From positions 51,704,872 through 51,768,871 of the forward strand of contig NC_134844.1 of NCBI RefSeq assembly GCF_965363235.1: a DNA stretch of 64,000 nt, in the 5' to 3' direction. Origin of the DNA: Mytilus galloprovincialis. Taxonomy: Eukaryota > Mollusca > Bivalvia > Mytilida > Mytilidae. Below, one piece after another: positions 1 to 64,000 of the stretch (its first letter is position 1; each line of letters starts with the position of its first letter). The notes beneath the pieces were generated by a model. That model saw nothing but the letters and a program-made list of their open reading frames with translations, did no database searches and was not told the origin of the DNA. The position numbers and the translations under genes are program-made.

Positions 1-2557
1 CTTGCTGAAATAAACCTGACATGAAATTTGATCCCTGGTCGGACTGTATAGACTTGGGAAGTCCTACTAATGTGAAAAATTTGATCAGAGCTTTGACGAT
101 AGTAGTTGTCTTGATATTTCTGAGCGGAATAGCCTCAGGAAAGCGGGTAGATGTACACATGATTGTTAATAAATACGCATTTCCAGTCTTGGTCTTTGGT
201 AAAGGTCCAACGCAGTCAATTAAAACTCTGCTGAAAGGTTCGCCAAAGGCTGGAATAGGCAGAAGTGGTGCTGGTGGTATTTTCTGGTTAGGCTTACCAA
301 CAAGCTGGCATATATGACATGATTTGCAGTATTCTGCAACATCATTTCAAAGTCTTGGCCAGTAGAAATGCTGTAAGATCTTAAGGCAAGTCTTCCTTAT
401 ACATAAGTGTCCAGCCAAGGGGGTGTCATGGGCAAGACCAATAATTTCTTGCCGATAATCTTTAGGCACCACCACTTGGTATACCACTCTCCATTCCTCC
501 TCTGGGGTAGCAGCAGGAGGTCTCCACTTCCTCATTAAAATGCCGTCCTGATGGAAATAGCATTCAGCCTCTTTTTCTGCCTCCTCCTGTGGTTGAGCCC
601 TCTTGCGGAGCTGAAGAACCTCAGTGTCTTTATTTTGTTCTTCGAAAAGGTTCTTTCTGTTTAATCCATGGCTGTTAACGTCTGACCATGGCATACTAAC
701 ATTCTTGTTAACCCTAGGTGGTCTTACTATGGCCTTTTCTGAGCCACCAGGACCTTCAATGTCAGCTATGAAAGTGTCAGAAAGGTCCATGTAATCAAAC
801 TTGTCTTCTTGCAAATTCTCATCTTGTTGTTTTCTAGTCATCGCCCTAGTAACAACACAAGCTGAATATAATTCAGCATCATCTTCAGGTGAATTAACAT
901 CCACCACCGGTTCACTGGTAACAATTGGTTCAGCAACCACTTTGTTCCTAGCTAGATCATTTCCTAGCAATAATGTAACACCCTCAACAGGGAGATTAGG
1001 ACGAACACCCACAACAACTGGTCCAGTTATCAAATCTGGCTTCAGATAAATACGATGGAGATGAACATCTATACAACCTTACTCTACACCTTGTAACAAA
1101 ACGGAGGCACCAACAGAGGTCTTCTCAGACAAAAGCAACACACCTTCTAACAATAAAGACTGAGAAGCTCCAGTGTCCCGTAAAATCTTAATAGGCTGAA
1201 GGGTGGTATCATCAACAATAGCAACAAACCCATCGGACTAAAAGGGTTTATATTCCTCCATATAATCACAAAAACTGGACTTAAAAAGCCTGACTCGCAG
1301 GACATTTCAACGTACTGGTAATATAAGGTGTCGTACAAGCACTGGTCTTCGGCTTATTATCTCGTTCATTCTTCTTCTGGAGTCTAAAAAAATCAGCCAT
1401 CAGGTGACCATTTTTCTTACAATAAGCACAAATCAGTGACTTCTTCTCAAAAGTATCAAATTTTGGACTAGATATATTATAACTGGACTGACTCTTATTC
1501 TGTGCAACAGGCTTACTATCAGTACGCTCAGTGCTTTGATTTTTGTAATTTCCACTGGAAGTATAAACATTTTGACTTTTGAAACTTCTTTTATGTGAAA
1601 TAGTATAGTTATCTGAAATAACAGCTGCATCATGTATTGACTTAACAGTTTTGTCGTCTAAATGTGTTTTGTATTCTAAATGAACACATTGTTTGAACTC
1701 TTCTAATAACATCAATTGTCTCAGGTTATCAAAATTGTTATCTGTTTTCTTTGAAGTAAGCCATTTATCAAATAGATCTTCTTTTTCCCGAGCAAATTCC
1801 ACATAGGTTTGCGAATCAAACTTTTTATAAGATCTAAATTTCTGTCTATATGCTTCTGGTACTAGCTCATAGGCTTTCAAAACTTCCTGTTTCACCGTGT
1901 CATAATCAGAACTTTTAGTCCAATACGGCATTGGCCATTTCAAATTATTAGCAATTTTCTCAAACTGTGGAAAATATTTATCGACTGTTTTTTTCACAAA
2001 ATTTTGGAACCAAACGTATATTTTTTGCTGCATCAAAATAATCTGATTTTGGCTGGACTTTAGTAATGCTTTCTTCTTTGACCATTTCAATTTTCATTTT
2101 CTCAATCTCCAGCCTTTCCCTCATTTCAAGTTCTGCCTGTTTTAATTTAAGTTCATCTTGCTTTAATTTGAATTCATCTTCTTTTTCTTGTTTATCCATT
2201 TCCAATCTTTCCTTCATTTCCAGTTCTTTTAATCTAAGTTCATGTTCTAATTCAAGTTGTTTTAATTCAAAGGCGTCTACATTTTCAACCTTAAGATCAA
2301 GAGCCTCTTTACCTAAAATTTCTGCGTCAACTAATTTGTCTATAACCATTTTTTTTATAATTTGTTTTCTCATAGATACTTTAAAAACTAATTTCAGTTG
2401 ATTAGCAAGCAACACTAATTCCTCTTTCTTTAAATTATCAAAACTCTCCAGGTCTGGCGTTTTCAAAAATTTATCAGTATCAAATGCCATTTTGTAGAAT
2501 TTTGTTGGCCAGTTATAATGAAAATACTAAACAAATTTTGAATAAAATATTTTCAAG

Positions 2558-2575
2558 ATCCCGGACGAGCCCCCA
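2558..2575 (-). promoter_or_regulatory. Primer-binding site of tRNA-Pro type
   Basis: On the minus strand this reads TGGGGGCTCGTCCGGGAT, the 18-nt site complementary to the 3' end of tRNA-Pro and the same site used by murine leukaemia virus. It lies seven bases inside the LTR end, which fixes the element's orientation and the inner LTR boundary. Confidence 0.9.
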
Positions 2576-2582
2576 ATATTTC

Positions 2583-2900
2583 TGTTACTGCCAGAAATCG
2601 CCTTTAAATTGTAGCCAACAAAAGACACAAAGCAATACTAAAACTTAACAATATCTATTATACAAAAGTTTACAAGAAGTATTTTACAAATATTACTGAT
2701 AACTTAACTGTCAAAATACGAGTCCACTCTTTTTTCTGTATCTGTATCCGGAAATCTTTCGGAATCCAATCTGAATATTATGTTCACTACTAAGGTCACA
2801 ATCCAGTATGATGTTGTTTGTAGAATAAAAGTGTCAATCCAAATGCTAATGTCTATCAATGTCTAAGTATAAGTCTAATTCTAATTATGAGAGTTTAACT
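2583..2900 (-). repeat. 5' LTR of the Ty3/gypsy element (outer end uncertain)
   Basis: The inner boundary is placed at 2583, where the plus strand reads TGTTACTG, so the LTR ends in CAGTAACA on its own strand just before the primer site. The partner LTR is outside the window, so the outer end cannot be fixed. It must lie before the TA microsatellite at about 2911-2934, after which a different repeat starts. Confidence 0.6.
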
Positions 2901-2934
2901 TTAGTGTCTGTATATATATATATATATATATATA

Positions 2935-4194
2935 CGAGTCTAAATTGAAAACTACGTTCAAACCTATGACTGCGTTGGATAAAAACCGCAATTTTTATAC
3001 GTGTGCATGTCAAACAAATTTCGTTGTAGAAGGGTCTAACAACAGCACAAACAACATTTTCCAAAAGACCAAAAGAGGGAAAAGTATATTTAAACAAAAC
3101 GCATTTGACTAACAGGTCGAACAACTAATGTTCTTTAACCCTGCTGACTGCCATTGCCGATTGCCAAATAAAATTGATCACAAGATGTAACAAAATGGAT
3201 CTCAATATAAATTTAATACGTCACAGATAAAAAAATAAAAAAATTGTTAACTTGTGGACAGGATGTTGTGCCACAAACATTCGGTGTCAATATTTCTTTA
3301 GTACACCATATCCGGATTTCGACAATAAATGTCTCTTCAGTGATGTTAGGGATCGAAACGGTATTTGGAGGCCATATAAAAAGTACCCTCATTTTTAGAG
3401 AAAGTACCCTCATTTTTAGATTAACTCTTGAATTTTAAGAGTCAATATATAGGATGAACGGATCATATAAACCGGAGGGAAAATATGATACATGCCCAAA
3501 CAAAATTTATAAACGAGTCTAAATTGAAAACTACGTTCAAACCTATGACTGCGTTGGATAAAAACCGCAATTTTTATACGTGTGCATGTCAAACAAATTT
3601 CGTTGTAGAAGGGTCTAAAAACAGCACAAACAACATTTTCCAAAAGACCAAAAGAGTGAAAAAGTATATTTAAACAAAACGCATTTGACTAACAAGTCGA
3701 ACAACTAATGTTCTTTAACCCTGCTGACTGCCATTGCCGATTGCCAAATAAAATTGATCACAAGATGTAACAAAATGGATCTCAATATAAATCTAATACG
3801 TCACAGAAAAAAAAAATGTTAACTTGTGGACAGGATGTTGTGCCACAAACATTCGGTGTCAATATTTCTTTAGTACACCATATCCGGATTTCGACAATAA
3901 ATGTCTCTTCAGTGATGTTAGGGATCGAAACGGTATTTGGAAGGCCATATAAAAAGTACCCTCATTTTTAGAGAAAGTACCCTCATTTTTAGATTAACTC
4001 TTGAATTTTAAGAGTCAATATATAGAATGAACGGATCATATAAACCGGAGGGAAAATATGATACATGCCCAAACAAAATTTATAAACGAGTCTAAATTGA
4101 AAACTACGTTCAAACCTATGACTGCGTTGGATAAAAACCGCAATCTTTATACGTGTGCATGTCAAACAAATTTCGTTGTAGAAGGGTCTAAAAA
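2935..4194 (+). repeat. 575-bp tandem repeat, two full units and a partial third
   Basis: Units start at 2935, 3514 and 4087 with the same bases CGAGTCTAAATTGAAAAC, so the periods are 579 and 573 bp. The first junction has a TA microsatellite on its left. Units are nearly identical, including a non-coding block with the doubled phrase AGTACCCTCATTTTTAGA at the end of each unit. The third unit stops after about 108 bases, where an inverted copy begins. Short open frames inside are chance. Another copy lies at 6319-6880, directly after a SINE head. Confidence 0.9.
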
Positions 4195-4195
4195 A

Positions 4196-4476
4196 TCCGG
4201 ATATGGTGTACTAAAGAAATATTGACACCGAATGTTTGTGGCACAACATCCTGTCCACAAGTTAACAATTTTTTTTTTTCTGTGACGTATTAAATTTATA
4301 TTGAGATCCATTTTGTTACATCTTGTGATCAATTTTATTTGGCAATCGGCAATGGCAGTCAGCAGGGTTAAAGAACATTAGTTGTTCGACCTGTTAGTCA
4401 AATGCGTTTTGTTTAAATATACTTTTTCACTCTTTTGGTCTTTTGGAAAATGTTGTTTGTGCTGTTTTTAGACCCT
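4196..4476 (-). repeat. Inverted partial copy of the 575-bp repeat
   Basis: This stretch is the reverse complement of about 3616-3895 in the preceding array (from TCCGGATATGGTGTAC to GTTTTTAGACCC). It abuts the truncated third direct unit, so the locus can fold into a stem of about 280 bp with one spacer unit. The similarity is high, so the rearrangement looks recent. Confidence 0.85.
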
Positions 4477-5690
4477 ATATATATAGATATAGTTGTCACG
4501 GAAATCTCTAGAACATTCTATAAATGGAAAGTTCTAGAGAAGTATAACGGAAGTTTCTGGAAAAATGTAGAAGTTTAAATTACGCATCTTTAATAAGGAT
4601 CATTCTAGAATCGTCAAATAGAAAGTTCCAATCATTCCATAAGTATTTGTGATTGTTCCAGTGATTTCTAAAACTGCACAGTTATAAGATTATTTGGTAA
4701 ACAACTATCAGGCCATACAACACAAATTAGGCCAACATAAATAAACATATGATTACAATATCATAACACGTGCAAGTTATGTAATTTACTGTACACATTA
4801 TGCCATAAATGTAATAAGCAATAACACAAAATATTTTTACAGATTAAAATATTGTGGGTTCATTAAATGGCTCTTATTATATATCTTTCTTTCCAGTTTT
4901 ACTTTTAAGAAATTTTAAAGGAATTTTCGATTAATTTTGGGACGATTGAACTGACATTAATTTTGATGTGCTAGCATCCTCTTAGAAAAAAACGCAGCCA
5001 TATTTAACCCAATTCAATAGATAACAAGGGTATATTCAGGAATACGAATTTTGTTCATCCTACCTTTTTTCTTTAGGTTGCATTTCTGTAAATATTGACA
5101 ATGCAATTTCCCATAGGAACTCTTTTTACGGCTAAAACTGTACCACTTTTACTATGAGGTTTTGAAAAAAATCTTATCCTAGAAATAAAAGTTCATATGC
5201 ACCACAACTGTTTTCAAAGGTCAAAATATAGGGCTGTGCGGCATATTTTCAACGTTTATATGCCCTGAACTTCTCAGAGTTTAAACTAACACTAATTTTC
5301 TAGCTACCCCTACCTCGAATGAAAGGTTACCAGAGATTTCAATGTAAACAATATGCACATGTATATTTACTGGTAACATTCCCAAGTTATGTCTCTGTGA
5401 GACGGAACACAGAGAGCATAACTGGGAACCAGTATTTAAACAAAATTAATTTTCTATGAATATTCAAGATCTCCCCAAAAGAGGCGTGTTTTGAGAAACA
5501 GCTGTATTTACAAAGTGCAACCTTAAGCATGTTTAGGGTCCTATATTAATTTTGTACTTTTCTCTGCATTTGGAAGAGACAGCCTTTTAAACATATGGAC
5601 TCGTACATAACATTTTCCAGATATAATTTGTTATTTTGAGTGTTCTAAATGATACCACATTATTTTTGTTTGAACTTAACCTTATATATA
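4477..5690. other. Non-coding stretch, no gene recognised
   Basis: AT-rich sequence without a convincing exon. A 12-bp inverted pair, TATAGTTGTCAC near 4487 and GTGACAACTATA near 5709, brackets it and could be the ends of an unknown element of about 1.2 kb. No target duplication is seen, so this is weak. Confidence 0.4.
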
Positions 5691-5791
5691 TATAAGTACG
5701 TCCGAGTCAGTGACAACTATACAAGATAAGATACAGTCACAGAAAATAATTATATTCATAAGTACGTCTGAGTCAGTGACAACTCTACAAC
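5691..5791 (+). repeat. 67-bp direct repeat leading into a palindrome
   Basis: The phrase ATAAGTACGTC(C/T)GAGTCAG with the following GTGACAAC occurs at about 5691 and again at about 5758. The second copy is part of the left arm of the large palindrome, so the palindrome seems to have formed within an older copy of the same sequence. Confidence 0.7.
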
Positions 5792-5978
5792 AGATTTATC
5801 CATGGGATCGCCGTCAATGATGGTGATACACAGAGCCATGTATTACCATCATTGATGGCGATCCGACAGAGCCATGTATCACCATCATTGATGGCGATCC
5901 GATGGATAAATCTGTTGTAGAGTTGTCACTGACTCAGACGTACTTATGAATATAATTATTTTCTGTGACTGTATCTTA
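5727..5978. repeat. Near-perfect palindrome, 103-bp arms
   Basis: Left arm 5727-5829 and right arm 5876-5978 are reverse complements with only two mismatches, separated by 46 bases. The centre carries a 36-bp direct repeat starting ACAGAGCCATGTAT, present twice (about 5830 and 5866). Arms this alike imply recent origin or gene conversion. It could extrude as a cruciform. No coding potential. Confidence 0.95.
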
Positions 5979-6131
5979 CATAAATTTGTAGGATCCTTTA
6001 CTATAGATAATTTAGCTGATCTGTAACAATAACATCTCCATGCCTTATATATCATGTACTGTTGTACGCCGCTAGATTAAAACTGACGTGGAAAGGTAAC
6101 ACATGCCCACCGAAAGCTTTACTTTTGTGAA

Positions 6132-6318
6132 GCCCAGGTGGTCGTGTGGTCTAGCGGGACGGCTGCAGTGCAGGCGATTTGGTGTCACGATATCACAGTA
6201 GCATGGGTTCGAATCCCGGCGAGGGAAGAACCAAAAATTTGCGAAAGCAAATTTACAGATCTAACATTGTTTGGTTGATGTTTAGACGAGTTGTATATAT
6301 ATAAATATATATATAAAC
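6132..6318 (+). mobile_element. tRNA-derived SINE
   Basis: The head shows the two internal RNA polymerase III promoter boxes: A box TGGTCTAGCGG at 6147-6157 and B box GTTCGAATC at 6207-6215. It continues with a non-tRNA body and a TA-rich stretch (about 6290-6315). It is followed without a gap by a copy of the 575-bp repeat. It is not a functional tRNA: the acceptor ends do not pair and the A-B spacing is long. Confidence 0.8.
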
Positions 6319-6880
6319 GAGTTTAAATTGAAAACTACGTTCAAACCTATGATTGCGTTGGATAAAAACCGCAATTTGTATACGTGTGCATGTAAAACAA
6401 ATTTCGTTGTAGAAGGGTCTAAATACAGCACAAACAACATTTTCCAAAAGACCAAAAAAGTGAAAAAGTATATTTAAACAAAACGCATTTGACTAACAGG
6501 TCGAACAACTGATGTTCTTTAACCCTGCTGACTGCCATTCGCGATTGGCAAATTAAGTTGATCACACGATGTAACAAAATGGATCTTAATATAAATTTAA
6601 TACTAAACAGAAAACAATCAACGCGTGGCCACGATGTTATGCTACAAACATAAGGAGTCAATATTTTTTTTTTTATTTTTTTTTTTTACTTCAGATCCGG
6701 ATTTCGACAATAAATGTCTCTTCAGTGATGTCAGGGATCGAAACGGTATTTGGAAGGCCATATAAAAAGTACCCTCATTTTTAGATAGACTCTTGAATTT
6801 TAAGAGTCAATATAGGATGAACGGATCCTATTAACCGGAGGGAAAATATGATACAAGCCCAAACAGTCAATATAGGATGA
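6319..6880 (+). repeat. Diverged copy of the 575-bp repeat, fused to the SINE
   Basis: Starts with the same phrase as the array at 2935 (AAATTGAAAACTACGTTCAA) and follows it through the AGTACCCTCATTTTTAGA block, with more changes than the array units show between themselves. Its position directly after the SINE's TA stretch matches the TA microsatellite before the array, suggesting that the 575-bp unit is a SINE tail that has also multiplied alone. Confidence 0.8.
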
Positions 6881-7728
6881 TCATATATATACGTTACATG
6901 AAATATTGTTATAAATTGCAAACTTTGTAGACAAAATAATTTAAACAACAATTTTATTATTTTCATTGTTTTCATTGTGTTTCAATAAGTAAATGATTTT
7001 GGTTTAAACAACTGTTTCCGGGACAGAGATACAAGTCAATGTTTTTACAGAACAATCTCTTATATTTATGTGGAAACTAATTTCAAAGAGAATTTATGCA
7101 TGCATCTTCAAGCTTCAAAATGATAAAACAGACCAAAATCAGTAGTTTTGTAACACTTTGTATTTCATAAAAATCATTTTAAGTATTTTTTCTGAATTCT
7201 GTCAAGTTAAAGCTAATATTTTACTATCAATACTAAGCTAATCAACATACATATACGAGCATAAAGATGTACTGTATCGAAATGCACGATATGAAGTGCT
7301 CCTAGCTTGTATGCCTACATGAATAATTATAAATACTCAAAAAAAAATAAGATAACATTTATTTTGGGAAAAATGTCTAAATGAGCTTGTTCTAAAAAAT
7401 CAATTATAATGTTTTAAAACATAAGGAAACGGTAAATGTTTCATCTACCAAAGTTTTGGGTCATATTAAATAGTAAGACAGCACTAAAAAATAGTGAGGA
7501 ATCTTTTGATTTATATCTTTGAATATCATTCTTCAGTACCCCCAAAGATTTGTGTACAATTAAAGTAACCATTAGAAACATAGTACACAAGACAACATTC
7601 CGACTTTTTGATTTAATAAATTTGTACATTTCTTGGTTCATCGGGTTAGAAACAATACACATTTTCACTTCATCGCACGTATATGAATACTGCGTTATGT
7701 ATGCGTATCCTAATACTTCAGTCAATAT
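6881..7728. repeat. Interspersed repeat segment related to 49830-50033
   Basis: About 6890-7000 and 7581-7690 share phrases with 49830-49920 and 49914-50033 (for example TAGTACACAAGACA and TTCATCGGGTTAGAAACAA). The pieces are therefore two copies of one element, here ending beside a fold-back hairpin. A 113-codon minus-strand open frame (7441-7782) crosses this segment. It has a hydrophobic stretch but no domain I recognise, and I do not call it a gene. Confidence 0.5.
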
Positions 7729-7871
7729 AGAATAATACATGGCAAAATCAGTATCGCATGCTGTATCACCACGAGAAACCAATATCAGTTCCGAGGGCTG
7801 AAGGTCCCGAGGTCTAATATTGGTCGAGATGGGATACAGTATGCGATACGGACTTTGCCATGTATTATTCT
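7729..7871. repeat. Fold-back (hairpin) element, about 65-bp arms
   Basis: The left arm begins AGAATAATACATGGCAAAAT and the right arm ends with its imperfect reverse complement at 7871. The loop region reads CCGAGGGCTGAAGGTCCCGAGG, itself a small inverted repeat. A second hairpin at 57844-57982 has a closely similar apex although the arms differ. Confidence 0.8.
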
Positions 7872-8855
7872 GTTTATCATATATTTTAATAGAATCAGAC
7901 TCATGGGATATCCATTGTTTTTTTTTTTTTTATCTTCCGAAATTATTGTTCGCTAGCTTCAGCCTGGTGAAATTATAAGCTAGAAAATAACTTTTATGAT
8001 TTTCCTGTATTTTTCCAGCTGACCTTTTTTATAGACTTCCTTATTTGATTAATATCAACATCGTAATGTCCCCTATAATCTTACTACATTCTCAATATAC
8101 CTTAAAGACCATTTATTGAAATGCATTCACTAACGATACTGTCCTATTATTTCAAATAAATTTAATATTTATCAAATAAAAATCGATAAGATGAAGAAAT
8201 GTTTAAAGGTTTATTGTTTATTTGGCGATTATATTTTTCATTTTAATTTTCTGACGAGGTGAACAGCAGCAAGACAATTTTTCTTGATAGTTTGCTATCA
8301 ATTCTAACCAAATCAAAATCGTAAAAATTTGCATTTGTGTTTAATCCATCAGGTAATGAAAACAAACTTAACTAAAATTAAGACAAAATGAACAATAAAA
8401 CTTTAGAATATTTAGAAATACATCTTATTGTGTCTTTTTTATATATAAAAATCACTAGTAATTTACTGGGTAGTTATATTAGGGAAAATATTTCATTGGA
8501 AACATTGTTATATAAAATGCTATAATATCTGTTCCTATTGGACAAAATAGTCGTTACCTTTAGGAACAAATACTGTAACAAATATTCGAAAGGAAAATAT
8601 ACATGTTGCACTTATTTTGCCAATCGCATTGGAAGGAGTCACATGCACAGAATGACAATCCTGGATCCGCCTCTGGGAATAGATTTGGAAAAAAAATATT
8701 CATTATAATTAATTATAGTTAATTAACTTACAATTCAATATTTTTTTTTAAATATATGCTTTCAGAAAACACTGTTTTGTATACAGTTAACATAGAGATA
8801 AAAGCATAAAAAAGGTATATTGATGGTTATTATTATTGTCATTGTTATTATTCAG
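7872..8855 (+). other. Intron or 5' flank of gene 1, paralogous to gene 2 intron
   Basis: From about 8480 to the splice acceptor the sequence aligns with 57100-57491 of gene 2 (shared phrases include TATGCTTTCAGAAAACACTG and AAAGGTATATTGAT). No exon matching the WSC cassette or CTLD1a was found in 1-8855, so the 5' part of gene 1 lies outside the window or has been lost. Confidence 0.75.
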
Positions 8856-8969
8856 TGAACGTCAGTAGGCAGTACCGGATTGGAAATTGCTTAAGTGTAA
8901 CAATTTCTCCAGGTCAAAAGAAGTTTAAAGCAAACCCGTGCGAAACGAAGTTCAAACCTTTGTGTACTG
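8856..8969 (+). CDS. Gene 1 exon: CTLD1 second half
   Basis: Acceptor TTATTCAG and donor GTAAGA; phase 1 at both ends, 114 nt. It encodes a segment beginning VNVSRQYRIGNC with cysteines in GNC, NPC and the final PLC, the spacing of C2, C3 and C4 of a C-type lectin-like fold. It matches the gene 2 exon 57492-57605 in length and nearly throughout in residues. An N-glycosylation site (NVS) lies near its start. Confidence 0.85.
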
Positions 8970-11900
8970 GTAAGAATCATCTGTTATCTCCGGCACTTAA
9001 AATAGTTAGCATTTTGTTTGTCACAAAACTTGTTTATTGTATTTTATTCTGTATAGCTGGTATAGATTAACATTGATAATTTGAACGAGAAAATAACACC
9101 TTTTACTTCTATTAGAAACTATTAAGTAAATCTACATAACACAAAACACCGTTTTACAAACATCTGTGATACATACAAGTATTAAGACATTATAAACTAT
9201 CGATAGGCCAATTTAAAATAGTACTTTAGTTGTAAGTATTTGATTAGTTAGAAAATGTATGAAAAGTTATATACTTTGTATGTGTTTGTCCCTTTTCTCT
9301 AAGTTTCATAGTACAAAATATGTTAAAGACTAACAGATACGTATCAGCGTTTTTTTTATTTTATTTTAAATAAGTTTTTATTTTCATTGAATTTGCGTAA
9401 CGTTCTTTGAAAACAATTCAAATGAATGAACACTTTGAAGAAAAATTACCATGGAAATACCCAAAGTGCAAAAGAACGAAATGTATGACGATGGGCAATA
9501 GTAGATAAAACTGTATTCCTGAAGAAAAAAAATGGAGCATTTAAATTATTTACGTCACATGTGAATAGAAATTAAATCAACTGAAATGTTTTTACTATAC
9601 AGTAAGTTATTTTATTATACTTCACGTTAAAATGCCATATTTTGATTGGCTAAGACAAGGGTGTCAATTTACTCTATCACATTGCTGAGCGGGTGACATT
9701 TTTTTTAAATGTTACCCTCTCGTCTACACCAATCAGAAATCGATAGTTCAAAGAAAATTGAATTGAATTTACATCAAGGAATTACAAACAAAGCTTAAGT
9801 TCTATGTTTTGGCTCAGATTTTATCATCGACTGTTAAAATAAATAAAATAAAACATCTTGCTTGACTTTTGTTGTTTTTTTCTAATGCATGTAACGTTGT
9901 TATGAACGTGACGTCATAGAAAATACTTTTTAAAATAAAAGTAATGTGTAAAAGCCAATAATGATAGGACATTCAGTATAATAAATTAAATAACACATAG
10001 CTGAGAGGGTGATAGAGCAGATTGGAACCCCTCGAAAAGGCATTGTCAACCTTGGCTTATTATTGTTATTTATATAATATATTTATGTAGTATTTACATA
10101 AGTGTATTTTGTTACTTAAAACGTTTAATTCTCGGGTTTCATATCAAACTGGCTTTAAAATGATAAATTGTTTTTATGACTTCTAGCATCTGCGTTTTTC
10201 GGAGTTGATTAGTAACTAATTGTTTTTAATTTTAAGGACAAAATTCAAGACCTATCTACAAGAATTACCTTGCAAATGATTGGGCTACCTCTTTCAAAAA
10301 ATGTTCGTCATATGGATTTGTTGCATATGATATAATTAAACAGTCGAACAATTTGACCAGAGGAAACTTCTGGCTAGGTAGTCTCAGAAGGCCAATGATT
10401 CACCGTTCTGCTGGTATGTTTTGTAAACAGTAAACATGATTGGTTTTCTGAACTTATAAAGGATTATGAAGATAACAAGGAAAATAATATCGAGATATAT
10501 AATTGTATATCCTTTCATTCAAAACTTAATAGGCCAACTTTATGTCGACTGTTGTCTGCTCTTTGGAAGGGTTGTTGTCCCTTTGGCATAATTCCCATTT
10601 CCATTATATTCTTAATTTTATAATGTCGAAAATAAATAAATTTCAAGGTAAAAACATGCCTTAGAAAAAGTTCATGAGACCAAGATCACATGTTAAATTT
10701 AATTCATCAACCTTTTGTTTTCGAAATATTCCAAACACCGTTCCAACCATACATCATGTTTGGCAGAGTTCATTTAACATTTACCTCATTCTCATTATTA
10801 TATAATCTTCATAGTAAATTTTATAAAAGGTTTAAGTTGTGTGATCTGTAGAATAATTTAATTTATAGTACTTTTTTTTTTAAAAACACAACAATACCAA
10901 ACAGAGTATTTACCGACTTAGTTTTTTGTTAAATCCTCGCAACATACAGCTTCTCTACCCTTTACACGTGTATTTCCAACTCTATATTTACAGACATAGT
11001 TCAAAAAGCAGGCATCATTTGTTTAATTCAAAAAATTGCATGATAATTTTTTTGAAAGTCACAGGAAAAAAAGTCACTGGACATTAAGTCAGAAATTAGA
11101 AGAAAAAAAAAATGAGTCACACATAATTTGTTGACAATTGTTCAAATATATAAGGGAAAGGTCTTGAAATACTTCCTTTGTATTGAATTTTTCATTAATT
11201 TTATATGTGGATTCGTTAGACAACTAGAGTGCAAAATGCATGGTAGGGCTCAAAAAGAGAAACACGGTCATATTTTAAAACTCTGCCTTAGATCATAAAA
11301 ACAATTAACTTATACAATCAATATTGAACTTTGAAAGACAAGTGCATGTGGAAGTTACTTATTCCCTATTAGAGCTTTCTTACTTCATTGACAAAAGGTA
11401 CGTATGCTTGACGAATCATACGTAATGCGGGGTTCACACATTGCCGATTATTGCTCCCGTTTGAGATCAGACAGCAATACGACTCAAAAAGTGGAAAAGT
11501 CGGGTTAGTATCCTCAATTATCTGGAGTGTCCTATCATTGTCTGAACGCAGTCGTTTTAGTTCGTAACAGATTCCTACGGGTCGGGAAGGGTCCGAATAG
11601 TTCGGCAAAGCATCCCGACAGTTAGGCGCGTCCCGTAACATTCGGGGCAACTCAGACGATTTTGTCTAGTCGGATTACAATCGTGGCTATGTCTTGACAG
11701 ATTCTGCTGTATCGGATTGAATTCCGAACAATGTCTTGTGTATTCTGGACGGTGTCCTGTGGAACGGGAATGATCTGGAGTAATTTTTCATAGCTGTTTT
11801 TCTGCCGATTGAGTCCAGATTGCATCCAGATCTTGTCGATTGCGAACCGTTTTTTGCCGAAACCGTTCCGAAACAGTCCCGTTATTAATACGAAATTCGT

Positions 11901-14900
11901 CAATGATACCCACGTCAAAGTCTCGACAATTACAGAATACAATACGACAGAGACCAGACAAAGCCGTTTGCAATGCGATAGAGCGGACCGTGATAGGATT
12001 ACGTTCCGACACTACCTGATTATCCCGAATATGACAACAGTTTTCGAACGGATAACTTCCGTCAGCATCGGTTCACTGTCTGGTCACTGTCTGATATCTG
12101 TCGGATAACATTCGGTAGAGTCGGGACGCAGTCGTAACAGAATCGGTCGAATTTTACCTGGCGAAAAATACAAATCGGATTAGAAGCGGATTCAGAACGG
12201 GATTATCGGGACAAATTCGCTTAGAAACGGTTGAATATCGACGCTTCCTGAACACTATCTGATTGTTGTCGTGATCAAATATTTTTTTTTACAAATTTTA
12301 ATTTAAGTTTGAATTTCCATCCGCGATTCACAGGATCTTGATCAGACTTTTAATTAATTTTAATCGGGAATGGTCCGGTCAAGGACGGTAGTAAAAATCG
12401 TGAATGTGTGACCCCAGCTTAAGACTCGTTTAATGGATCCTTTTTTTTTTGACATACATATTTAAATAATAGTCCTGGAACTTCGGACAATCATCCTACA
12501 TGCAAAGCCACTTATTAAATTGGATTTTTTCTTGAGATATATTAAGAATTTTCTGTACGTACGATAGGTTTAAATATGATACCACTTAGTCGGAAGAGAT
12601 AACACTTCAAAATATCCTAAATATAGAGTAGTCAGACGAAAATATTTCTCCTAATAGACTAAAAACCGGCCCTCCCCCACTCTTCAATATTACAATGTTG
12701 CACTGTTTAACCTAAACAATGTCAAAACAAATACATTTTGTCTTCTTCCCTTACAGAAAAATGAGAAAAATCAAAGCACAAATACTTCCTTGATTCAAAA
12801 TTAACAACGCTCAAAATAATAAAATGAAAATGAAGAAAACAAGATGATCTTCATACTATGCCATTTACTGGTGCTCGTTTAATAACTTTGAATCTTCGCC
12901 TCTCCCCTGATACTATGCATTGCCCCCCTCCCCCTTAATGTGTATATATGATACACCGGAGCAATGGAAGGGTTATTTTAGTGTAGAATTACGTTTTGCC
13001 TATTATCCTGAACATTCATGAAATATTAGCCACTGGACGATAAGTGACAATTTCACGTCTTTCTTCCAAACACGTGTACTGTTAAATCGTCATTATAAAA
13101 TCCACAATATATATGGTGCAAAATTGTAGATTTATTTTCTTGATATACAAAATCTGTTTTTCTAGATTTATTCAACATTTTTTTAAAAACATTGTAGAAT
13201 AATTTTTAAGCAAATCTCGATATTCCACTTTGACAATTTGCTGAAAGTGTAATCTAAAAAATAAAAATAAATGTGAATCTCGTCGTTAAATTTAGACTAA
13301 CGTACTTCAATAATGCCATTGAAATGTTAATCGTGAAACTCGTGCTTAACAATTCCCGCGGAAATGTGTGTACTCGTTGTTTACGTAAGTAACGTATCGG
13401 ACGTAAGTGTATTTGACAATATTTTCTCTGTTTGATTATCATTAAAATCGTGTATTATTTACGATATTATTATTTGTGAAAAACAAACTTGATTTAGAAA
13501 AGAATGCTGTTTTACTGGATAAAACAAAGACCCTTTTAACTGTTATTGTGGAAATGTAATACGTGCTCCCATTTACGTTCGTTCGTACCTTTCGTCAGTT
13601 TGTAAGTAAGCTCTATTGTATCATATTGATTGTTGGTTTCTTAACGTCCAATGGCACATATTTTATATATATTCAGGATTAGAACAAATTAACAAAATTA
13701 ATAAATAATAAAGGCTGTTCGGATTAAGGCCGGGAAAATTTCTACTTTGCACTCTAGCCAAACGAGCAACAATAACAATGTTCAAGGTACATGTATCAAA
13801 TTTGTTTTTTAATTGTCATACATAAATAGTTACAGTTAGCTCAGATCTAGGGTAAATAAGTCCACTGAAAATTACGCCTATTAAACATGAATATGCGTAG
13901 TTACAGATATGGAACGACAACACTGTCATGTTATGCCCATTTTTCATTATATGATGTGCATTTACCTTTATATGATGTGCACTTGTCATCATATGATATC
14001 TAAACACCTTTATATGACGTGCAAATATCCTTATACGATTTGCAAATATCCTTATGTGATGTGCCAAAATCATTATATGATATGTACATATATACGTATA
14101 TGATGTGCAAATATACTTATATGATGTGCATATATACTTATATATTGTGCAAATATACTTATATGCTGTGCAAATATACTTATATGATGTTTGTATATCA
14201 TTATATGATGTGCAGTTTCTCTTTTATTATGTGAAAACATCTTATAATTTGTTCGTGTCCCTATGTTATGTGCTTGTAATAGTATATGATGTGGTTTTAT
14301 TTACTTCATTATATGATGTCGAAACGTCATTATATGATGTGCTTTCATCGTCGGTATGGTCAAGGAACATGATTACGATTAGAAAGATTACTGTCTACGT
14401 CATAACTGATTCCGATATGCTTCTGCGGAGTTACTACTAGTTAGGCTCAAATCTGTAGCTACGGTTTGGAGAATGGTTGAGACTTGAGATAAAGCTTGGC
14501 ATGTTTGTACCTCGTATTAAGATGCAAAAAAATCACATCTGATATTGTTGGAAAATTGTCAGAATATATATGAATTGCAAAGTTTTGTTTAAATCGACAG
14601 GTCTTCAATAATGAACATACGGAGTCTACAATACGGTTAAGGTTATCAAATTTAAGAAATAATTATTTTATGTCATGCTCATAGAGATCGTTTTAACGAG
14701 GGAAGGCATTATATTTGTCAAATTTCGGTATACCTAACGTCAGCATTTTTTCTATAATACACGAATCCTAGTATGTTTATTTATGTAAATATTGCCTTTC
14801 TGATCGTTTTAGCTGTTGGAGTTTCTCTTTATATATTCTCAAGATCAGGGTTTCCTCTGGGGCAATTATTTTTTTCGCCACCTCTTTCGCCAAAACAATA

Positions 14901-17900
14901 TATTTTTCGCCACTTTATTATTTTTTCGCCAAATATATTTTTCTTTGAAAATTTTCTTTTTTTTTCCAGCCCTCCCCCCTCCCCTAAATAAGAAGTGTTT
15001 TTTACAACAAAACGAAGAATCTTATCACTTAACTCCATAGATCATAAGGTGTTTCGAACATCTATTTAGACCAATTAGAATTAACTAATTGACCATGGCC
15101 ATGTCCATCGTCAGGAGCCCAAGCAATTGCATAGTTGTGCTGTTTCTAGGGTAAACAACCAGATAACCAACAAATTATAGAATGTTAATACTTTATTCAC
15201 ATAAAGCACCGAAAATGACATCCAATAGGTGCGTAGTACATCATTCCAATAAGAAGTATGGTAAAAACTGAAAGAAAAAAAAATAAACAACTTTACAATA
15301 TGATCAAAACATCAATAAAGCATAAACAACATGTTTATCAGCTCAAAAATACAATGAAAATAACCCAAAAAACATATAACACATTTACAAATTTTATCCC
15401 AGATTGCATGCCATACATGTATACCTATACATAAATGTCCCGAATGGCGTTCCATAGATTTAAAATTTGGCGTGGAAAATTATACACATGTCATATAAAA
15501 AAATTTAACTTTACGATAGGGATTTCTCATAAAAAACGTTTACGGGGGTAGAATTAAATATATATGACAATATTATAGATATAAAAAGCTTACCACGTTA
15601 CGAGACAGTAAGGAAATAACATGTAAAGTGTATCTCAAGTTGTTTTCAAAACAAGTAGGAAGTAAAGTGATGATTCAAAAATTAGAGTCAAAAATGGTAA
15701 CCACAATTCCGGATTTGGAGCCAGAACAATAGTGACACTTCTTATAAAAATACTGTACTTTTTATTAGGGGCTCGACACCTCATGATCTGTCTGACTAAT
15801 ATTTTGCTATACTCTTATCTACTTAACCTTGTTTATCAATTTAACGAACAAAGTTTAGAAACTATTTTCATAATCTGCAACATATTAATTACCCAGAGTT
15901 GCTGATGTTACTGTGTCTTTCATTTATGCATACGGAAAGCAAACAGAGGTCTTTTGTTAAATAAAATAAAAATTTTGCCTCTTCGTCATCCTTAAATGTA
16001 TCCCAGTGATTTAAGATATTGTTCTTTATGTGTGATTTCTGTCTTGAAAACATTGTTGAGAATACCAAGGGAGGCGACTGTAATACAGATTTGGGCTTTA
16101 TCCTTAATGTGTCTTTTCTTTGTTTTGCAGTCACTTCCTGCATAACCGGTTCATATCCAGATTTTGTTAAAAAGGGATGACGTTTAAAAATATCACTCTT
16201 GTCAAACTGAATTTACATCTTAGTTTTCTTGCAAATTCATTGCAATCTGATGCAGTACTAGATTTTGCAAATTCGGTCGAGGGAGACGGTAGATATTTTA
16301 ATCCTTTACTGAGTAACAAAATCTCATCGTCATTTATTTTTTCAGTGATGAATATTTTAACATATTCACGTGCTTTTTCAATTGATTTTTTTCCTCTTGG
16401 GAGAGCGAATCTATATCTTTCTATTTTCTAATAGAAGGCCTTTTTCATGATAGCCTTTTTTGTTTTTTTCGCTCTCTTAAAGTGTCTGTTAGCCATGCTT
16501 ACAGATAGGAGGAAATCGCCAGAAGGCAGTGTGCAATTCATTTCTTGATGTAATATTGATTTTTTATCAAGCCTGTATGAACTCACCAACCAATCAGATA
16601 TCAGTTACTCATTAGAAAAAAAATAAGGGGAAGAGGAGAACATCCCTCCTAGACATTGCAACCAATCACCATTCATTGCTTTATAAACTGACACGTATAC
16701 CAGATACATTTTGACAATTTGACTTTTTAATTTATCAGACAATCAAAAACCATACATTTTTGTTTTGCAAATCTCAGCTCTTTCTTATCAACTTATTCCT
16801 CTCACTAAAGAATCTCTGACGTATTGGTTTTTACATTTACTTTCCTTGTATAATGTATGTATTACAACTTTAACATGAAATTGACATAATTAATCAACCC
16901 TTAAACCTTTGGATAAAGATATTTTTCAAATTTAATATCTATTTTGACAGAAATAAAAAACACATTATCAATGCACTATTGCCACCGCCGATAATAACCG
17001 TTGCACCCAATTATAATAATTTATTAATTATGACCACTTATCGTAAACAAAATATCAAAAATTATCTTTGATGGTTTTATTTCTCAACTTTAAATAAAGA
17101 TATATTTGTAAACATTTGTTTATCATCATAATTACATTGGGTTCATTGATAAACTAACCTTCTTTGTTCTGCTCTATCAATTTTCTATAAACAAAGTTAA
17201 GTAGATAAAGAGTATAGAAAAATATTAAACAGATCATGAGGTGTCGAGCCCCAAATAAAAATTTCATTTCAAGATAGACACAAAAGAATTGCCAAAAATC
17301 GGACTTTGATAGGGTAATGGCTCATATAAGGGACCGGTCATTTGTAACCAAAAAAAAAGAGGGGATAGGAAGAAATAAAGAAGGCCTTTCATTTTATCAT
17401 TTTTTGGAATGGAAAGGTAGCATTTAATTTTATATAGTTATAAATTTGCCGCGGTATAATATTATGGCGAATTCTTCGTCATCCGTAGGCATCAATCTTT
17501 ACGCCTCGTTCCGCTCACCTGAATTGTTAAAACCTGAATAATTAGTTTCAACAATTTCTTCCAGCAGTGAATTTTTCATCTGAAGTTTATATTGAATGAA
17601 GGTGTGGTAATTACCAATGAAACCACAAACGGCAAATCCAAACTAAGTTCCCTGAATTCGCAAACAAATTTCATACTTCAGTACTTTGATTATATATGTT
17701 CTTGTCTATACCTTGCAAGAAAAGGTTTCTCTATTATTGGTTATTACAAATGTCAGATAATAGCCAATAAAACAACAAAACTCTTAACAGCAAAATTGCC
17801 CAAAAAGGACCTTTACTATAGAGTATAAAGCAGTCACATTGCACTATTTTTTTTTATTTTTTTTTAAATCTAATGTGTTTCCAGGATAAACGCTAAACAT

Positions 17901-20900
17901 TAAAAGCCGCTCCCGTAAAACTTCACTTTGAAAAATTCAAAACACTGACAACTCTCTATCTGTAAGAGAACAACAGGTGTCATTAAACAATAAATAAATG
18001 CAATGTTTTAAGTTCTTTTAGACACCAATCGGATTAGAATACAGATATTGTGTGTTTAAGCTTTGCTTACGCCGATCTAAAAACGCTCAATTTAAGACCA
18101 TTGGGATTCTCTGGTTTTGTCGGATTGATACACACCTTCAAAAATTTGAAGGCTGAAATTTCATTGGCTGATGTAATATATACAAGGACAGAAAGTAAAA
18201 TGAAGTGTTGTCAGATCCTTGTATCCAAAGCTTAAACAGATGATCTGTACATTATATATTAATAAATAAATGTGTTAGACACCGACTCTAGTGTGGGAAG
18301 GAGCACGTGTATTTCCTTTTTTTTTAAATTTCATTAAGGCAATTTAAAATCAAACATTTACAAAAAAACTTGCCCCCCTCCCCCCACAATCACAAAAAAA
18401 TCAACGGTCGGTACGTTAGCCCTGTTTAATCGAGTCTAAAGGTGTATACTAGTATATGAGCGGCTTCTCACGAAACCTTTTATATTGCGGATTACTGCAT
18501 GTCTAGTTGTGGTGCTTTCGTGGTAGCATGTTCGCCTTGAGTGAGGGAGGTTGTGGGTTCGAACCCCGGTCGGGTCAAAACCAAAGACTTTAAAATTCAT
18601 TTTTGCATGCTACTTCCCTGCTTAGCACGCGGGATTAAGGATTAAGAGCAAAAGCTTGTCGGCTTGGTTTCAGAATAATGTGTCCTGGAAAGGTGACATG
18701 TCTTCCTTCGGAATGTTACCTTTCGAACTAGCATGTTAAAAATCCGGCTCAGGGTGTCGGTCTAGTACAAAGCAGGGTCAATATTCATATCACATTAACA
18801 TGTTCTTGTACGAATTTGCATATATCAATTTGCCGCTGGACGTCAAGGATCCACCCATAATCATCTATAGTTGAAACTGTGAAATATATGCACAAAAACA
18901 TAATAAAAAGCTGCACGCAAATGCAATGCACCGAGTTCAGGTGCATTCCATATCTCCTTTAATCCATTTCGGGTGAAAGGTATGGGCGCTCGGTGGTCGA
19001 GTGGTTACATTGTCATTTCGGGGCCTTTTATAGCTGATTATGCAGTATGGATTTTGATCATTGTTGAAGGCCGTAGGGTGACATATAGTTGTTAATTTCT
19101 GTGTCATTTTGACCTGTTGTGGAGAATTGTGTCATTGGCAGTCATACCACATCTTCTTTTTTATAAGCAGTCGAACTGCTGTATCACTAGCATGTCAACA
19201 TTTAGGTGTGCGAGTTCGAATCCCGCACGTGACAGGAAAGCTCGACTCCAATCTTAATTCACCAGAATTGTCTGTTTTCCAAACGGAGGTCGGGGGTCTC
19301 TCCGGGCACTTCGGCTTTCTCCAACGCCACGAAATAGCATGATAGTGTTGAAAGTGGCGCTAAATAACAGTCAATCAATAATCCATACCGGTATACTTAT
19401 GGCCTCTAAATCTATATATTCATTCTCACAAAGTCAATGTATGACATCAGTATACAGAGATAACAATAATAACTATTTCCAATATATACAAAAATACAAA
19501 ACAAGAGAGAGAGGTTTCAAAATTACTAAGCCAGCTGGAGGACAAACGCACGTGTGTATATATTTTTTTTTTTATTTAAATGAACAAAGCTTCTTCAGGA
19601 CTGGATTTCGAGTATTCGACATAAGTTCAAAGAATTTAACTGTATTGTATCATGCCGTTGTATAAAATTGGAGGATACATACTCTTTACGTTTTTATAAT
19701 GATGTACGTCTCCAATTTGTCGATTGTTACATTGATGGAAAACACAGTTTTATATTAATACATTTTGCCACCTTCCTGTTTCTATCGGCAATTTGTTATT
19801 AATCATTCGAAATCGACGGAAAACAACGTCATGTTTAAAGTTCAAAATATCAAAATATTCCTCAAATTCCTGTTGTTTTTTTTTTTAAGTTGTAATTAAT
19901 AGCTTTTGACGAATTTTGGATTAAGGAATTACAGTTCCGAAATTGAAAAACTGGTCTAATAATCTTTGCTTTATACAGGTAACAGTTTTTATTTCACCAT
20001 ATAATTTGGTGTTGAGGATTTCAGATTTAAAATTAATTATTACTAACACCCAATACTTCGCACCCATACACCAGAATGGGATTGATAATGTTGTCAAAAA
20101 GATCATGTTGACATTTTACAGAAATCCGATACATCCTTCCCATTCTCAGGTTTTCGTACATGGCTTTAAGGCCTTATCGGATAAATGTTTTTTTCTTATT
20201 AAAATTTCCCGTTTTAGTAACAACAATTCCCAAATAGTTATATTGTTTTATCATCTCAATGTTTGTATCATTGTTAGAAAATCGGAGATTGTTTTGCTTC
20301 CGTCCAAAAAAAACCACTAAGACGTTTATTTTGTCAACTTTACTTTCAAGTTCCAAGCCTTACAATAATAATGGAAAGCATTGAGTTGAGTCTGCAGGTC
20401 CTGTGCTGTTTTAGCCAACAAAAGTGTGTCATCTGCAAACAATTTAACAAAACACTTAAGATATATTTCTACTTCTCTTTCCAGATCTTCTGGTATAGTT
20501 CTGTTAAGTCCTGTAATATTTTACTCACTAAGAAATTATTTTAGTCAATCAAAAGTAAATAAAATAGGAAAGGTGATAAGTTTTCTCTTTGTCGAACACC
20601 ATTTTCACAAGCAAGCATAGTATTCTGAATTATAATTACCACCGTGTATCATCGGTACAGCGGATATAGTTTTATAGGTACTTTGAAGCGTGAAAAACTA
20701 TATACCGTACATTCATTTAACTATGCACTGAACAGTAGGATTTATGTGGTCAGCTATACACCGTACACAACGCTTCTTGTCGGAATAAAATATCGAAAAA
20801 TAACACATGTATAAAAGATTTCAATGCCAATTATTGAAACAGCTATACTTATTACGCACAAACAGTGGCCTTCTATCAGAAAAAAGTTGCAATGAATATA

Positions 20901-21962
20901 GAATCATATCGGATGAGACGAGCGCCAACTTCTTTGACAAGTATTTGCACATGTTTTAGTTAGCGTTTTTGTTTTGGGAAAATAGTGCGACTTCTCTAAT
21001 CACCAACCTACTACCAAATCATTTTATGTTTAGATTGAAATACACATTGATATTATGTAAACAAAACAAAGATTTTCGTACCGTGTCAGAAGAAAAATCG
21101 ATCACGACCGCTTGGTTATAGTACCTATATCCGCTGTACCGATGATACACGCAAATGCCAGCGAGTGGGCAAGTGTTGAAACAAAGAGTGATCACACAGT
21201 AATAAGGTGGATACAGAAATGAGAAGGTTAATGCGTTTTATTCTATTTTTTTAAAGAGACGAAAAAGAGGAACAAAATGCAAAATACGAGCGTCACCCCA
21301 TTCATCTCGGTTGGAAAATAAAAATATCAAATACCCTAAATTGGAAAAAGTGTGTCAAAGTTTGATTTTCAGTGTTTTTTTCCCACTTTTAACTCAATAA
21401 CTGTATCATCTACGTAAAATCCGTTGACATTACCGAAAAGGATCAAAATGAGTACCACCATTCAAAAATCCGATCTAATCGGACGAAAAAAAATAAATCT
21501 AAAACACTTCATCAGGAATCAACCCCTTGTATCTCAGAAATCGTTCACGCTACTCCAAATCTGTTAACATACTCACGTTGCAGAATTTTATTAGCAATTA
21601 ACAAAATCCCCATTAAAATAAGTTGAAAATAAACAATCTGTGTATGCAAATATGTACTCATTGTTACATTTAAATACTGTACGGTGACCTATAGTTGTAA
21701 TTTCTGTGTCATTTGGTCTGTTGTGGATAGTTGTCTCATTGGCAATCATACCACATCTTCTTTTTTTTATAATTACCCAAAATAACCATTTCGCATTTCG
21801 CGGGCACTATGTCGACTAAGCTTGTGGTCTCCGAAATTAGGTATTTTATCACATAATTGGCGTTTTCTGTGGAAAAAAGATTGGTTCAAAGACAAAATAA
21901 AGAAGTAAAAAACACTACATGTATACCTCATATCACAAATATTTCCGACTTTGTATGGTTTT

Positions 21963-22005
<43 letters not shown>

Positions 22006-25000
22006 CATAGATTATATGATATACTAGATATAATATCATTGTACATATTCAATACTACATTATACATGTACATCTTACCATTTACATACTAATTTATTCA
22101 ATAACATTTTATAAAACAAACCATCTCGGCATATTATGCAAGAATAGATAATTTTATAGCTATAATTGTTATGAAATATTTTTGAAACTGACTGTGATTT
22201 CAATGGTGTCTTTTGCAATGACTAGAAATAAGAAGATGTGGTATGAGAGCTACTGAGACAACTCTCCGTCAAAGTCATAATTTGTAAGAGGAAACAATTA
22301 TAGGTCGAAGTACGACCTTCAACACGGAGTCTATTCTTAAACCGAATAGCAAGCTATAAAGAGCTCCAAAATTTGTTTTATCATTTTCTCCACAGCCCGG
22401 AATTTCTTCAACTAGCTCCTGTATTAACTGATCTTAATCTTCCACCGAAGTATTTGAAACGTTGATTTTGTTAAATTGCATTGTCTCATTTTCAATATAA
22501 ATTTCACTTTCGCTAGTGATAGACACATATTTGAGCCGGGTTAATAGTTTACAGAAGCAGATCGGAATCAGTTATGACATAGACAGTAACCATTCTAATC
22601 GTAACCATGTTCATTGACCATATCGACGATGAAAGCATATCATATAATGACGTTTCGACATCATATAATGAAGTAAACCTTACCACATCATATAAGATTA
22701 CAAGCACATAATATAATGACGCAACCACATCATATAAAGATGTTTGCACATAATATAATGCGAACTCCGAAACAGCGGTTACGTCCTCTTTACTGCGCTA
22801 CGTTGACTTTAGTTTAGCGAAGCAACGTCACCACTGTTTTGGAGTTTGAATATAATGGTAACTGCACATCATATAATGATATGTACACACCATATAAGGA
22901 TCTTTGCACATCGTAAAAGTATATTTGCACATCATATAAGGATATTTGCACATCATATAAGGATATTTGCACATCAAATAAGGATATTTGCACATCATAT
23001 AAAGGTGTTTGCACATCAGATAATGACAAATGCACATCATGTAAAGGTAAATGCACATCATATAAAGGTAAATGCACGTCATATAATGTAAATGCTCATA
23101 ACAAGACAGTGTTGGCGTTCCATATACAAACATTTATTTGCTTGTGTATATTGTTTAATCTTTTTTTCTAGATTTTATTATTATTTTTTTGTGAACATTT
23201 GAGTGGTTGAATATGAATTGGACACAGATACAACATTTAACAGACGACATTTTTGTGTAATGTCATCAGTTGTAATATTTTTTTAGTATTACACGTTGAC
23301 ATTATGTTCCCCAGAAAATTAAGGTATTCCAAATAAGGTATACACACCCAAGGTAACCCGCGAAAGTCATATGACAAATTACTGCTTTACCTGTAATTAG
23401 CCATGCAACTTATAAGTTGACTGATCATGCCACTGCAATTTAAAAATTTTGTCGTTAGATTAAAATGAAAATCTTCATTTTGATAAAAATTTTAGAACTA
23501 CAAAAAAATTTAATTCATCCAAATTATGAAGTGAACTAATTAAATTAAAAGAAAATTAATATCTCCTCCATAAATAAAATAGAAAGCTGTATTTATGAAT
23601 CAAGTGGAAAACTGTTTCAGACAATCTTTAACCGATAACAACTGATTTTACATCACTACATGAAGCTGATCAATAATTGGGTCACTTAATGTCCAGATGA
23701 ACATATGTCATGCATATTTACGACGAGATGCAAAATGGATCAACCTGAAGCAAATTATTACAATTTTAGAATGGCACTTTTTACAATAAAGCAGATCGCT
23801 AGAGGTAACACGTATGGCGTAATAGAACAAAGTTAAACCTTGATTGAAGTCGTAAATTAAGTTATTATCCCCCCTTTCCTCTTTTTCTCCATGGTAAACG
23901 AATGTAAAAAACAGAACGTCAGAAATTTATAACCAATAACGGTCACTATAAGTAAATAGAATATAGACTTTATTTTAAAATAAATTCCTGTTACAGCCAA
24001 AATTTCCGGGTTCATGACAGGTTAGTATTTTTAGTAAACTACCGTTTGAAATTGACCGGATATATTAAAGTAACCAAAACACTTTTAATCAAACATTTTT
24101 CTAAAATTTAAATTATGGTATTTCGCTGGGTGTTTCTCACAATCCTACCCTCTTGATTTTAGGAAATCTAAAATGATAACTGAAAAGTACAAAGTCATGT
24201 TGTCAACAAACGTTATTCAGGAATCTTATTTGATGAATTATGATTGCTAGTTACCATACAGAAGGCAATAGGAAAATACGTGCGCACTAGTTGAAATTTA
24301 AGATACAAGTCGATAGCCAGATTAGATTTTATAAAGAAATCCCTGATATGCCAAAACTGTTGAATAGCAATTAACAATCCCAAAGTTATTTATAATTGAG
24401 CGTGGTACAATGACAATAATTGTCTCTCTCTGTATTTAATAGAGAATGCAAAGGGAACATTGCATTAATTTTTGTATGTTAAAAAAAGGGTGGACGGTTT
24501 AGTTTGAGGCATTGTTCATACAAATGTTAGATGAACCAGTCATCTACTTTATTTCATTCGATTGAGGAAATTAAAGCTGTTTATAAACAGCCACATTGTT
24601 GTGGGCCATGTAGGACTGAATAAAACAAACAATGACACGAAAACTGCCAACATAAGCACTGAGGCAATACAAATATTTCTCGAACTTTGCGATTACTGTG
24701 AAGAAAAAGAAAACCCCTTCTTAGCTTTTGATTATTATTCTTAATTATTCGATCAATGTATATATAATGTCTATTCTGCTTTATCTAAATTTATTTTCAA
24801 ATGTTGTACATGTTATAACCATGTTAAAGCAATATTTTGTACATGTTATAAGATGTACGAGGTACTTTGTAATATGAATGCCAATAAGACAACGTTCCAC
24901 CATATCATCTCTTTTATAATTGTTTGATCTTAGTCATTGCAATGCGTTGTTTCTTAATCAAAGGATCCCATAAAACACAAGAAGATACTAGGAGTACAAT

Positions 25001-28000
25001 ATACAACCATACGCCAACATATTTTCAAAAAAACATTAATATACAATAATTGAGTTGAGAAAAATCATGAGAAGGAGCGCAACCCCTAGAATATAGTACG
25101 AGCTAATATCCATATGCAGTAACTGCTAACCTACATGCATCACTACATGAAATTAAAAGTTGGATACTGGAAATAATTGCATATACATCAAAAGTCGTAA
25201 AGATTAGCCTTCGACCGATCTTCATTATTAATTAGAAAAAGAGCATAGTCGAGTCTTCTATGAAAATCAAGTCCAGACATATCAAACTAACTTGAAACAC
25301 AAACGTAGTATTGAATAATATCAAAATATTAAAATACAGTTAATAATTAGTTTTAGATGTTACTGATGAAGGTTAACGCTAAAAGATCGACTTTGCCACA
25401 AAAAAATCAGACAATCGTAACAGAACCCAAATACATTAATTGTAACATTTATTTTATTTAACGAAGCTGATCCAGAATACTGTATTGCTGTGATAATACG
25501 TCCTGACGACTTTCAAGTAAATAGATATATAAGGCCATGCACTGACAAATTGCCAGCCATATGTGCTTATGTCACGGATATGACATCCTCCAACATTATC
25601 ACATGCAACACTCCTCCTGGATTTGAAACAGAAGAACCCAGAAACAAAAGTAAGTTTATTAAGATCATGAATATATTGATTAGTGGACAAGTTCACCTTC
25701 AAATAAAAAATATATTTCTAAAGGAATAAATTCCTTTTTATCGATTTCCCATTTAAAGTCTTGTTGGTCAAACAGCGCATTACTGTTCTGTGTGTTATAA
25801 AATCACTGGCTTTCTAATAATTATTTAAAAGGGGAACTAGCTGTCAAATTCATGGTCACCGATTTGACTCAAATTCTCATATTTGATTAATAACAATGTA
25901 AAACATTTATCCAAACTATCAAAAGTCTAAAATAAACAGTTTACAGAGCATGGGGTAGATAATATACAGGTTCGTTTTGTGTGTATTTTAGTCCAGACGC
26001 CATCTAATAACTATCGATTTGACCTCAGATGACCATATAAGCGATGTAAACATAAATAAAGATATGAATAGATTAAACCAACACGTGCAATTGGATTGTT
26101 TGATTTGATTTTATAGATTAAAAATAGATGTTTCTCAATGTTTTTAACCGTATAAGAATGATTTTATGTGCATCGAATTAGTAATCAAATGATTTATCAT
26201 AGTTTCACTTTCATTGTTGACATTCTTTTTCTTTAAATAACCAGCACACGTACAATGCATGCGTTGCCAATCTCTAGCTAGGGGTTAAATTGAAGTTCAC
26301 ATGAATACGGATTTAAAGAGGTCGACTCATTCACTTGCAAGTGAATAACTAATTATCAATGTTTCTTAGCGTAATTTGACAAAATTGAACCTTTTTGGCT
26401 GCAAAATGCGAATTGTTATTTCACTATTTCACTTTCATTATTGATTGAATAGGAAAAAATCAAACATTAGATTTTGTATATATCTCGTAGCTAGTGCCCC
26501 TTTAAGTTTTAGCGTTCCTGATAAAAATAAACCAAGAAAGAGCTTCGGAAGCATTGCATTTATACAATAATTATTTCCATTTACAATGGGCGATTTATTA
26601 TTTACATACATTATTAAAAAAAAAAAGATTTGTTAATGTAAGCATTTATGTACAAATGTATGTTGGCTAAATATAGGTTTTTGTGTAAACACGAAAAAAA
26701 GTTTTTTCAAAGAAACCAAGCTTTTAAATGTATTAAACAAATGATGTACATCAAGATTTTACTTTATGTATTATTATTGAAATAAATAGTGTTGGCATTT
26801 TTATTTCAGGTAGATGGGGTGTCTAAATTATAATCCATTTTTTTAATAATTGGCCAAAATGTCGTTTCTATCATGCTTTAAAAAAATAAAATAAAAAGAA
26901 TGGGTCACGGGGCTACATGGTGTTCAAAATTGACATATTGTGTATAGATTATGCATAAAAACCTCAATTTTCTGCAATAAAGCGTCAACTACACCATAGA
27001 ATTTTGAGATAACACATGAGCAGATAGCTTTGACAGTATGCTTTCAGTTACGAAAAAGAAAAAAATGGGGTCACCAGACCCGTTTTCTTGCTACATAATA
27101 AAATAGGTAAATTCCTTACACATTTTATAGTAAAAGTACATTTATCTGAATTATCTTTTCTTGCATTTGAGTTGCTTCCCCTTATGTGACAATATTGGAA
27201 AAATTTAATAAAACAAAAGTTGTCTATTTTTTGTTAAATACAACCATAAATATGATAAAATATGTATTTCCTTTATATTGAGATGAAAGTTTTTACACAT
27301 GAATTTCCTACTACTCTCAAAATTTGCACATTCTATTATAGATCTAAACCTTGTTTTCTTGTATTTCTAAATTCAAGATGGAGGGAGACACCCTATCAAC
27401 CTGAACAAACAGTTTTAACAATTAAAAACAAATAAGATGACAAAATTGATTTATACATATTGCAGGTATCGTCCTGATAGCAGTAATGTCCACAGCCGTC
27501 GTTGCTGTTGCTTTAATTGTTGCAGTGATCGTTTTATATGTTAGGTTTGTATTCCTTTTGTCTGGTCTTAGATTATTCTGACGTATGACGACTTTTTATT
27601 TATATTATGCTTGGATAATAGTTTCTTATCTTCTAGTAGATACATCAGACATCGTATCGGCTCAAGTTTTTTATTATTAAAATTTAACTCCACAAATATG
27701 TAAATTGTATACACGTGGCAAATGTAGCAGAAACGAGATCTGTATTTTCATCTATTCCTCAACTATTCATTTTCAAAAATAGACTTTCACTTTGACGGTA
27801 CTCGCAGATTACCCTTTACATGTATAACACACATTATGTTTTGGTTTGTGAAAAAGAGTAACCTTAACTTCACATAGTTGTAAATAAGTGTAAACTTATC
27901 TTCACTAAAACGTGTTCTTCCTCTGTTTTTAAGTATTCACCTTGCAAACTTTTTTTTCAATATAGAAAAACTTCATTCAGATCTGCACGTCACCCGACAC

Positions 28001-28077
28001 TTGCTTCATGCAATGACGTTATCTACGAGAATACACCAAACGACGCAACAATAAACCAAACAACCGACAACATTTGA
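8856..28077 (+). CDS. Gene 1: CTLD-type type I transmembrane receptor, 3' part
   Basis: Gene-level span of five exons: 8856-8969, 10237-10413, 25467-25649, 27466-27544 and 27966-28077. Visible protein in order: second half of CTLD1 (three cysteines), complete CTLD2 (four cysteines over two exons), a stalk with an extra cysteine, one transmembrane helix and a short cytoplasmic tail ending at TGA 28075-28077. Introns are phase 1 except the last (phase 2). No EPN, QPD or WND calcium/sugar-binding motif is seen, so classical sugar binding is not supported. CTLD2 carries an N-glycosylation site (NNLT). The start, signal peptide, CTLD1a and any WSC domain would be upstream of the window. The tail may be longer than the stop suggests, because a 60-codon frame with tyrosine motifs follows. 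A polyadenylation signal is at 28495-28500. Role in immune recognition is inferred from domains and from the paralogue. Confidence 0.8.
9604..10080. mobile_element. Insertion in gene 1 intron, empty in the paralogue
   Basis: Intron sequence on both sides aligns with gene 2 (GACGTCAC...TACAGTA on the left; ATTTATGTA...ACATAAGTG on the right), where the two parts are almost adjacent at about 58740-58810. The extra 470 bp here are therefore an insertion after the duplication, or a loss in gene 2. It contains a small hairpin (GGGTGACATTT / AAATGTTACCC) near 9690-9720 and no open frame. Confidence 0.6.
10237..10413 (+). CDS. Gene 1 exon: CTLD2 first half
   Basis: Acceptor TTTTAAG, donor GTATGTT; phase 1 at both ends, 177 nt. 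It encodes a segment with DWATSFKKCSSYGF, carrying the first CTLD cysteine, and FWLGSLRR, the WIG-like strand of the C-type lectin fold. It matches gene 2 exon 58962-59138 exactly in length. The N-glycosylation site NNLT is specific to this copy (NNVY in gene 2). Confidence 0.85.
10414..11426 (+). other. Gene 1 intron, partly paralogous to gene 2 intron
   Basis: The first part and about 10830-10990 align with 59139-59230 and 59915-60080 of gene 2. No exon is seen. On the minus strand the possible splice acceptor TTCTACAG is kept here at about 10845, but the reading frame that follows it in gene 2 closes after a few codons here. Confidence 0.6.
11427..12420. mobile_element. Non-autonomous DNA transposon with imperfect TIRs
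   Basis: The left end reads GCGGGGTTCACACATTGCCG and the right end, reversed, GCTGGGGTCACACATTCACG, so the ends are imperfect inverted repeats of about 23 bp. Both sides carry TAA, which would fit the three-base target duplication of PIF/Harbinger elements. The interior is richer in CG dinucleotides (repeated TCGG and CCGA) than its surroundings and has only short open frames, so no transposase is encoded. Confidence 0.6.
12421..13905. other. Gene 1 intron, nothing recognised
   Basis: AT-rich intron sequence. I see no exon, RNA gene or clear element in it. Confidence 0.5.
13906..14452 (+). repeat. 21-bp minisatellite element, copy 1
   Basis: About 18 degenerate units of 21 bp (for example ATGTGCAAATATACTTATATG) span 13930-14345, flanked by unique arms: GGAACG(A)CAACACTGTC on the left, and on the right a block from GTCAAGGAACATG to GGCTCAAAT. 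The same arms and unit occur in reverse at 22528-23127, so it is a mobile or duplicated element, not a local expansion. Because 21 is a multiple of 3, several frames stay open. They are not genes. Confidence 0.85.
14453..15760. other. Gene 1 intron with a short TTCGCCA repeat
   Basis: Only a run of four TTTTTCGCCA phrases at about 14870-14935 and a pyrimidine-rich stretch near 14950-14985 stand out. No gene is seen. Confidence 0.5.
15761..17260. mobile_element. 1.5-kb element with long TIRs and a PLE-like fragment
   Basis: The ends are inverted copies over about 75 bp; the best-kept core is GGGGCTCGACACCTCATGAT at 15768 and, reversed, at 17253. Inside, the minus strand between about 16430 and 15890 encodes pieces including LLSKGLKYLPSPS and EFARKLRCKF, similar to the N-terminal region I associate with Penelope-like retroelements. 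The frame is interrupted. Either a decayed Penelope-like copy with inverted flanks or a TIR element that took up such a fragment would explain this. Confidence 0.55.
17261..18510. other. Gene 1 intron, nothing recognised
   Basis: AT-rich sequence. Short open frames at 17592-17828 and 18050-18235 show no domain and no flanking splice context that fits gene 1. Confidence 0.45.
18511..18800 (+). mobile_element. tRNA-derived SINE, second family
   Basis: The A-box-like TGGTAGCATG is at 18521 and the B box GTTCGAACC at 18557-18565, followed by a body with AATCCGGCTCAGGGTGTCGG near 18750. It differs in body from the SINE at 6132 and from the V-domain SINEs. The tRNA cloverleaf is incomplete, so it is not a working tRNA gene. 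Confidence 0.75.
18984..19378 (+). mobile_element. RUDI-like V-SINE interrupted by another repeat
   Basis: The tRNA-like head with A box TGGTCGAGTGG (18994-19004) is separated from its B box GTTCGAATCC (19214-19223) by an inserted repeat at about 19016-19170. After the B box comes CTCTCCGGGCACTTCGGCTT (about 19298), which matches the V-SINE central domain. RUDI is the molluscan V-SINE. The second copy at 61214 lacks this insert. Confidence 0.75.
19016..19170 (+). repeat. Interspersed family A/D 3' end inside the SINE
   Basis: Carries the phrase set TCATTGTTGAAGGCCGTA, ATTTCTGTGTCATTTTG and CATACCACATCTTCTTTTTT, ending in a T-rich run. The same set recurs at 21667, 22220 (reverse), 44190 and 56090. 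The fixed 3' end and variable 5' truncation suggest a non-LTR retrotransposon tail. Confidence 0.7.
19379..19924. other. Gene 1 intron, nothing recognised
   Basis: No exon or element is clear here. Confidence 0.45.
19925..20625 (-). mobile_element. LINE reverse transcriptase fragment
   Basis: On the minus strand the C-terminal part of a non-LTR reverse transcriptase is visible: a GVRQ.E.LSP block near 20570-20620, the catalytic FADD-type box near 20430, a YNYLGIVVTKTGNF block near 20210-20250, and an IPFWCMGAKYW block (the family's PILLYG.E.WG) near 20060. The frame changes several times and one end is cut off where a TIR element begins at 20643. It is a dead, 5'-truncated copy, perhaps of a CR1/Jockey-group element; the clade is uncertain. 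Confidence 0.8.
20643..21151. mobile_element. MITE with 26-bp perfect TIRs
   Basis: The left end begins CGTGTATCATCGGTACAGCG and the right end is its exact reverse complement over 26 bases. The element is 509 bp and has no open frame of note. It lies 18 bp beyond the last recognisable LINE sequence, so it probably inserted into the LINE copy. The target duplication is not clear. Confidence 0.85.
21152..22527. repeat. Gene 1 intron with two family A/D fragments
   Basis: Family A/D fragments lie at 21667-21770 (plus) and about 22220-22370 (minus, AGAAGATGTGGTATGAGAGC). The rest is AT-rich with nothing recognised. Confidence 0.6.
22528..23127 (-). repeat. 21-bp minisatellite element, copy 2 (inverted)
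   Basis: Reverse-complement copy of 13906-14452: the same flanking arms (ending CCATATAC at 23127 and AATTTGAGCC-like at 22529) and the same unit, here reading ATCATATAAGGATATTTGCAC. Together with copy 1 it forms an inverted pair 8 kb apart inside one intron. It carries an extra 82-bp hairpin not found in copy 1. Confidence 0.85.
22764..22845. mobile_element. 82-bp hairpin inserted in minisatellite copy 2
   Basis: The ends ACTCCGAAACAGCGGTTACG and, reversed, ACTCCAAAACAGTGGTGACG pair imperfectly. The sequence is absent from the matching place in copy 1, and the phrase ATATAATG flanks both sides. It is a tiny fold-back insertion. Confidence 0.65.
23128..24561. other. Gene 1 intron, nothing recognised
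   Basis: AT-rich sequence with no exon, RNA gene or repeat that I can name. Confidence 0.45.
24562..24744 (+). pseudogene. Fossil integrase zinc-binding fragment
   Basis: The short frame includes INSHIVVGHVGLNKTNND and LELCDYCEEK, the H-H-C-C pattern of the zinc-binding domain upstream of retroelement/Ginger-type integrases, close to the KRBA2-like proteins common in invertebrate genomes. Only this small piece is present, so it is a relic within the intron and not part of gene 1. Confidence 0.6.
24745..25466. other. Gene 1 intron before CTLD2b exon, nothing recognised
   Basis: Weak family A/D-like words (AATAAGACAACGTTCCACCA) lie near 24890. No exon is seen. Confidence 0.4.
25467..25649 (+). 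CDS. Gene 1 exon: CTLD2 second half and stalk
   Basis: Acceptor TTAACGAAG and donor GTAAGT; phase 1 at both ends, 183 nt. It encodes YCIAVIIRPDDF, then RPCTDKLPAICAY, giving C2, C3 and C4 of CTLD2. A stalk with one more cysteine (IITCNTPPGFETEE) follows. It is 51 nt longer than gene 2 exon 62179-62310, the difference being in the stalk. Confidence 0.85.
25650..27465. other. Gene 1 intron before the transmembrane exon
   Basis: AT-rich intron sequence with no recognised feature. Confidence 0.5.
27466..27544 (+). CDS. Gene 1 exon: transmembrane helix
   Basis: Acceptor TATTGCAG, donor GTTTGT; starts in phase 1 and ends in phase 2, 79 nt. It encodes about 25 hydrophobic residues beginning IVLIAVMSTAVVAVALIVAV. 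The gene 2 counterpart 62862-62940 has the same length and phases. A basic motif follows across the next junction and would act as a stop-transfer signal. Confidence 0.85.
27966..28077 (+). CDS. Gene 1 exon: cytoplasmic tail and stop
   Basis: Acceptor TTCAATATAG; phase 2 start. The tail begins RKTSFRSARHP, close to RRTSLRSRHNP in gene 2, and carries VIYENT, a YxN motif of the kind bound by Grb2-type SH2 domains, at the position where gene 2 has VAYAQV. It ends at TGA 28075-28077 after 36 residues. The following +1 frame looks like the natural continuation (next entry). Confidence 0.75.
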
Positions 28078-28264
28078 TCAAATGCATTACCAAAGTCTTA
28101 GCCAAAATCGGATTCCAATTGAAAGCAATTATACTCCCTTACAGTCTGCTGGAATTGATGTCACAAGGACAACAGACACCCAAAGACATAATGTTATTGA
28201 TGAATCGGTAGAACATTACCTCGTGGATGAGGATTATCAAGAAATAGAAGATGTCTCGACTTAA
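28078..28264 (+). pseudogene. Tyrosine-motif tail extension in the +1 frame of gene 1
   Basis: Directly after the TGA, a frame from about 28078 to TAA 28262-28264 encodes about 61 residues rich in acidic and tyrosine motifs: MHYQSL, SNYTPL (a full ITIM consensus), EHYLVD and EDYQEI. It is shifted by one base relative to the exon. This arrangement fits a former longer tail cut off by a one-base shift between the in-frame TAA of the +1 frame near 28051 and the TGA, or a base error in the sequence. A chance frame so rich in YxxL/I motifs seems less likely. Confidence 0.5.
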
Positions 28265-28520
28265 GAGATTAACTATTTACTTATGTTATTTTATCATGTT
28301 AACGCTACAATGTTTCTTTAAGAAATGAAAAGTAATTGTGTATTGTTAATCTTTATTTATCTGGACGTTTTGTATGTAACGTCTGCTCGATTACGTGATT
28401 GAGTAATGTTTATCCATGTTGTTTTTGCTTTGCAGATGAAGCGAGACAAAAGTCTCGATAAAATAATTAACAGATTATATATGAAACAACTGAAAATAAA
28501 ATTTGATTGGAGCTACATGT
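28265..28520 (+). terminator. Gene 1 3' UTR and polyadenylation signal
   Basis: AATAAA at 28495-28500 is the first canonical signal after the tail. The transcript would end some 10-30 bases later. A short inverted repeat, GCGAGACAAAAGTCTCG, lies at 28441-28457. Confidence 0.6.
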
Positions 28521-30929
28521 ATAAAACACGACAACGAAATAGCTAAAGAAATACAGTAGCCTTTTCACCAATTTTAACGTTTTTTGTAAATGTTAAAGTT
28601 TTGTATTTTTTTTATATTGGTTGATCTAGATCTGTTTTTGAATTTCTATTATTTATCGTTATCTGATGAAATCAAATAGAAAATGGAAATACAGCTTACA
28701 AAGCAGAAGCTTTAAAATCCTAAAATAGCCCAAGACTTCCAATTAATGGAAAACGGAGATTGTAAATAGACTCATAATCATGGAAATAAGCAAAACTAAC
28801 GAGGTTACACTGGTTGTTCTTCAATTTGATGCATTGCGTTTCATGCAATCATTATACAGGTTGTTAAGCAAAATAATATACGAGATAGACCTAACATTCT
28901 ACCATTGGAGAAGATATGTGGTAAAGGGTCACAACAGGACAAATTGAATGCAATGTTTTGGGTGTAAGCACTCAAATAGTTCTAAACGAAAGATGACTTA
29001 AATTTCTTAACATTTTACTTAACATCCCGAAATAGTTAAGCTCATGTTGACGGGAGGCAACTCTTTGAAAAAACATCGATTTTAAAAAAATAAAACTGTC
29101 GGATAGAACCGCACATATGAAAATATAAGAGAAGATTATCATGCTATAAAACATGTTTTATTTATTTATTTAAGTTGTGTTTGAAGAAGTGACCGTATGC
29201 TCCAAAAATCTAGAATATTGTTGAATGCCCTTCATCTGTGGAGTTTGATACGTTTTCCTTTGAGTTTGATACTTTTCACAAAGTGCATTTCAAATTATCT
29301 TTTTTAAGCAATATCGTAAAGATATATTTAGTAAAATTGGAAACAAATTTCAGTTGATATGGGCAAAGGTTTGGGTCCATCACGTAAACACGAAGTTGAC
29401 TGTTGATTTTTATTAACCTATTATGTATGTTTCATCTGTTCACAAATCGTTTTCAATATAATAGAATTTTATGAAACTGTCACACAAGTGAGGGTTTTGC
29501 TAGCTCGATAAAACCAGGTTCAATTTTTATGTTCTACACATATTTCCGTTTTGAATTTCTCTCAGATTTTGTTTGAATTTTTTTGGTTTGTTTTGTTATT
29601 ATACTTATTGGTAAATGCATGTCATGTTGTACAGGATAAATTGAAAGCAAATTGTAATTAGAGGATATTTATACATACATTTGCATTCACGTAAGATGTT
29701 ACTTTTGTCATTTTGTATAATAAGTCCTTATCATAACCGTAGGTCCTTTCCAAATACATTGATTTAACTTACTTATATTTTGAAAGCATGACATTCCGGA
29801 ATTTGCCTGTCATTTGCAACAAAATATCTAAAACATACTTATTCCCCTTTGGCCGTCAAGCGAAAGATGTAAAAGCTATATCACCTCGATAAAAGAATGA
29901 ATGGTTGTATTGACAAACTGTTAATTAGTCTTATATGATATGTTGCCATTAGCTTAAATTTCACAAACAAGTTTTCAGTTAATAAGTCATAGAAATTTTA
30001 GATTATCTTTCAGGTTCGTTACACACTTTCATAGAAAAGATACATTTTGGTAATGGCTTATGCTGTTATTTTGAAAATATAATCGTAATTTTTAAGTTAA
30101 CAAACAATATTTTTCAGCTCTCACGTGCTAAACGATATACTTTTGTAAAATTACAGTATTTGGGGTTTTTTTTGTTTTGTTTTTTTAAGAATTCGCTTTA
30201 TATTTTACATACAATGTATTTTTAACCTGAAAAGGGGGTGTTATACGTACATTGTATCTATAGATCATCAGTAATTAAAGAAAACAACAAATAAATTGCG
30301 CTATTTTGTTATTTTTATTACACAAATAAGCGTCGGTAAACAGTTCTCTGTGATGTAAGGAAAACTTCAAGTCTGACAGAGCATCATCGATTGGTCTTCT
30401 CGTTTTGTTTTTGTTATCAAAAATGTAAACATGGTAAAAGTAAAGGTACTCCACTGTAAGGTGTATGACATGTTATCATTTTACACTATTAAAAACTAAA
30501 TATTGTTAGAAAAAACATAGTTTGGTTTGTTGTAACAATCGACTCAAAAGTAGCAAAATGCATTATACAATTACATTGTATGTGTTTTTATAAGAATCCA
30601 TACTCTTCTTTGAAAAGCAACAACTGCAAGGCATTAAAAATCAGACTGTTAAACTAGAAATACAAACCATTAGAGTGGACAAGTTTGATTCAAATTAGTC
30701 GAGTAGTTTTATAGAAAGAGATTATAAATAACCGTATTTGGCACAACTGTTTTGGAATTTTGGGTCCTCAATGTTAAAATCAATCGGGTCCAGGACCAAT
30801 CCAGTATATCTTATCATAATCCTTCGTTTTTAAATCAATTTCCTATGTGCATACATTTAGAGTAATTAAGAGCTGGTAAACTCAGTGTATAATAAATATT
30901 TCCGGTTATGGAATACATTCTTCGGCATT
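28521..30929. other. Intergenic region, nothing firm
   Basis: AT-rich. A weak family C fragment (CACACAAGTGAGGGTTTTGC, then AAACCAGGTTCAATTTTTAT) is at about 29480-29540. No gene is recognised. Confidence 0.5.
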
Positions 30930-31325
30930 TATTTCCCTATTTTTCTAGAAATTCACACAATTGCATGTTTGTAATTTAATTATTGTGTGTATATTAAAAA
31001 AAGGTGTTTCGGTTACGGTCATGTAGACCCAGGCTTATCCTCATCATGTATCCCTAGCCTATATATGTTTCCTTCTTTGTAATATGTAGAGTAGTTCCAA
31101 TTTGATTTCTCCTATGGGGATACGACACCTGTTTATACAATCGTTTTTTATCTTTTTTCTTCTTTCTATTTTTTAGGTATTGTTTCCTCTTTTTTATCAA
31201 TAAACTTTGTACTTGTTTGGCTTTATAAATATTTTGATATGAACGTCATTGATGAGTCTTATGTAGACGAAACGCGCGTCTGGCGTAATATATTATAATC
31301 CTGGTACCTTTGATAACTATTGCTA
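30930..31325 (-). repeat. Interspersed family B fragment
   Basis: Carries GAGTCTTATGTAGACGAAAC then GCGCGTCTGGCG and ATAATCCTGGTACCTTTGAT, the reverse of phrases at 35875, 51390 and 62440. Four copies in one window mark a high-copy family. Confidence 0.75.
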
Positions 31326-32329
31326 AATCTAATTAAAGAATGACAAAATGAGAAAAAATCCAGATGATCCTTAAAATTTATCTTTACTTATATATTTTTG
31401 GCCAGGTCTATTTAAATTTTGAGTTCACCGCTAAAAGTAGACGTGTTTGTAGATGAGTGTTATTCATACGTATGTATAACAAAGAACATGTGCAGGATAC
31501 AGTTTGTGCTTTATCTGGATGACTACCAATAAATTAAAATGGCATAGTTATTTATGAAATATAGGTTACCTTTTGTACTTTTGTTTGTATTGATTTTGTA
31601 CATGTAAAAGTTCTGTAATTGAGACCTTTGATGATTGAGACTTTTATATTAGTTTTAATATAACCATGATGTTTGTAAATCCATATAAGTTCTACAAAAA
31701 AATCTGGCTGCAGAATCACTTGACATTACCTGGCGGGTAACCGTTTATAAGCTACGAACATTAAAATCATTGCACTTCGCAGTTGATTGGTAGGTTAAAG
31801 TGTCATAGCATTTAGGGCATCTCAGAAAGTCGATATTTCAAATACTGACGTTTATACAACAAGCCATAAACTAAAATTGAGGCATATTATTAGTCACAGT
31901 ATAATCAGTGGCGGAACCTATTTTACACAATAAACCCAAATTCAATCCCCCTTGATTGGAAAATTTCAATTTTTTATCGGCATCAAATAAATATTGTTGT
32001 AAATCGTTTAATCATTTTAAACGATTATACCTCCTTGAATCCTTTTATTTGCACAAAGGGGAGGGGGCATGGTTTTTCCTAAAAAAAAATATTTCGCTGA
32101 TCCTCAATTTGATGAAGAACAAATATTGTGATCAAGCAGACGACAAACAAATATTCTAAATCCAGATTTTGACCATACTTTAAAGTGGTGAATTTTGAAA
32201 TTCAAAGTTGATTCATAGCTCCGAAAAAAAAAGACAAAAAAAATGTTCATAATTTGCGCCAACAGTTTGTTTTCGACTCAGATGGGAATGAACTGTGAAA
32301 ATTTAAAAAAAATGAACTCAAAGTAAAAT
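31326..32329. other. Intergenic region, nothing recognised
   Basis: No convincing exon or named element. The frame at 31956-32159 shows no domain. Confidence 0.45.
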
Positions 32330-32500
32330 TCAAAACGGAAAGTCGCTAATAAAATGGCAAAATCAAAAGCTCATACACATCAAACAAATGGATGACAACT
32401 GTCATTTTCCTAACTTGGTACAGGCATTTTCTTATGTAGAAAATGGTTGATTGAACCTTGTTTTATAGCTAGCCAAACCTCTAACTTGTAGGTGTAATAC
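32330..32500 (-). repeat. Interspersed family C fragment
   Basis: Reads AAACGGAAAGTCGCTAATAA and then GATGACAACTGTCATTTTCC, the reverse of the 36195, 48800 and 56218 copies. A closely similar minus copy is at 56750-56880. Confidence 0.7.
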
Positions 32501-33048
32501 CACCAAATCATGGTACGTCACATCTGGTTGTATACGCAAATAGGTCGAAAAAAATATGCCCTTGAATTTGACAGTTGTAGGTAATTAGTCCTACATTTTA
32601 TTCCAGTAAATCAATTCTGTGTCATAAACATATGTCTTTGGTATTTCAAATCACTATTATTTTTTGATTTGGAGTTTCTATAGAATATTTTGTAAACTTG
32701 TGGTTACATGGTTCCTAAACCTTGTACACAGATTAGATAAAGGGGAGAAATTTGATTGGTTAACTTCCAGTGATAGTTTTTTAATTATATGCAATGAAAT
32801 GTTATGTGAATTTTTTTCTATAGGACTGGACAGGATAAAACTTTACTCATGCCAAGTATTTCTTTTTTTGAAACAAAGATACAGCAGTCCACATTGTAGT
32901 ATAATCTTAATCACTACACTGAAATACAAATATGTAACAAAACAGCACAAAATGGCATATAGACCAAGCATATTAGCAAAAGTTAAAGACAAGAATACAC
33001 AAATATTATATAATACAACAACACAATGACGGGATGTATAAGTACAAA
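32501..33048. other. Intergenic region before the 419-bp duplication
   Basis: About 32940-33048 contains a diverged earlier unit of the next repeat (AGCATATTAGCAAAAGTTAA, AAGACAAGAATACACAAATA). The rest is unrecognised. Confidence 0.5.
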
Positions 33049-33886
33049 GCCACGTCATATATGTTAAAAATAAACATAAAAAGGTATATAGCCAAGGCAG
33101 ATAGCAAAAACAAAGACAAGCAACAAACAAGTTTTCGGAGTACCAACAAAAGGCATATGGACAAAGCGCATTGCCAAAATCAAAGACAAGAATATGAGGA
33201 TATCATCAACATTAATGAAAGGATGAACAAGTACCATAAGAATCTAAATAACAATAACAACAAACAAATATTTGATAAACATGATTAAGAAGCACAAAAA
33301 GGGATATATTAAATTTAACAACCTCATTCATTGCTTTCTTTTTTTAAAATTATATTTATGCATGTTAAATCCCCCGATAAACGATTGAAATTTTTAAGGA
33401 CTGGCACCGAATGACCATATCAACATGGCTCTAGCATAGAAATGCGTTTTTTGACGTCAGAATATAAGCCACGTCATATATGTTAAAAATAAACATAAAA
33501 AGGTGTATAGCCAAGGCAGATAGCAAAAACAAAGACAAGCAACAAACAAGTTTTCGGAGTACCAACAAAAGGCATATGGACAAAGCGCATTGCCAAAATC
33601 AAAGACAAGAATATGAGGATATCATCAACATTAATGAAAGGATGAACAAGTACCATAAGAATCTAAATAACAATAACAACAAACAAATATTTGATAAACA
33701 TGATTAAGAAGCACAAAAAGGGATATATTAAATTTAACAACCTCATTCATTGCTTTCTTTTTTTAAAATTATATTTATGCATGTTAAATCCCCCGATAAA
33801 CGATTGAAATTTTTAAGGACTGGCACCGAATGACCATATCAACATGGCTCTAGCATAGAAATGCGTTTTTTGACGTCAGAATATAA
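33049..33886 (+). repeat. 419-bp tandem duplication, nearly identical
   Basis: Units start GCCACGTCATATATGTTAAA at 33049 and 33468. I see only one or two differing bases across about 419 bp, so the duplication is recent (or collapsed/expanded in assembly). Both units end TTTTTTGACGTCAGAATATA. A 75-codon lysine- and asparagine-rich frame is therefore present twice. It shows no domain and resembles repeat words at 34440-34600. Confidence 0.9.
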
Positions 33887-34189
33887 ACGTCACACAGGTC
33901 AAGATAAAAAATAACTTTGTCGTTCAAAGTTTGAAAATAATATAGTCTACAGCTATTTATGCATATCCTCTGCAGTATGTAAATTCGAAGTTTAAATTTC
34001 TTTCGCTTGTCAAAGTACGTTGATTTTGTTGAAGGAGGACTACTGCTTTCTCAAAAGTTGAATCAATCAAATTAAGGTCATCACTCAAGAAATATTACGG
34101 TCGCCATAAATGCATCATGACCTGATTGGCTATTATGACAAAAGTGTGTCAGGAATCATATCTGATATTCTTCCTCAGTCGTAATAAAA
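33887..34189. other. Intergenic region, nothing recognised
   Basis: No feature seen. Confidence 0.4.
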
Positions 34190-34420
34190 TTCCATCATTT
34201 TCGACACTGAACAAAGAAATAACACGACGGGTGCTGTATATGGTGCAGGGCATGCTTAACCTTCCGGAGCAACTGATTTCACTCACGGTTTATAGTGGAG
34301 TTCGTGTTGTTTCTTATTTATTATTCATACCTTTTGATGTAAATGTCCTTTGGTTTTTTAGTCTTTGTTTACTCCTTGTTTTTAATTGTTATTGTCTTGT
34401 CGATAGGTACATGCATGGTG
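34190..34420 (+). repeat. Interspersed family E fragment
   Basis: Shares AACACGACGGGTGCTGTATA, CCTTCCGGAGCA and GGAGTTCGTGTTGTTT with the clearer copy at 63184-63430. Confidence 0.7.
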
Positions 34421-34439
34421 TATTCCACGTCAGTATGTA

Positions 34440-34610
34440 TAAAAATTACACAAAATAGCATATAGGCAAAGCATTAGCAAAAATTAAAGACCAGAATACA
34501 AAAATCATAGTAGAACAATAACACAATAGCGAGATGCTTTAATTACAGAGCCACATCATATGTATCAAAGGAACACACAAAATCTCACGGACGTAGGGGA
34601 TATCAAAGAT
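34440..34610 (+). repeat. Diverged relative of the 419-bp repeat
   Basis: Contains ATAGGCAAAGCATTAGCAAA, AAAGACCAGAATACAAAAAT and AGAGCCACATCATATGTATC, the same order of words as at 32940-33080. Confidence 0.6.
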
Positions 34611-35089
34611 AATGCAAACAACACAATGACCCATACGTTTTATTAAATTTTTGAAAACAGCATGATATAAACTACATATTGACAAATTAAAAACAAAAAA
34701 CTATGGATTTTGATTTAAACTCCTATCTACCTTAACTGTTAAAATGATAGCAGTTTACACAATTTTACAAATTAAGAGCTATAGTGTACAATGTTGATAG
34801 TATTCTACTTCAACCTCTTGATATATGAAGTTATCAATGGTTACATCAAGTGATTTCCACTTGTCACTTGTGAAACTATTTCCCTGTTTGAACCAATGTT
34901 TCTCCCGTTAAATTGGTTATAATCTACATTTCACAGCAGTTTAGTACTTTTACTTTAACATGTTTAATAATTCATCCCTTATTTATTATTAATTCTGTAT
35001 TTACCTTGTATGACATATCTAATTTATTCGTTCTTTGTGTTTTCATTTGTGTCACTTTGTTTTTTAATTGAGTTTTAATCATTAACATT
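34611..35089. other. Intergenic region, nothing recognised
   Basis: No feature seen. Confidence 0.4.
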
Positions 35090-35420
35090 GATATGTTATA
35101 CTGCTGTTTCAGAAAAGGGAGAGGGTTAAAACGTTAAATCCCACTGCAAATTGTTTGCATATGTCCTAAGTCAGGAATCTGATGTTCATCTGATGTGGTT
35201 GTCGTCGGTTTATGTGGTTAACAAGTGTTTCTTGTTTCTCATTTTTAATATAGATAAGACCGTTGGTTTTTTAGTGATTTTACACTAGTAATTTGTGGGG
35301 CCCTTTTTTAGTGATTTTACACTAGTAATTTGTGGGGCCCTTTATACATGTAGCTTACTATTCGGTGTGAGCATAGAAGACCGTGCCTTGACTCATTGGC
35401 ACTTATACATGTACCACATC
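35090..35420 (+). repeat. Interspersed family A/D copy
   Basis: Phrases GTCCTAAGTCAGGAATCTGA, GACCGTTGGTTTTTTAGTGA and GGGGCCCTTT match the 43900-44340 copy. A 51-bp stretch around TGATTTTACACTAGTAATTT is repeated in tandem at about 35274 and 35312. Confidence 0.75.
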
Positions 35421-35874
35421 TATATAGCTTTGTAAAGGTCTACGTGTTACATGAAGTAAGATATGCGCATCGTGTAGATCGAGTTCTTAATGATAAATAT
35501 TTGCATAATTATGTAAGAAACTTTTCATAAATTATAAAGATCATTGTATTTTATTTCATTTGTTTTTAAAAAAATATTGTTAATTTCAGAAGATAATGAT
35601 TATTGTTATATCGACTGTATGCAATATTGGTTTTATGAATAATGTTTTTAGAAATAAGTATTTAACAAAACAAAAGAAAACAAAGAAAAAGAAACACCAT
35701 TTTGCAAATTCTATAATTATGTTTTCAAACTCATTTGCATCTAAGAAAATCAATATAAGGTCCATTGGTCCTTTTTTTACATAAATATTGATATCCTACG
35801 GAAAATGTACACAATTTTGATTGAGCATGTAGGGGTAAATGGTAACTTATGTTTTATAATGTATTAAATAAACT
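35421..35874. other. Intergenic region, nothing recognised
   Basis: The 62-codon frame at 35596-35784 has no recognisable domain. Confidence 0.4.
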
Positions 35875-36015
35875 CATCATAGATACCAGGACTAAATTTA
35901 GTATATAGGCCTGCAGACGCGCGTTTCCTCTTCAAAAGACTCATCAGTGACGCTCGAGTCCAAAAAAGTTAAAAAGGCCAAATAAAGTACGAAGTTGAAG
36001 AGCATTGAGGACCAA
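35875..36015 (+). repeat. Interspersed family B fragment
   Basis: Contains GCAGACGCGCGTTTCCTCTT, ACTCATCAGTGACGCTCGAG and AAAGTACGAAGTTGAAGAGC, matching the copies at 51390 and 62440. Confidence 0.75.
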
Positions 36016-36194
36016 ATTAAACATTTGTTTTTATATATTTGCAGAAAAAAATCTTAAACATTTCATTTTTTTAAATTGATAATAATTGTTTTCCTTGTAT
36101 GTTAATATATGTAATAGACAAACTCTGACTATTAATTATATAATGTGTGGTCTATAATTAAAAAAAATGTTTTCCATTAGGTCTCTAATGTAGC

Positions 36195-36540
36195 TATAAA
36201 ACTAGGAAATGTACCAAGTCAGGAATATTTCAGTTTTTTTTTTTCTTCATTTGTTCGATGTTTGTGAGATTTTTTGGCTATTTGATATGGAACTTTCCGA
36301 TTGGAATTTTTCATGGCGTTCGGTATTTATGTTATTTCACTTTTTTCTAGAGAATACCTTACTAATGCTTAGTCCGTTTCTGTGTGTGTTACATTTTAAT
36401 GTTGTGTCGTTGTTCTCCTCCTATATTTAATGCGTTTCCCTAAGTTTTAGTTTGTTACCCCGATTTTGTTTTTTGTCCATAGATTTACGAGTTTTGAACA
36501 GCGGTATACTACTGTTGCCTTTATTACAGCCAAAAATATA
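36195..36540 (+). repeat. Interspersed family C fragment
   Basis: Contains ACCAAGTCAGGAATATTTCA, GGAACTTTCCGATTGGAATT and AGCGGTATACTACTGTTGCC, in the order seen at 48850 and, reversed, at 50040-50250. Confidence 0.7.
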
Positions 36541-36962
36541 ATGCTAGTACTTCACTTTTCATTCAAGCGTCACTGATTGGTATAGTACTTCTTATCATAA
36601 TTATGAGACTTGTATTTCGTTATGGAAATATCAATATATTTTGTGAATCTGTCTTTTATATCTTTGTCCTTTTTGAAACTTCAATCATAGACTGGTTTAC
36701 ATGTTGAAACTTTAACTCTGAAACTTACTGAATTGACAAATTGTCTTTATTATTAACTATTGTGTATACTTTGCGAATTAAACACACACATTTCCGATTT
36801 ATAATTGTATCAACGGTTTGATGTGAATAATGTTGGAGGATTAATAGTAAAAACAAAGGAAATACGTATTTTAATTATCATTTGTTAAAAATTTTTCCTT
36901 GTTTCAACGTAAATAAAATTATGTACACATAATGAAAAGGACACTTTGGATATAGACAGAAA
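36541..36962 (+). promoter_or_regulatory. Upstream region of gene 2
   Basis: Sequence before the gene 2 start codon. I find no clear TATA box or other core promoter element. The bases before the ATG (GACAGAAAATG) put A at -3, a suitable context. Confidence 0.3.
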
Positions 36963-37035
36963 ATGTCGAGCACTGTTTATCACATGTCTTTTATTTGCAC
37001 ATTTCTGCTAAATGTATTAGTTGTCCATGCTGAAG
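36963..37035 (+). CDS. Gene 2 exon 1: start codon and signal peptide
   Basis: ATG at 36963, then 24 residues with a hydrophobic core (FICTFLLNVLVV) and a likely cleavage site after HA. Ends in phase 1 at donor GTAAGTAAG. There is no earlier in-frame ATG of similar quality, and the methionine at codon 8 would shorten the signal peptide. Confidence 0.85.
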
Positions 37036-40000
37036 GTAAGTAAGCATACCTGTACATTTGGTTGATAAGCTGCTTATATTTTTTTATTATTTTTTTCGGA
37101 CAATTTTCATTTAAAATTTCAAGTTTAAAACCGGCATTTTGTGAAAGATCCTTGTATTGAAGTACGGGCTCATTTAAATAAAAAGATAAACAGTACAATA
37201 TAATTTTTTCATTGTAATGAAGACTATAACTGTTGAAGAGTATCAAACATATAATTTTTTTATTTATTAAGATATCTGTGGCAAATTGTATATTTGCTAT
37301 CGAAGTGAAATACATATACATCGTTATTTTGTATCCGAAGTCATTACTGAAACTACTGATATTTTGTAGTAAACATGTGTTTAATAATCGTATAATTCGT
37401 CTTTACCCTGTGTCAAACTAATATCGATCTCGAATATCCCTTTTTGTATCCACGTACAATGTTCAATAAGGAAATGAAACATAGAACAATAAATATGTCC
37501 GCATCAATTTGACATCATTTCTCAACTAACCTCCTTAACTTCACCTGTACCTGTCATATACATTTATATGGACGAAAACAACTAAATATGTTCATTGAGG
37601 TGAATTGAAATTAGCTTACATATTTTCATTGAGGTGGATTGAAATTAGATTAGATACAGTGAAGAAGTTTTTCACAATAAATTGTTGAGAAGTTGCAGTT
37701 ATTTCGGATATTTATTTGTATTTTGAATACAATTGTTTTTTTTCTAAATTTAAAGCACTGAAAGCTAAGAAACAACCACCATGTTTGTCGAGACAGCGAA
37801 ATTTATTTCGCGAAAGCAAGACAAAGCGATCCTATATTCCATTGTCGGCATCGGTGCTGACGTTGCTGACGTCTACATTTAGGTTTTAGTCTGTGAATAT
37901 GAATAATGTTGTTTTTTTTAGAAATCAATAACTTTTCAAACCTACGTTGAGTTTAATGAAATTTAGACATAAGCTCGTTTAGGACAAAAATACAGTATCC
38001 AGAGCAAAATTTTCATTTTTTTTTTTTCATTTTTTCGTATTTTATTGATAAATGGATTTAGTTTTTTACAATAAAATTAGAGTTAACATTCAAATTTAGT
38101 CTGAGGTTAAAGTTTTTCAATCATCAATAAATGTGTCAAACTTTCATGGAATGTATTTTATATTTGACAGCAGCTTGTTAATGGCAAAAACGACAATATC
38201 CAAAATGAAATTTTGAAAATGTTTATTTTCATTTTTTCGTATTTTACTGATAAAAAGACTGAGTATTTATTTACAGTTAACAAGTAGATTCAGTCTAAGG
38301 CTTAAGTGTGTTACACATCAATTAATTACAGTCTGGGATCATTTATTTGACATGATAAATCTGTAAACCTTCATAGATTGTTATGAGACTTGGACAGAAG
38401 CTAATCTTCAAGACCAAGAAATAGCACCTGATGAAAAGTTTGGTTTTGTTTTAAATTCTGTAAATAGACTCACTTTTTAGCTCACCTGACCCAAGGCGCT
38501 AAGGCAGCTTTTGTCATCACTTGGCGTCCGTCGTCCGTCGTCCGTCTATGTCGTCGTCATTAACCTTTACAAAAATCTTATTCTCTGTAAATAATGGGCC
38601 AAATTTAACCAAACTTAGCCACAACCTTTATAGGAGAATCTTGTCTAAAAATTGTGTCCGACGACCCCGCCTTCTGACAAACATGGCCGACACGTCTAAA
38701 ATAGAACATAGGGGTACAATGCAGTTTTTGGCTTTATCGTAAAACTAAGGCATTTAGAGCAAATCTGACAAGTCATTAAAATGTTCATCAGGTTAAAATA
38801 TATCTGCCCTGAAATTTTTAGACGAATCAGACAACCGGTTGTTGGGTTGCTGCCCCTGCATTGGAAATTTTAAGGATTTTTTTCAGTGTGTTAGTTATTA
38901 TCTTGAATATTATCATAAAGAGAGATAAACTATAAACAGTAATAATGTTTAACAAAGTAAAATACACATATAAGACATTTTATTTTAAGCTATTTTTAGA
39001 TTTTACAGCGCCATCTACTGGAAATGCCTAAATTTCGAAAAAAATCTACAAAAATATCACAATTTTGTTAGTTTAGAATATGCTAGATAAGGTTATGTTT
39101 AACTGGTATTTGAATTAATTTTTATAACAAGCATCATTTGTCCTTCGAAACTTGACAATATGTTAAAGCTTGAGCATAGCTAAATTTTGAGACTGACCGG
39201 TCCAAAAAGGGCATTTTGGGCATATTTTGGATACTTGGTAAAAAGATCAACAAAAGCACATGAAATCTCTGAAAGTACTTTGATTTTTTAAATGTTTTAA
39301 ATATTTCTATAAAGGTTTACATGTGTAGTACAAGTTTTATGATTTTTGAGCTGGGGTCTCTTACACCGTTACCATGGCAACGGAATAAAAATGGGTTATT
39401 TTCATATATTTTTCACTATAATCGGTGTATTTAATCATGAAAACATATTTATTTTATGACACTATCTCATGATATTTGGCATACAGGTGTACTACAATAA
39501 GACAGTATATATCATAAAATGAAAACTGCCAATTGACCTTGACCTTTGACCTCAAGGTCAAAATATTTGATTTTTTCCCGGTTTTTTTTTACTAGAACAC
39601 ACATTTTTCTCTTGCTTGAAGATTTTTCTAATACTTGACACACAATGTCAGCACCTGAATATGATGTGTTTTGTACCATGGATAATGACCCTGATATTAG
39701 ACCTTCAAGGTGAAATAAAAGGTCAAGGTCAAGTAGGTAATTCTTTATGTCAGTCTAAAACAAAACATTCTGTCTTGCCATGTCAATATGAAAGAGAAGT
39801 GTACTGACTGCTTATGAGACAACTACCCATCACAGTTAAAATGGTGTGGTAGTAAGCAATTTTATTTTATAGGCCACAGAACGGGCAAGACCTTTGCAGT
39901 ACAACTAAGGGTTTTTCCCTGGGGTCATGTCCTGCTCCTTCATATAATGATGTTGCTATTTATATTTATCTTTTCAAAAAGTTCAGAACCCCATCAGTAA

Positions 40001-43000
40001 CCCGTATTTAATCTTAATTGCCTTTCTAGTTCACCATGAGGGTCATGCAATGCCCCCTACATACAATTGATGGTTAAATAGCTTGAAATATGTTCATATT
40101 CCTACCTAAAATCATATATATATTTTCAATCAGACCTTAGAGTACACCAATGATGTTTTTGCTGGAGTTTGCGCCCCTTATACAAAACTTCAGAAACCCA
40201 CCTATAAACTATATACATGTACCTTAATGATATATCATGACTAGACCAATTAAGTGTATCATATATTATGTTCCTCATGTTCTAACCCCTCGATTCATAA
40301 ATTGTTAAATTTATTGGAAACAGTGCATATTTCCACTCACGCACCATATATTATTTTTGCAACTGCAGTCTTTTTTTGACATGAGTGACTTCTACAGGGG
40401 AGACATTAGTTTTGATTCACTAAAACAGTTCTAACGAGTTGTAGTTAAATTTTTTAAAAAAATCGTAAAATTTAAGCTTAATGCAGAAACTTGAAATACT
40501 TCAAATTCAGAACTTTATGTTTGTAATAATATTATATTGCATATTCATGGTAACCGTCAAAAATGTGAGATTAATCAAAGCAAATTTAAATTATACTGTA
40601 ACAGAATATTTTAAATGCAACTTTGGTTATGTAACAGCTAAGGCCATATAGATCTAACAACATGGTGTCGGGTTTCCCAGTTTGTTGCAGATCGTGTAGC
40701 GACCTATGAGTGTACATTTTTTGGCTGGTTAACTTCTGAGATGAAATGTTGCATCCTTGACATATACCCAATATCTATTCTTGTTGTCCCCCTCAGCATC
40801 ACATTGCAGCTGGAGATATATAAATGCTGTTCGTTCGTCTGTCCGGATTCGGTTCGTATTGTAAAGTATCTAGTATAATTAATCGTTATCTAATTTTGAT
40901 AAAATTTATGTCATTGCTTTCTAAAGATAAATGATCAAGGCTGAAGATGAGCCCAGTTTAAACATTTAGAAATTTGGGGAACATTGAAAATCTTTTGTTT
41001 TATTCATATTGCAATTATATTTTTAATTTATAGAAAGTCTACATAGTCAGTTTGTTAGATTTCAAAAATATAAACTAAGAAAACAATGAAGATTTAATTT
41101 AAATAAAGGCTGTGTTTTGAAAGGCCAAAGAAAATTGTAAAATTTCTTGAAAAAAAACTAGAGGCTCAAAGAGCCTGTGTCGCTCACCTTAGTTTATTTG
41201 CATATTTAACAAATTTCACAGATGGATTAATGACAAAATTGTGTTTTGGTGATGGTGATGTGTTCGTAGATATTGGCCCACCCCTGTGACGCCATATAAT
41301 TACTTTACTGAACACTCTTGCTGTTAACAATATATCTATCTATAATGCACTTTGCCCAGTAGTTACAGAGAAAAACATTTTGTAAAAATTTACCAAAATT
41401 TTTGAAAATTGTTACATTTTACCCCTAAGTTCAATTTTAGCCATGGCAGCCATCTTGGTTGGCAGGCTGGGTCACCGGACACTTTTTTTTTAACTAGTTA
41501 CCCAAATGATGATTTTGGCAAAGTTTGGTTAAATTTTGCCCAGTAGTTTCAGAGGAGAAGATTTTCGTAAAAGATTATAAAAATTTTAAAAAAATTAGTA
41601 AAATTGACTATAAAGGGCAATAACTCCTTAAGGGGTCAACTGACCATTTTGGTCATGTTAACTTATTTGTAGATCTTACTTTGCTGGACATTATTGCTGT
41701 TTACATTTTATCTCTATCTATAATAATATTCAAGATAATAACCAAAAACTACAAAATTTCCTTAAAATTACCAATTCAGGGGCAGCAACCCAACAACGGG
41801 TTGTCCGATTCATCTGAAAATTTCAGGGCAGATAGATCTTGACTTGACAAACAATTTAAACCCCGTGTCAGATTTGCTCTGAATGCTTTGGTTTCAGAGT
41901 TATAAACCAAAATCTACATTTTACCCCTATGTCATATTTTAAGCCATGGCGGCCATCTTGGTTAGATGACCGGGTCACCGGACACATTTTTTAAACTAGA
42001 TACCCCAATGATGATTGTAGCCAAGTTTGGTTAAATTTGGCTTAGTAGTTTCAGAGGAGAAGTTTTTTGTAAAAGTTAACAGACGACGACGGACGACAGA
42101 CGACGGACGCCAAGTGATGAGAGAAGCCCACTTGGCCCTTCTGGCCAGGTGAGCTAAAAAGAACTTATTATAATACCACATCTTCTTACTTTTATATTGT
42201 ATGCTTTTTATACGACTGCAAACAATTTTTGGGATTGTATAAAGGTATGATATCGTCGTCTGCGTCTATGTCGTCGTCCAAAAACACTTTGGTTTAAGCT
42301 AATGGATCTCTATAATTTTTGTAAAAAAAATTCAATACCACAAAAGGAAGGTTGGGTCGATTTTAGGGATGATGGTCCCAACCGTTCAGGAATAAGGGGC
42401 CACAAAGGGGCCAAAAACAAGCATTATTCTAGTTTCAGGATAATTACTTGACTGTGTGTTAGTATTTCTATTGCTCTGAAATTGTACCACAATGTTTAAT
42501 ATCACAGGTAGAAGGTTGGGATACATTTTAGGGGTTATGGGGACAACAGTTTAGGAAAAAAGGACAAAAAAGGGACAAAAAAAACAAGCATTTTTCTAGT
42601 TGCCAGACAATATCTTGTGTTAGTGTATGAATCTCTCTGACATTGAACCACAAGGTTCCGTATAACATAGGGAAGGCTAGGATTGAGTTTGGGGTTAATA
42701 ACCTAAACATGGAGGAATTAGGGGCCAAAAAGGGCCAAAAAGAAGCATTTTTCTGGTTTCTTGACAATAACTTGTCTTAAAGTGTATGGATTTCTCTGGA
42801 ATGTACTACAAGATTCCGTTATACAAAGGAGAGGCTGGGATTGTGTTTTGGGGTTGTTGCTCCAAGCCGAAAGACATGGGAACCAGATGAAATATTTTTG
42901 ATATGAACATCTTTCATAATGTTGTGTAAGCACCCCCCTCCCCCCTTGTGGACTGTTTTGCATGGTTGTATGGGAGACTGGGTGTTAAGGAGATATTGTC

Positions 43001-46000
43001 CTTTATACTAAATTTTTCACAATTTTACAAAAATCTTCTCTTCTGAAACAACTTGGCCATATAGAATCAAACTCGGCCACTATCATCATTATGGTATTAC
43101 GTTTAAAAATGTGTCCGATGACCCCACCTGCCAACAAAGATGGCCGACGTGGCTAAAAATAGAACAAATGGGGTAAAATACTAGTGTTGTCTATTATTCT
43201 TATAACCGTTACAAATAGAGAAAATTTGGAAAAAAAATAATTGTCCAAAATGTTGAGATCTACTAATTGTCCATAAATGTCAAAACTGTCAGACGATTTC
43301 CTGTTGGAGTTATTACCATTAAATGATAAAGTTTACCACTTTTATTCATTTTTGCCTATTATCTTCAAAACTATAATAGATAGAGAGATACTTTAAATTG
43401 CAAAAATGATCAGAAGGACAGGTTCTACAAATCAGTCCTGTGGTTGAAATAGTCAGTTGTCTCCTTATTAGAGTTATTGCCCTTTGATGAGGATTTGTAC
43501 ATCTTTTTCTGCGTTTTTCACTTATTTCTTAAAACTTATAATAGATAGAAAGAAACTTAAATGCACAAAAATGATCAGCAATACCAGATCTACAATTATA
43601 ACAAATGGCGAAAATTATCCGAAGACTCTCTATTGGGGTTTTTGTCCTTTAATGGCGATTTTTACCATTTTTATGTGTTTTGCCTTGTAAGATAAAAATT
43701 ATAATGGATAGACAGAGACTTAAATTATCAAAAATTGATAAGCAAGACAACCCGAATAACAAGTCAAGTTTTGCCGATATAATTAGTAGACTTTTACTCT
43801 TTATAGAAGTTATTGCCCCTAAATTAAGAATTTTGTTTACCCTCTATTGTGTTTGGAGCAAAAGCTAAATAAAATAGAGAGAAACTAAACAGACTTCAAA
43901 GTATGTTCACTTGTGTTAATGTGTCTTTTGATTGAGTTAAGCCATATCAATTGATATTTTATAGTGTATTTTTATATGTTGTGATGTTACATTATTGTTT
44001 CAGATAAAGGTGATGGTTGGTACCTGTTAAAACGTTTAAAGCCGCTGCATTTGTTTGCACCTGTCCTAAGTAAGGAATCTGATGTTCAGTAGTTGTCGTT
44101 GGTTGATGTGGTTCATAAGTGTTTCTCGTTTCTCGTTTCGTTTTTTATATAGATTAGACCGTTGGTTTTCCTGTTTGAATGATTTAACACTAGTCATTTT
44201 TGGGGCCCTTTATAGCTTGCTGTTCGGTATGAGCCATGGCTCCGTGTTGAAGACCGTACGTTGACCTATAATGGTTTACTTTTACAAATTATGACGTGGA
44301 TGGAGAGTTGTTTCATTGGAACTCATACCAAATCTTCTTATATCTATTCAATGATTAGCAATATAAGATAAAAAAAAAAAACAAAGATTTTTATCATTAA
44401 TTCTATTCTCGTCTACAATGTTGGAGAGTGTCATTTGTTGAATATGTATATAGACCAATGAGAGCAACATAACACTTTCAAATTTTACACTGACAGCAGA
44501 AATCGCAGGCGAGACACAGGGTTCTTCGAAACCCCTTACGATGTTTTAATCAATCTTTTACATAGGCGCTGATCATTTTAGATCTTTGGGTATGGTAGGT
44601 CATTGACCTAAAATCAAACGTTTTTCTTTTCATTGCATAAAACATTGAGCAAATTGTCTTAACATGCATGTACTATTAAATGAGTGCACTACATTTAAAA
44701 ACGAGTTGCAGCCCAAGATAATTTTGCAACATTATTGTCCTGTCATAAGTATAAGACAGAACTTATTCACACTCTTTCGTACGAAAGAAGTGCTTAAAAC
44801 TTAGTTTAATATATGGTAATATACAAACTGCTTAAATTTGATATCTAAGTCGGACAAATATAACAATAATTTCCCCAACAAACAACATCAATACAATATG
44901 CCTTAGATATTGATAATTTGACGAGAGTTCTTTTTTGGCGAAACTGCTCAAAGGCAATTAGAAGATTCGTTAAAATCTACGAGCTTCTTAAAGCTATGAT
45001 TACATGAATAAAACAAACCTACTCGGTCTTAAGAGAATGAATCAGTGGAATATATCATCAGTTGATACGGCAGCTATCAATAATATAAGACAGCGTAAAC
45101 ATATAAAAACACGATAAAGTTTATCAAAATTAGACATGTTCTTTCATAGGTAAACTGCACAGTATGCATAAGGAAGAACAAAAGAAAAAGCCTCAAATGT
45201 CTGTTTAGAGCCATATGTTCTTATTTTTAAGTTTACGCTATTTTACAGACTTTAAAATTCTATGGCAAACAGTTTCGTCATTGTGCACAGTTATATTTAT
45301 GTCATGAACATTGCGTAGTTTCGAAATCATTGTTATTTCGGAGCGTTGTGTTTGCTATTGTTTCGCAAATACTGCGTAGTTTCGTGATCCTTTTGCGTTT
45401 TTTCGCAAACTATACACTTATAATCATTATTTTTTACGCAAATTTTGTTTTAAACGGGGTGTACAGTTCTTTTGTTCGTACTCTGTACTTTTTGAACGAT
45501 AATGGTTATCATTTATATCTGATTTATTACATCCGCAAAATACCACTTACCGGGCCATTAGTCACATATCAATCTGTCAATAGGTGGCATGTACGAATAC
45601 AAACGGGTTATTACAACATTTAAATTTCCAAAAGAAACGAAGTCAACTAGCAACTTTGAATCAAACTTATGTATATGATTTATGAATTGCCTAACAGTGT
45701 AATTTTAACACATTATTAAGTATGTTGGTATAAGAATGATTAAAATATTAACAATGCAATAAAAATAAAAGCATTATTTCGCTAGACAAACTAGCTTCAT
45801 CAAGCGGGCATCTGTACAGGTATAATCGGATGCAGATGATAATAAACTTTTGCAGCTCAATGCACATGTTGTACAAGAATGTAGCTGCCTTGTAAATGAC
45901 ACACAATTTGGATGAAGTCAAGATTATTTACAAAATTGGTGGTTGAAGTTTGCAACGTCCATTACCCAATATTACAGGATGAAAAGACGACACTGTGTAC

Positions 46001-49000
46001 TAAATTATTCTTATCTAACACAGCATGTGGGAGAAACAAAGAATAAATTCAATATTATACTCAATAACCATCGTTCGTGGTACAAAACCAACAAAAACTG
46101 TCAAATTCATGTGCGACATGTACATTGAACTACAAACGTTTCTTAACTTCTACATCAGATTTCACCTGGATAGATGCACGTTTGACGAAGCTAATTTGTC
46201 TATCGAAATATTGTGTATATTTCTATTGCATTCTATTGCATTCAGAAGATTCAGTATAGGACTTATAATGCCAACCACTTACAATGTTCAAAAAAACTTT
46301 AAATGCTTAGAAAATGGTGGATTTTAACATTCTTGCTCATGTAGAAAACTTTACTTGTATTGATTGTCAATCCTGTTCTTACTACATGTAACAAGAACAT
46401 GTAGATTATTGAAAAGCAAGTTTTTCCTTAATTTGTTTCTTACCTAGCTCATTTAAAAAAAAGATAACGTAAGTTCACAGTATAACAACCATACATGTAT
46501 ACTTATGTGTACTCTAAAGGTTCTTTTAATATTATGATAATTAAGTTATTAACATCTGAAGTTAGCCTTTTCGGTTAAAAAACGTTTGTTTTACACGTGA
46601 CACTCGTCGTCTTGATTAGGCAGATACACATCAGGCGATGTTTATAACCAATTAGTTAGTGATGGGATTTTGGTACAATTTGTACAACAATTGAGATATA
46701 TATGTGATCTTTTATGACACATATATTCAATTGACAATTTCAAGAATTCGTGTCTGTAAGTGAGAAAATAACAGGGGTGATTGGCCTTCTTCTTTAATTC
46801 AATACACATGTTGTACTATTGTTTTTTTTTCAGCAAAAATCTCAACTGGATATCATTCCAATCGTAATTATACATGGAAAGAGGCAAAAAATCGCTGTAA
46901 AATGATAGGGTTACTTGATAAAATACAAGTCCCACACAGTGAAGGACAATTGGGATGGGTAGATGCGTCTGTAGAATACTCCCCATGGGTTGAATATCAA
47001 AGTAAGTGATTATTGATACAGGTTTAGAGTTATTTCTTATAGTTGTTTAACTGAGGGGCTAAGATGCCAGGAGGACATTTAATCTCATCAATCGGAAATG
47101 AAGTAATGAAGCAATGACTAAAAAAAATAAAAGATTAACAGACAAACAAAAGTAAGGAAGCCTTGTCTACTTTTTACAATTTGTTACAACAAATTATAAA
47201 TTTTATATAACAAATTATTAATTTGATATAACAAATTATTAATTTGATATAACAAATTATTAATTTGACATAACAAATTATTAATCTGATGTAACAAATT
47301 ATTAATTTGATATAACAAATTATCAATTTGATATAACACATTATAAATTTGATATAACAAATTATTAATTTGATATAACAGATTTTCGATTTTGATATAA
47401 CAAATTATTAATTTGATATAACAGATTTTTAATTTGATATAACAGATTTTTAATTTGATATAACAGATTTTTAATTTGATATAACAGTTAGTTACTCGAT
47501 ATTGATTTCGTTATTCAATATCCAACCGGTTGATAGCAGTCGGTTTGATATTCAAATGAAGTTGCAAATCCTAAAAAATATAATATTTGATAACATTAAA
47601 AGCATGACTTGTATAGTTGAAAAGAGTAAAAATATGCACAGGAAATCGTTTTATGACCCTTCAAGTTGTCTTAAACTCTCGTTGTACTCGAATATAAACC
47701 CTTATCAATGCTTATGTAAGTTGCATGTTTGTCTTTATGTAAATTAAATATGCAGTTTTATCAATAAAACGACATCAAAACTGTTATTTTATATCTTATA
47801 TTTCTTAATACAAAAACAAAAAAAAAAGATAGGTCTAGAAGCATTAAGAAAAAAATGAGGTTCATATATACGGAAAGCACCCAGAAAAGAAATATATAGT
47901 GAAAACATATAGTGAAAACCTACCTATATCAATAACGATGCGACCCCCTGTTCTTTCAATGTCAATAAAATTCGACAAAATCATAGATACTGTATATAAT
48001 ATCTAAAGGATTTCTCAGAACAATGTCGTCTTCGATATCTGTGAAGTGCTAAGATTGCCACTTTTCTGCACGATGGGAAGTTTACCCAAATTCCTTTTCA
48101 GTCACGTTTGTATCTACCTATTAACTAAATGTATGTATAAAAATAGGCCGATAGAGAAATCAGGGGGCTCTCACAATTGCCCTGTACCCTTTGTCCTGAC
48201 ATTCTAAGCCCTCCGTAGATATCCGTATTTCTTTTTTTTTGGAATTCCATTAATATTTCTATTTCTGTTTCTTTATATTTCTAGAGTTATCGGTTTTCCA
48301 TTTTGTTTGAAGAAATGTATATATTATATAATTACATCTTTGAAGTCGTTTTATTGATAACAATCTATTGTACATAAAGACAAATATGCAACTTACAAAA
48401 ACGGATTATATTCGACAACGAGAATTTACGACAGATTAAAGGGGTCATTAAACGATATCCTACGTAATTAAGTAGTCCTCTTAACTATAAAAATCATACT
48501 ATTAATGTAATCAAGTATATTTTTTTTATATAATTTTCAACTGAACCGACTGCTAGCACCTTGTTGGATAATTGAATATCGAATATAGAATAACGAACCA
48601 GCTGCTAACTTCACATCCTTATTTTTATGGAATCATTATATTGCTGTTACACCAAAACACCCTTATAATGTTTCTACCTTCAACACACCAACATCTAAAA
48701 AAAAAAACATTACAATAAATCATTAGATTTGAAAAAACCAACTCTCTTGTTTTACATATCTACTACGACTTAAATAAAGTTAAGCATACAATGGTTAGCG
48801 CTATAAAACCAGGTTTAATCCACCATTTGCTACATTTGAAAATGTCTGTACCAAGTCAGGAATATAACAGTTATTGTCCATTCGTTTTTGATGGGTTTTG
48901 TCATTTGATTTTGCCATGTGATTATGAACTTTCCGATTGGATTTTCCTCTGAGTTCAGTATTTTTGTGATTTTACTTTTTCCCGTATCTGTATATCTAGT

Positions 49001-52000
49001 AATATGATTGTAGGTTTCATCTTAATAAACGTATGCTTATTATATTCTAGATTGCTTGTATGTTAAGTCAAAGTTCATTGATAAACATACGCGTGTTACA
49101 TATGGTGAACAGTTGCAGCAGTGCTTGCACTTTTGTGGAGACTATAACTACATCGGATTACAGGTAAGCTCATTATCTATGGTATTATATATGTTTGGTT
49201 TGAAAAAATTCCAAGTCAGTTATTTGTTTTGTATAACCACTTCAATAATTCCAGGATAATAAGCAGATTTAATTGTCATGTGTATCTATTGATACTGTTT
49301 GAAAATGGTTTTGGCTGGACGATATGTTATGACTGATCGTTTGTAGGCCAAATAAGTATAAAAATTACCTGTCCATACCATCATTGTCATGAACATTATA
49401 TAAAAAATATTGTAAAATAATTGTATAACATTACTTTATGACTATTTGTTACAATATGTATTTCTCACAGCACAGATGTTAGAGATGACAAATTGCATCA
49501 TGGCGTTTGACCTTGTTACATAATTAAGTTGAGCAAAAATAGCATTGTTAGTCAAGTATTGTACTTCGTCAGTTTGCTAGGATATATTTTGGTTACATGA
49601 ATTTATATTAGGGAGTACAAAATGTGTTCGTACATGTAATACCTTTTTTTCTTTTTTCATTTTGTTCTATTCTCTACATTTGGATTAGACACCCTATTAA
49701 CAAGATTAAGAAACTGAACTCATAAATGACATATTTCCGGAAATTGGTTAATAAGTTTTGAATGTTCTAATTGATACCGGAGTATTTTTTTATAAATTTA
49801 TTTTCTTTTAAACTGAACCTTTTGTTTACGAAATATGTTATAAATTGCAAACCCTATCGAACAAAAACATAAACAACAATTTAGCAACTGTGTTATGCCC
49901 AGTGCTTCAATAAGTACGTAGTACACAAGACACATTACCCAATTTATGATGGAATCAATACATTGATTGATTCATCGGGTTAATCGGGTTAGAAACAAAC
50001 ACACATTTTCATTGTATTGTACATATATGAATATAAAGGCAACAGTAGTATACCTCTGTTCGAAATTCAGAAATCGATTGAGAGAAAAAAGCAAAATCCG
50101 GGTTACAAACTAAACTGAGGGAAACGCATCAAATATAACATTAAAATGTAACACACACATAATTTTAATGTAGCAATGGCCTTATTCCTGACTTAGTACA
50201 TGACATTTTAGGAAGAAAAAATGATGGGTTGAACCTGGTACTTCAGTTCTGCCACATATCTTATAGTCGGTACAAGTGTGTCAATATATTTATCTTATTT
50301 AACTTTTTACGTAAGAATAATTTTTAACTTAGTCATATGAAGTTTACCTTTATTTCGTTATTCTTAAAGGAGTTACTGTATATTTTGTTTTTGTGTTTGA
50401 AGAAATGATTTCAACAATTGTGTTTGGACTGTAACACCCTCGTTATTAAAAAGTATTTATCATTAAATTTTTAACGTTTTTTCGAGAGGAAAAAAATGAA
50501 ATCACAACCTACAGTTATTCCTTTTAACTTAATACTAAATTCCAATTTTAAATAGTAAGTTATTAAAAAAAATTGATGAAGTTGATGAAATAATGTCTAT
50601 GATCAGATAGACAGAACATTTTTAGGCAACCAGAATTCAAACGTTTTACATCAAAAATTAAAATTTTTTAGAATTAAATAAAATTGAGAAAGGGAATGGG
50701 GAATGTGTCAAAGCGACAACAACCCGACCATAGAGCAGACAACAACCGACGGTAACCAATGGGTCTTCAATGTAGCGAGAATTCCCGCACCCGTAGGTGT
50801 CCTTCAGCTATCCCCTAAAAATATGTATACTAGTACAGTGATAATGGACGTCATACTAAACTAAAGTTTAGCTTACTATTATTTAATCAATTATTTCTAT
50901 TTACACACTTTATATACACATTAATAATTTTATAATTTATCTTATTGTTTTTTTTACAAGCAAAACAATTGTTCCTGTTTGAGTGTTTCTGAAATAGGTA
51001 ATACAACAGTTGAAGCAGCTTGTAATCAGAAAGAGACATGCCGTGGTGACAAGTATGCCTACTGTTCATACCATGTGAACGACAGCACTAGTCAGAACAA
51101 TTTTGTTGTCTACAAAAAAGGTAATTAAACACACATATCTTACAGTGACAATAGAAGGCATGTATGAAGTATATAATACCATTGTAAGATTCACAGTATC
51201 ATGTTTTTTATAATAAAAAAAAGTAAAAATAAACAGTAATCGAAAGGTTTATCTGTTATATTTTGGTTATGTAAACTATGTCTTTTGTGTATCGTTTATT
51301 GATAAACGAGTGTTTACATAATCTGTACAAAGGTAAGCTCTGAGCCGACATTTTATTTGTTTTATAAAAAGAATTGGCTACTAAAAAATCTCTTCACAGA
51401 TACCAAGATTAAATTTTGTATTTACGCCAGACGCGCGTTTCGTCTACGTAAGACTCATTAGTGACTCAAATCTAAAAAGGTTAAAAAGGCCAAATAAAGT
51501 ACGAAGTTGAAGAGCATTGATGATTAAAACTCCTAAAAAATCAAAGGTTTTGTAACACTAACATGATTAAGTGCAAAATATCACAATTTCATGTAGCGGA
51601 GTATGGTTTATTTTTTAGCCTACGCAAACGATTTTAAACAGTATTCGGTCTAGAATGTCAATACGTTAAACACATTTAACTCTAAATCCAGTAAAAAAGT
51701 AAAAAGATAAATTCAAATGTAGTCAATACTTCATTTGACGATACGTTTATATATAATCAATTAACAAGCTTGAAATTTTATAGCCATTATTTAATATATA
51801 TATATTTTAAGAAATGATTTTTTTTCGTGTGTGTTATATGTTCAAGAGTCCCTTACAATGACAGTCATTTGCTGTACGGGGAAAAAGGGTGAATACGCTT
51901 GGTATTTACTAAATAAAAGCTTAAGTATAATGTAAAACATGTAAACATTCTTAGAAACTTCAATCGATCATAAGTAGACCTGTGAATAGGTCTCGTCGTA

Positions 52001-55000
52001 TGAAGACCTGTCATCAGGTGTCACCTTGTCTGGGGCATACTTGTCCAAATAGCTGGCCAAAATCAGACTTGTCAATAGGTCTGCAACAGGCCTGAAAAAG
52101 CAGACCTAGTTTTGGGTCACATCGTCCTACTTCATTGTTTATGTTGTTTGCTTTTAATTTATTAATATATGTTTTAGAAAAATAAATTTATCTGAATATT
52201 GAGCACCATGGAGGTCAAGACGTTACACAGTTCGTAGACTCGACGAAGGAATTCTATTTCTGAGAATGACAAATTAGAAAAAAATATCTGACTCAGTTTC
52301 TATACAGTCTGGTACAAAACAAATACTAATATGCATAACCAATTATCACGTCATCATCTGGAATACTATAAAAATGGATGTTTACGTGTGATTTTTCTTT
52401 TATGTATTTACTTACATTTTAGCAATATTTCTCTGATATGTTTCAATAAATGCAACCATCTATCAACGTCAGTTTTAGGTTCTCAGTAATAAAGTACTCT
52501 CAAAGAAAAGAGCACAAGTACACACTGTTTTGTTGGATGTATTTTTCTTTGTATCCTTCTGATGAGTTAAACCTTTTCAGCTGATTTATATGGTTCGATC
52601 TGATGTTTGTACTGTCACACCCCTGTCCTAGTTAAAAGGGGGGTTGGCATTCTGCTTACATTTCAACCCATCCACGTTCTGTTTGTATGTGTTGTTCCAA
52701 GTCAGGAGCCTGTAATTAAGTAGTTGTCGTTTGTTTTTGGTGTTTTATACTAGTGTTTGTTTTTCGTTCATGTATTCGTTTAAGGGGGTACAGAACACAT
52801 AAGAAAAGATAACTCTTACTCATAGTCTGATTCCTTGCTACGTTTTAAAATTATGTGCAATATGCAAGCTTTTAAAAGATCATGATCAGAATGTTTACAT
52901 TATTGCTAAGACCAGCTGTACACCCTTTGTTATTCATTTAATCTTTTAATTCGTTTAAAATTACTCATTTTCCATAAATGAATCTTCAATGAGACATAAT
53001 AGGGAAATTTCAAAGTGAAATAAATTTACCAAAAGAAAACCAGGACGTTAGAAAAGGAGGGAAACAGAAAGAGAAAGGACCATAACTGTTTTCGTTTTTT
53101 ACTTGGCAATGCCTAGGTCTTAAATAAAATGAAATAAAGTACAAAAGTAAAAAGTCTAAGGATGCTACCATTTGATTTTAGGGGGAAGGGGGGGGGGGGG
53201 GGGGGCTCTAGGATTTAAAATTTTGTCCTGCATTTTTTTTTATAGTTGTAATCATCCTTAATGTCCTGCATTTTTTATTTTTCATTCTTTAAGGACCTGC
53301 AATTTTCATTAGTTGACTGAAATTGTTTTCATATTTTTAATTGTCATCCTGCTTGTTATGCCAAATTACTGATCCTGCCTTTGTTTGTTCAAAAGCCTGT
53401 CTTGCCTTTTTTCAAATTTCATCCAAGCCCCCCACCCCCCTCTCCTCAAATGAGGGTGGATAGGACCTTTATCGGGACTCCGGGGTCGAATGTTTTAAGG
53501 TCAGGATTTAAGGATTGACCCTTTCGAGATCCGGAAATTCTTTTTTCGAATTTTGGGATGTCGGGATTTAAATTTATTTAAATTCGGGACGTCGGGATTT
53601 CGTTTTTTTAAGCTGAGATTTCGGGATCAGGACCCCTCCTACCCCCCCCCCCTCTCAAATGGTAGCTCCCCCCGACAGTGAAAATTTTAACCAAATAAAT
53701 AAGAATCCCTGGACAATTGCACAATGCTTATGTTTGTAGATCTTCTTATCAAATTGATTAAATCAAATCTGAATTGACTCCACAATACATTTTTTTTTAA
53801 CAAAACATGTAGTTTAGTTTTTAAGGAAATACACTATGGCCTTAGTAATACATGTAGTAATGTAAAAAAGATTACGAATAATTTATAATTCTATAATTGC
53901 TGTCATATTTATTAAATTGCAATTGAATATTTTATTGCGTGATTTATATTCATGTAAAACGTTAGAAGATACACAGAGGGATAATGAACCACCAGTGCAT
54001 CATTTACATGTCACGGAACAAGGCAAAAGGAAGAAAAAAAACGTCCTTTTCAAATGTTTTCAGTCCAAAAAACACTACACATATTTTTGCTTTCTTAATT
54101 CATCTGAATAAAACAAAATATATCTTTCTAGTATCTTCTTCCAACCTTTATCCTGACAGGTGTCGAAAATTAACGGGTGTCTTCTATTCTGTCCGCAATT
54201 TTAGGGAAAGTAAAGTCTATGTTTAGAATCATAGTTGAAACTGAAACTACACATGTATGATATAAATAGAACATGTCATTTTCGCTTTATCAAATTTAAA
54301 TTTTGAAGGGATAGCAAAATTTGTTATTTTCTTTTGCTGTGCTTTTGTCATGTTAACTCGTGTATCTTTCCGAATTTTTTTTATCAAATGCAATTTTGAA
54401 ATAAATATAAAAAAGAAAGTGTGGTGTTATTGCAAGTGACAAGTGAAAATGATTCTTCTCAAGTCACAATTCAAGATTTTTACTAAATAGAGTTATCATT
54501 CTCTATAATAATAAGGGGCCCCAAAAATAATGTGAAACTTGTAACTGCCGTGCTTTTAACTAAATACTAGTTGTATCTAATTTTCATAACCTCTGCAGAA
54601 ATACTAAAAAAATTCTATGTTTAACGAACTTAATTTAACAGTATAAGGATTTTGCACAGTCGGCTCTATTTCATCTCTCATGAGCCGTGGTTCTTTGCAC
54701 CAATGGTTTTGTTGTCAAGTCTTGAACTGTATATTTTTGAATCTGGCCAATAGACCACTAAATTGAAAATCTTGATCATGTAAAGCATCTGTCAACTTTA
54801 AAGCTTTTCCCTATGAATCATGTGTATTTTTGGCGTGTCATGCTTTTAATTTCAACAACTCGTATCTCAAATCAGAAATCAGTTACATCTTTTTTTTGCC
54901 CCTGCAACTGAAAGTCGGGGGGTGGTTATTCCCTTTTCAAACAATTTTATGTGACTACATGTCCATTATTTATTCCGTGTGCATTGAATGGGTTGACATG

Positions 55001-58000
55001 TCATAAATATTGCTATATTGTTGTATGGTCGATTAAAGCTTGTGTAATATGATTTCATACTGACTACATAAAAGTCATGGCCCGTACAAGTGTTTCTTAC
55101 CAAAAACCACAATTATCGTCCTTGAGGTCAAAGTTCAAGGTCACATGAAGGTCAAAATTTTAAGAAGGCAAACCACCTCATGATGATACATCCACATGCC
55201 AAAGATGTAAGCCCTAGGTCAAAAGGCAACGAAGTTATGGCCTATATGATTGTGTTTTTCACGGGAAAAAACCCATAAAGTTGACCTTGAGGTCACATTT
55301 GAAGGTCACACAAAGGTCATCGTGATGCAAGACGCTTAACCCTGTGATGATACATCCACATGCCAAATAGCTAAGGCCTAATTCAAAAGACGAACAAAAT
55401 TATGGCCATTATGTACTTTTTGAATAGATTTTGCTCTTATTTAATGAACCAATTTGAGGGTGGGGCGTAATTTAAACTTAAATACCAAAACATCTAACGG
55501 TTAAATTTTTTGAAAAATTTGCCAGAACAACCGACTAGTATAGCACTCCAAATGCTTAGTTTTATGAAAAAATTAAACGACACATTTTTTTTCAAAAAAA
55601 AAGTTCTTCAAATACTAGAAGCACAGCATTCACTTTTCGGGGCTGATTCTGAACCCCTTATTAAAGTTCTGGCAAAATTTTAAATCCGGAATAAAAAACT
55701 TACAAGGAAGGGGTATCAGTGAACTAATATTCACCTCAGCTATCATTATCAGCTATGCTATTGTCAATTTAGGATTACATTTCAAAAATTTTAACAAATT
55801 GAACCCTATACCCATATTTCAGAAACTTCCAATTTTGGCCGATAATAGTATGTAAAGATGCCATATTTGAGTTGCCAAATCTTTTAAACCTATGGTTCAA
55901 ATCTTTTAAAAATTTTACAAGATGTTTAGGTTGGCCTAGTTTATCAATGAAAAAATATTAAGAAAAATTAAACGACAGGATTTTTTTGGGGTATAGTGTT
56001 GGGTACCCCCTTAATGTAAAAAAAAACCCGTTATTTTCACATTTGATTTTTTTCACATTTGTCATTTCGAGGCCTTTAATAACTGACCTACCGATTTAAT
56101 CTCTAATCATTGTTAACGGCCGAACATTGACCTTAGGTGATATTATCTGTGTCATGTGGTCTCATATGAACAGTTGTCCTATTAGTCATCACATCACAAC
56201 TTCTTTTGTATATACAAGTCATACAAGTGAGCGGTTTAGCTAGCTATAAAACCAGGTTCAATCCACCATTTTCTACATTAGAAAATGCCTGTACCAAGTC
56301 AGGAATATGACAGTTGTTATCCATTCGTTTGATGTGTTTGGACTTTTGATTTTGCCTTTTGATTTTGGATTTTCCTTTATGAATTTTCCTCGGTATTTTT
56401 GTGTTTTTACTTTATACATACGAATTGGTGCTTGACAATTACAAGATTTTATCCCTTTTCCGATACAGGAATTGCGTCATCCATATGATCTCTAATTGGA
56501 ATGTTTTGCTTACCCCAAATCAAAATAAATTAAAAGGTCGATTTAAATAGTTTTGTTTTTGCTTTGATTCGAAAGTAATACCTTTATCAATTAACATGAC
56601 AAAATGTATAAGGAAAGCTGTGCCTTAACGATTTCCAAAACTTGGCTCTTTTAACAAGATTTACTATATCGACCGAAATGTTCGTTTAGTTTACTATAAG
56701 AACGTGCCATATCAGTAAAAAGTAATATCACAAAAATACTTCACTCCGAGGAGAATTCAAAACGGAAAAACCCCAATCAAAAGGTCAAACACATCAAACG
56801 GATGGATTACAGCTGTCATATTCTGACATGGTACATGCATTTTTTTATGTAGAACATGGTAGATTGAACCTTGTAGATAAGTAGTATGCTAGAGGTCCAA
56901 ATTCAACCCAAAAAAAGAGCACAATATTTGCAAGTAGCTACGTCCTTTCATTGGACTTACACAAATCTGTCATATTCATTTTTGCCCTTACATATCTAAA
57001 TAATTACCGGTCGCTGATACATTTGAGCATATTTCTTTTTATAAACATACATAGCAGGGTATATGTTTTTTCGCTTTTAGGTAAGTAAAGTTGTCTAAAA
57101 ATATTTGTTTAGTCTAACAGACATTCCATTGGAAACTGTGTAATAAACAATGCTACAACATCTGCGCCTGTTGAGAAAAAAATATCCGATACCTTTATTT
57201 CGTTAGGTACAAATACTGTAACATATACTCTAAAGGAAAATGTACATGTTGCACTATTCTTGTTAATCACATTGAAGGGGTAACATACACAGAGTGACAA
57301 CCCTGGATCAGCCTCTGAGGATTGGTTTCGAAACCAATATTCTTTATAATAGTTATAGTTAATTCACTAAAAAATCAATATATTTGAAATATATGCTTTC
57401 AGAAAACACTGTTTTGTGTAAAGTTAACATAAAGATATAGGCATAAAAAGGTATATTGATCGTTGTTATTATTGTAATTGTTATTATTCAGTGAACGTCA
57501 GTAGGCAGTACCGGATTGGAAATTGCTTAAGCGTTACAATTTCTCAGGGCACCAAGAATTTTAAAGCAAACCCATGCGAAACGAAGTTCAAACCTATGTG
57601 TAGTGGTAAGAATGTGTTATGTAATCATCTGTTGTCCCTTCAATTAAAAATAGTTAGCATTTTGTTTTATAATGTTAAGAACCTCGCAAATTGTTTTCAT
57701 TTATTTGGTTCTTTCCATATTAAATAGCATCACTAGTTTGAACGAGAAAGTAGCATATTTCACTATGAAACTATTAAGTTAAACTAGAACAAACATAAAA
57801 ATTACTTAATGAACTCCGTATTACGAACACCTGTGATACTATACAAATAGAGCCTTTGTATGAGGTCGATACAAGGATATATTGACCTGAAAGAAGTATA
57901 TTAACTGAGGACGAAGTCCGAGGTCAATATACTTTTTTGGGTCGATATATCCTGTATTGACCTCATACAAAGGCTATATTTGTTATATTATTAATTTCCG

Positions 58001-61000
58001 ACCATGTTTGTATCAAAATCGTCATTTAGGTTTGTTGGAACTTTATAGATATTACATTGTCTCCTTGACAATAACAACATATTAGTTGTTATTTCATTTA
58101 CTTTTTTTTTTGACATCTTATGTATTTGAAAAGTTTTTTTCGTCAAATAATCGATCACTGATATCATTTGTTTCAAAACGTTAAACAATATCCTGAAATT
58201 CATTACATGACGTCACAAAGTATATCGGTGTTTAGATATTCTAAAAATAACCGTGCAATATGCTTTTTGCCGGTCAATATGCTTTTTGCTATCCGCCGTT
58301 TTCTCTCTACCTTCGAAAATATAGTTTAACATGTGACTATTCCTATACGAATCAAATTTGTTAAAATATACGAATTAATAATATATACAAGTATTCAGCC
58401 AATACAAACTACCAATAGACCAATTAAAATATAAATTGAGTTGTAAACTTTTGCTGACTTGCATAGTGTCCGAAAATGTATATACTATGAAAGTAAGTAC
58501 TCGGTTCCACACTCTTAATTTCATTGTACATAACATTTTATAGACTAACCGATACGTATCAGCGGTTTAAAGAAGTTTTCATTTTGATTCATTTTGCGTT
58601 GAAAAAAAAAATCCATTGGTAAACCCATTTAAGAAAATCCCCATGGAAATGTCCATTGGGCAAAATAATGAAATGAATGGCCATGGGCAATAATAAATAA
58701 ATCTTTATTCCTGAAAAAATAATGAAGCATCTGAATTACTGACGTCACTTGTCAATAGTAATGACAGCAACTTAAATTTATTTACAGTATGTGGTTATAT
58801 ATTTATGTAACATTTACATAAGTGCATTTTGTTACTCAAAACGTGTCATCCGCAGGTTTCATATCAAACTGGTTTTAAAATGAGAAATTGTTTTATTTTT
58901 CATGTGTTCGTCGTCTGGATATTTCGGGGTTGATTATCAAACAATTGTTTTTATTTTCAAGGAATAAATTCAAGACCTATCTATAAAGACGACCTGTCAA
59001 ATGATTGGGCTAGCTCTTTCAACAAATGTTCGTCATATGGATTTGCTACATATAATATGATCAAACAGTCAAACAATGTTTACCGAGGAAACTTTTGGCT
59101 GGGTAGTCTAAGAAGGCCAATAATCCAACGTTCTGCAGGTATGTTTTATAAACAGTCTTTATGATATGATGTTTTTTACTGAACTTGTAAAAGATTATGG
59201 GATAACAAGGAAATAATATGGAGATATGTGATAGTATATTGTTTCTTTCACAACTTAATAGACAAGCTACATTTTGCATATAGACAAATCGAATGTATAC
59301 ACATCTATTAATAACAAAGCAAGAGACAAAAACACGTATAGTATATTATTAAAAAATACTATTAAAACAGCTCTAATACTACCAAAACGGCATGTGTCAT
59401 ACTGATGACGTCGTCCTGGTGATATAAATCACGTGATCTATATTGCTTTTCGGCCCGGTCCAATATTTCCAAAACATATATTGTGCATGTAATTCAGGAT
59501 TCATTGCCAGTCCGTATTGGAAATATTGGCCCTATATTCACATCATTGCCAGTCCGTATTGGAAATATTGGCCCTATATTCACATCATTGCCAGTCCGTA
59601 ATGGAAATATTGGCCCTATATTCACATCATTGCCAGTCCGTATTGGAAATATTGACCCTATATTCACATTTGATGTATGTAATACAGGATTCAGAACAAG
59701 TCTGTATTGAAAAAAGTTTAATAAAAATGTTGTGAACTGGCTGTTTCTGTATTGGCACTGGTATAGATTCTCGGTCAGCTGTATTGGCCCTCGACCCGTC
59801 AACTTCCTCATTTTCAATACGCTCAATGTTCTTTATTATGTCATCTTCAAAGTTACTTAAATAAAAGTGTGACGGGATTGCTTCCCTTAGGAAAACTTCG
59901 TGCTCTCCGGTTACAAAAGGTTTAATTTGTGTGATCTGTAGAATGATTTTGTCTACCGTACTTAAAATAGCAACGATAAGATAGAGAACGTACACATTTA
60001 GTTTTTTACTCTTCGTAATAATATACAAACATGTAATTTCTTTACCCTTTACACATGTGTTCTCAGTTCTAAACTTACGCACATGATACACGAATAAGTC
60101 ATGATAAGTTTAATTCAAGAAGAGAAAAAAACACTCTGATTCCGACAAAACACTCTTTCAGACTGACATTTACCAACACGCGACATTTCTGTAATTGATA
60201 ACATATGTGCTACTTTTGTCTACACCAAACAATCGGATCTTTTATTGAAACCGACTTGTTTCATTATACATGTGTTACTGCAGGATTTATTTAAGAACTA
60301 CTCAGGAAGCATTTATTACCTGTTAAGTGTGTGTTCAGCTTCTAAGATGAAGTGACTATGTTAAACGCATCTATCTCATCTAACATTAGATAAAGGATAT
60401 AGCTGAGTCTAGCTCATATTTTGACCTAAATTTTGAAAGTGAAATTGAGATTTGATTGTGACCTATTATTTATGAGAAGAGGAATATTTAAAGCTTTTCA
60501 TTTTTGAACATGCAATGTCTATGTAGTTTAACCTGCATCATGAGCATAGGAAGTCTATATCTTGCAGTTCATATGATATTCAAGAGCTTGTGTTTCTTAC
60601 TTTTATTTTTATGAAGGGGGATTACTGGTTACAAAAAATATATCAGACTTATAATTTGATACGTCAGAATATCAAAGGTACCCAGTTCTACTTGGTACAT
60701 GTAGGGTTAAAGCCATCCCATCGAAGGGTTGTCAGGACGACTACACAGATGTTCACGAACTTGTTTTTATTGTCAGAACTACATCGCGTCCTTTTTATAG
60801 TGTGTTTTGTATTTACCATTAATTAAATTATGACTCAAATAGTTTTCTATGTTCAAATCAAATTAGCCGATTCAGGTGACAAATCTAATTAACCGATTCA
60901 GGTGACAAATCAAAGTAACATATAAAATGTGAGGGGATAGCATGAACTCCAAAAGGAACGAAACTGCGTGATACGCGTCTTTTTCTCCGCACGAACCAAC

Positions 61001-64000
61001 ATTAAGTAAAAATTACATTATTACAAATACTTTAACAAACTATTCTCGATACAGATTGGTTCAAATTGCGGTTTCCCATAATCTAAAATTAACAGCTACA
61101 TATGAGTAATACCTGTTACCTGTTCCCTATTCTATAAATTCCATCTTTTCCAGATGAACAAATTCAGTTAAGAATATCATTTGAAGTGTTAAATTCCTTG
61201 TGTCGTATCCTATGGCTTCGGTGGCCGAATGATCTAAGTAGTTACTACTTTAATCACTAGCCAGTGAACACTGAGACTGGGAGTTCGAACACGGCTTGTG
61301 TGGGTGCACTAGACTCCAATCTTAATTGACTAGGATTGTTAGTTTTCCTATCGATGGTCGGTGGTTTTCTCCGGGCACTCCGGCTTCCTCCACCAATAAA
61401 AAATGGCTGCCACAAAATAGCCTAAATGCGGTGCTTAAAAGTGGCGTTAAAACACCAAACATCTAAATCAAATGTGTATAATCCTTTATAGATTAATAAG
61501 CACTTCAGGCAATTCAATTTATTGTAAAATTTCTTCCCTTCATTTGTATATTATGATAAATCTTTTCATTTATTTTGTTATTTATGTAACTATAAAAACA
61601 AATTGTTCAATAAACATTAACATGAAATCGTTTCGACCACCGTATTCCCACATAAAGTGTAAATCACTGGTATATCATTTACATCATCATTTAAATATTC
61701 AATAACAGTGTTTTTCAACATAAAATTGACTTCATTATTTTTTAAACTATGCACAGGTAAATACAAATTATGTATGCAGCAGTCGGCAGAGCTTATTACA
61801 ACTGTATGAGTTGATTTAATTTCCCTTCAAATTAGCTTTAAGTTTGGTTCAGGTTGCTTGATGATGTCAAAAACTTTGTCTATACTAATTTAAATGATTT
61901 TTATATTGGTTTTAAATCAAATAATTTGGTTTTTACACTCATCCTTAACATTTTCATTGGCATTTGTAGAAATTGTCTGCCCTTAACCTTTGCATTTTGT
62001 TTGACCGAAATTGCACCATACTCATTATCGACAATCGGGCAAATGTCACTCGTTTGGCATCATGTAGTTATAACAAAAGGAACAGAAGATACATATGCCG
62101 TCACAATATACTCTGGTAATAAACAAATAAAATATGTTTAGCAAATATTACACATGTATCAATTTTTTAATATAATAGACGCAGAACCAAAATATTGTAT
62201 TGCTGTGATCATACGGAATGACGTTCACCAAGTATATAGATATGTTAGGCCATGTACCGATGAACTACCAGCTGTATGTGCTGACACAGATATGTCATCT
62301 GCAGACAATAGTAAGTTATATGTGTCATTTTCTGTTTGAAAGACGAATACAATTGTTTAATTGCAAATTAATTGTATTTACTATCTCTTAAGCATACGTT
62401 ATATCTGTTAATCGTTATATTGGTTTTGTCAGATACTGATAGATACAAAGGTACCAGGATTATAATTTAATACGCCAGACGCGCGTTTCGTTTTCATAAG
62501 ACTCACCAGTGACGCTCAGATCAAAATAGTTATGCCGCCAAACAGGTACAAAGTTGAAGAGCATCGAGGACTCAAACTTCCAAAAAGTTGTGCCAAATAC
62601 GGCTAAGGTAATCTATTCCTGGGCTACTTACGATAAATATTTTTATATGTTTTTTTTATTCTTGACACTTAAAAAACACTTTGTCTACACAAGAATAAAA
62701 TTATAAGCTGTTGAACTGATATGATATGATTTAACAATATTAATATAGTATAAGTACTGATATTTTTAGCTAAATTTTTGTATTAACAAAAGGTTTATAT
62801 CTAACATAATCAACAATAACAAAGAGAGTATAAACATTTATCATGTTTATACACATTTCAGATATTATACTCATATCACTGGTTATAACTGCCGTACTGG
62901 CTATTATGGTTATTATTGCTGTGGTCGTATTATACAAAAGGTAAGATTTACTATTGACATTATTAATGGAAATGAAAAAGGAAACCGGGAATGAATTGAT
63001 GGAACTGCCATCATGTCTTTTTTCTCTCAAAAGGATGTTGCATTTTAAGAACAACTTGCGTTATCATATGTATCGAAAATAAATATATTTTTACGTATAA
63101 AGCGTCGTAACTACAATCCCCTTCCCTTTCCTGAATGTGACCTACCGAATTAGACTATTTACCGGATTTGTTATCACATAAGCAACACGACGGGTGTCGC
63201 ATGTGGAGCAGGATCTGCTTACCCTTCCGGAGCACCTGAGATCACCCCTAGTTTTTGGTGGGGTTCGTGTTGTTTATTCTTTAGTTTTCTATGTTGTGTC
63301 ATGTGTACTATTGTTTTTCTGTTTGTCTTTTTCATTTTTAGCCATGGCGTTGTCAGTTTGTTTTAGATTTATGAGTTTGACTGTCCCTTTGGTATCTTTC
63401 GTCCCTCTTTTTGTAACGTTTTTGTAAAATACATTTTATAGAAAAATAATCATGCTGAAGCTCTAGATCATATCCTTTTTTCCTTCTTTTAATTTAGTAA
63501 GAATATAATGGTTTCTTACATTGAAAACTCTTCAGATCCAGTTATTTGTTTCCTTTTTTTCAAATTGACTAAAACATAACTCTGCATCTACAAACACACT
63601 TTTGTACATTTCAATGCTTTCTAGTCTGCATTTATCTCTTCGATTTTGGTTCTTTTTGGTGAATATCAACTCTGCAACGTATTTTTGATGTTTCGGATTT
63701 TCACACTTTTAAACATGACTGATGAAGCATTAATATTCGAATTGTGGATCTGGTGTAGATAAAATGGTACATATGTATCGTTGATATCTTTCCATGGTAT
63801 TAACTTAATTATTGTCATATCTAAACCCATGTTCCTTCTACTTGTAACTCACATCCTTGTTTTTTTTTCTTCAATAAGACGGACCTCATTGAGATCTAGA
63901 CATAACCCATTGGTTCCAAATAATGGAGTAGCATACGCTCAAGTCAACAAACCTACAAAAGAGAAAGCACATGTCCATTCTGGCGAACCAACTAGAAACA
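36963..64000 (+). CDS. Gene 2: CTLD-WSC-CTLD type I receptor with ITIM-like tail
   Basis: Gene-level span, running past the right edge. Exons: 36963-37035, 46834-47001, 49051-49163, 50961-51120, 57492-57605, 58962-59138, 62179-62310, 62862-62940 and 63879 onward. Protein in order: signal peptide, CTLD1 first half (cysteine C1), WSC domain with eight cysteines, CTLD1 second half (C2-C4), CTLD2 (C1 in one exon, C2-C4 in the next), one transmembrane helix and a cytoplasmic tail with VAYAQV, an ITIM consensus. All introns are phase 1 except the one inside WSC (phase 0) and the one after the helix (phase 2), and every junction keeps the frame. Skipping the two WSC exons would keep the frame and give a continuous CTLD1. 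N-glycosylation sites: NYT, NTT, NDS, NCS, NVS. No EPN/QPD/WND sugar-binding motif. A pattern-recognition or inhibitory receptor role is inferred from domains. Confidence 0.85.
37036..38475. other. Gene 2 intron 1, first part
   Basis: AT-rich, no exon seen. A GC-richer patch near 37780-37880 (CAGCGAAATTTATTTCGCGA, with CGGTGCTGACGTTGCTGACG) is unexplained. Confidence 0.45.
38476..39840 (+). repeat. Bivalve AGCTCACCTG repeat, left arm of a fold-back
   Basis: Starts TTTTTAGCTCACCTGACCCA and continues TCATCACTTGGCGTCCGTCG, GTGTCCGACGACCCCGCC and GGTTGTTGGGTTGCTGCCCC, all of which appear in reverse at 41159-42164. The downstream part (39530-39830) contains AAGGTCAAGGTC words. High-copy non-coding element; no transposase is seen. 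Confidence 0.8.
39841..41158. other. Spacer between the two AGCTCACCTG arms
   Basis: AT-rich; no gene. Stops before AAACTAGAGGCTCAAAGAGC, the inner end of the right copy. Confidence 0.5.
41159..42164 (-). repeat. Bivalve AGCTCACCTG repeat, complete inverted copy
   Basis: Runs from CTAGAGGCTCAAAGAGCCTG to CTGGCCAGGTGAGCTAAAAA, about 1 kb. Within it, a block of about 130 bp from GCCATGG(C)(A/G)GCCATCTTGG is present twice (41440 and 41943). With the copy at 38476 it makes an inverted pair with a span of 3.7 kb. Confidence 0.85.
42190..42960 (+). repeat. Tandem array, about 160-bp period, four units
   Basis: Unit landmarks GAAGGTTGGG, GAAGGTTGGG, GAAGGCTAGG and GAGGCTGGGA begin at about 42348, 42511, 42673 and 42830. 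Each is followed by GGGGTT-like and GGGCCAAAAAGGGCCAAAAA-like blocks. Units have diverged considerably, so the array is old. Non-coding. Confidence 0.8.
43000..43885 (+). repeat. Tandem array, about 160-170-bp period
   Basis: Landmarks TTATTGCC-like followed by TATAATAGATAGA(G/A)AGA and AAAAATGATCAG recur at about 43311, 43471, 43642 and 43811. The left end (43010-43180) resembles the start of the AGCTCACCTG repeat (AATCTTCTCTTCTGAAACAA, AGATGGCCGACGTGGCTAAA), so this array is probably an internal part of that family. Confidence 0.7.
43900..44340 (+). repeat. Interspersed family A/D, longest copy
   Basis: Runs from the AAAACGTTTAAAGCCGCTGC region through GTCCTAAGTAAGGAATCTGA, GACCGTTGGTTTTCCTGTTT and GGGGCCCTTTATAGCTTGCT to GAACTCATACCAAATCTTCT. 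It links the words of the shorter fragments at 35090, 52600 and 19016, showing they are pieces of one element. Confidence 0.75.
44341..45940. other. Gene 2 intron 1, nothing recognised
   Basis: A 97-codon frame at 45330-45623 is hydrophobic and AT-driven, with no homology that I recognise. TAGTTTCGNAATC-type words recur at 45317-45385. Confidence 0.45.
45941..46330 (+). mobile_element. Penelope-like element fragment, GIY-YIG region
   Basis: The frame includes HVGETKNKFNIILNNHRSWY, which fits the VGET...R.NNHRS core of the GIY-YIG endonuclease domain at the end of Penelope-like retroelements. The following residues continue in another frame, and no reverse transcriptase is seen nearby, so it is a decayed fragment. 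Confidence 0.55.
46331..46833. other. End of gene 2 intron 1
   Basis: Ends with a polypyrimidine tract (GTTTTTTTTTCAG) before exon 2. Nothing else is recognised. Confidence 0.5.
46834..47001 (+). CDS. Gene 2 exon 2: CTLD1 first half
   Basis: Acceptor TTTTTCAG, donor GTAAGTG; phase 1 at both ends, 168 nt. Encodes YTWKEAKNRCKMIG, the first helix region with C1, and GWVDASVEYSPWVEY, which fits the WIG-like strand and the following aromatic residues. It contains exactly one cysteine, so the other three of the fold must come from a later exon (57492-57605). Confidence 0.85.
47180..47489 (+). repeat. 21-bp minisatellite in gene 2 intron 2
   Basis: About 14 units of ATAACAAATTATTAATTTGAT with scattered changes; the last units carry CAGATTTTTAA. 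It abuts the left end of the TIR element that follows. Confidence 0.9.
47491..48601. mobile_element. 1.1-kb fold-back element with long TIRs
   Basis: Left arm 47501-47740 and right arm 48372-48600 are imperfect reverse complements over about 240 bp, with well-kept words TAGCAGTCGGTT, TAAGTTGCAT(G/A)TTTGTCTTTA and TCGTTATTC(A/T)ATAT. No transposase is seen in the centre. Arms are noticeably diverged, so the copy is old. Confidence 0.75.
48602..48799. other. Intron 2 sequence, nothing recognised
   Basis: No feature seen. Confidence 0.4.
48800..48990 (+). repeat. Interspersed family C fragment
   Basis: Contains AAAACCAGGTTTAATCCACC, ACCAAGTCAGGAATATAACA and GAACTTTCCGATTGGATTTT. Confidence 0.75.
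49051..49163 (+). CDS. Gene 2 exon 3: WSC domain, first part
   Basis: Acceptor TATATTCTAG, donor GTAAGCTC; starts phase 1, ends phase 0, 113 nt. Encodes NCLYVKSKF with the first WSC cysteine, then GEQLQQCLHFCGDYNYIGLQ, the family's C...C...Y.GLQ block. The domain continues in the next exon. Confidence 0.85.
49164..50033. repeat. Intron 3 with a copy related to 6890-7690
   Basis: About 49830-50033 matches parts of 6890-7000 and 7581-7690 (TATAAATTGCAAAC, CTTCAATAAGTA, TTCATCGGGTTA). The first part is unrecognised. Confidence 0.55.
50034..50250 (-). repeat. Interspersed family C fragment
   Basis: Reverse of the 36195-36540 words: GGCAACAGTAGTATACCTCT, CTGAGGGAAACGCATCAAAT, TATTCCTGACTTAGTACATG. 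Confidence 0.7.
50251..50960. other. End of intron 3
   Basis: A short interspersed word set (ATGTGTCAAAGCGACAACAA, CCGACCATAGAGCAGACAAC) at 50700-50800 suggests another common repeat. Otherwise nothing. Confidence 0.45.
50961..51120 (+). CDS. Gene 2 exon 4: WSC domain, second part
   Basis: Acceptor TTTTACAAG, donor GTAATT; starts phase 0, ends phase 1, 160 nt. Encodes QNNCSCLS, then EAACNQKETCRGDKYAYCSY and a VVYK end, giving the last five of eight WSC cysteines. With exon 3 it forms a cassette with phase 1 at both outer ends. WSC domains are cysteine-rich modules found in fungal cell-wall sensors and in animal polycystin-1 and Kremen proteins. Confidence 0.85.
51121..51389. other. Intron 4, first part
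   Basis: Nothing recognised. Confidence 0.4.
51390..51540 (+). repeat. Interspersed family B fragment
   Basis: Contains CGCCAGACGCGCGTTTCGTC and AAAGTACGAAGTTGAAGAGC. Confidence 0.75.
51955..52110 (+). repeat. Short region of repeated AGACCTGTNAATAGGT words
   Basis: AGACCTGTGAATAGGTCT, GACCTGTCATCAGGTGT and GACTTGTCAATAGGTCTG follow each other within 130 bp, some as small inverted repeats. Purpose unknown. Confidence 0.55.
52600..52800 (+). repeat. Interspersed family A/D fragment
   Basis: Contains CCCCTGTCCTAGTTAAAAGG, CCAAGTCAGGAGCCTGTAAT and AGTAGTTGTCGTTTGTTTTT. Confidence 0.65.
53159..53675. mobile_element. Element with GCTACCATTTGA ends and a long G tract
   Basis: GATGCTACCATTTGATTTTA followed by a run of about 20 G near 53183-53206 on the left, and C runs followed by TCTCAAATGGTAGCTCCCCC on the right, form inverted ends. 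Inside, the words TCCTGCATTTTT and GGGATTTAAATT / GGACGTCGGGATTT recur. Non-coding. The G and C runs could pair or form quadruplexes. Confidence 0.65.
53676..55117. other. Intron 4, nothing recognised
   Basis: Two overlapping short frames at 53917-54226 have no domain. A GGGGCCCCAAAAATAATGTG-like word near 54513 may be a family A/D remnant in reverse. Confidence 0.4.
55118..55450 (+). repeat. AAGGTCA-rich tandem, two units of 164 bp
   Basis: TGATGATACATCCACATGCC is at 55181 and 55345. Each unit holds CCTTGAGGTCA and GAAGGTCA words. Similar AAGGTCAAGGTCA words occur at 39530-39730. Confidence 0.75.
55451..56089. other. Intron 4, nothing recognised
   Basis: No feature seen. Confidence 0.4.
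56090..56215 (+). repeat. Interspersed family A/D 3' end
   Basis: Diverged copy with TTGTTAACGGCCGAACATTG, TATCTGTGTCATGTGGTCTC and ATCACAACTTCTTTTGTATA. Confidence 0.6.
56218..56420 (+). repeat. Interspersed family C copy
   Basis: The clearest start of this family: CATACAAGTGAGCGGTTTAG, AAAACCAGGTTCAATCCACC, ACCAAGTCAGGAATATGACA. Confidence 0.8.
56750..56880 (-). repeat. Interspersed family C fragment
   Basis: Reverse copy with AAACGGAAAAACCCCAATCA, GGATTACAGCTGTCATATTC and ATGGTAGATTGAACCTTGTA. Confidence 0.75.
57100..57491 (+). other. Intron 4 end, paralogous to 8480-8855
   Basis: Aligns with gene 1 up to the shared acceptor TTATTATTCAG. Non-coding conservation shows that the duplication covered introns as well as exons. 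Confidence 0.8.
57492..57605 (+). CDS. Gene 2 exon 5: CTLD1 second half
   Basis: Phase 1 at both ends, 114 nt. Encodes VNVSRQYRIGNCLSV, NPCETK and KPMC, giving C2, C3 and C4. It completes the fold begun in exon 2 and has the same length as gene 1 exon 8856-8969. Confidence 0.85.
57844..57982. repeat. Fold-back hairpin, apex like that at 7729-7871
   Basis: The left arm CAAATAGAGCCTTTGTATGA pairs with TCATACAAAGGCTATATTTG at 57963-57982. The apex reads GAGGACGAAGTCCGAGG, close to GAGGGCTGAAGGTCCCGAGG in the other hairpin. Confidence 0.85.
57848..58385. mobile_element. Insertion in gene 2 intron, with fold-back hairpin
   Basis: Compared with gene 1 (GTGATACATACAAGTATT near 9170), gene 2 has about 540 extra bases between GTGATACTATACAA and ATATACAAGTATT. 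TATACAA on both sides looks like a 7-bp target duplication. The left end is a hairpin (57844-57982). The right part repeats GGTCAATATGCTTTTTGC twice near 58255-58290. A 70-codon minus-strand frame inside has no recognised domain. Confidence 0.65.
58962..59138 (+). CDS. Gene 2 exon 6: CTLD2 first half
   Basis: Acceptor TTTTCAAG, donor GTATGTT; phase 1 at both ends, 177 nt. Encodes NDWASSFNKCSSYGF with C1 and GNFWLGSLRRP. Same length as gene 1 exon 10237-10413 with conservative differences. Confidence 0.85.
59139..59500. other. Intron 6, first part
   Basis: The first 90 bases align with gene 1 after 10413. Nothing else is recognised. Confidence 0.45.
59501..59668 (+). repeat. 42-bp tandem repeat, four units
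   Basis: Units begin TCATTGCCAGTCCG at 59501, 59543, 59585 and 59627, almost identical. The period is a multiple of 3, so several frames stay open on both strands. They are artefacts of the repeat. Confidence 0.9.
59627..60091 (-). CDS. Uncertain antisense reading frame (possible exon 59627-59935)
   Basis: A 154-codon frame on the minus strand within gene 2 intron 6. A hydrophobic stretch (NVYVLYLIVAILSTV) is followed by a charged part (EHEVFLREAIPSHFYLSNFE, DDIIKNIERIENEEVDGS). A possible acceptor, TCATTCTACAG, would start an exon at 59935, and the same TTCTACAG is kept in the gene 1 intron near 10845, although the frame is lost there. The last residues run into the 42-bp repeat. I do not recognise a family. 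It could be an exon of a minus-strand gene, an old element or chance. Confidence 0.25.
   Translation of the reverse strand: MYHVRKFRTENTCVKGKEITCLYIITKSKKLNVYVLYLIVAILSTVDKIILQITQIKPFVTGEHEVFLREAIPSHFYLSNFEDDIIKNIERIENEEVDGSRANTADRESIPVPIQKQPVHNIFIKLFSIQTCSESCITYIKCEYRVNISNTDWQ
60092..61213. other. Intron 6, nothing recognised
   Basis: A 20-bp repeat AGCCGATTCAGGTGACAAAT / AACCGATTCAGGTGACAAAT occurs in tandem near 60866-60910. The 78-codon frame at 60590-60826 has no domain. Confidence 0.4.
61214..61470 (+). mobile_element. RUDI-like V-SINE
   Basis: A-box-like TGGCCGAATGA near 61222, B box GTTCGAACA at 61283, then GGTGGTTTTCTCCGGGCACT at 61361 continuing CCGGCTTCCTCCACC, the V-SINE central domain, and a tail ending AAAAGTGGCGTTAAAACACC. 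Unlike the copy at 18984, it is not interrupted. Confidence 0.8.
61471..61969. other. Intron 6, nothing recognised
   Basis: AT-rich, no exon seen. Confidence 0.4.
61970..62115 (+). pseudogene. Possible relic or alternative exon before CTLD2b
   Basis: CATTTGTAG acceptor and GTAATAA donor bound a 146-nt open stretch. In one frame it encodes ASCSYNKRNRRYICR, like the end of a C-type lectin-like domain; in another, VWHHVVITKGTEDTYAV, like a laminin-G strand. Neither frame fits the phase-1 junctions of exons 6 and 7, so it cannot simply be spliced in. Gene 1 has no clear match. It may be a degenerated exon or chance. Confidence 0.3.
62179..62310 (+). CDS. Gene 2 exon 7: CTLD2 second half and short stalk
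   Basis: Acceptor TATAATAG, donor GTAAGTT; phase 1 at both ends, 132 nt. Encodes AEPKYCIAVII, RPCTDELPAVCAD, with C2, C3 and C4 of CTLD2, then a stalk of about ten residues. The extra cysteine of the gene 1 stalk is absent. Confidence 0.85.
62311..62861. repeat. Intron 7 with family B fragment
   Basis: Family B at about 62440-62620: AGGTACCAGGATTATAATTT, CGCCAGACGCGCGTTTCGTT, AGTTGTGCCAAATACGGCTA. The rest is AT-rich. Confidence 0.7.
62862..62940 (+). CDS. Gene 2 exon 8: transmembrane helix
   Basis: Acceptor CACATTTCAG, donor GTAAGA; phase 1 to phase 2, 79 nt. About 24 hydrophobic residues (IILISLVITAVLAIMVIIAV), then YKR. Equivalent to gene 1 exon 27466-27544. Confidence 0.85.
62941..63878. 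repeat. Intron 8 with family E fragment
   Basis: Family E at 63184-63430: CAACACGACGGGTGTCGCAT, CCTTCCGGAGCACCTGAGAT, TGGGGTTCGTGTTGTTTATT, GACTGTCCCTTTGGTATCTT. A 77-codon frame across it is a repeat artefact. Nothing else is recognised. Confidence 0.7.
63879..64000 (+). CDS. Gene 2 exon 9: cytoplasmic tail (runs off the window)
   Basis: Acceptor TCTTCAATAAG; phase 2 start; still open at the window edge. The tail begins RRTSLRSRHNP and carries GVAYAQVNK; V at -2 and V at +3 of the tyrosine satisfy the ITIM consensus (I/V/L/S)xYxx(I/V/L). ITIMs are known to recruit SHP-type phosphatases after phosphorylation. That function here is inferred. Further motifs may follow outside the window. Confidence 0.8.

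What the first reader, a model, noticed from the sequence alone, without database searches (positions are those of the whole stretch)
46834..57605. WSC domain cassette inserted inside a C-type lectin-like domain
Exon 2 carries only the first CTLD cysteine and exon 5 carries exactly the other three, while exons 3 and 4 between them encode a complete eight-cysteine WSC domain. The cassette has phase 1 at both ends and sits in a phase-1 intron. CTLD2 of the same gene has a phase-1 intron at the same place, so this looks like exon shuffling into an ancestral intron. Skipping exons 3-4 would keep the frame and restore an uninterrupted CTLD1, so one gene could make two different ectodomains.
Basis: partly seen in the sequence, partly recalled or inferred. 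Interest (0 to 1): 0.8.

Follow-up and report, generated by a model that had tools for sequence, protein, structure and literature searches.

The report
WSC domain nested inside lectin domain

Summary
The stated splice coordinates check out: e2 46834-47001, e3 49051-49163, e4 50961-51120, e5 57492-57605, phases 1-1, 1-0, 0-1, 1-1. With a predicted exon 1 (36984-37035), a second CTLD-like domain, a TM exon and a tail running 218 bases past the window, the gene reads as a 444-aa type I receptor without a stop.

WSC identity is firm through relatives: 2 of 7 paralogs pass Pfam's cut-off, though the window copy does not. CTLD identity is weaker.

It is not peculiar to this gene. Fourteen e2-like exons lie on one contig. 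The full order e2-e3-e4-e5 was seen in six copies, three more are partly seen, and one has lost e4 and looks decayed. The second CTLD has no cassette in 5 of 5 copies. So the insertion predates the family. Skipping e3-e4 keeps frame, but nothing shows that it happens.

New beyond the finding: the WSC stands where a CTLD's long loop begins, that region is shortened in both CTLDs, and the tail carries ITIM-like motifs, suggesting an immune-type receptor. My searches found no report of the nesting.

The parts
36984..37035 (+). exon 1 (predicted), signal peptide MSFICTFLLNVLVVHAE, ends phase 1 (in-frame ATG also at 36963)
   Evidence: donor AG|GTAAGT; similar first exon upstream of paralog P7 (L042:2959-3013)
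46834..47001 (+). exon 2: N half of CTLD1 (W..A...C motif, then W-V-D ... P-W-V-E-Y), phase 1-1
49051..49163 (+). exon 3: first half of WSC (3 Cys), phase 1-0
50961..51120 (+). exon 4: second half of WSC (5 Cys, C-x-C start), phase 0-1
57492..57605 (+). exon 5: C half of CTLD1 with three Cys, phase 1-1
58962..59138 (+). exon 6: N half of CTLD2, phase 1-1
62179..62310 (+). exon 7: C half of CTLD2, phase 1-1; no WSC-like exon in the intron 59139-62178
62862..62940 (+). exon 8: transmembrane helix (NIILISLVITAVLAIMVIIAVVVLYK)
63879..64000 (+). exon 9 (start): cytoplasmic tail; continues 218 bases beyond the window to a stop (C7:51769089); VAYAQV and VEYSHV motifs
8856..28261 (+). downstream part of neighbouring paralog P2 (e5, c2a, c2b, TM, frameshifted tail); its e2 and e3 lie left of the window and its e4 is missing

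Best explanation
The gene encodes a single-pass type I cell-surface receptor: signal peptide, a CTLD-like domain whose sequence is broken after the second strand region by a complete WSC domain, a second uninterrupted CTLD-like domain, a transmembrane helix and a tyrosine-rich tail. Shown: exon borders, open frame, recurrence in paralogs. Strongly supported: WSC homology. Moderately supported: CTLD homology. Inferred: before the family expanded on this chromosome, a two-exon phase-1/1 WSC cassette entered a phase-1 intron lying where the CTLD long loop starts. That region is short in both CTLDs, so the loop may have been lost before or apart from the insertion; the WSC now projects from that place on a compact CTLD base. 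The canonical Ca2+/sugar motifs are absent from CTLD1, so I expect the WSC head, or a protein surface, to bind the ligand and the tail to signal through phosphotyrosine, probably by inhibitory (ITIM-type) motifs. The function steps are inference only.
For: 444-codon frame without stop across 9 exons. Borders fitting the same phases in P1-P9 as far as each was held (the script admitted only borders of those phases, and the ends of P7 e3 and P8 e4 were reset by hand). WSC: Pfam 4.1e-10 and 8.8e-7 in 2 of 7 copies; hhalign 38.0, 0 of 100 shuffles as high; phase-0 intron just before C-x-C as in L005 and L006. CTLD1: 6 of 8 PDB profile hits at E up to 10 are C-type lectins (CLEC5A 0.03, lithostathine 0.096 and 0.15, Mincle, CLEC4D twice), 4 of 7 with the earlier alignment; hhalign to four canonical CTLDs 28.1 vs 11.7 +- 3.0, 1 of 100 shuffles as high; CTLD1 vs CTLD2 20.4, 0 of 100. 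CTLD1 intron: e3 in 5 of 5, e4 in 4 of 5 copies; CTLD2 intron: neither in 5 of 5. No EPN/QPD/WND in 7 of 7 CTLD1 and 5 of 5 CTLD2 rows. Strand-2 W to Cys 2: 26-28 residues in 7 CTLD1, 19-22 in 5 CTLD2, 36-39 in 4 canonical CTLDs. Tail: two ITIM-pattern sites in P1 and in P8 (reached in 0.7% and 1.3% of letter shuffles).
Against: Pfam Lectin_C matches 0 of 7 CTLD1 rows. The other 2 of 8 PDB hits are contactin-3, at E 0.041 and 0.048, better than all CTLD hits but one. The CTLD2 profile hits no C-type lectin in the PDB (0 of 4 hits) and is weak against canonical CTLDs: 18.5, 2 of 100 shuffles as high. CTLD2, without any cassette, has an even shorter loop region than CTLD1, which speaks against WSC replacing the loop in one step. 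The first WSC alignment hit nothing in the PDB. The four best WSC matches of the genome (L001-L004) are in one open frame without the intron, so the two-exon layout is not universal. e4 evolves fast (dN/dS 1.09 in P3-P4). One ITIM pattern, as in P6 and P7, is common in shuffles (18.6% and 15.6%). P1's CTLD2 holds the letters EPK, a sugar-motif variant, just before a Cys. No structure was predicted; no transcripts.
Confidence: 0.64

Rival explanations
1. e2 is only an N-terminal extension of the WSC domain and e5 a separate small Cys-rich piece; CTLD1 no longer exists as a fold, so nothing is nested.
For: No Pfam Lectin_C hit in 7 of 7 rows; the W-to-Cys-2 stretch is about ten residues shorter than in four canonical CTLDs; P-W-[VI]-E-Y at the end of e2 resembles the lead-in of WSC domains, and Pfam's WSC match in P6 and P8 begins at residue 4 of W-V-E-Y.
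Against: Cys order and the W..A...C motif invariant in 7 of 7 rows; CTLD1 and CTLD2 match each other beyond all 100 shuffles; 6 of 8 PDB hits are C-type lectins; the intron place matches CTLD2 and, probably, canonical CTLDs.
Confidence: 0.25
2. Regulated skipping of e3-e4 makes a second receptor with an uninterrupted CTLD1.
For: Frame is kept; the cassette is phase 1 at both ends.
Against: Symmetric phase is expected of any shuffled cassette. Splice sites of e3 and e4 are ordinary; WSC Cys conserved; pooled WSC dN/dS 0.21-0.82 over six pairs. P2, which cannot make the full WSC, also has a frameshifted tail.
Confidence: 0.12
3. A recent insertion peculiar to this one gene.
For: None found.
Against: e3 seen at 10 of 14 e2-bearing places and e4 at 8 of those 10; CTLD1 identity of the other copies to P1 is 30-81%.
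Confidence: 0.01
4. The window copy is a pseudogene, so the layout has no meaning for protein.
For: The neighbour P2 is decaying; no expression data; exon 1 is only predicted.
Against: Nine exons join to 444 codons without a stop, with GT donors and AG acceptors; pooled dN/dS below 1 in six of six pairs for both CTLD and WSC exons.
Confidence: 0.05

Closest known systems
C-type lectin-like domain (Pfam PF00059), above all compact CTLDs with little long loop (compact class recalled)
   Same: Four Cys in order, W..A...C helix motif, W at the second strand, C-terminal C...C pair; an intron where the long loop starts, as seems the case in three canonical loci of this genome.
   Different: Not detected by Pfam; EPN/QPD/WND absent; the loop region is short and a whole WSC domain is set into it.
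WSC domain (Pfam PF01822)
   Same: Eight Cys in 6 of 7 copies, C-x-C, and the two-exon layout with a phase-0 intron before C-x-C seen in L005 and L006; 2 of 7 copies pass the cut-off.
   Different: Lies inside another domain; the window copy is too diverged for Pfam; L001-L004 have WSC in one exon.
Bivalve CTLD proteins with additional domains ('CTLDcps', PMC10140915)
   Same: That paper names WSC among the domains found with CTLDs in architectures unique to bivalves (passages read).
   Different: In the passages seen it reports combination, not nesting; 'intron' and 'long loop' and 'exon' occur 0 times in its main text. It screened with PF00059, which matches no CTLD1 row here.
ITIM-bearing C-type-lectin-like receptors of vertebrates (NK and myeloid receptors; recalled)
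   Same: CTLD-type ectodomain, one membrane pass, [ILVS]xYxx[ILV] motifs in the tail.
   Different: Those are mostly type II with one CTLD (recalled); here type I with two CTLDs and a WSC. Homology of the signalling part was not tested.

Membership tests
WSC domain (PF01822) | Profile match above the curated cut-off | tested here: inconclusive
   Window copy no match; 2 of 7 copies over 27.8 bits
WSC domain (PF01822) | Eight Cys including C-x-C | tested here: met
   8 Cys in 6 of 7 copies, 7 in P3; C-x-C in 7 of 7
WSC domain (PF01822) | Exon layout of WSC genes of the same genome | tested here: met
   Phase 1-0-1 with the intron before C-x-C in L005 and L006, two near-identical loci, and here; L001-L004 differ, WSC in one open frame
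CTLD (PF00059) | Profile match above the curated cut-off | tested here: not met
   0 of 7 CTLD1 rows; best CTLD2 E=0.052 in 1 of 4 rows
CTLD (PF00059) | Four Cys in canonical order with the W..A...C motif | tested here: met
   W15, A18, C22, W42, C68, C85, C93 invariant in 7 of 7
CTLD (PF00059) | Profile-profile similarity beyond shuffled columns | tested here: met
   CTLD1 28.1 vs 11.7 +- 3.0, 1 of 100 shuffles as high; CTLD2 18.5, 2 of 100; wrong-family controls 17 and 29 of 100
CTLD (PF00059) | Ca2+/sugar motifs EPN/QPD and WND | tested here: not met
   Absent in 7 of 7 CTLD1 and 5 of 5 CTLD2 rows; EPK in P1's CTLD2; many true CTLDs lack them too (recalled)
CTLD (PF00059) | Double-loop fold with both halves packed | not testable with these tools
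   By its stated rule the folding tool takes contiguous translations; the protein is spliced
ITIM receptor | [ILVS]xYxx[ILV] in a cytoplasmic tail after a TM helix | tested here: met
   P1 and P8 two each, P6 and P7 one each; TM and tail joined by splice borders in P1 only
ITIM receptor | Phosphatase recruitment on phosphorylation | not testable with these tools
   Needs biochemistry

The most novel reading that the evidence does not exclude
A family of tandemly expanded mussel-type receptors in which a WSC domain has taken the place of the ligand-binding long loop of a C-type lectin fold. The CTLD serves as a pedestal for a foreign binding head, joined to ITIM-type signalling: a loop-swap route to new immune receptor specificity, in a CTLD family that Pfam-based counts miss.
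Probability: 0.36. Interest if true: 0.68.

Novelty: new variant of a known kind. Interest (0 to 1): 0.5.

Why it matters
Domain nesting by symmetric-phase exon insertion is a standard proposal, but its marks seldom survive together (my judgement, not searched). Here the host intron, its empty counterpart in the same protein, a donor-type exon layout and a family of descendants are all present. If the fold is confirmed, a whole domain sits at the CTLD long loop, the part that normally decides ligand choice (recalled). It would also add a CTLD receptor family that surveys screening with PF00059 would not count by its CTLD1.

Tried and rejected
Considered a degenerate WSC half inside CTLD2 (open frame at 61970-62116, 'X'): best matches in the held loci only at E 0.36 or worse, no Cys-rich phase-1 exon in P1, and no WSC-like exon in 5 of 5 CTLD2 introns; rejected as chance.

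Considered P2 (left neighbour) as a natural cassette-free receptor: it keeps e2, e3, e5, c2a, c2b and TM, but the stretch matching 50033-57123, which holds e4, is gone and its tail exon has a frameshift.

Looked for a separate partner exon for e2 before e3: the e5 and c2b profiles list no hit in 47002-49050.

Papers: nine searches. 'WSC domain' + 'C-type lectin' + 'exon shuffling': 0 papers. 'WSC domain' + 'CTLD': 0. 'long loop region' + 'C-type lectin' + 'domain insertion': 0. The others are. Passages read in PMC10140915 and PMC4581086; PMC13114784 searched for five terms, none present. Others seen in search listings only.

A 300-second script gave no output (its alignment files remained) and was rerun in smaller form. 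A pattern script printed nothing and was replaced.

My draft had said the long loop was gone and replaced; in fact it is shortened by about ten residues in CTLD1 and more in CTLD2, which has no cassette. I lowered the best explanation from 0.68 to 0.64, the novel case from 0.42 to 0.36 and interest from 0.52 to 0.50, and raised the first rival from 0.22 to 0.25, for this and for the negative PDB result of CTLD2, which the draft had left out.
Full report
OBSERVATION. The window lies at C7:51704872-51768871 of a 1.38-Gb genome in 331 contigs. The stated exons are there with GT/AG borders: e2 46834-47001 (phase 1-1), e3 49051-49163 (1-0), e4 50961-51120 (0-1), e5 57492-57605 (1-1). Cys counts are 1, 3, 5 and 3. 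CTLD2 is c2a 58962-59138 and c2b 62179-62310.

WHOLE GENE. A signal-peptide exon was predicted at 36984-37035 with donor AG|GTAAGT, a TM exon at 62862-62940 and a tail exon from 63879 that ends 218 bases beyond the window. Joined, the nine exons read 444 codons to a stop. The first exon rests on a scan for hydrophobic starts and on a similar exon upstream of paralog P7, not on transcripts.

IS IT WSC? But the paralogs are homologous exon by exon, and 2 of 7 copies score above the WSC cut-off of 27.8 bits: P6 40.2 bits, E 4.1e-10, and P8 29.5 bits, E 8.8e-7. Profile-profile score to six canonical WSC rows of this genome is 38.0; 0 of 100 column shuffles reach it. Against the PDB the first, partly mistyped alignment hit nothing; the corrected one has a single hit, E=4.1, with a WSC-like Cys pattern (my reading). 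WSC loci L005 and L006, nearly identical to each other, have the same layout: phase 1 in, phase-0 intron shortly before C-x-C, phase 1 out. The four best WSC matches, L001-L004, are in one open frame, so this layout is one of at least two.

IS IT CTLD? Weaker. Pfam Lectin_C: 0 of 7 CTLD1 rows, 1 of 4 CTLD2 rows at E=0.052. The e2+e5 profile against all PDB chains gives 8 hits at E up to 10: 6 C-type lectins (best CLEC5A, 0.03) and 2 contactin-3 at 0.041 and 0.048; an earlier five-row alignment gave 4 C-type lectins of 7. The CTLD2 profile gave 4 hits, none a C-type lectin. hhalign to four canonical CTLDs of this genome: CTLD1 28.1 against 11.7 +- 3.0, 1 of 100 shuffles as high; CTLD2 18.5, 2 of 100; CTLD1 to CTLD2 20.4, 0 of 100; wrong-family controls 17 and 29 of 100. 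Those alignments held a few hand-typed slips. W..A...C, W, C, C, C is invariant in 7 of 7. No EPN, QPD or WND in 7 of 7 CTLD1 and 5 of 5 CTLD2 rows.

WHERE THE CASSETTE SITS. From the W of the second strand region to Cys 2 there are 26-28 residues in 7 CTLD1 rows once the cassette is taken out, 19-22 in 5 CTLD2 rows and 36-39 in 4 canonical CTLDs. So the loop region is shortened in both, more in the CTLD without a cassette; the insertion alone does not explain the loss. In three canonical loci on C13 the frame runs W-R-W-I-D-G and meets a phase-1 GT inside the G codon (3 of 3); Pfam hits there stop at positions 61-64 of 107. I did not read their downstream exons, and the GT is not a strong donor. 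The host intron may thus be older than the family.

FAMILY. e2-like exons occur at 14 places at E up to 0.01, all on C7, 12 of them between 51.60 and 52.03 Mb (one search adds none). At 10 of the 14 I saw e3 (P1-P10), and at 8 of those 10 e4 (P1, P3-P8 and, weakly, P10). The full order e2-e3-e4-e5 was seen in P1, P3, P4, P6, P7 and P8. P5 has e2-e4 but no e5 in the about 8 kb held after it; P10 likewise has no e5 in the held stretch; P9 has no e4 in about 6 kb after e3. P2 has lost e4. Of the other four places, three were held for 1.5 kb downstream, without e3 there, and one was not fetched, though an e4-like exon lies about 10 kb after it. In the five copies with both introns held, the CTLD1 intron has e3 in 5 of 5 (41.7-75.7 bits) and e4 in 4 of 5 (47.7-94.3 bits in P1, P6 and P8; 11.8 in P7); the CTLD2 intron has neither in 5 of 5 (at most 7.9 bits). 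The P7 e4 exon scores low but reads as a WSC second half with fitting borders. The border script admitted only borders of the expected phases, so it shows that such borders exist, not that no others do.

SELECTION. NG86 dN/dS over six pairs: CTLD exons pooled 0.21-0.40, WSC exons pooled 0.21-0.82, where two pairs (P1-P2, P4-P5) rest on e3 alone; the highest single value is e4 of P3-P4, 1.09; e5 dS could not be computed for P1-P4 and P3-P4. Synonymous changes are high in several pairs, so these are rough. They suggest constraint on both parts, looser on the WSC.

TAIL. P1: VAYAQV and VEYSHV fit [ILVS]xYxx[ILV]; P8 also has two, P6 and P7 one each. Two or more arise in 0.7% (P1) and 1.3% (P8) of letter shuffles; one or more in 18.6% (P6) and 15.6% (P7). 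P1 and P8 motifs sit at matching places, which is homology and not independent evidence. Only in P1 were TM and tail joined by checked splice borders.

MECHANISM. Most likely a cell-surface receptor with the WSC as projecting head on a compact CTLD base, a second CTLD below it, and phosphotyrosine signalling. Shown: gene structure and homologies as graded above. Inferred: fold, ligand binding, sign of the signal. Alternative splicing is possible by frame but without evidence.

LITERATURE. WSC together with CTLD in bivalves is already noted as a domain combination in PMC10140915 (passages read). Nine searches of the open library showed me no report of WSC nested within a CTLD. Subscription papers are mostly not in that library.

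Noticed in passing
window 8856-28261 and L047: Left-neighbour paralog P2: e4 missing by a deletion relative to P1 and a frameshift in the tail exon, other exons open; a decaying tandem copy.
   Followed up: yes
window 33047-33886: Two copies of a 419-bp unit in tandem, 99% matching, so probably a recent duplication.
   Followed up: no
window 47178-47486: 21-bp tandem array, 14.7 copies, in the intron between e2 and e3.
   Followed up: no
window 59501-59669: 42-bp unit repeated four times, 97% matching, inside the CTLD2 intron.
   Followed up: no
G000 C3:78.2-78.4 Mb, C5:70.9 Mb, C5:82.1 Mb, C9:90.96 Mb, C13:67.1-67.6 Mb: Local arrays of WSC exons; 129 matches listed genome-wide, a lower bound.
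   Followed up: partly
L060 / G000 C7:51.78 Mb (P10): e2 of P10 has no Cys where the first CTLD Cys is expected, and its e4 is only weakly recognised; a diverging or decaying copy.
   Followed up: no
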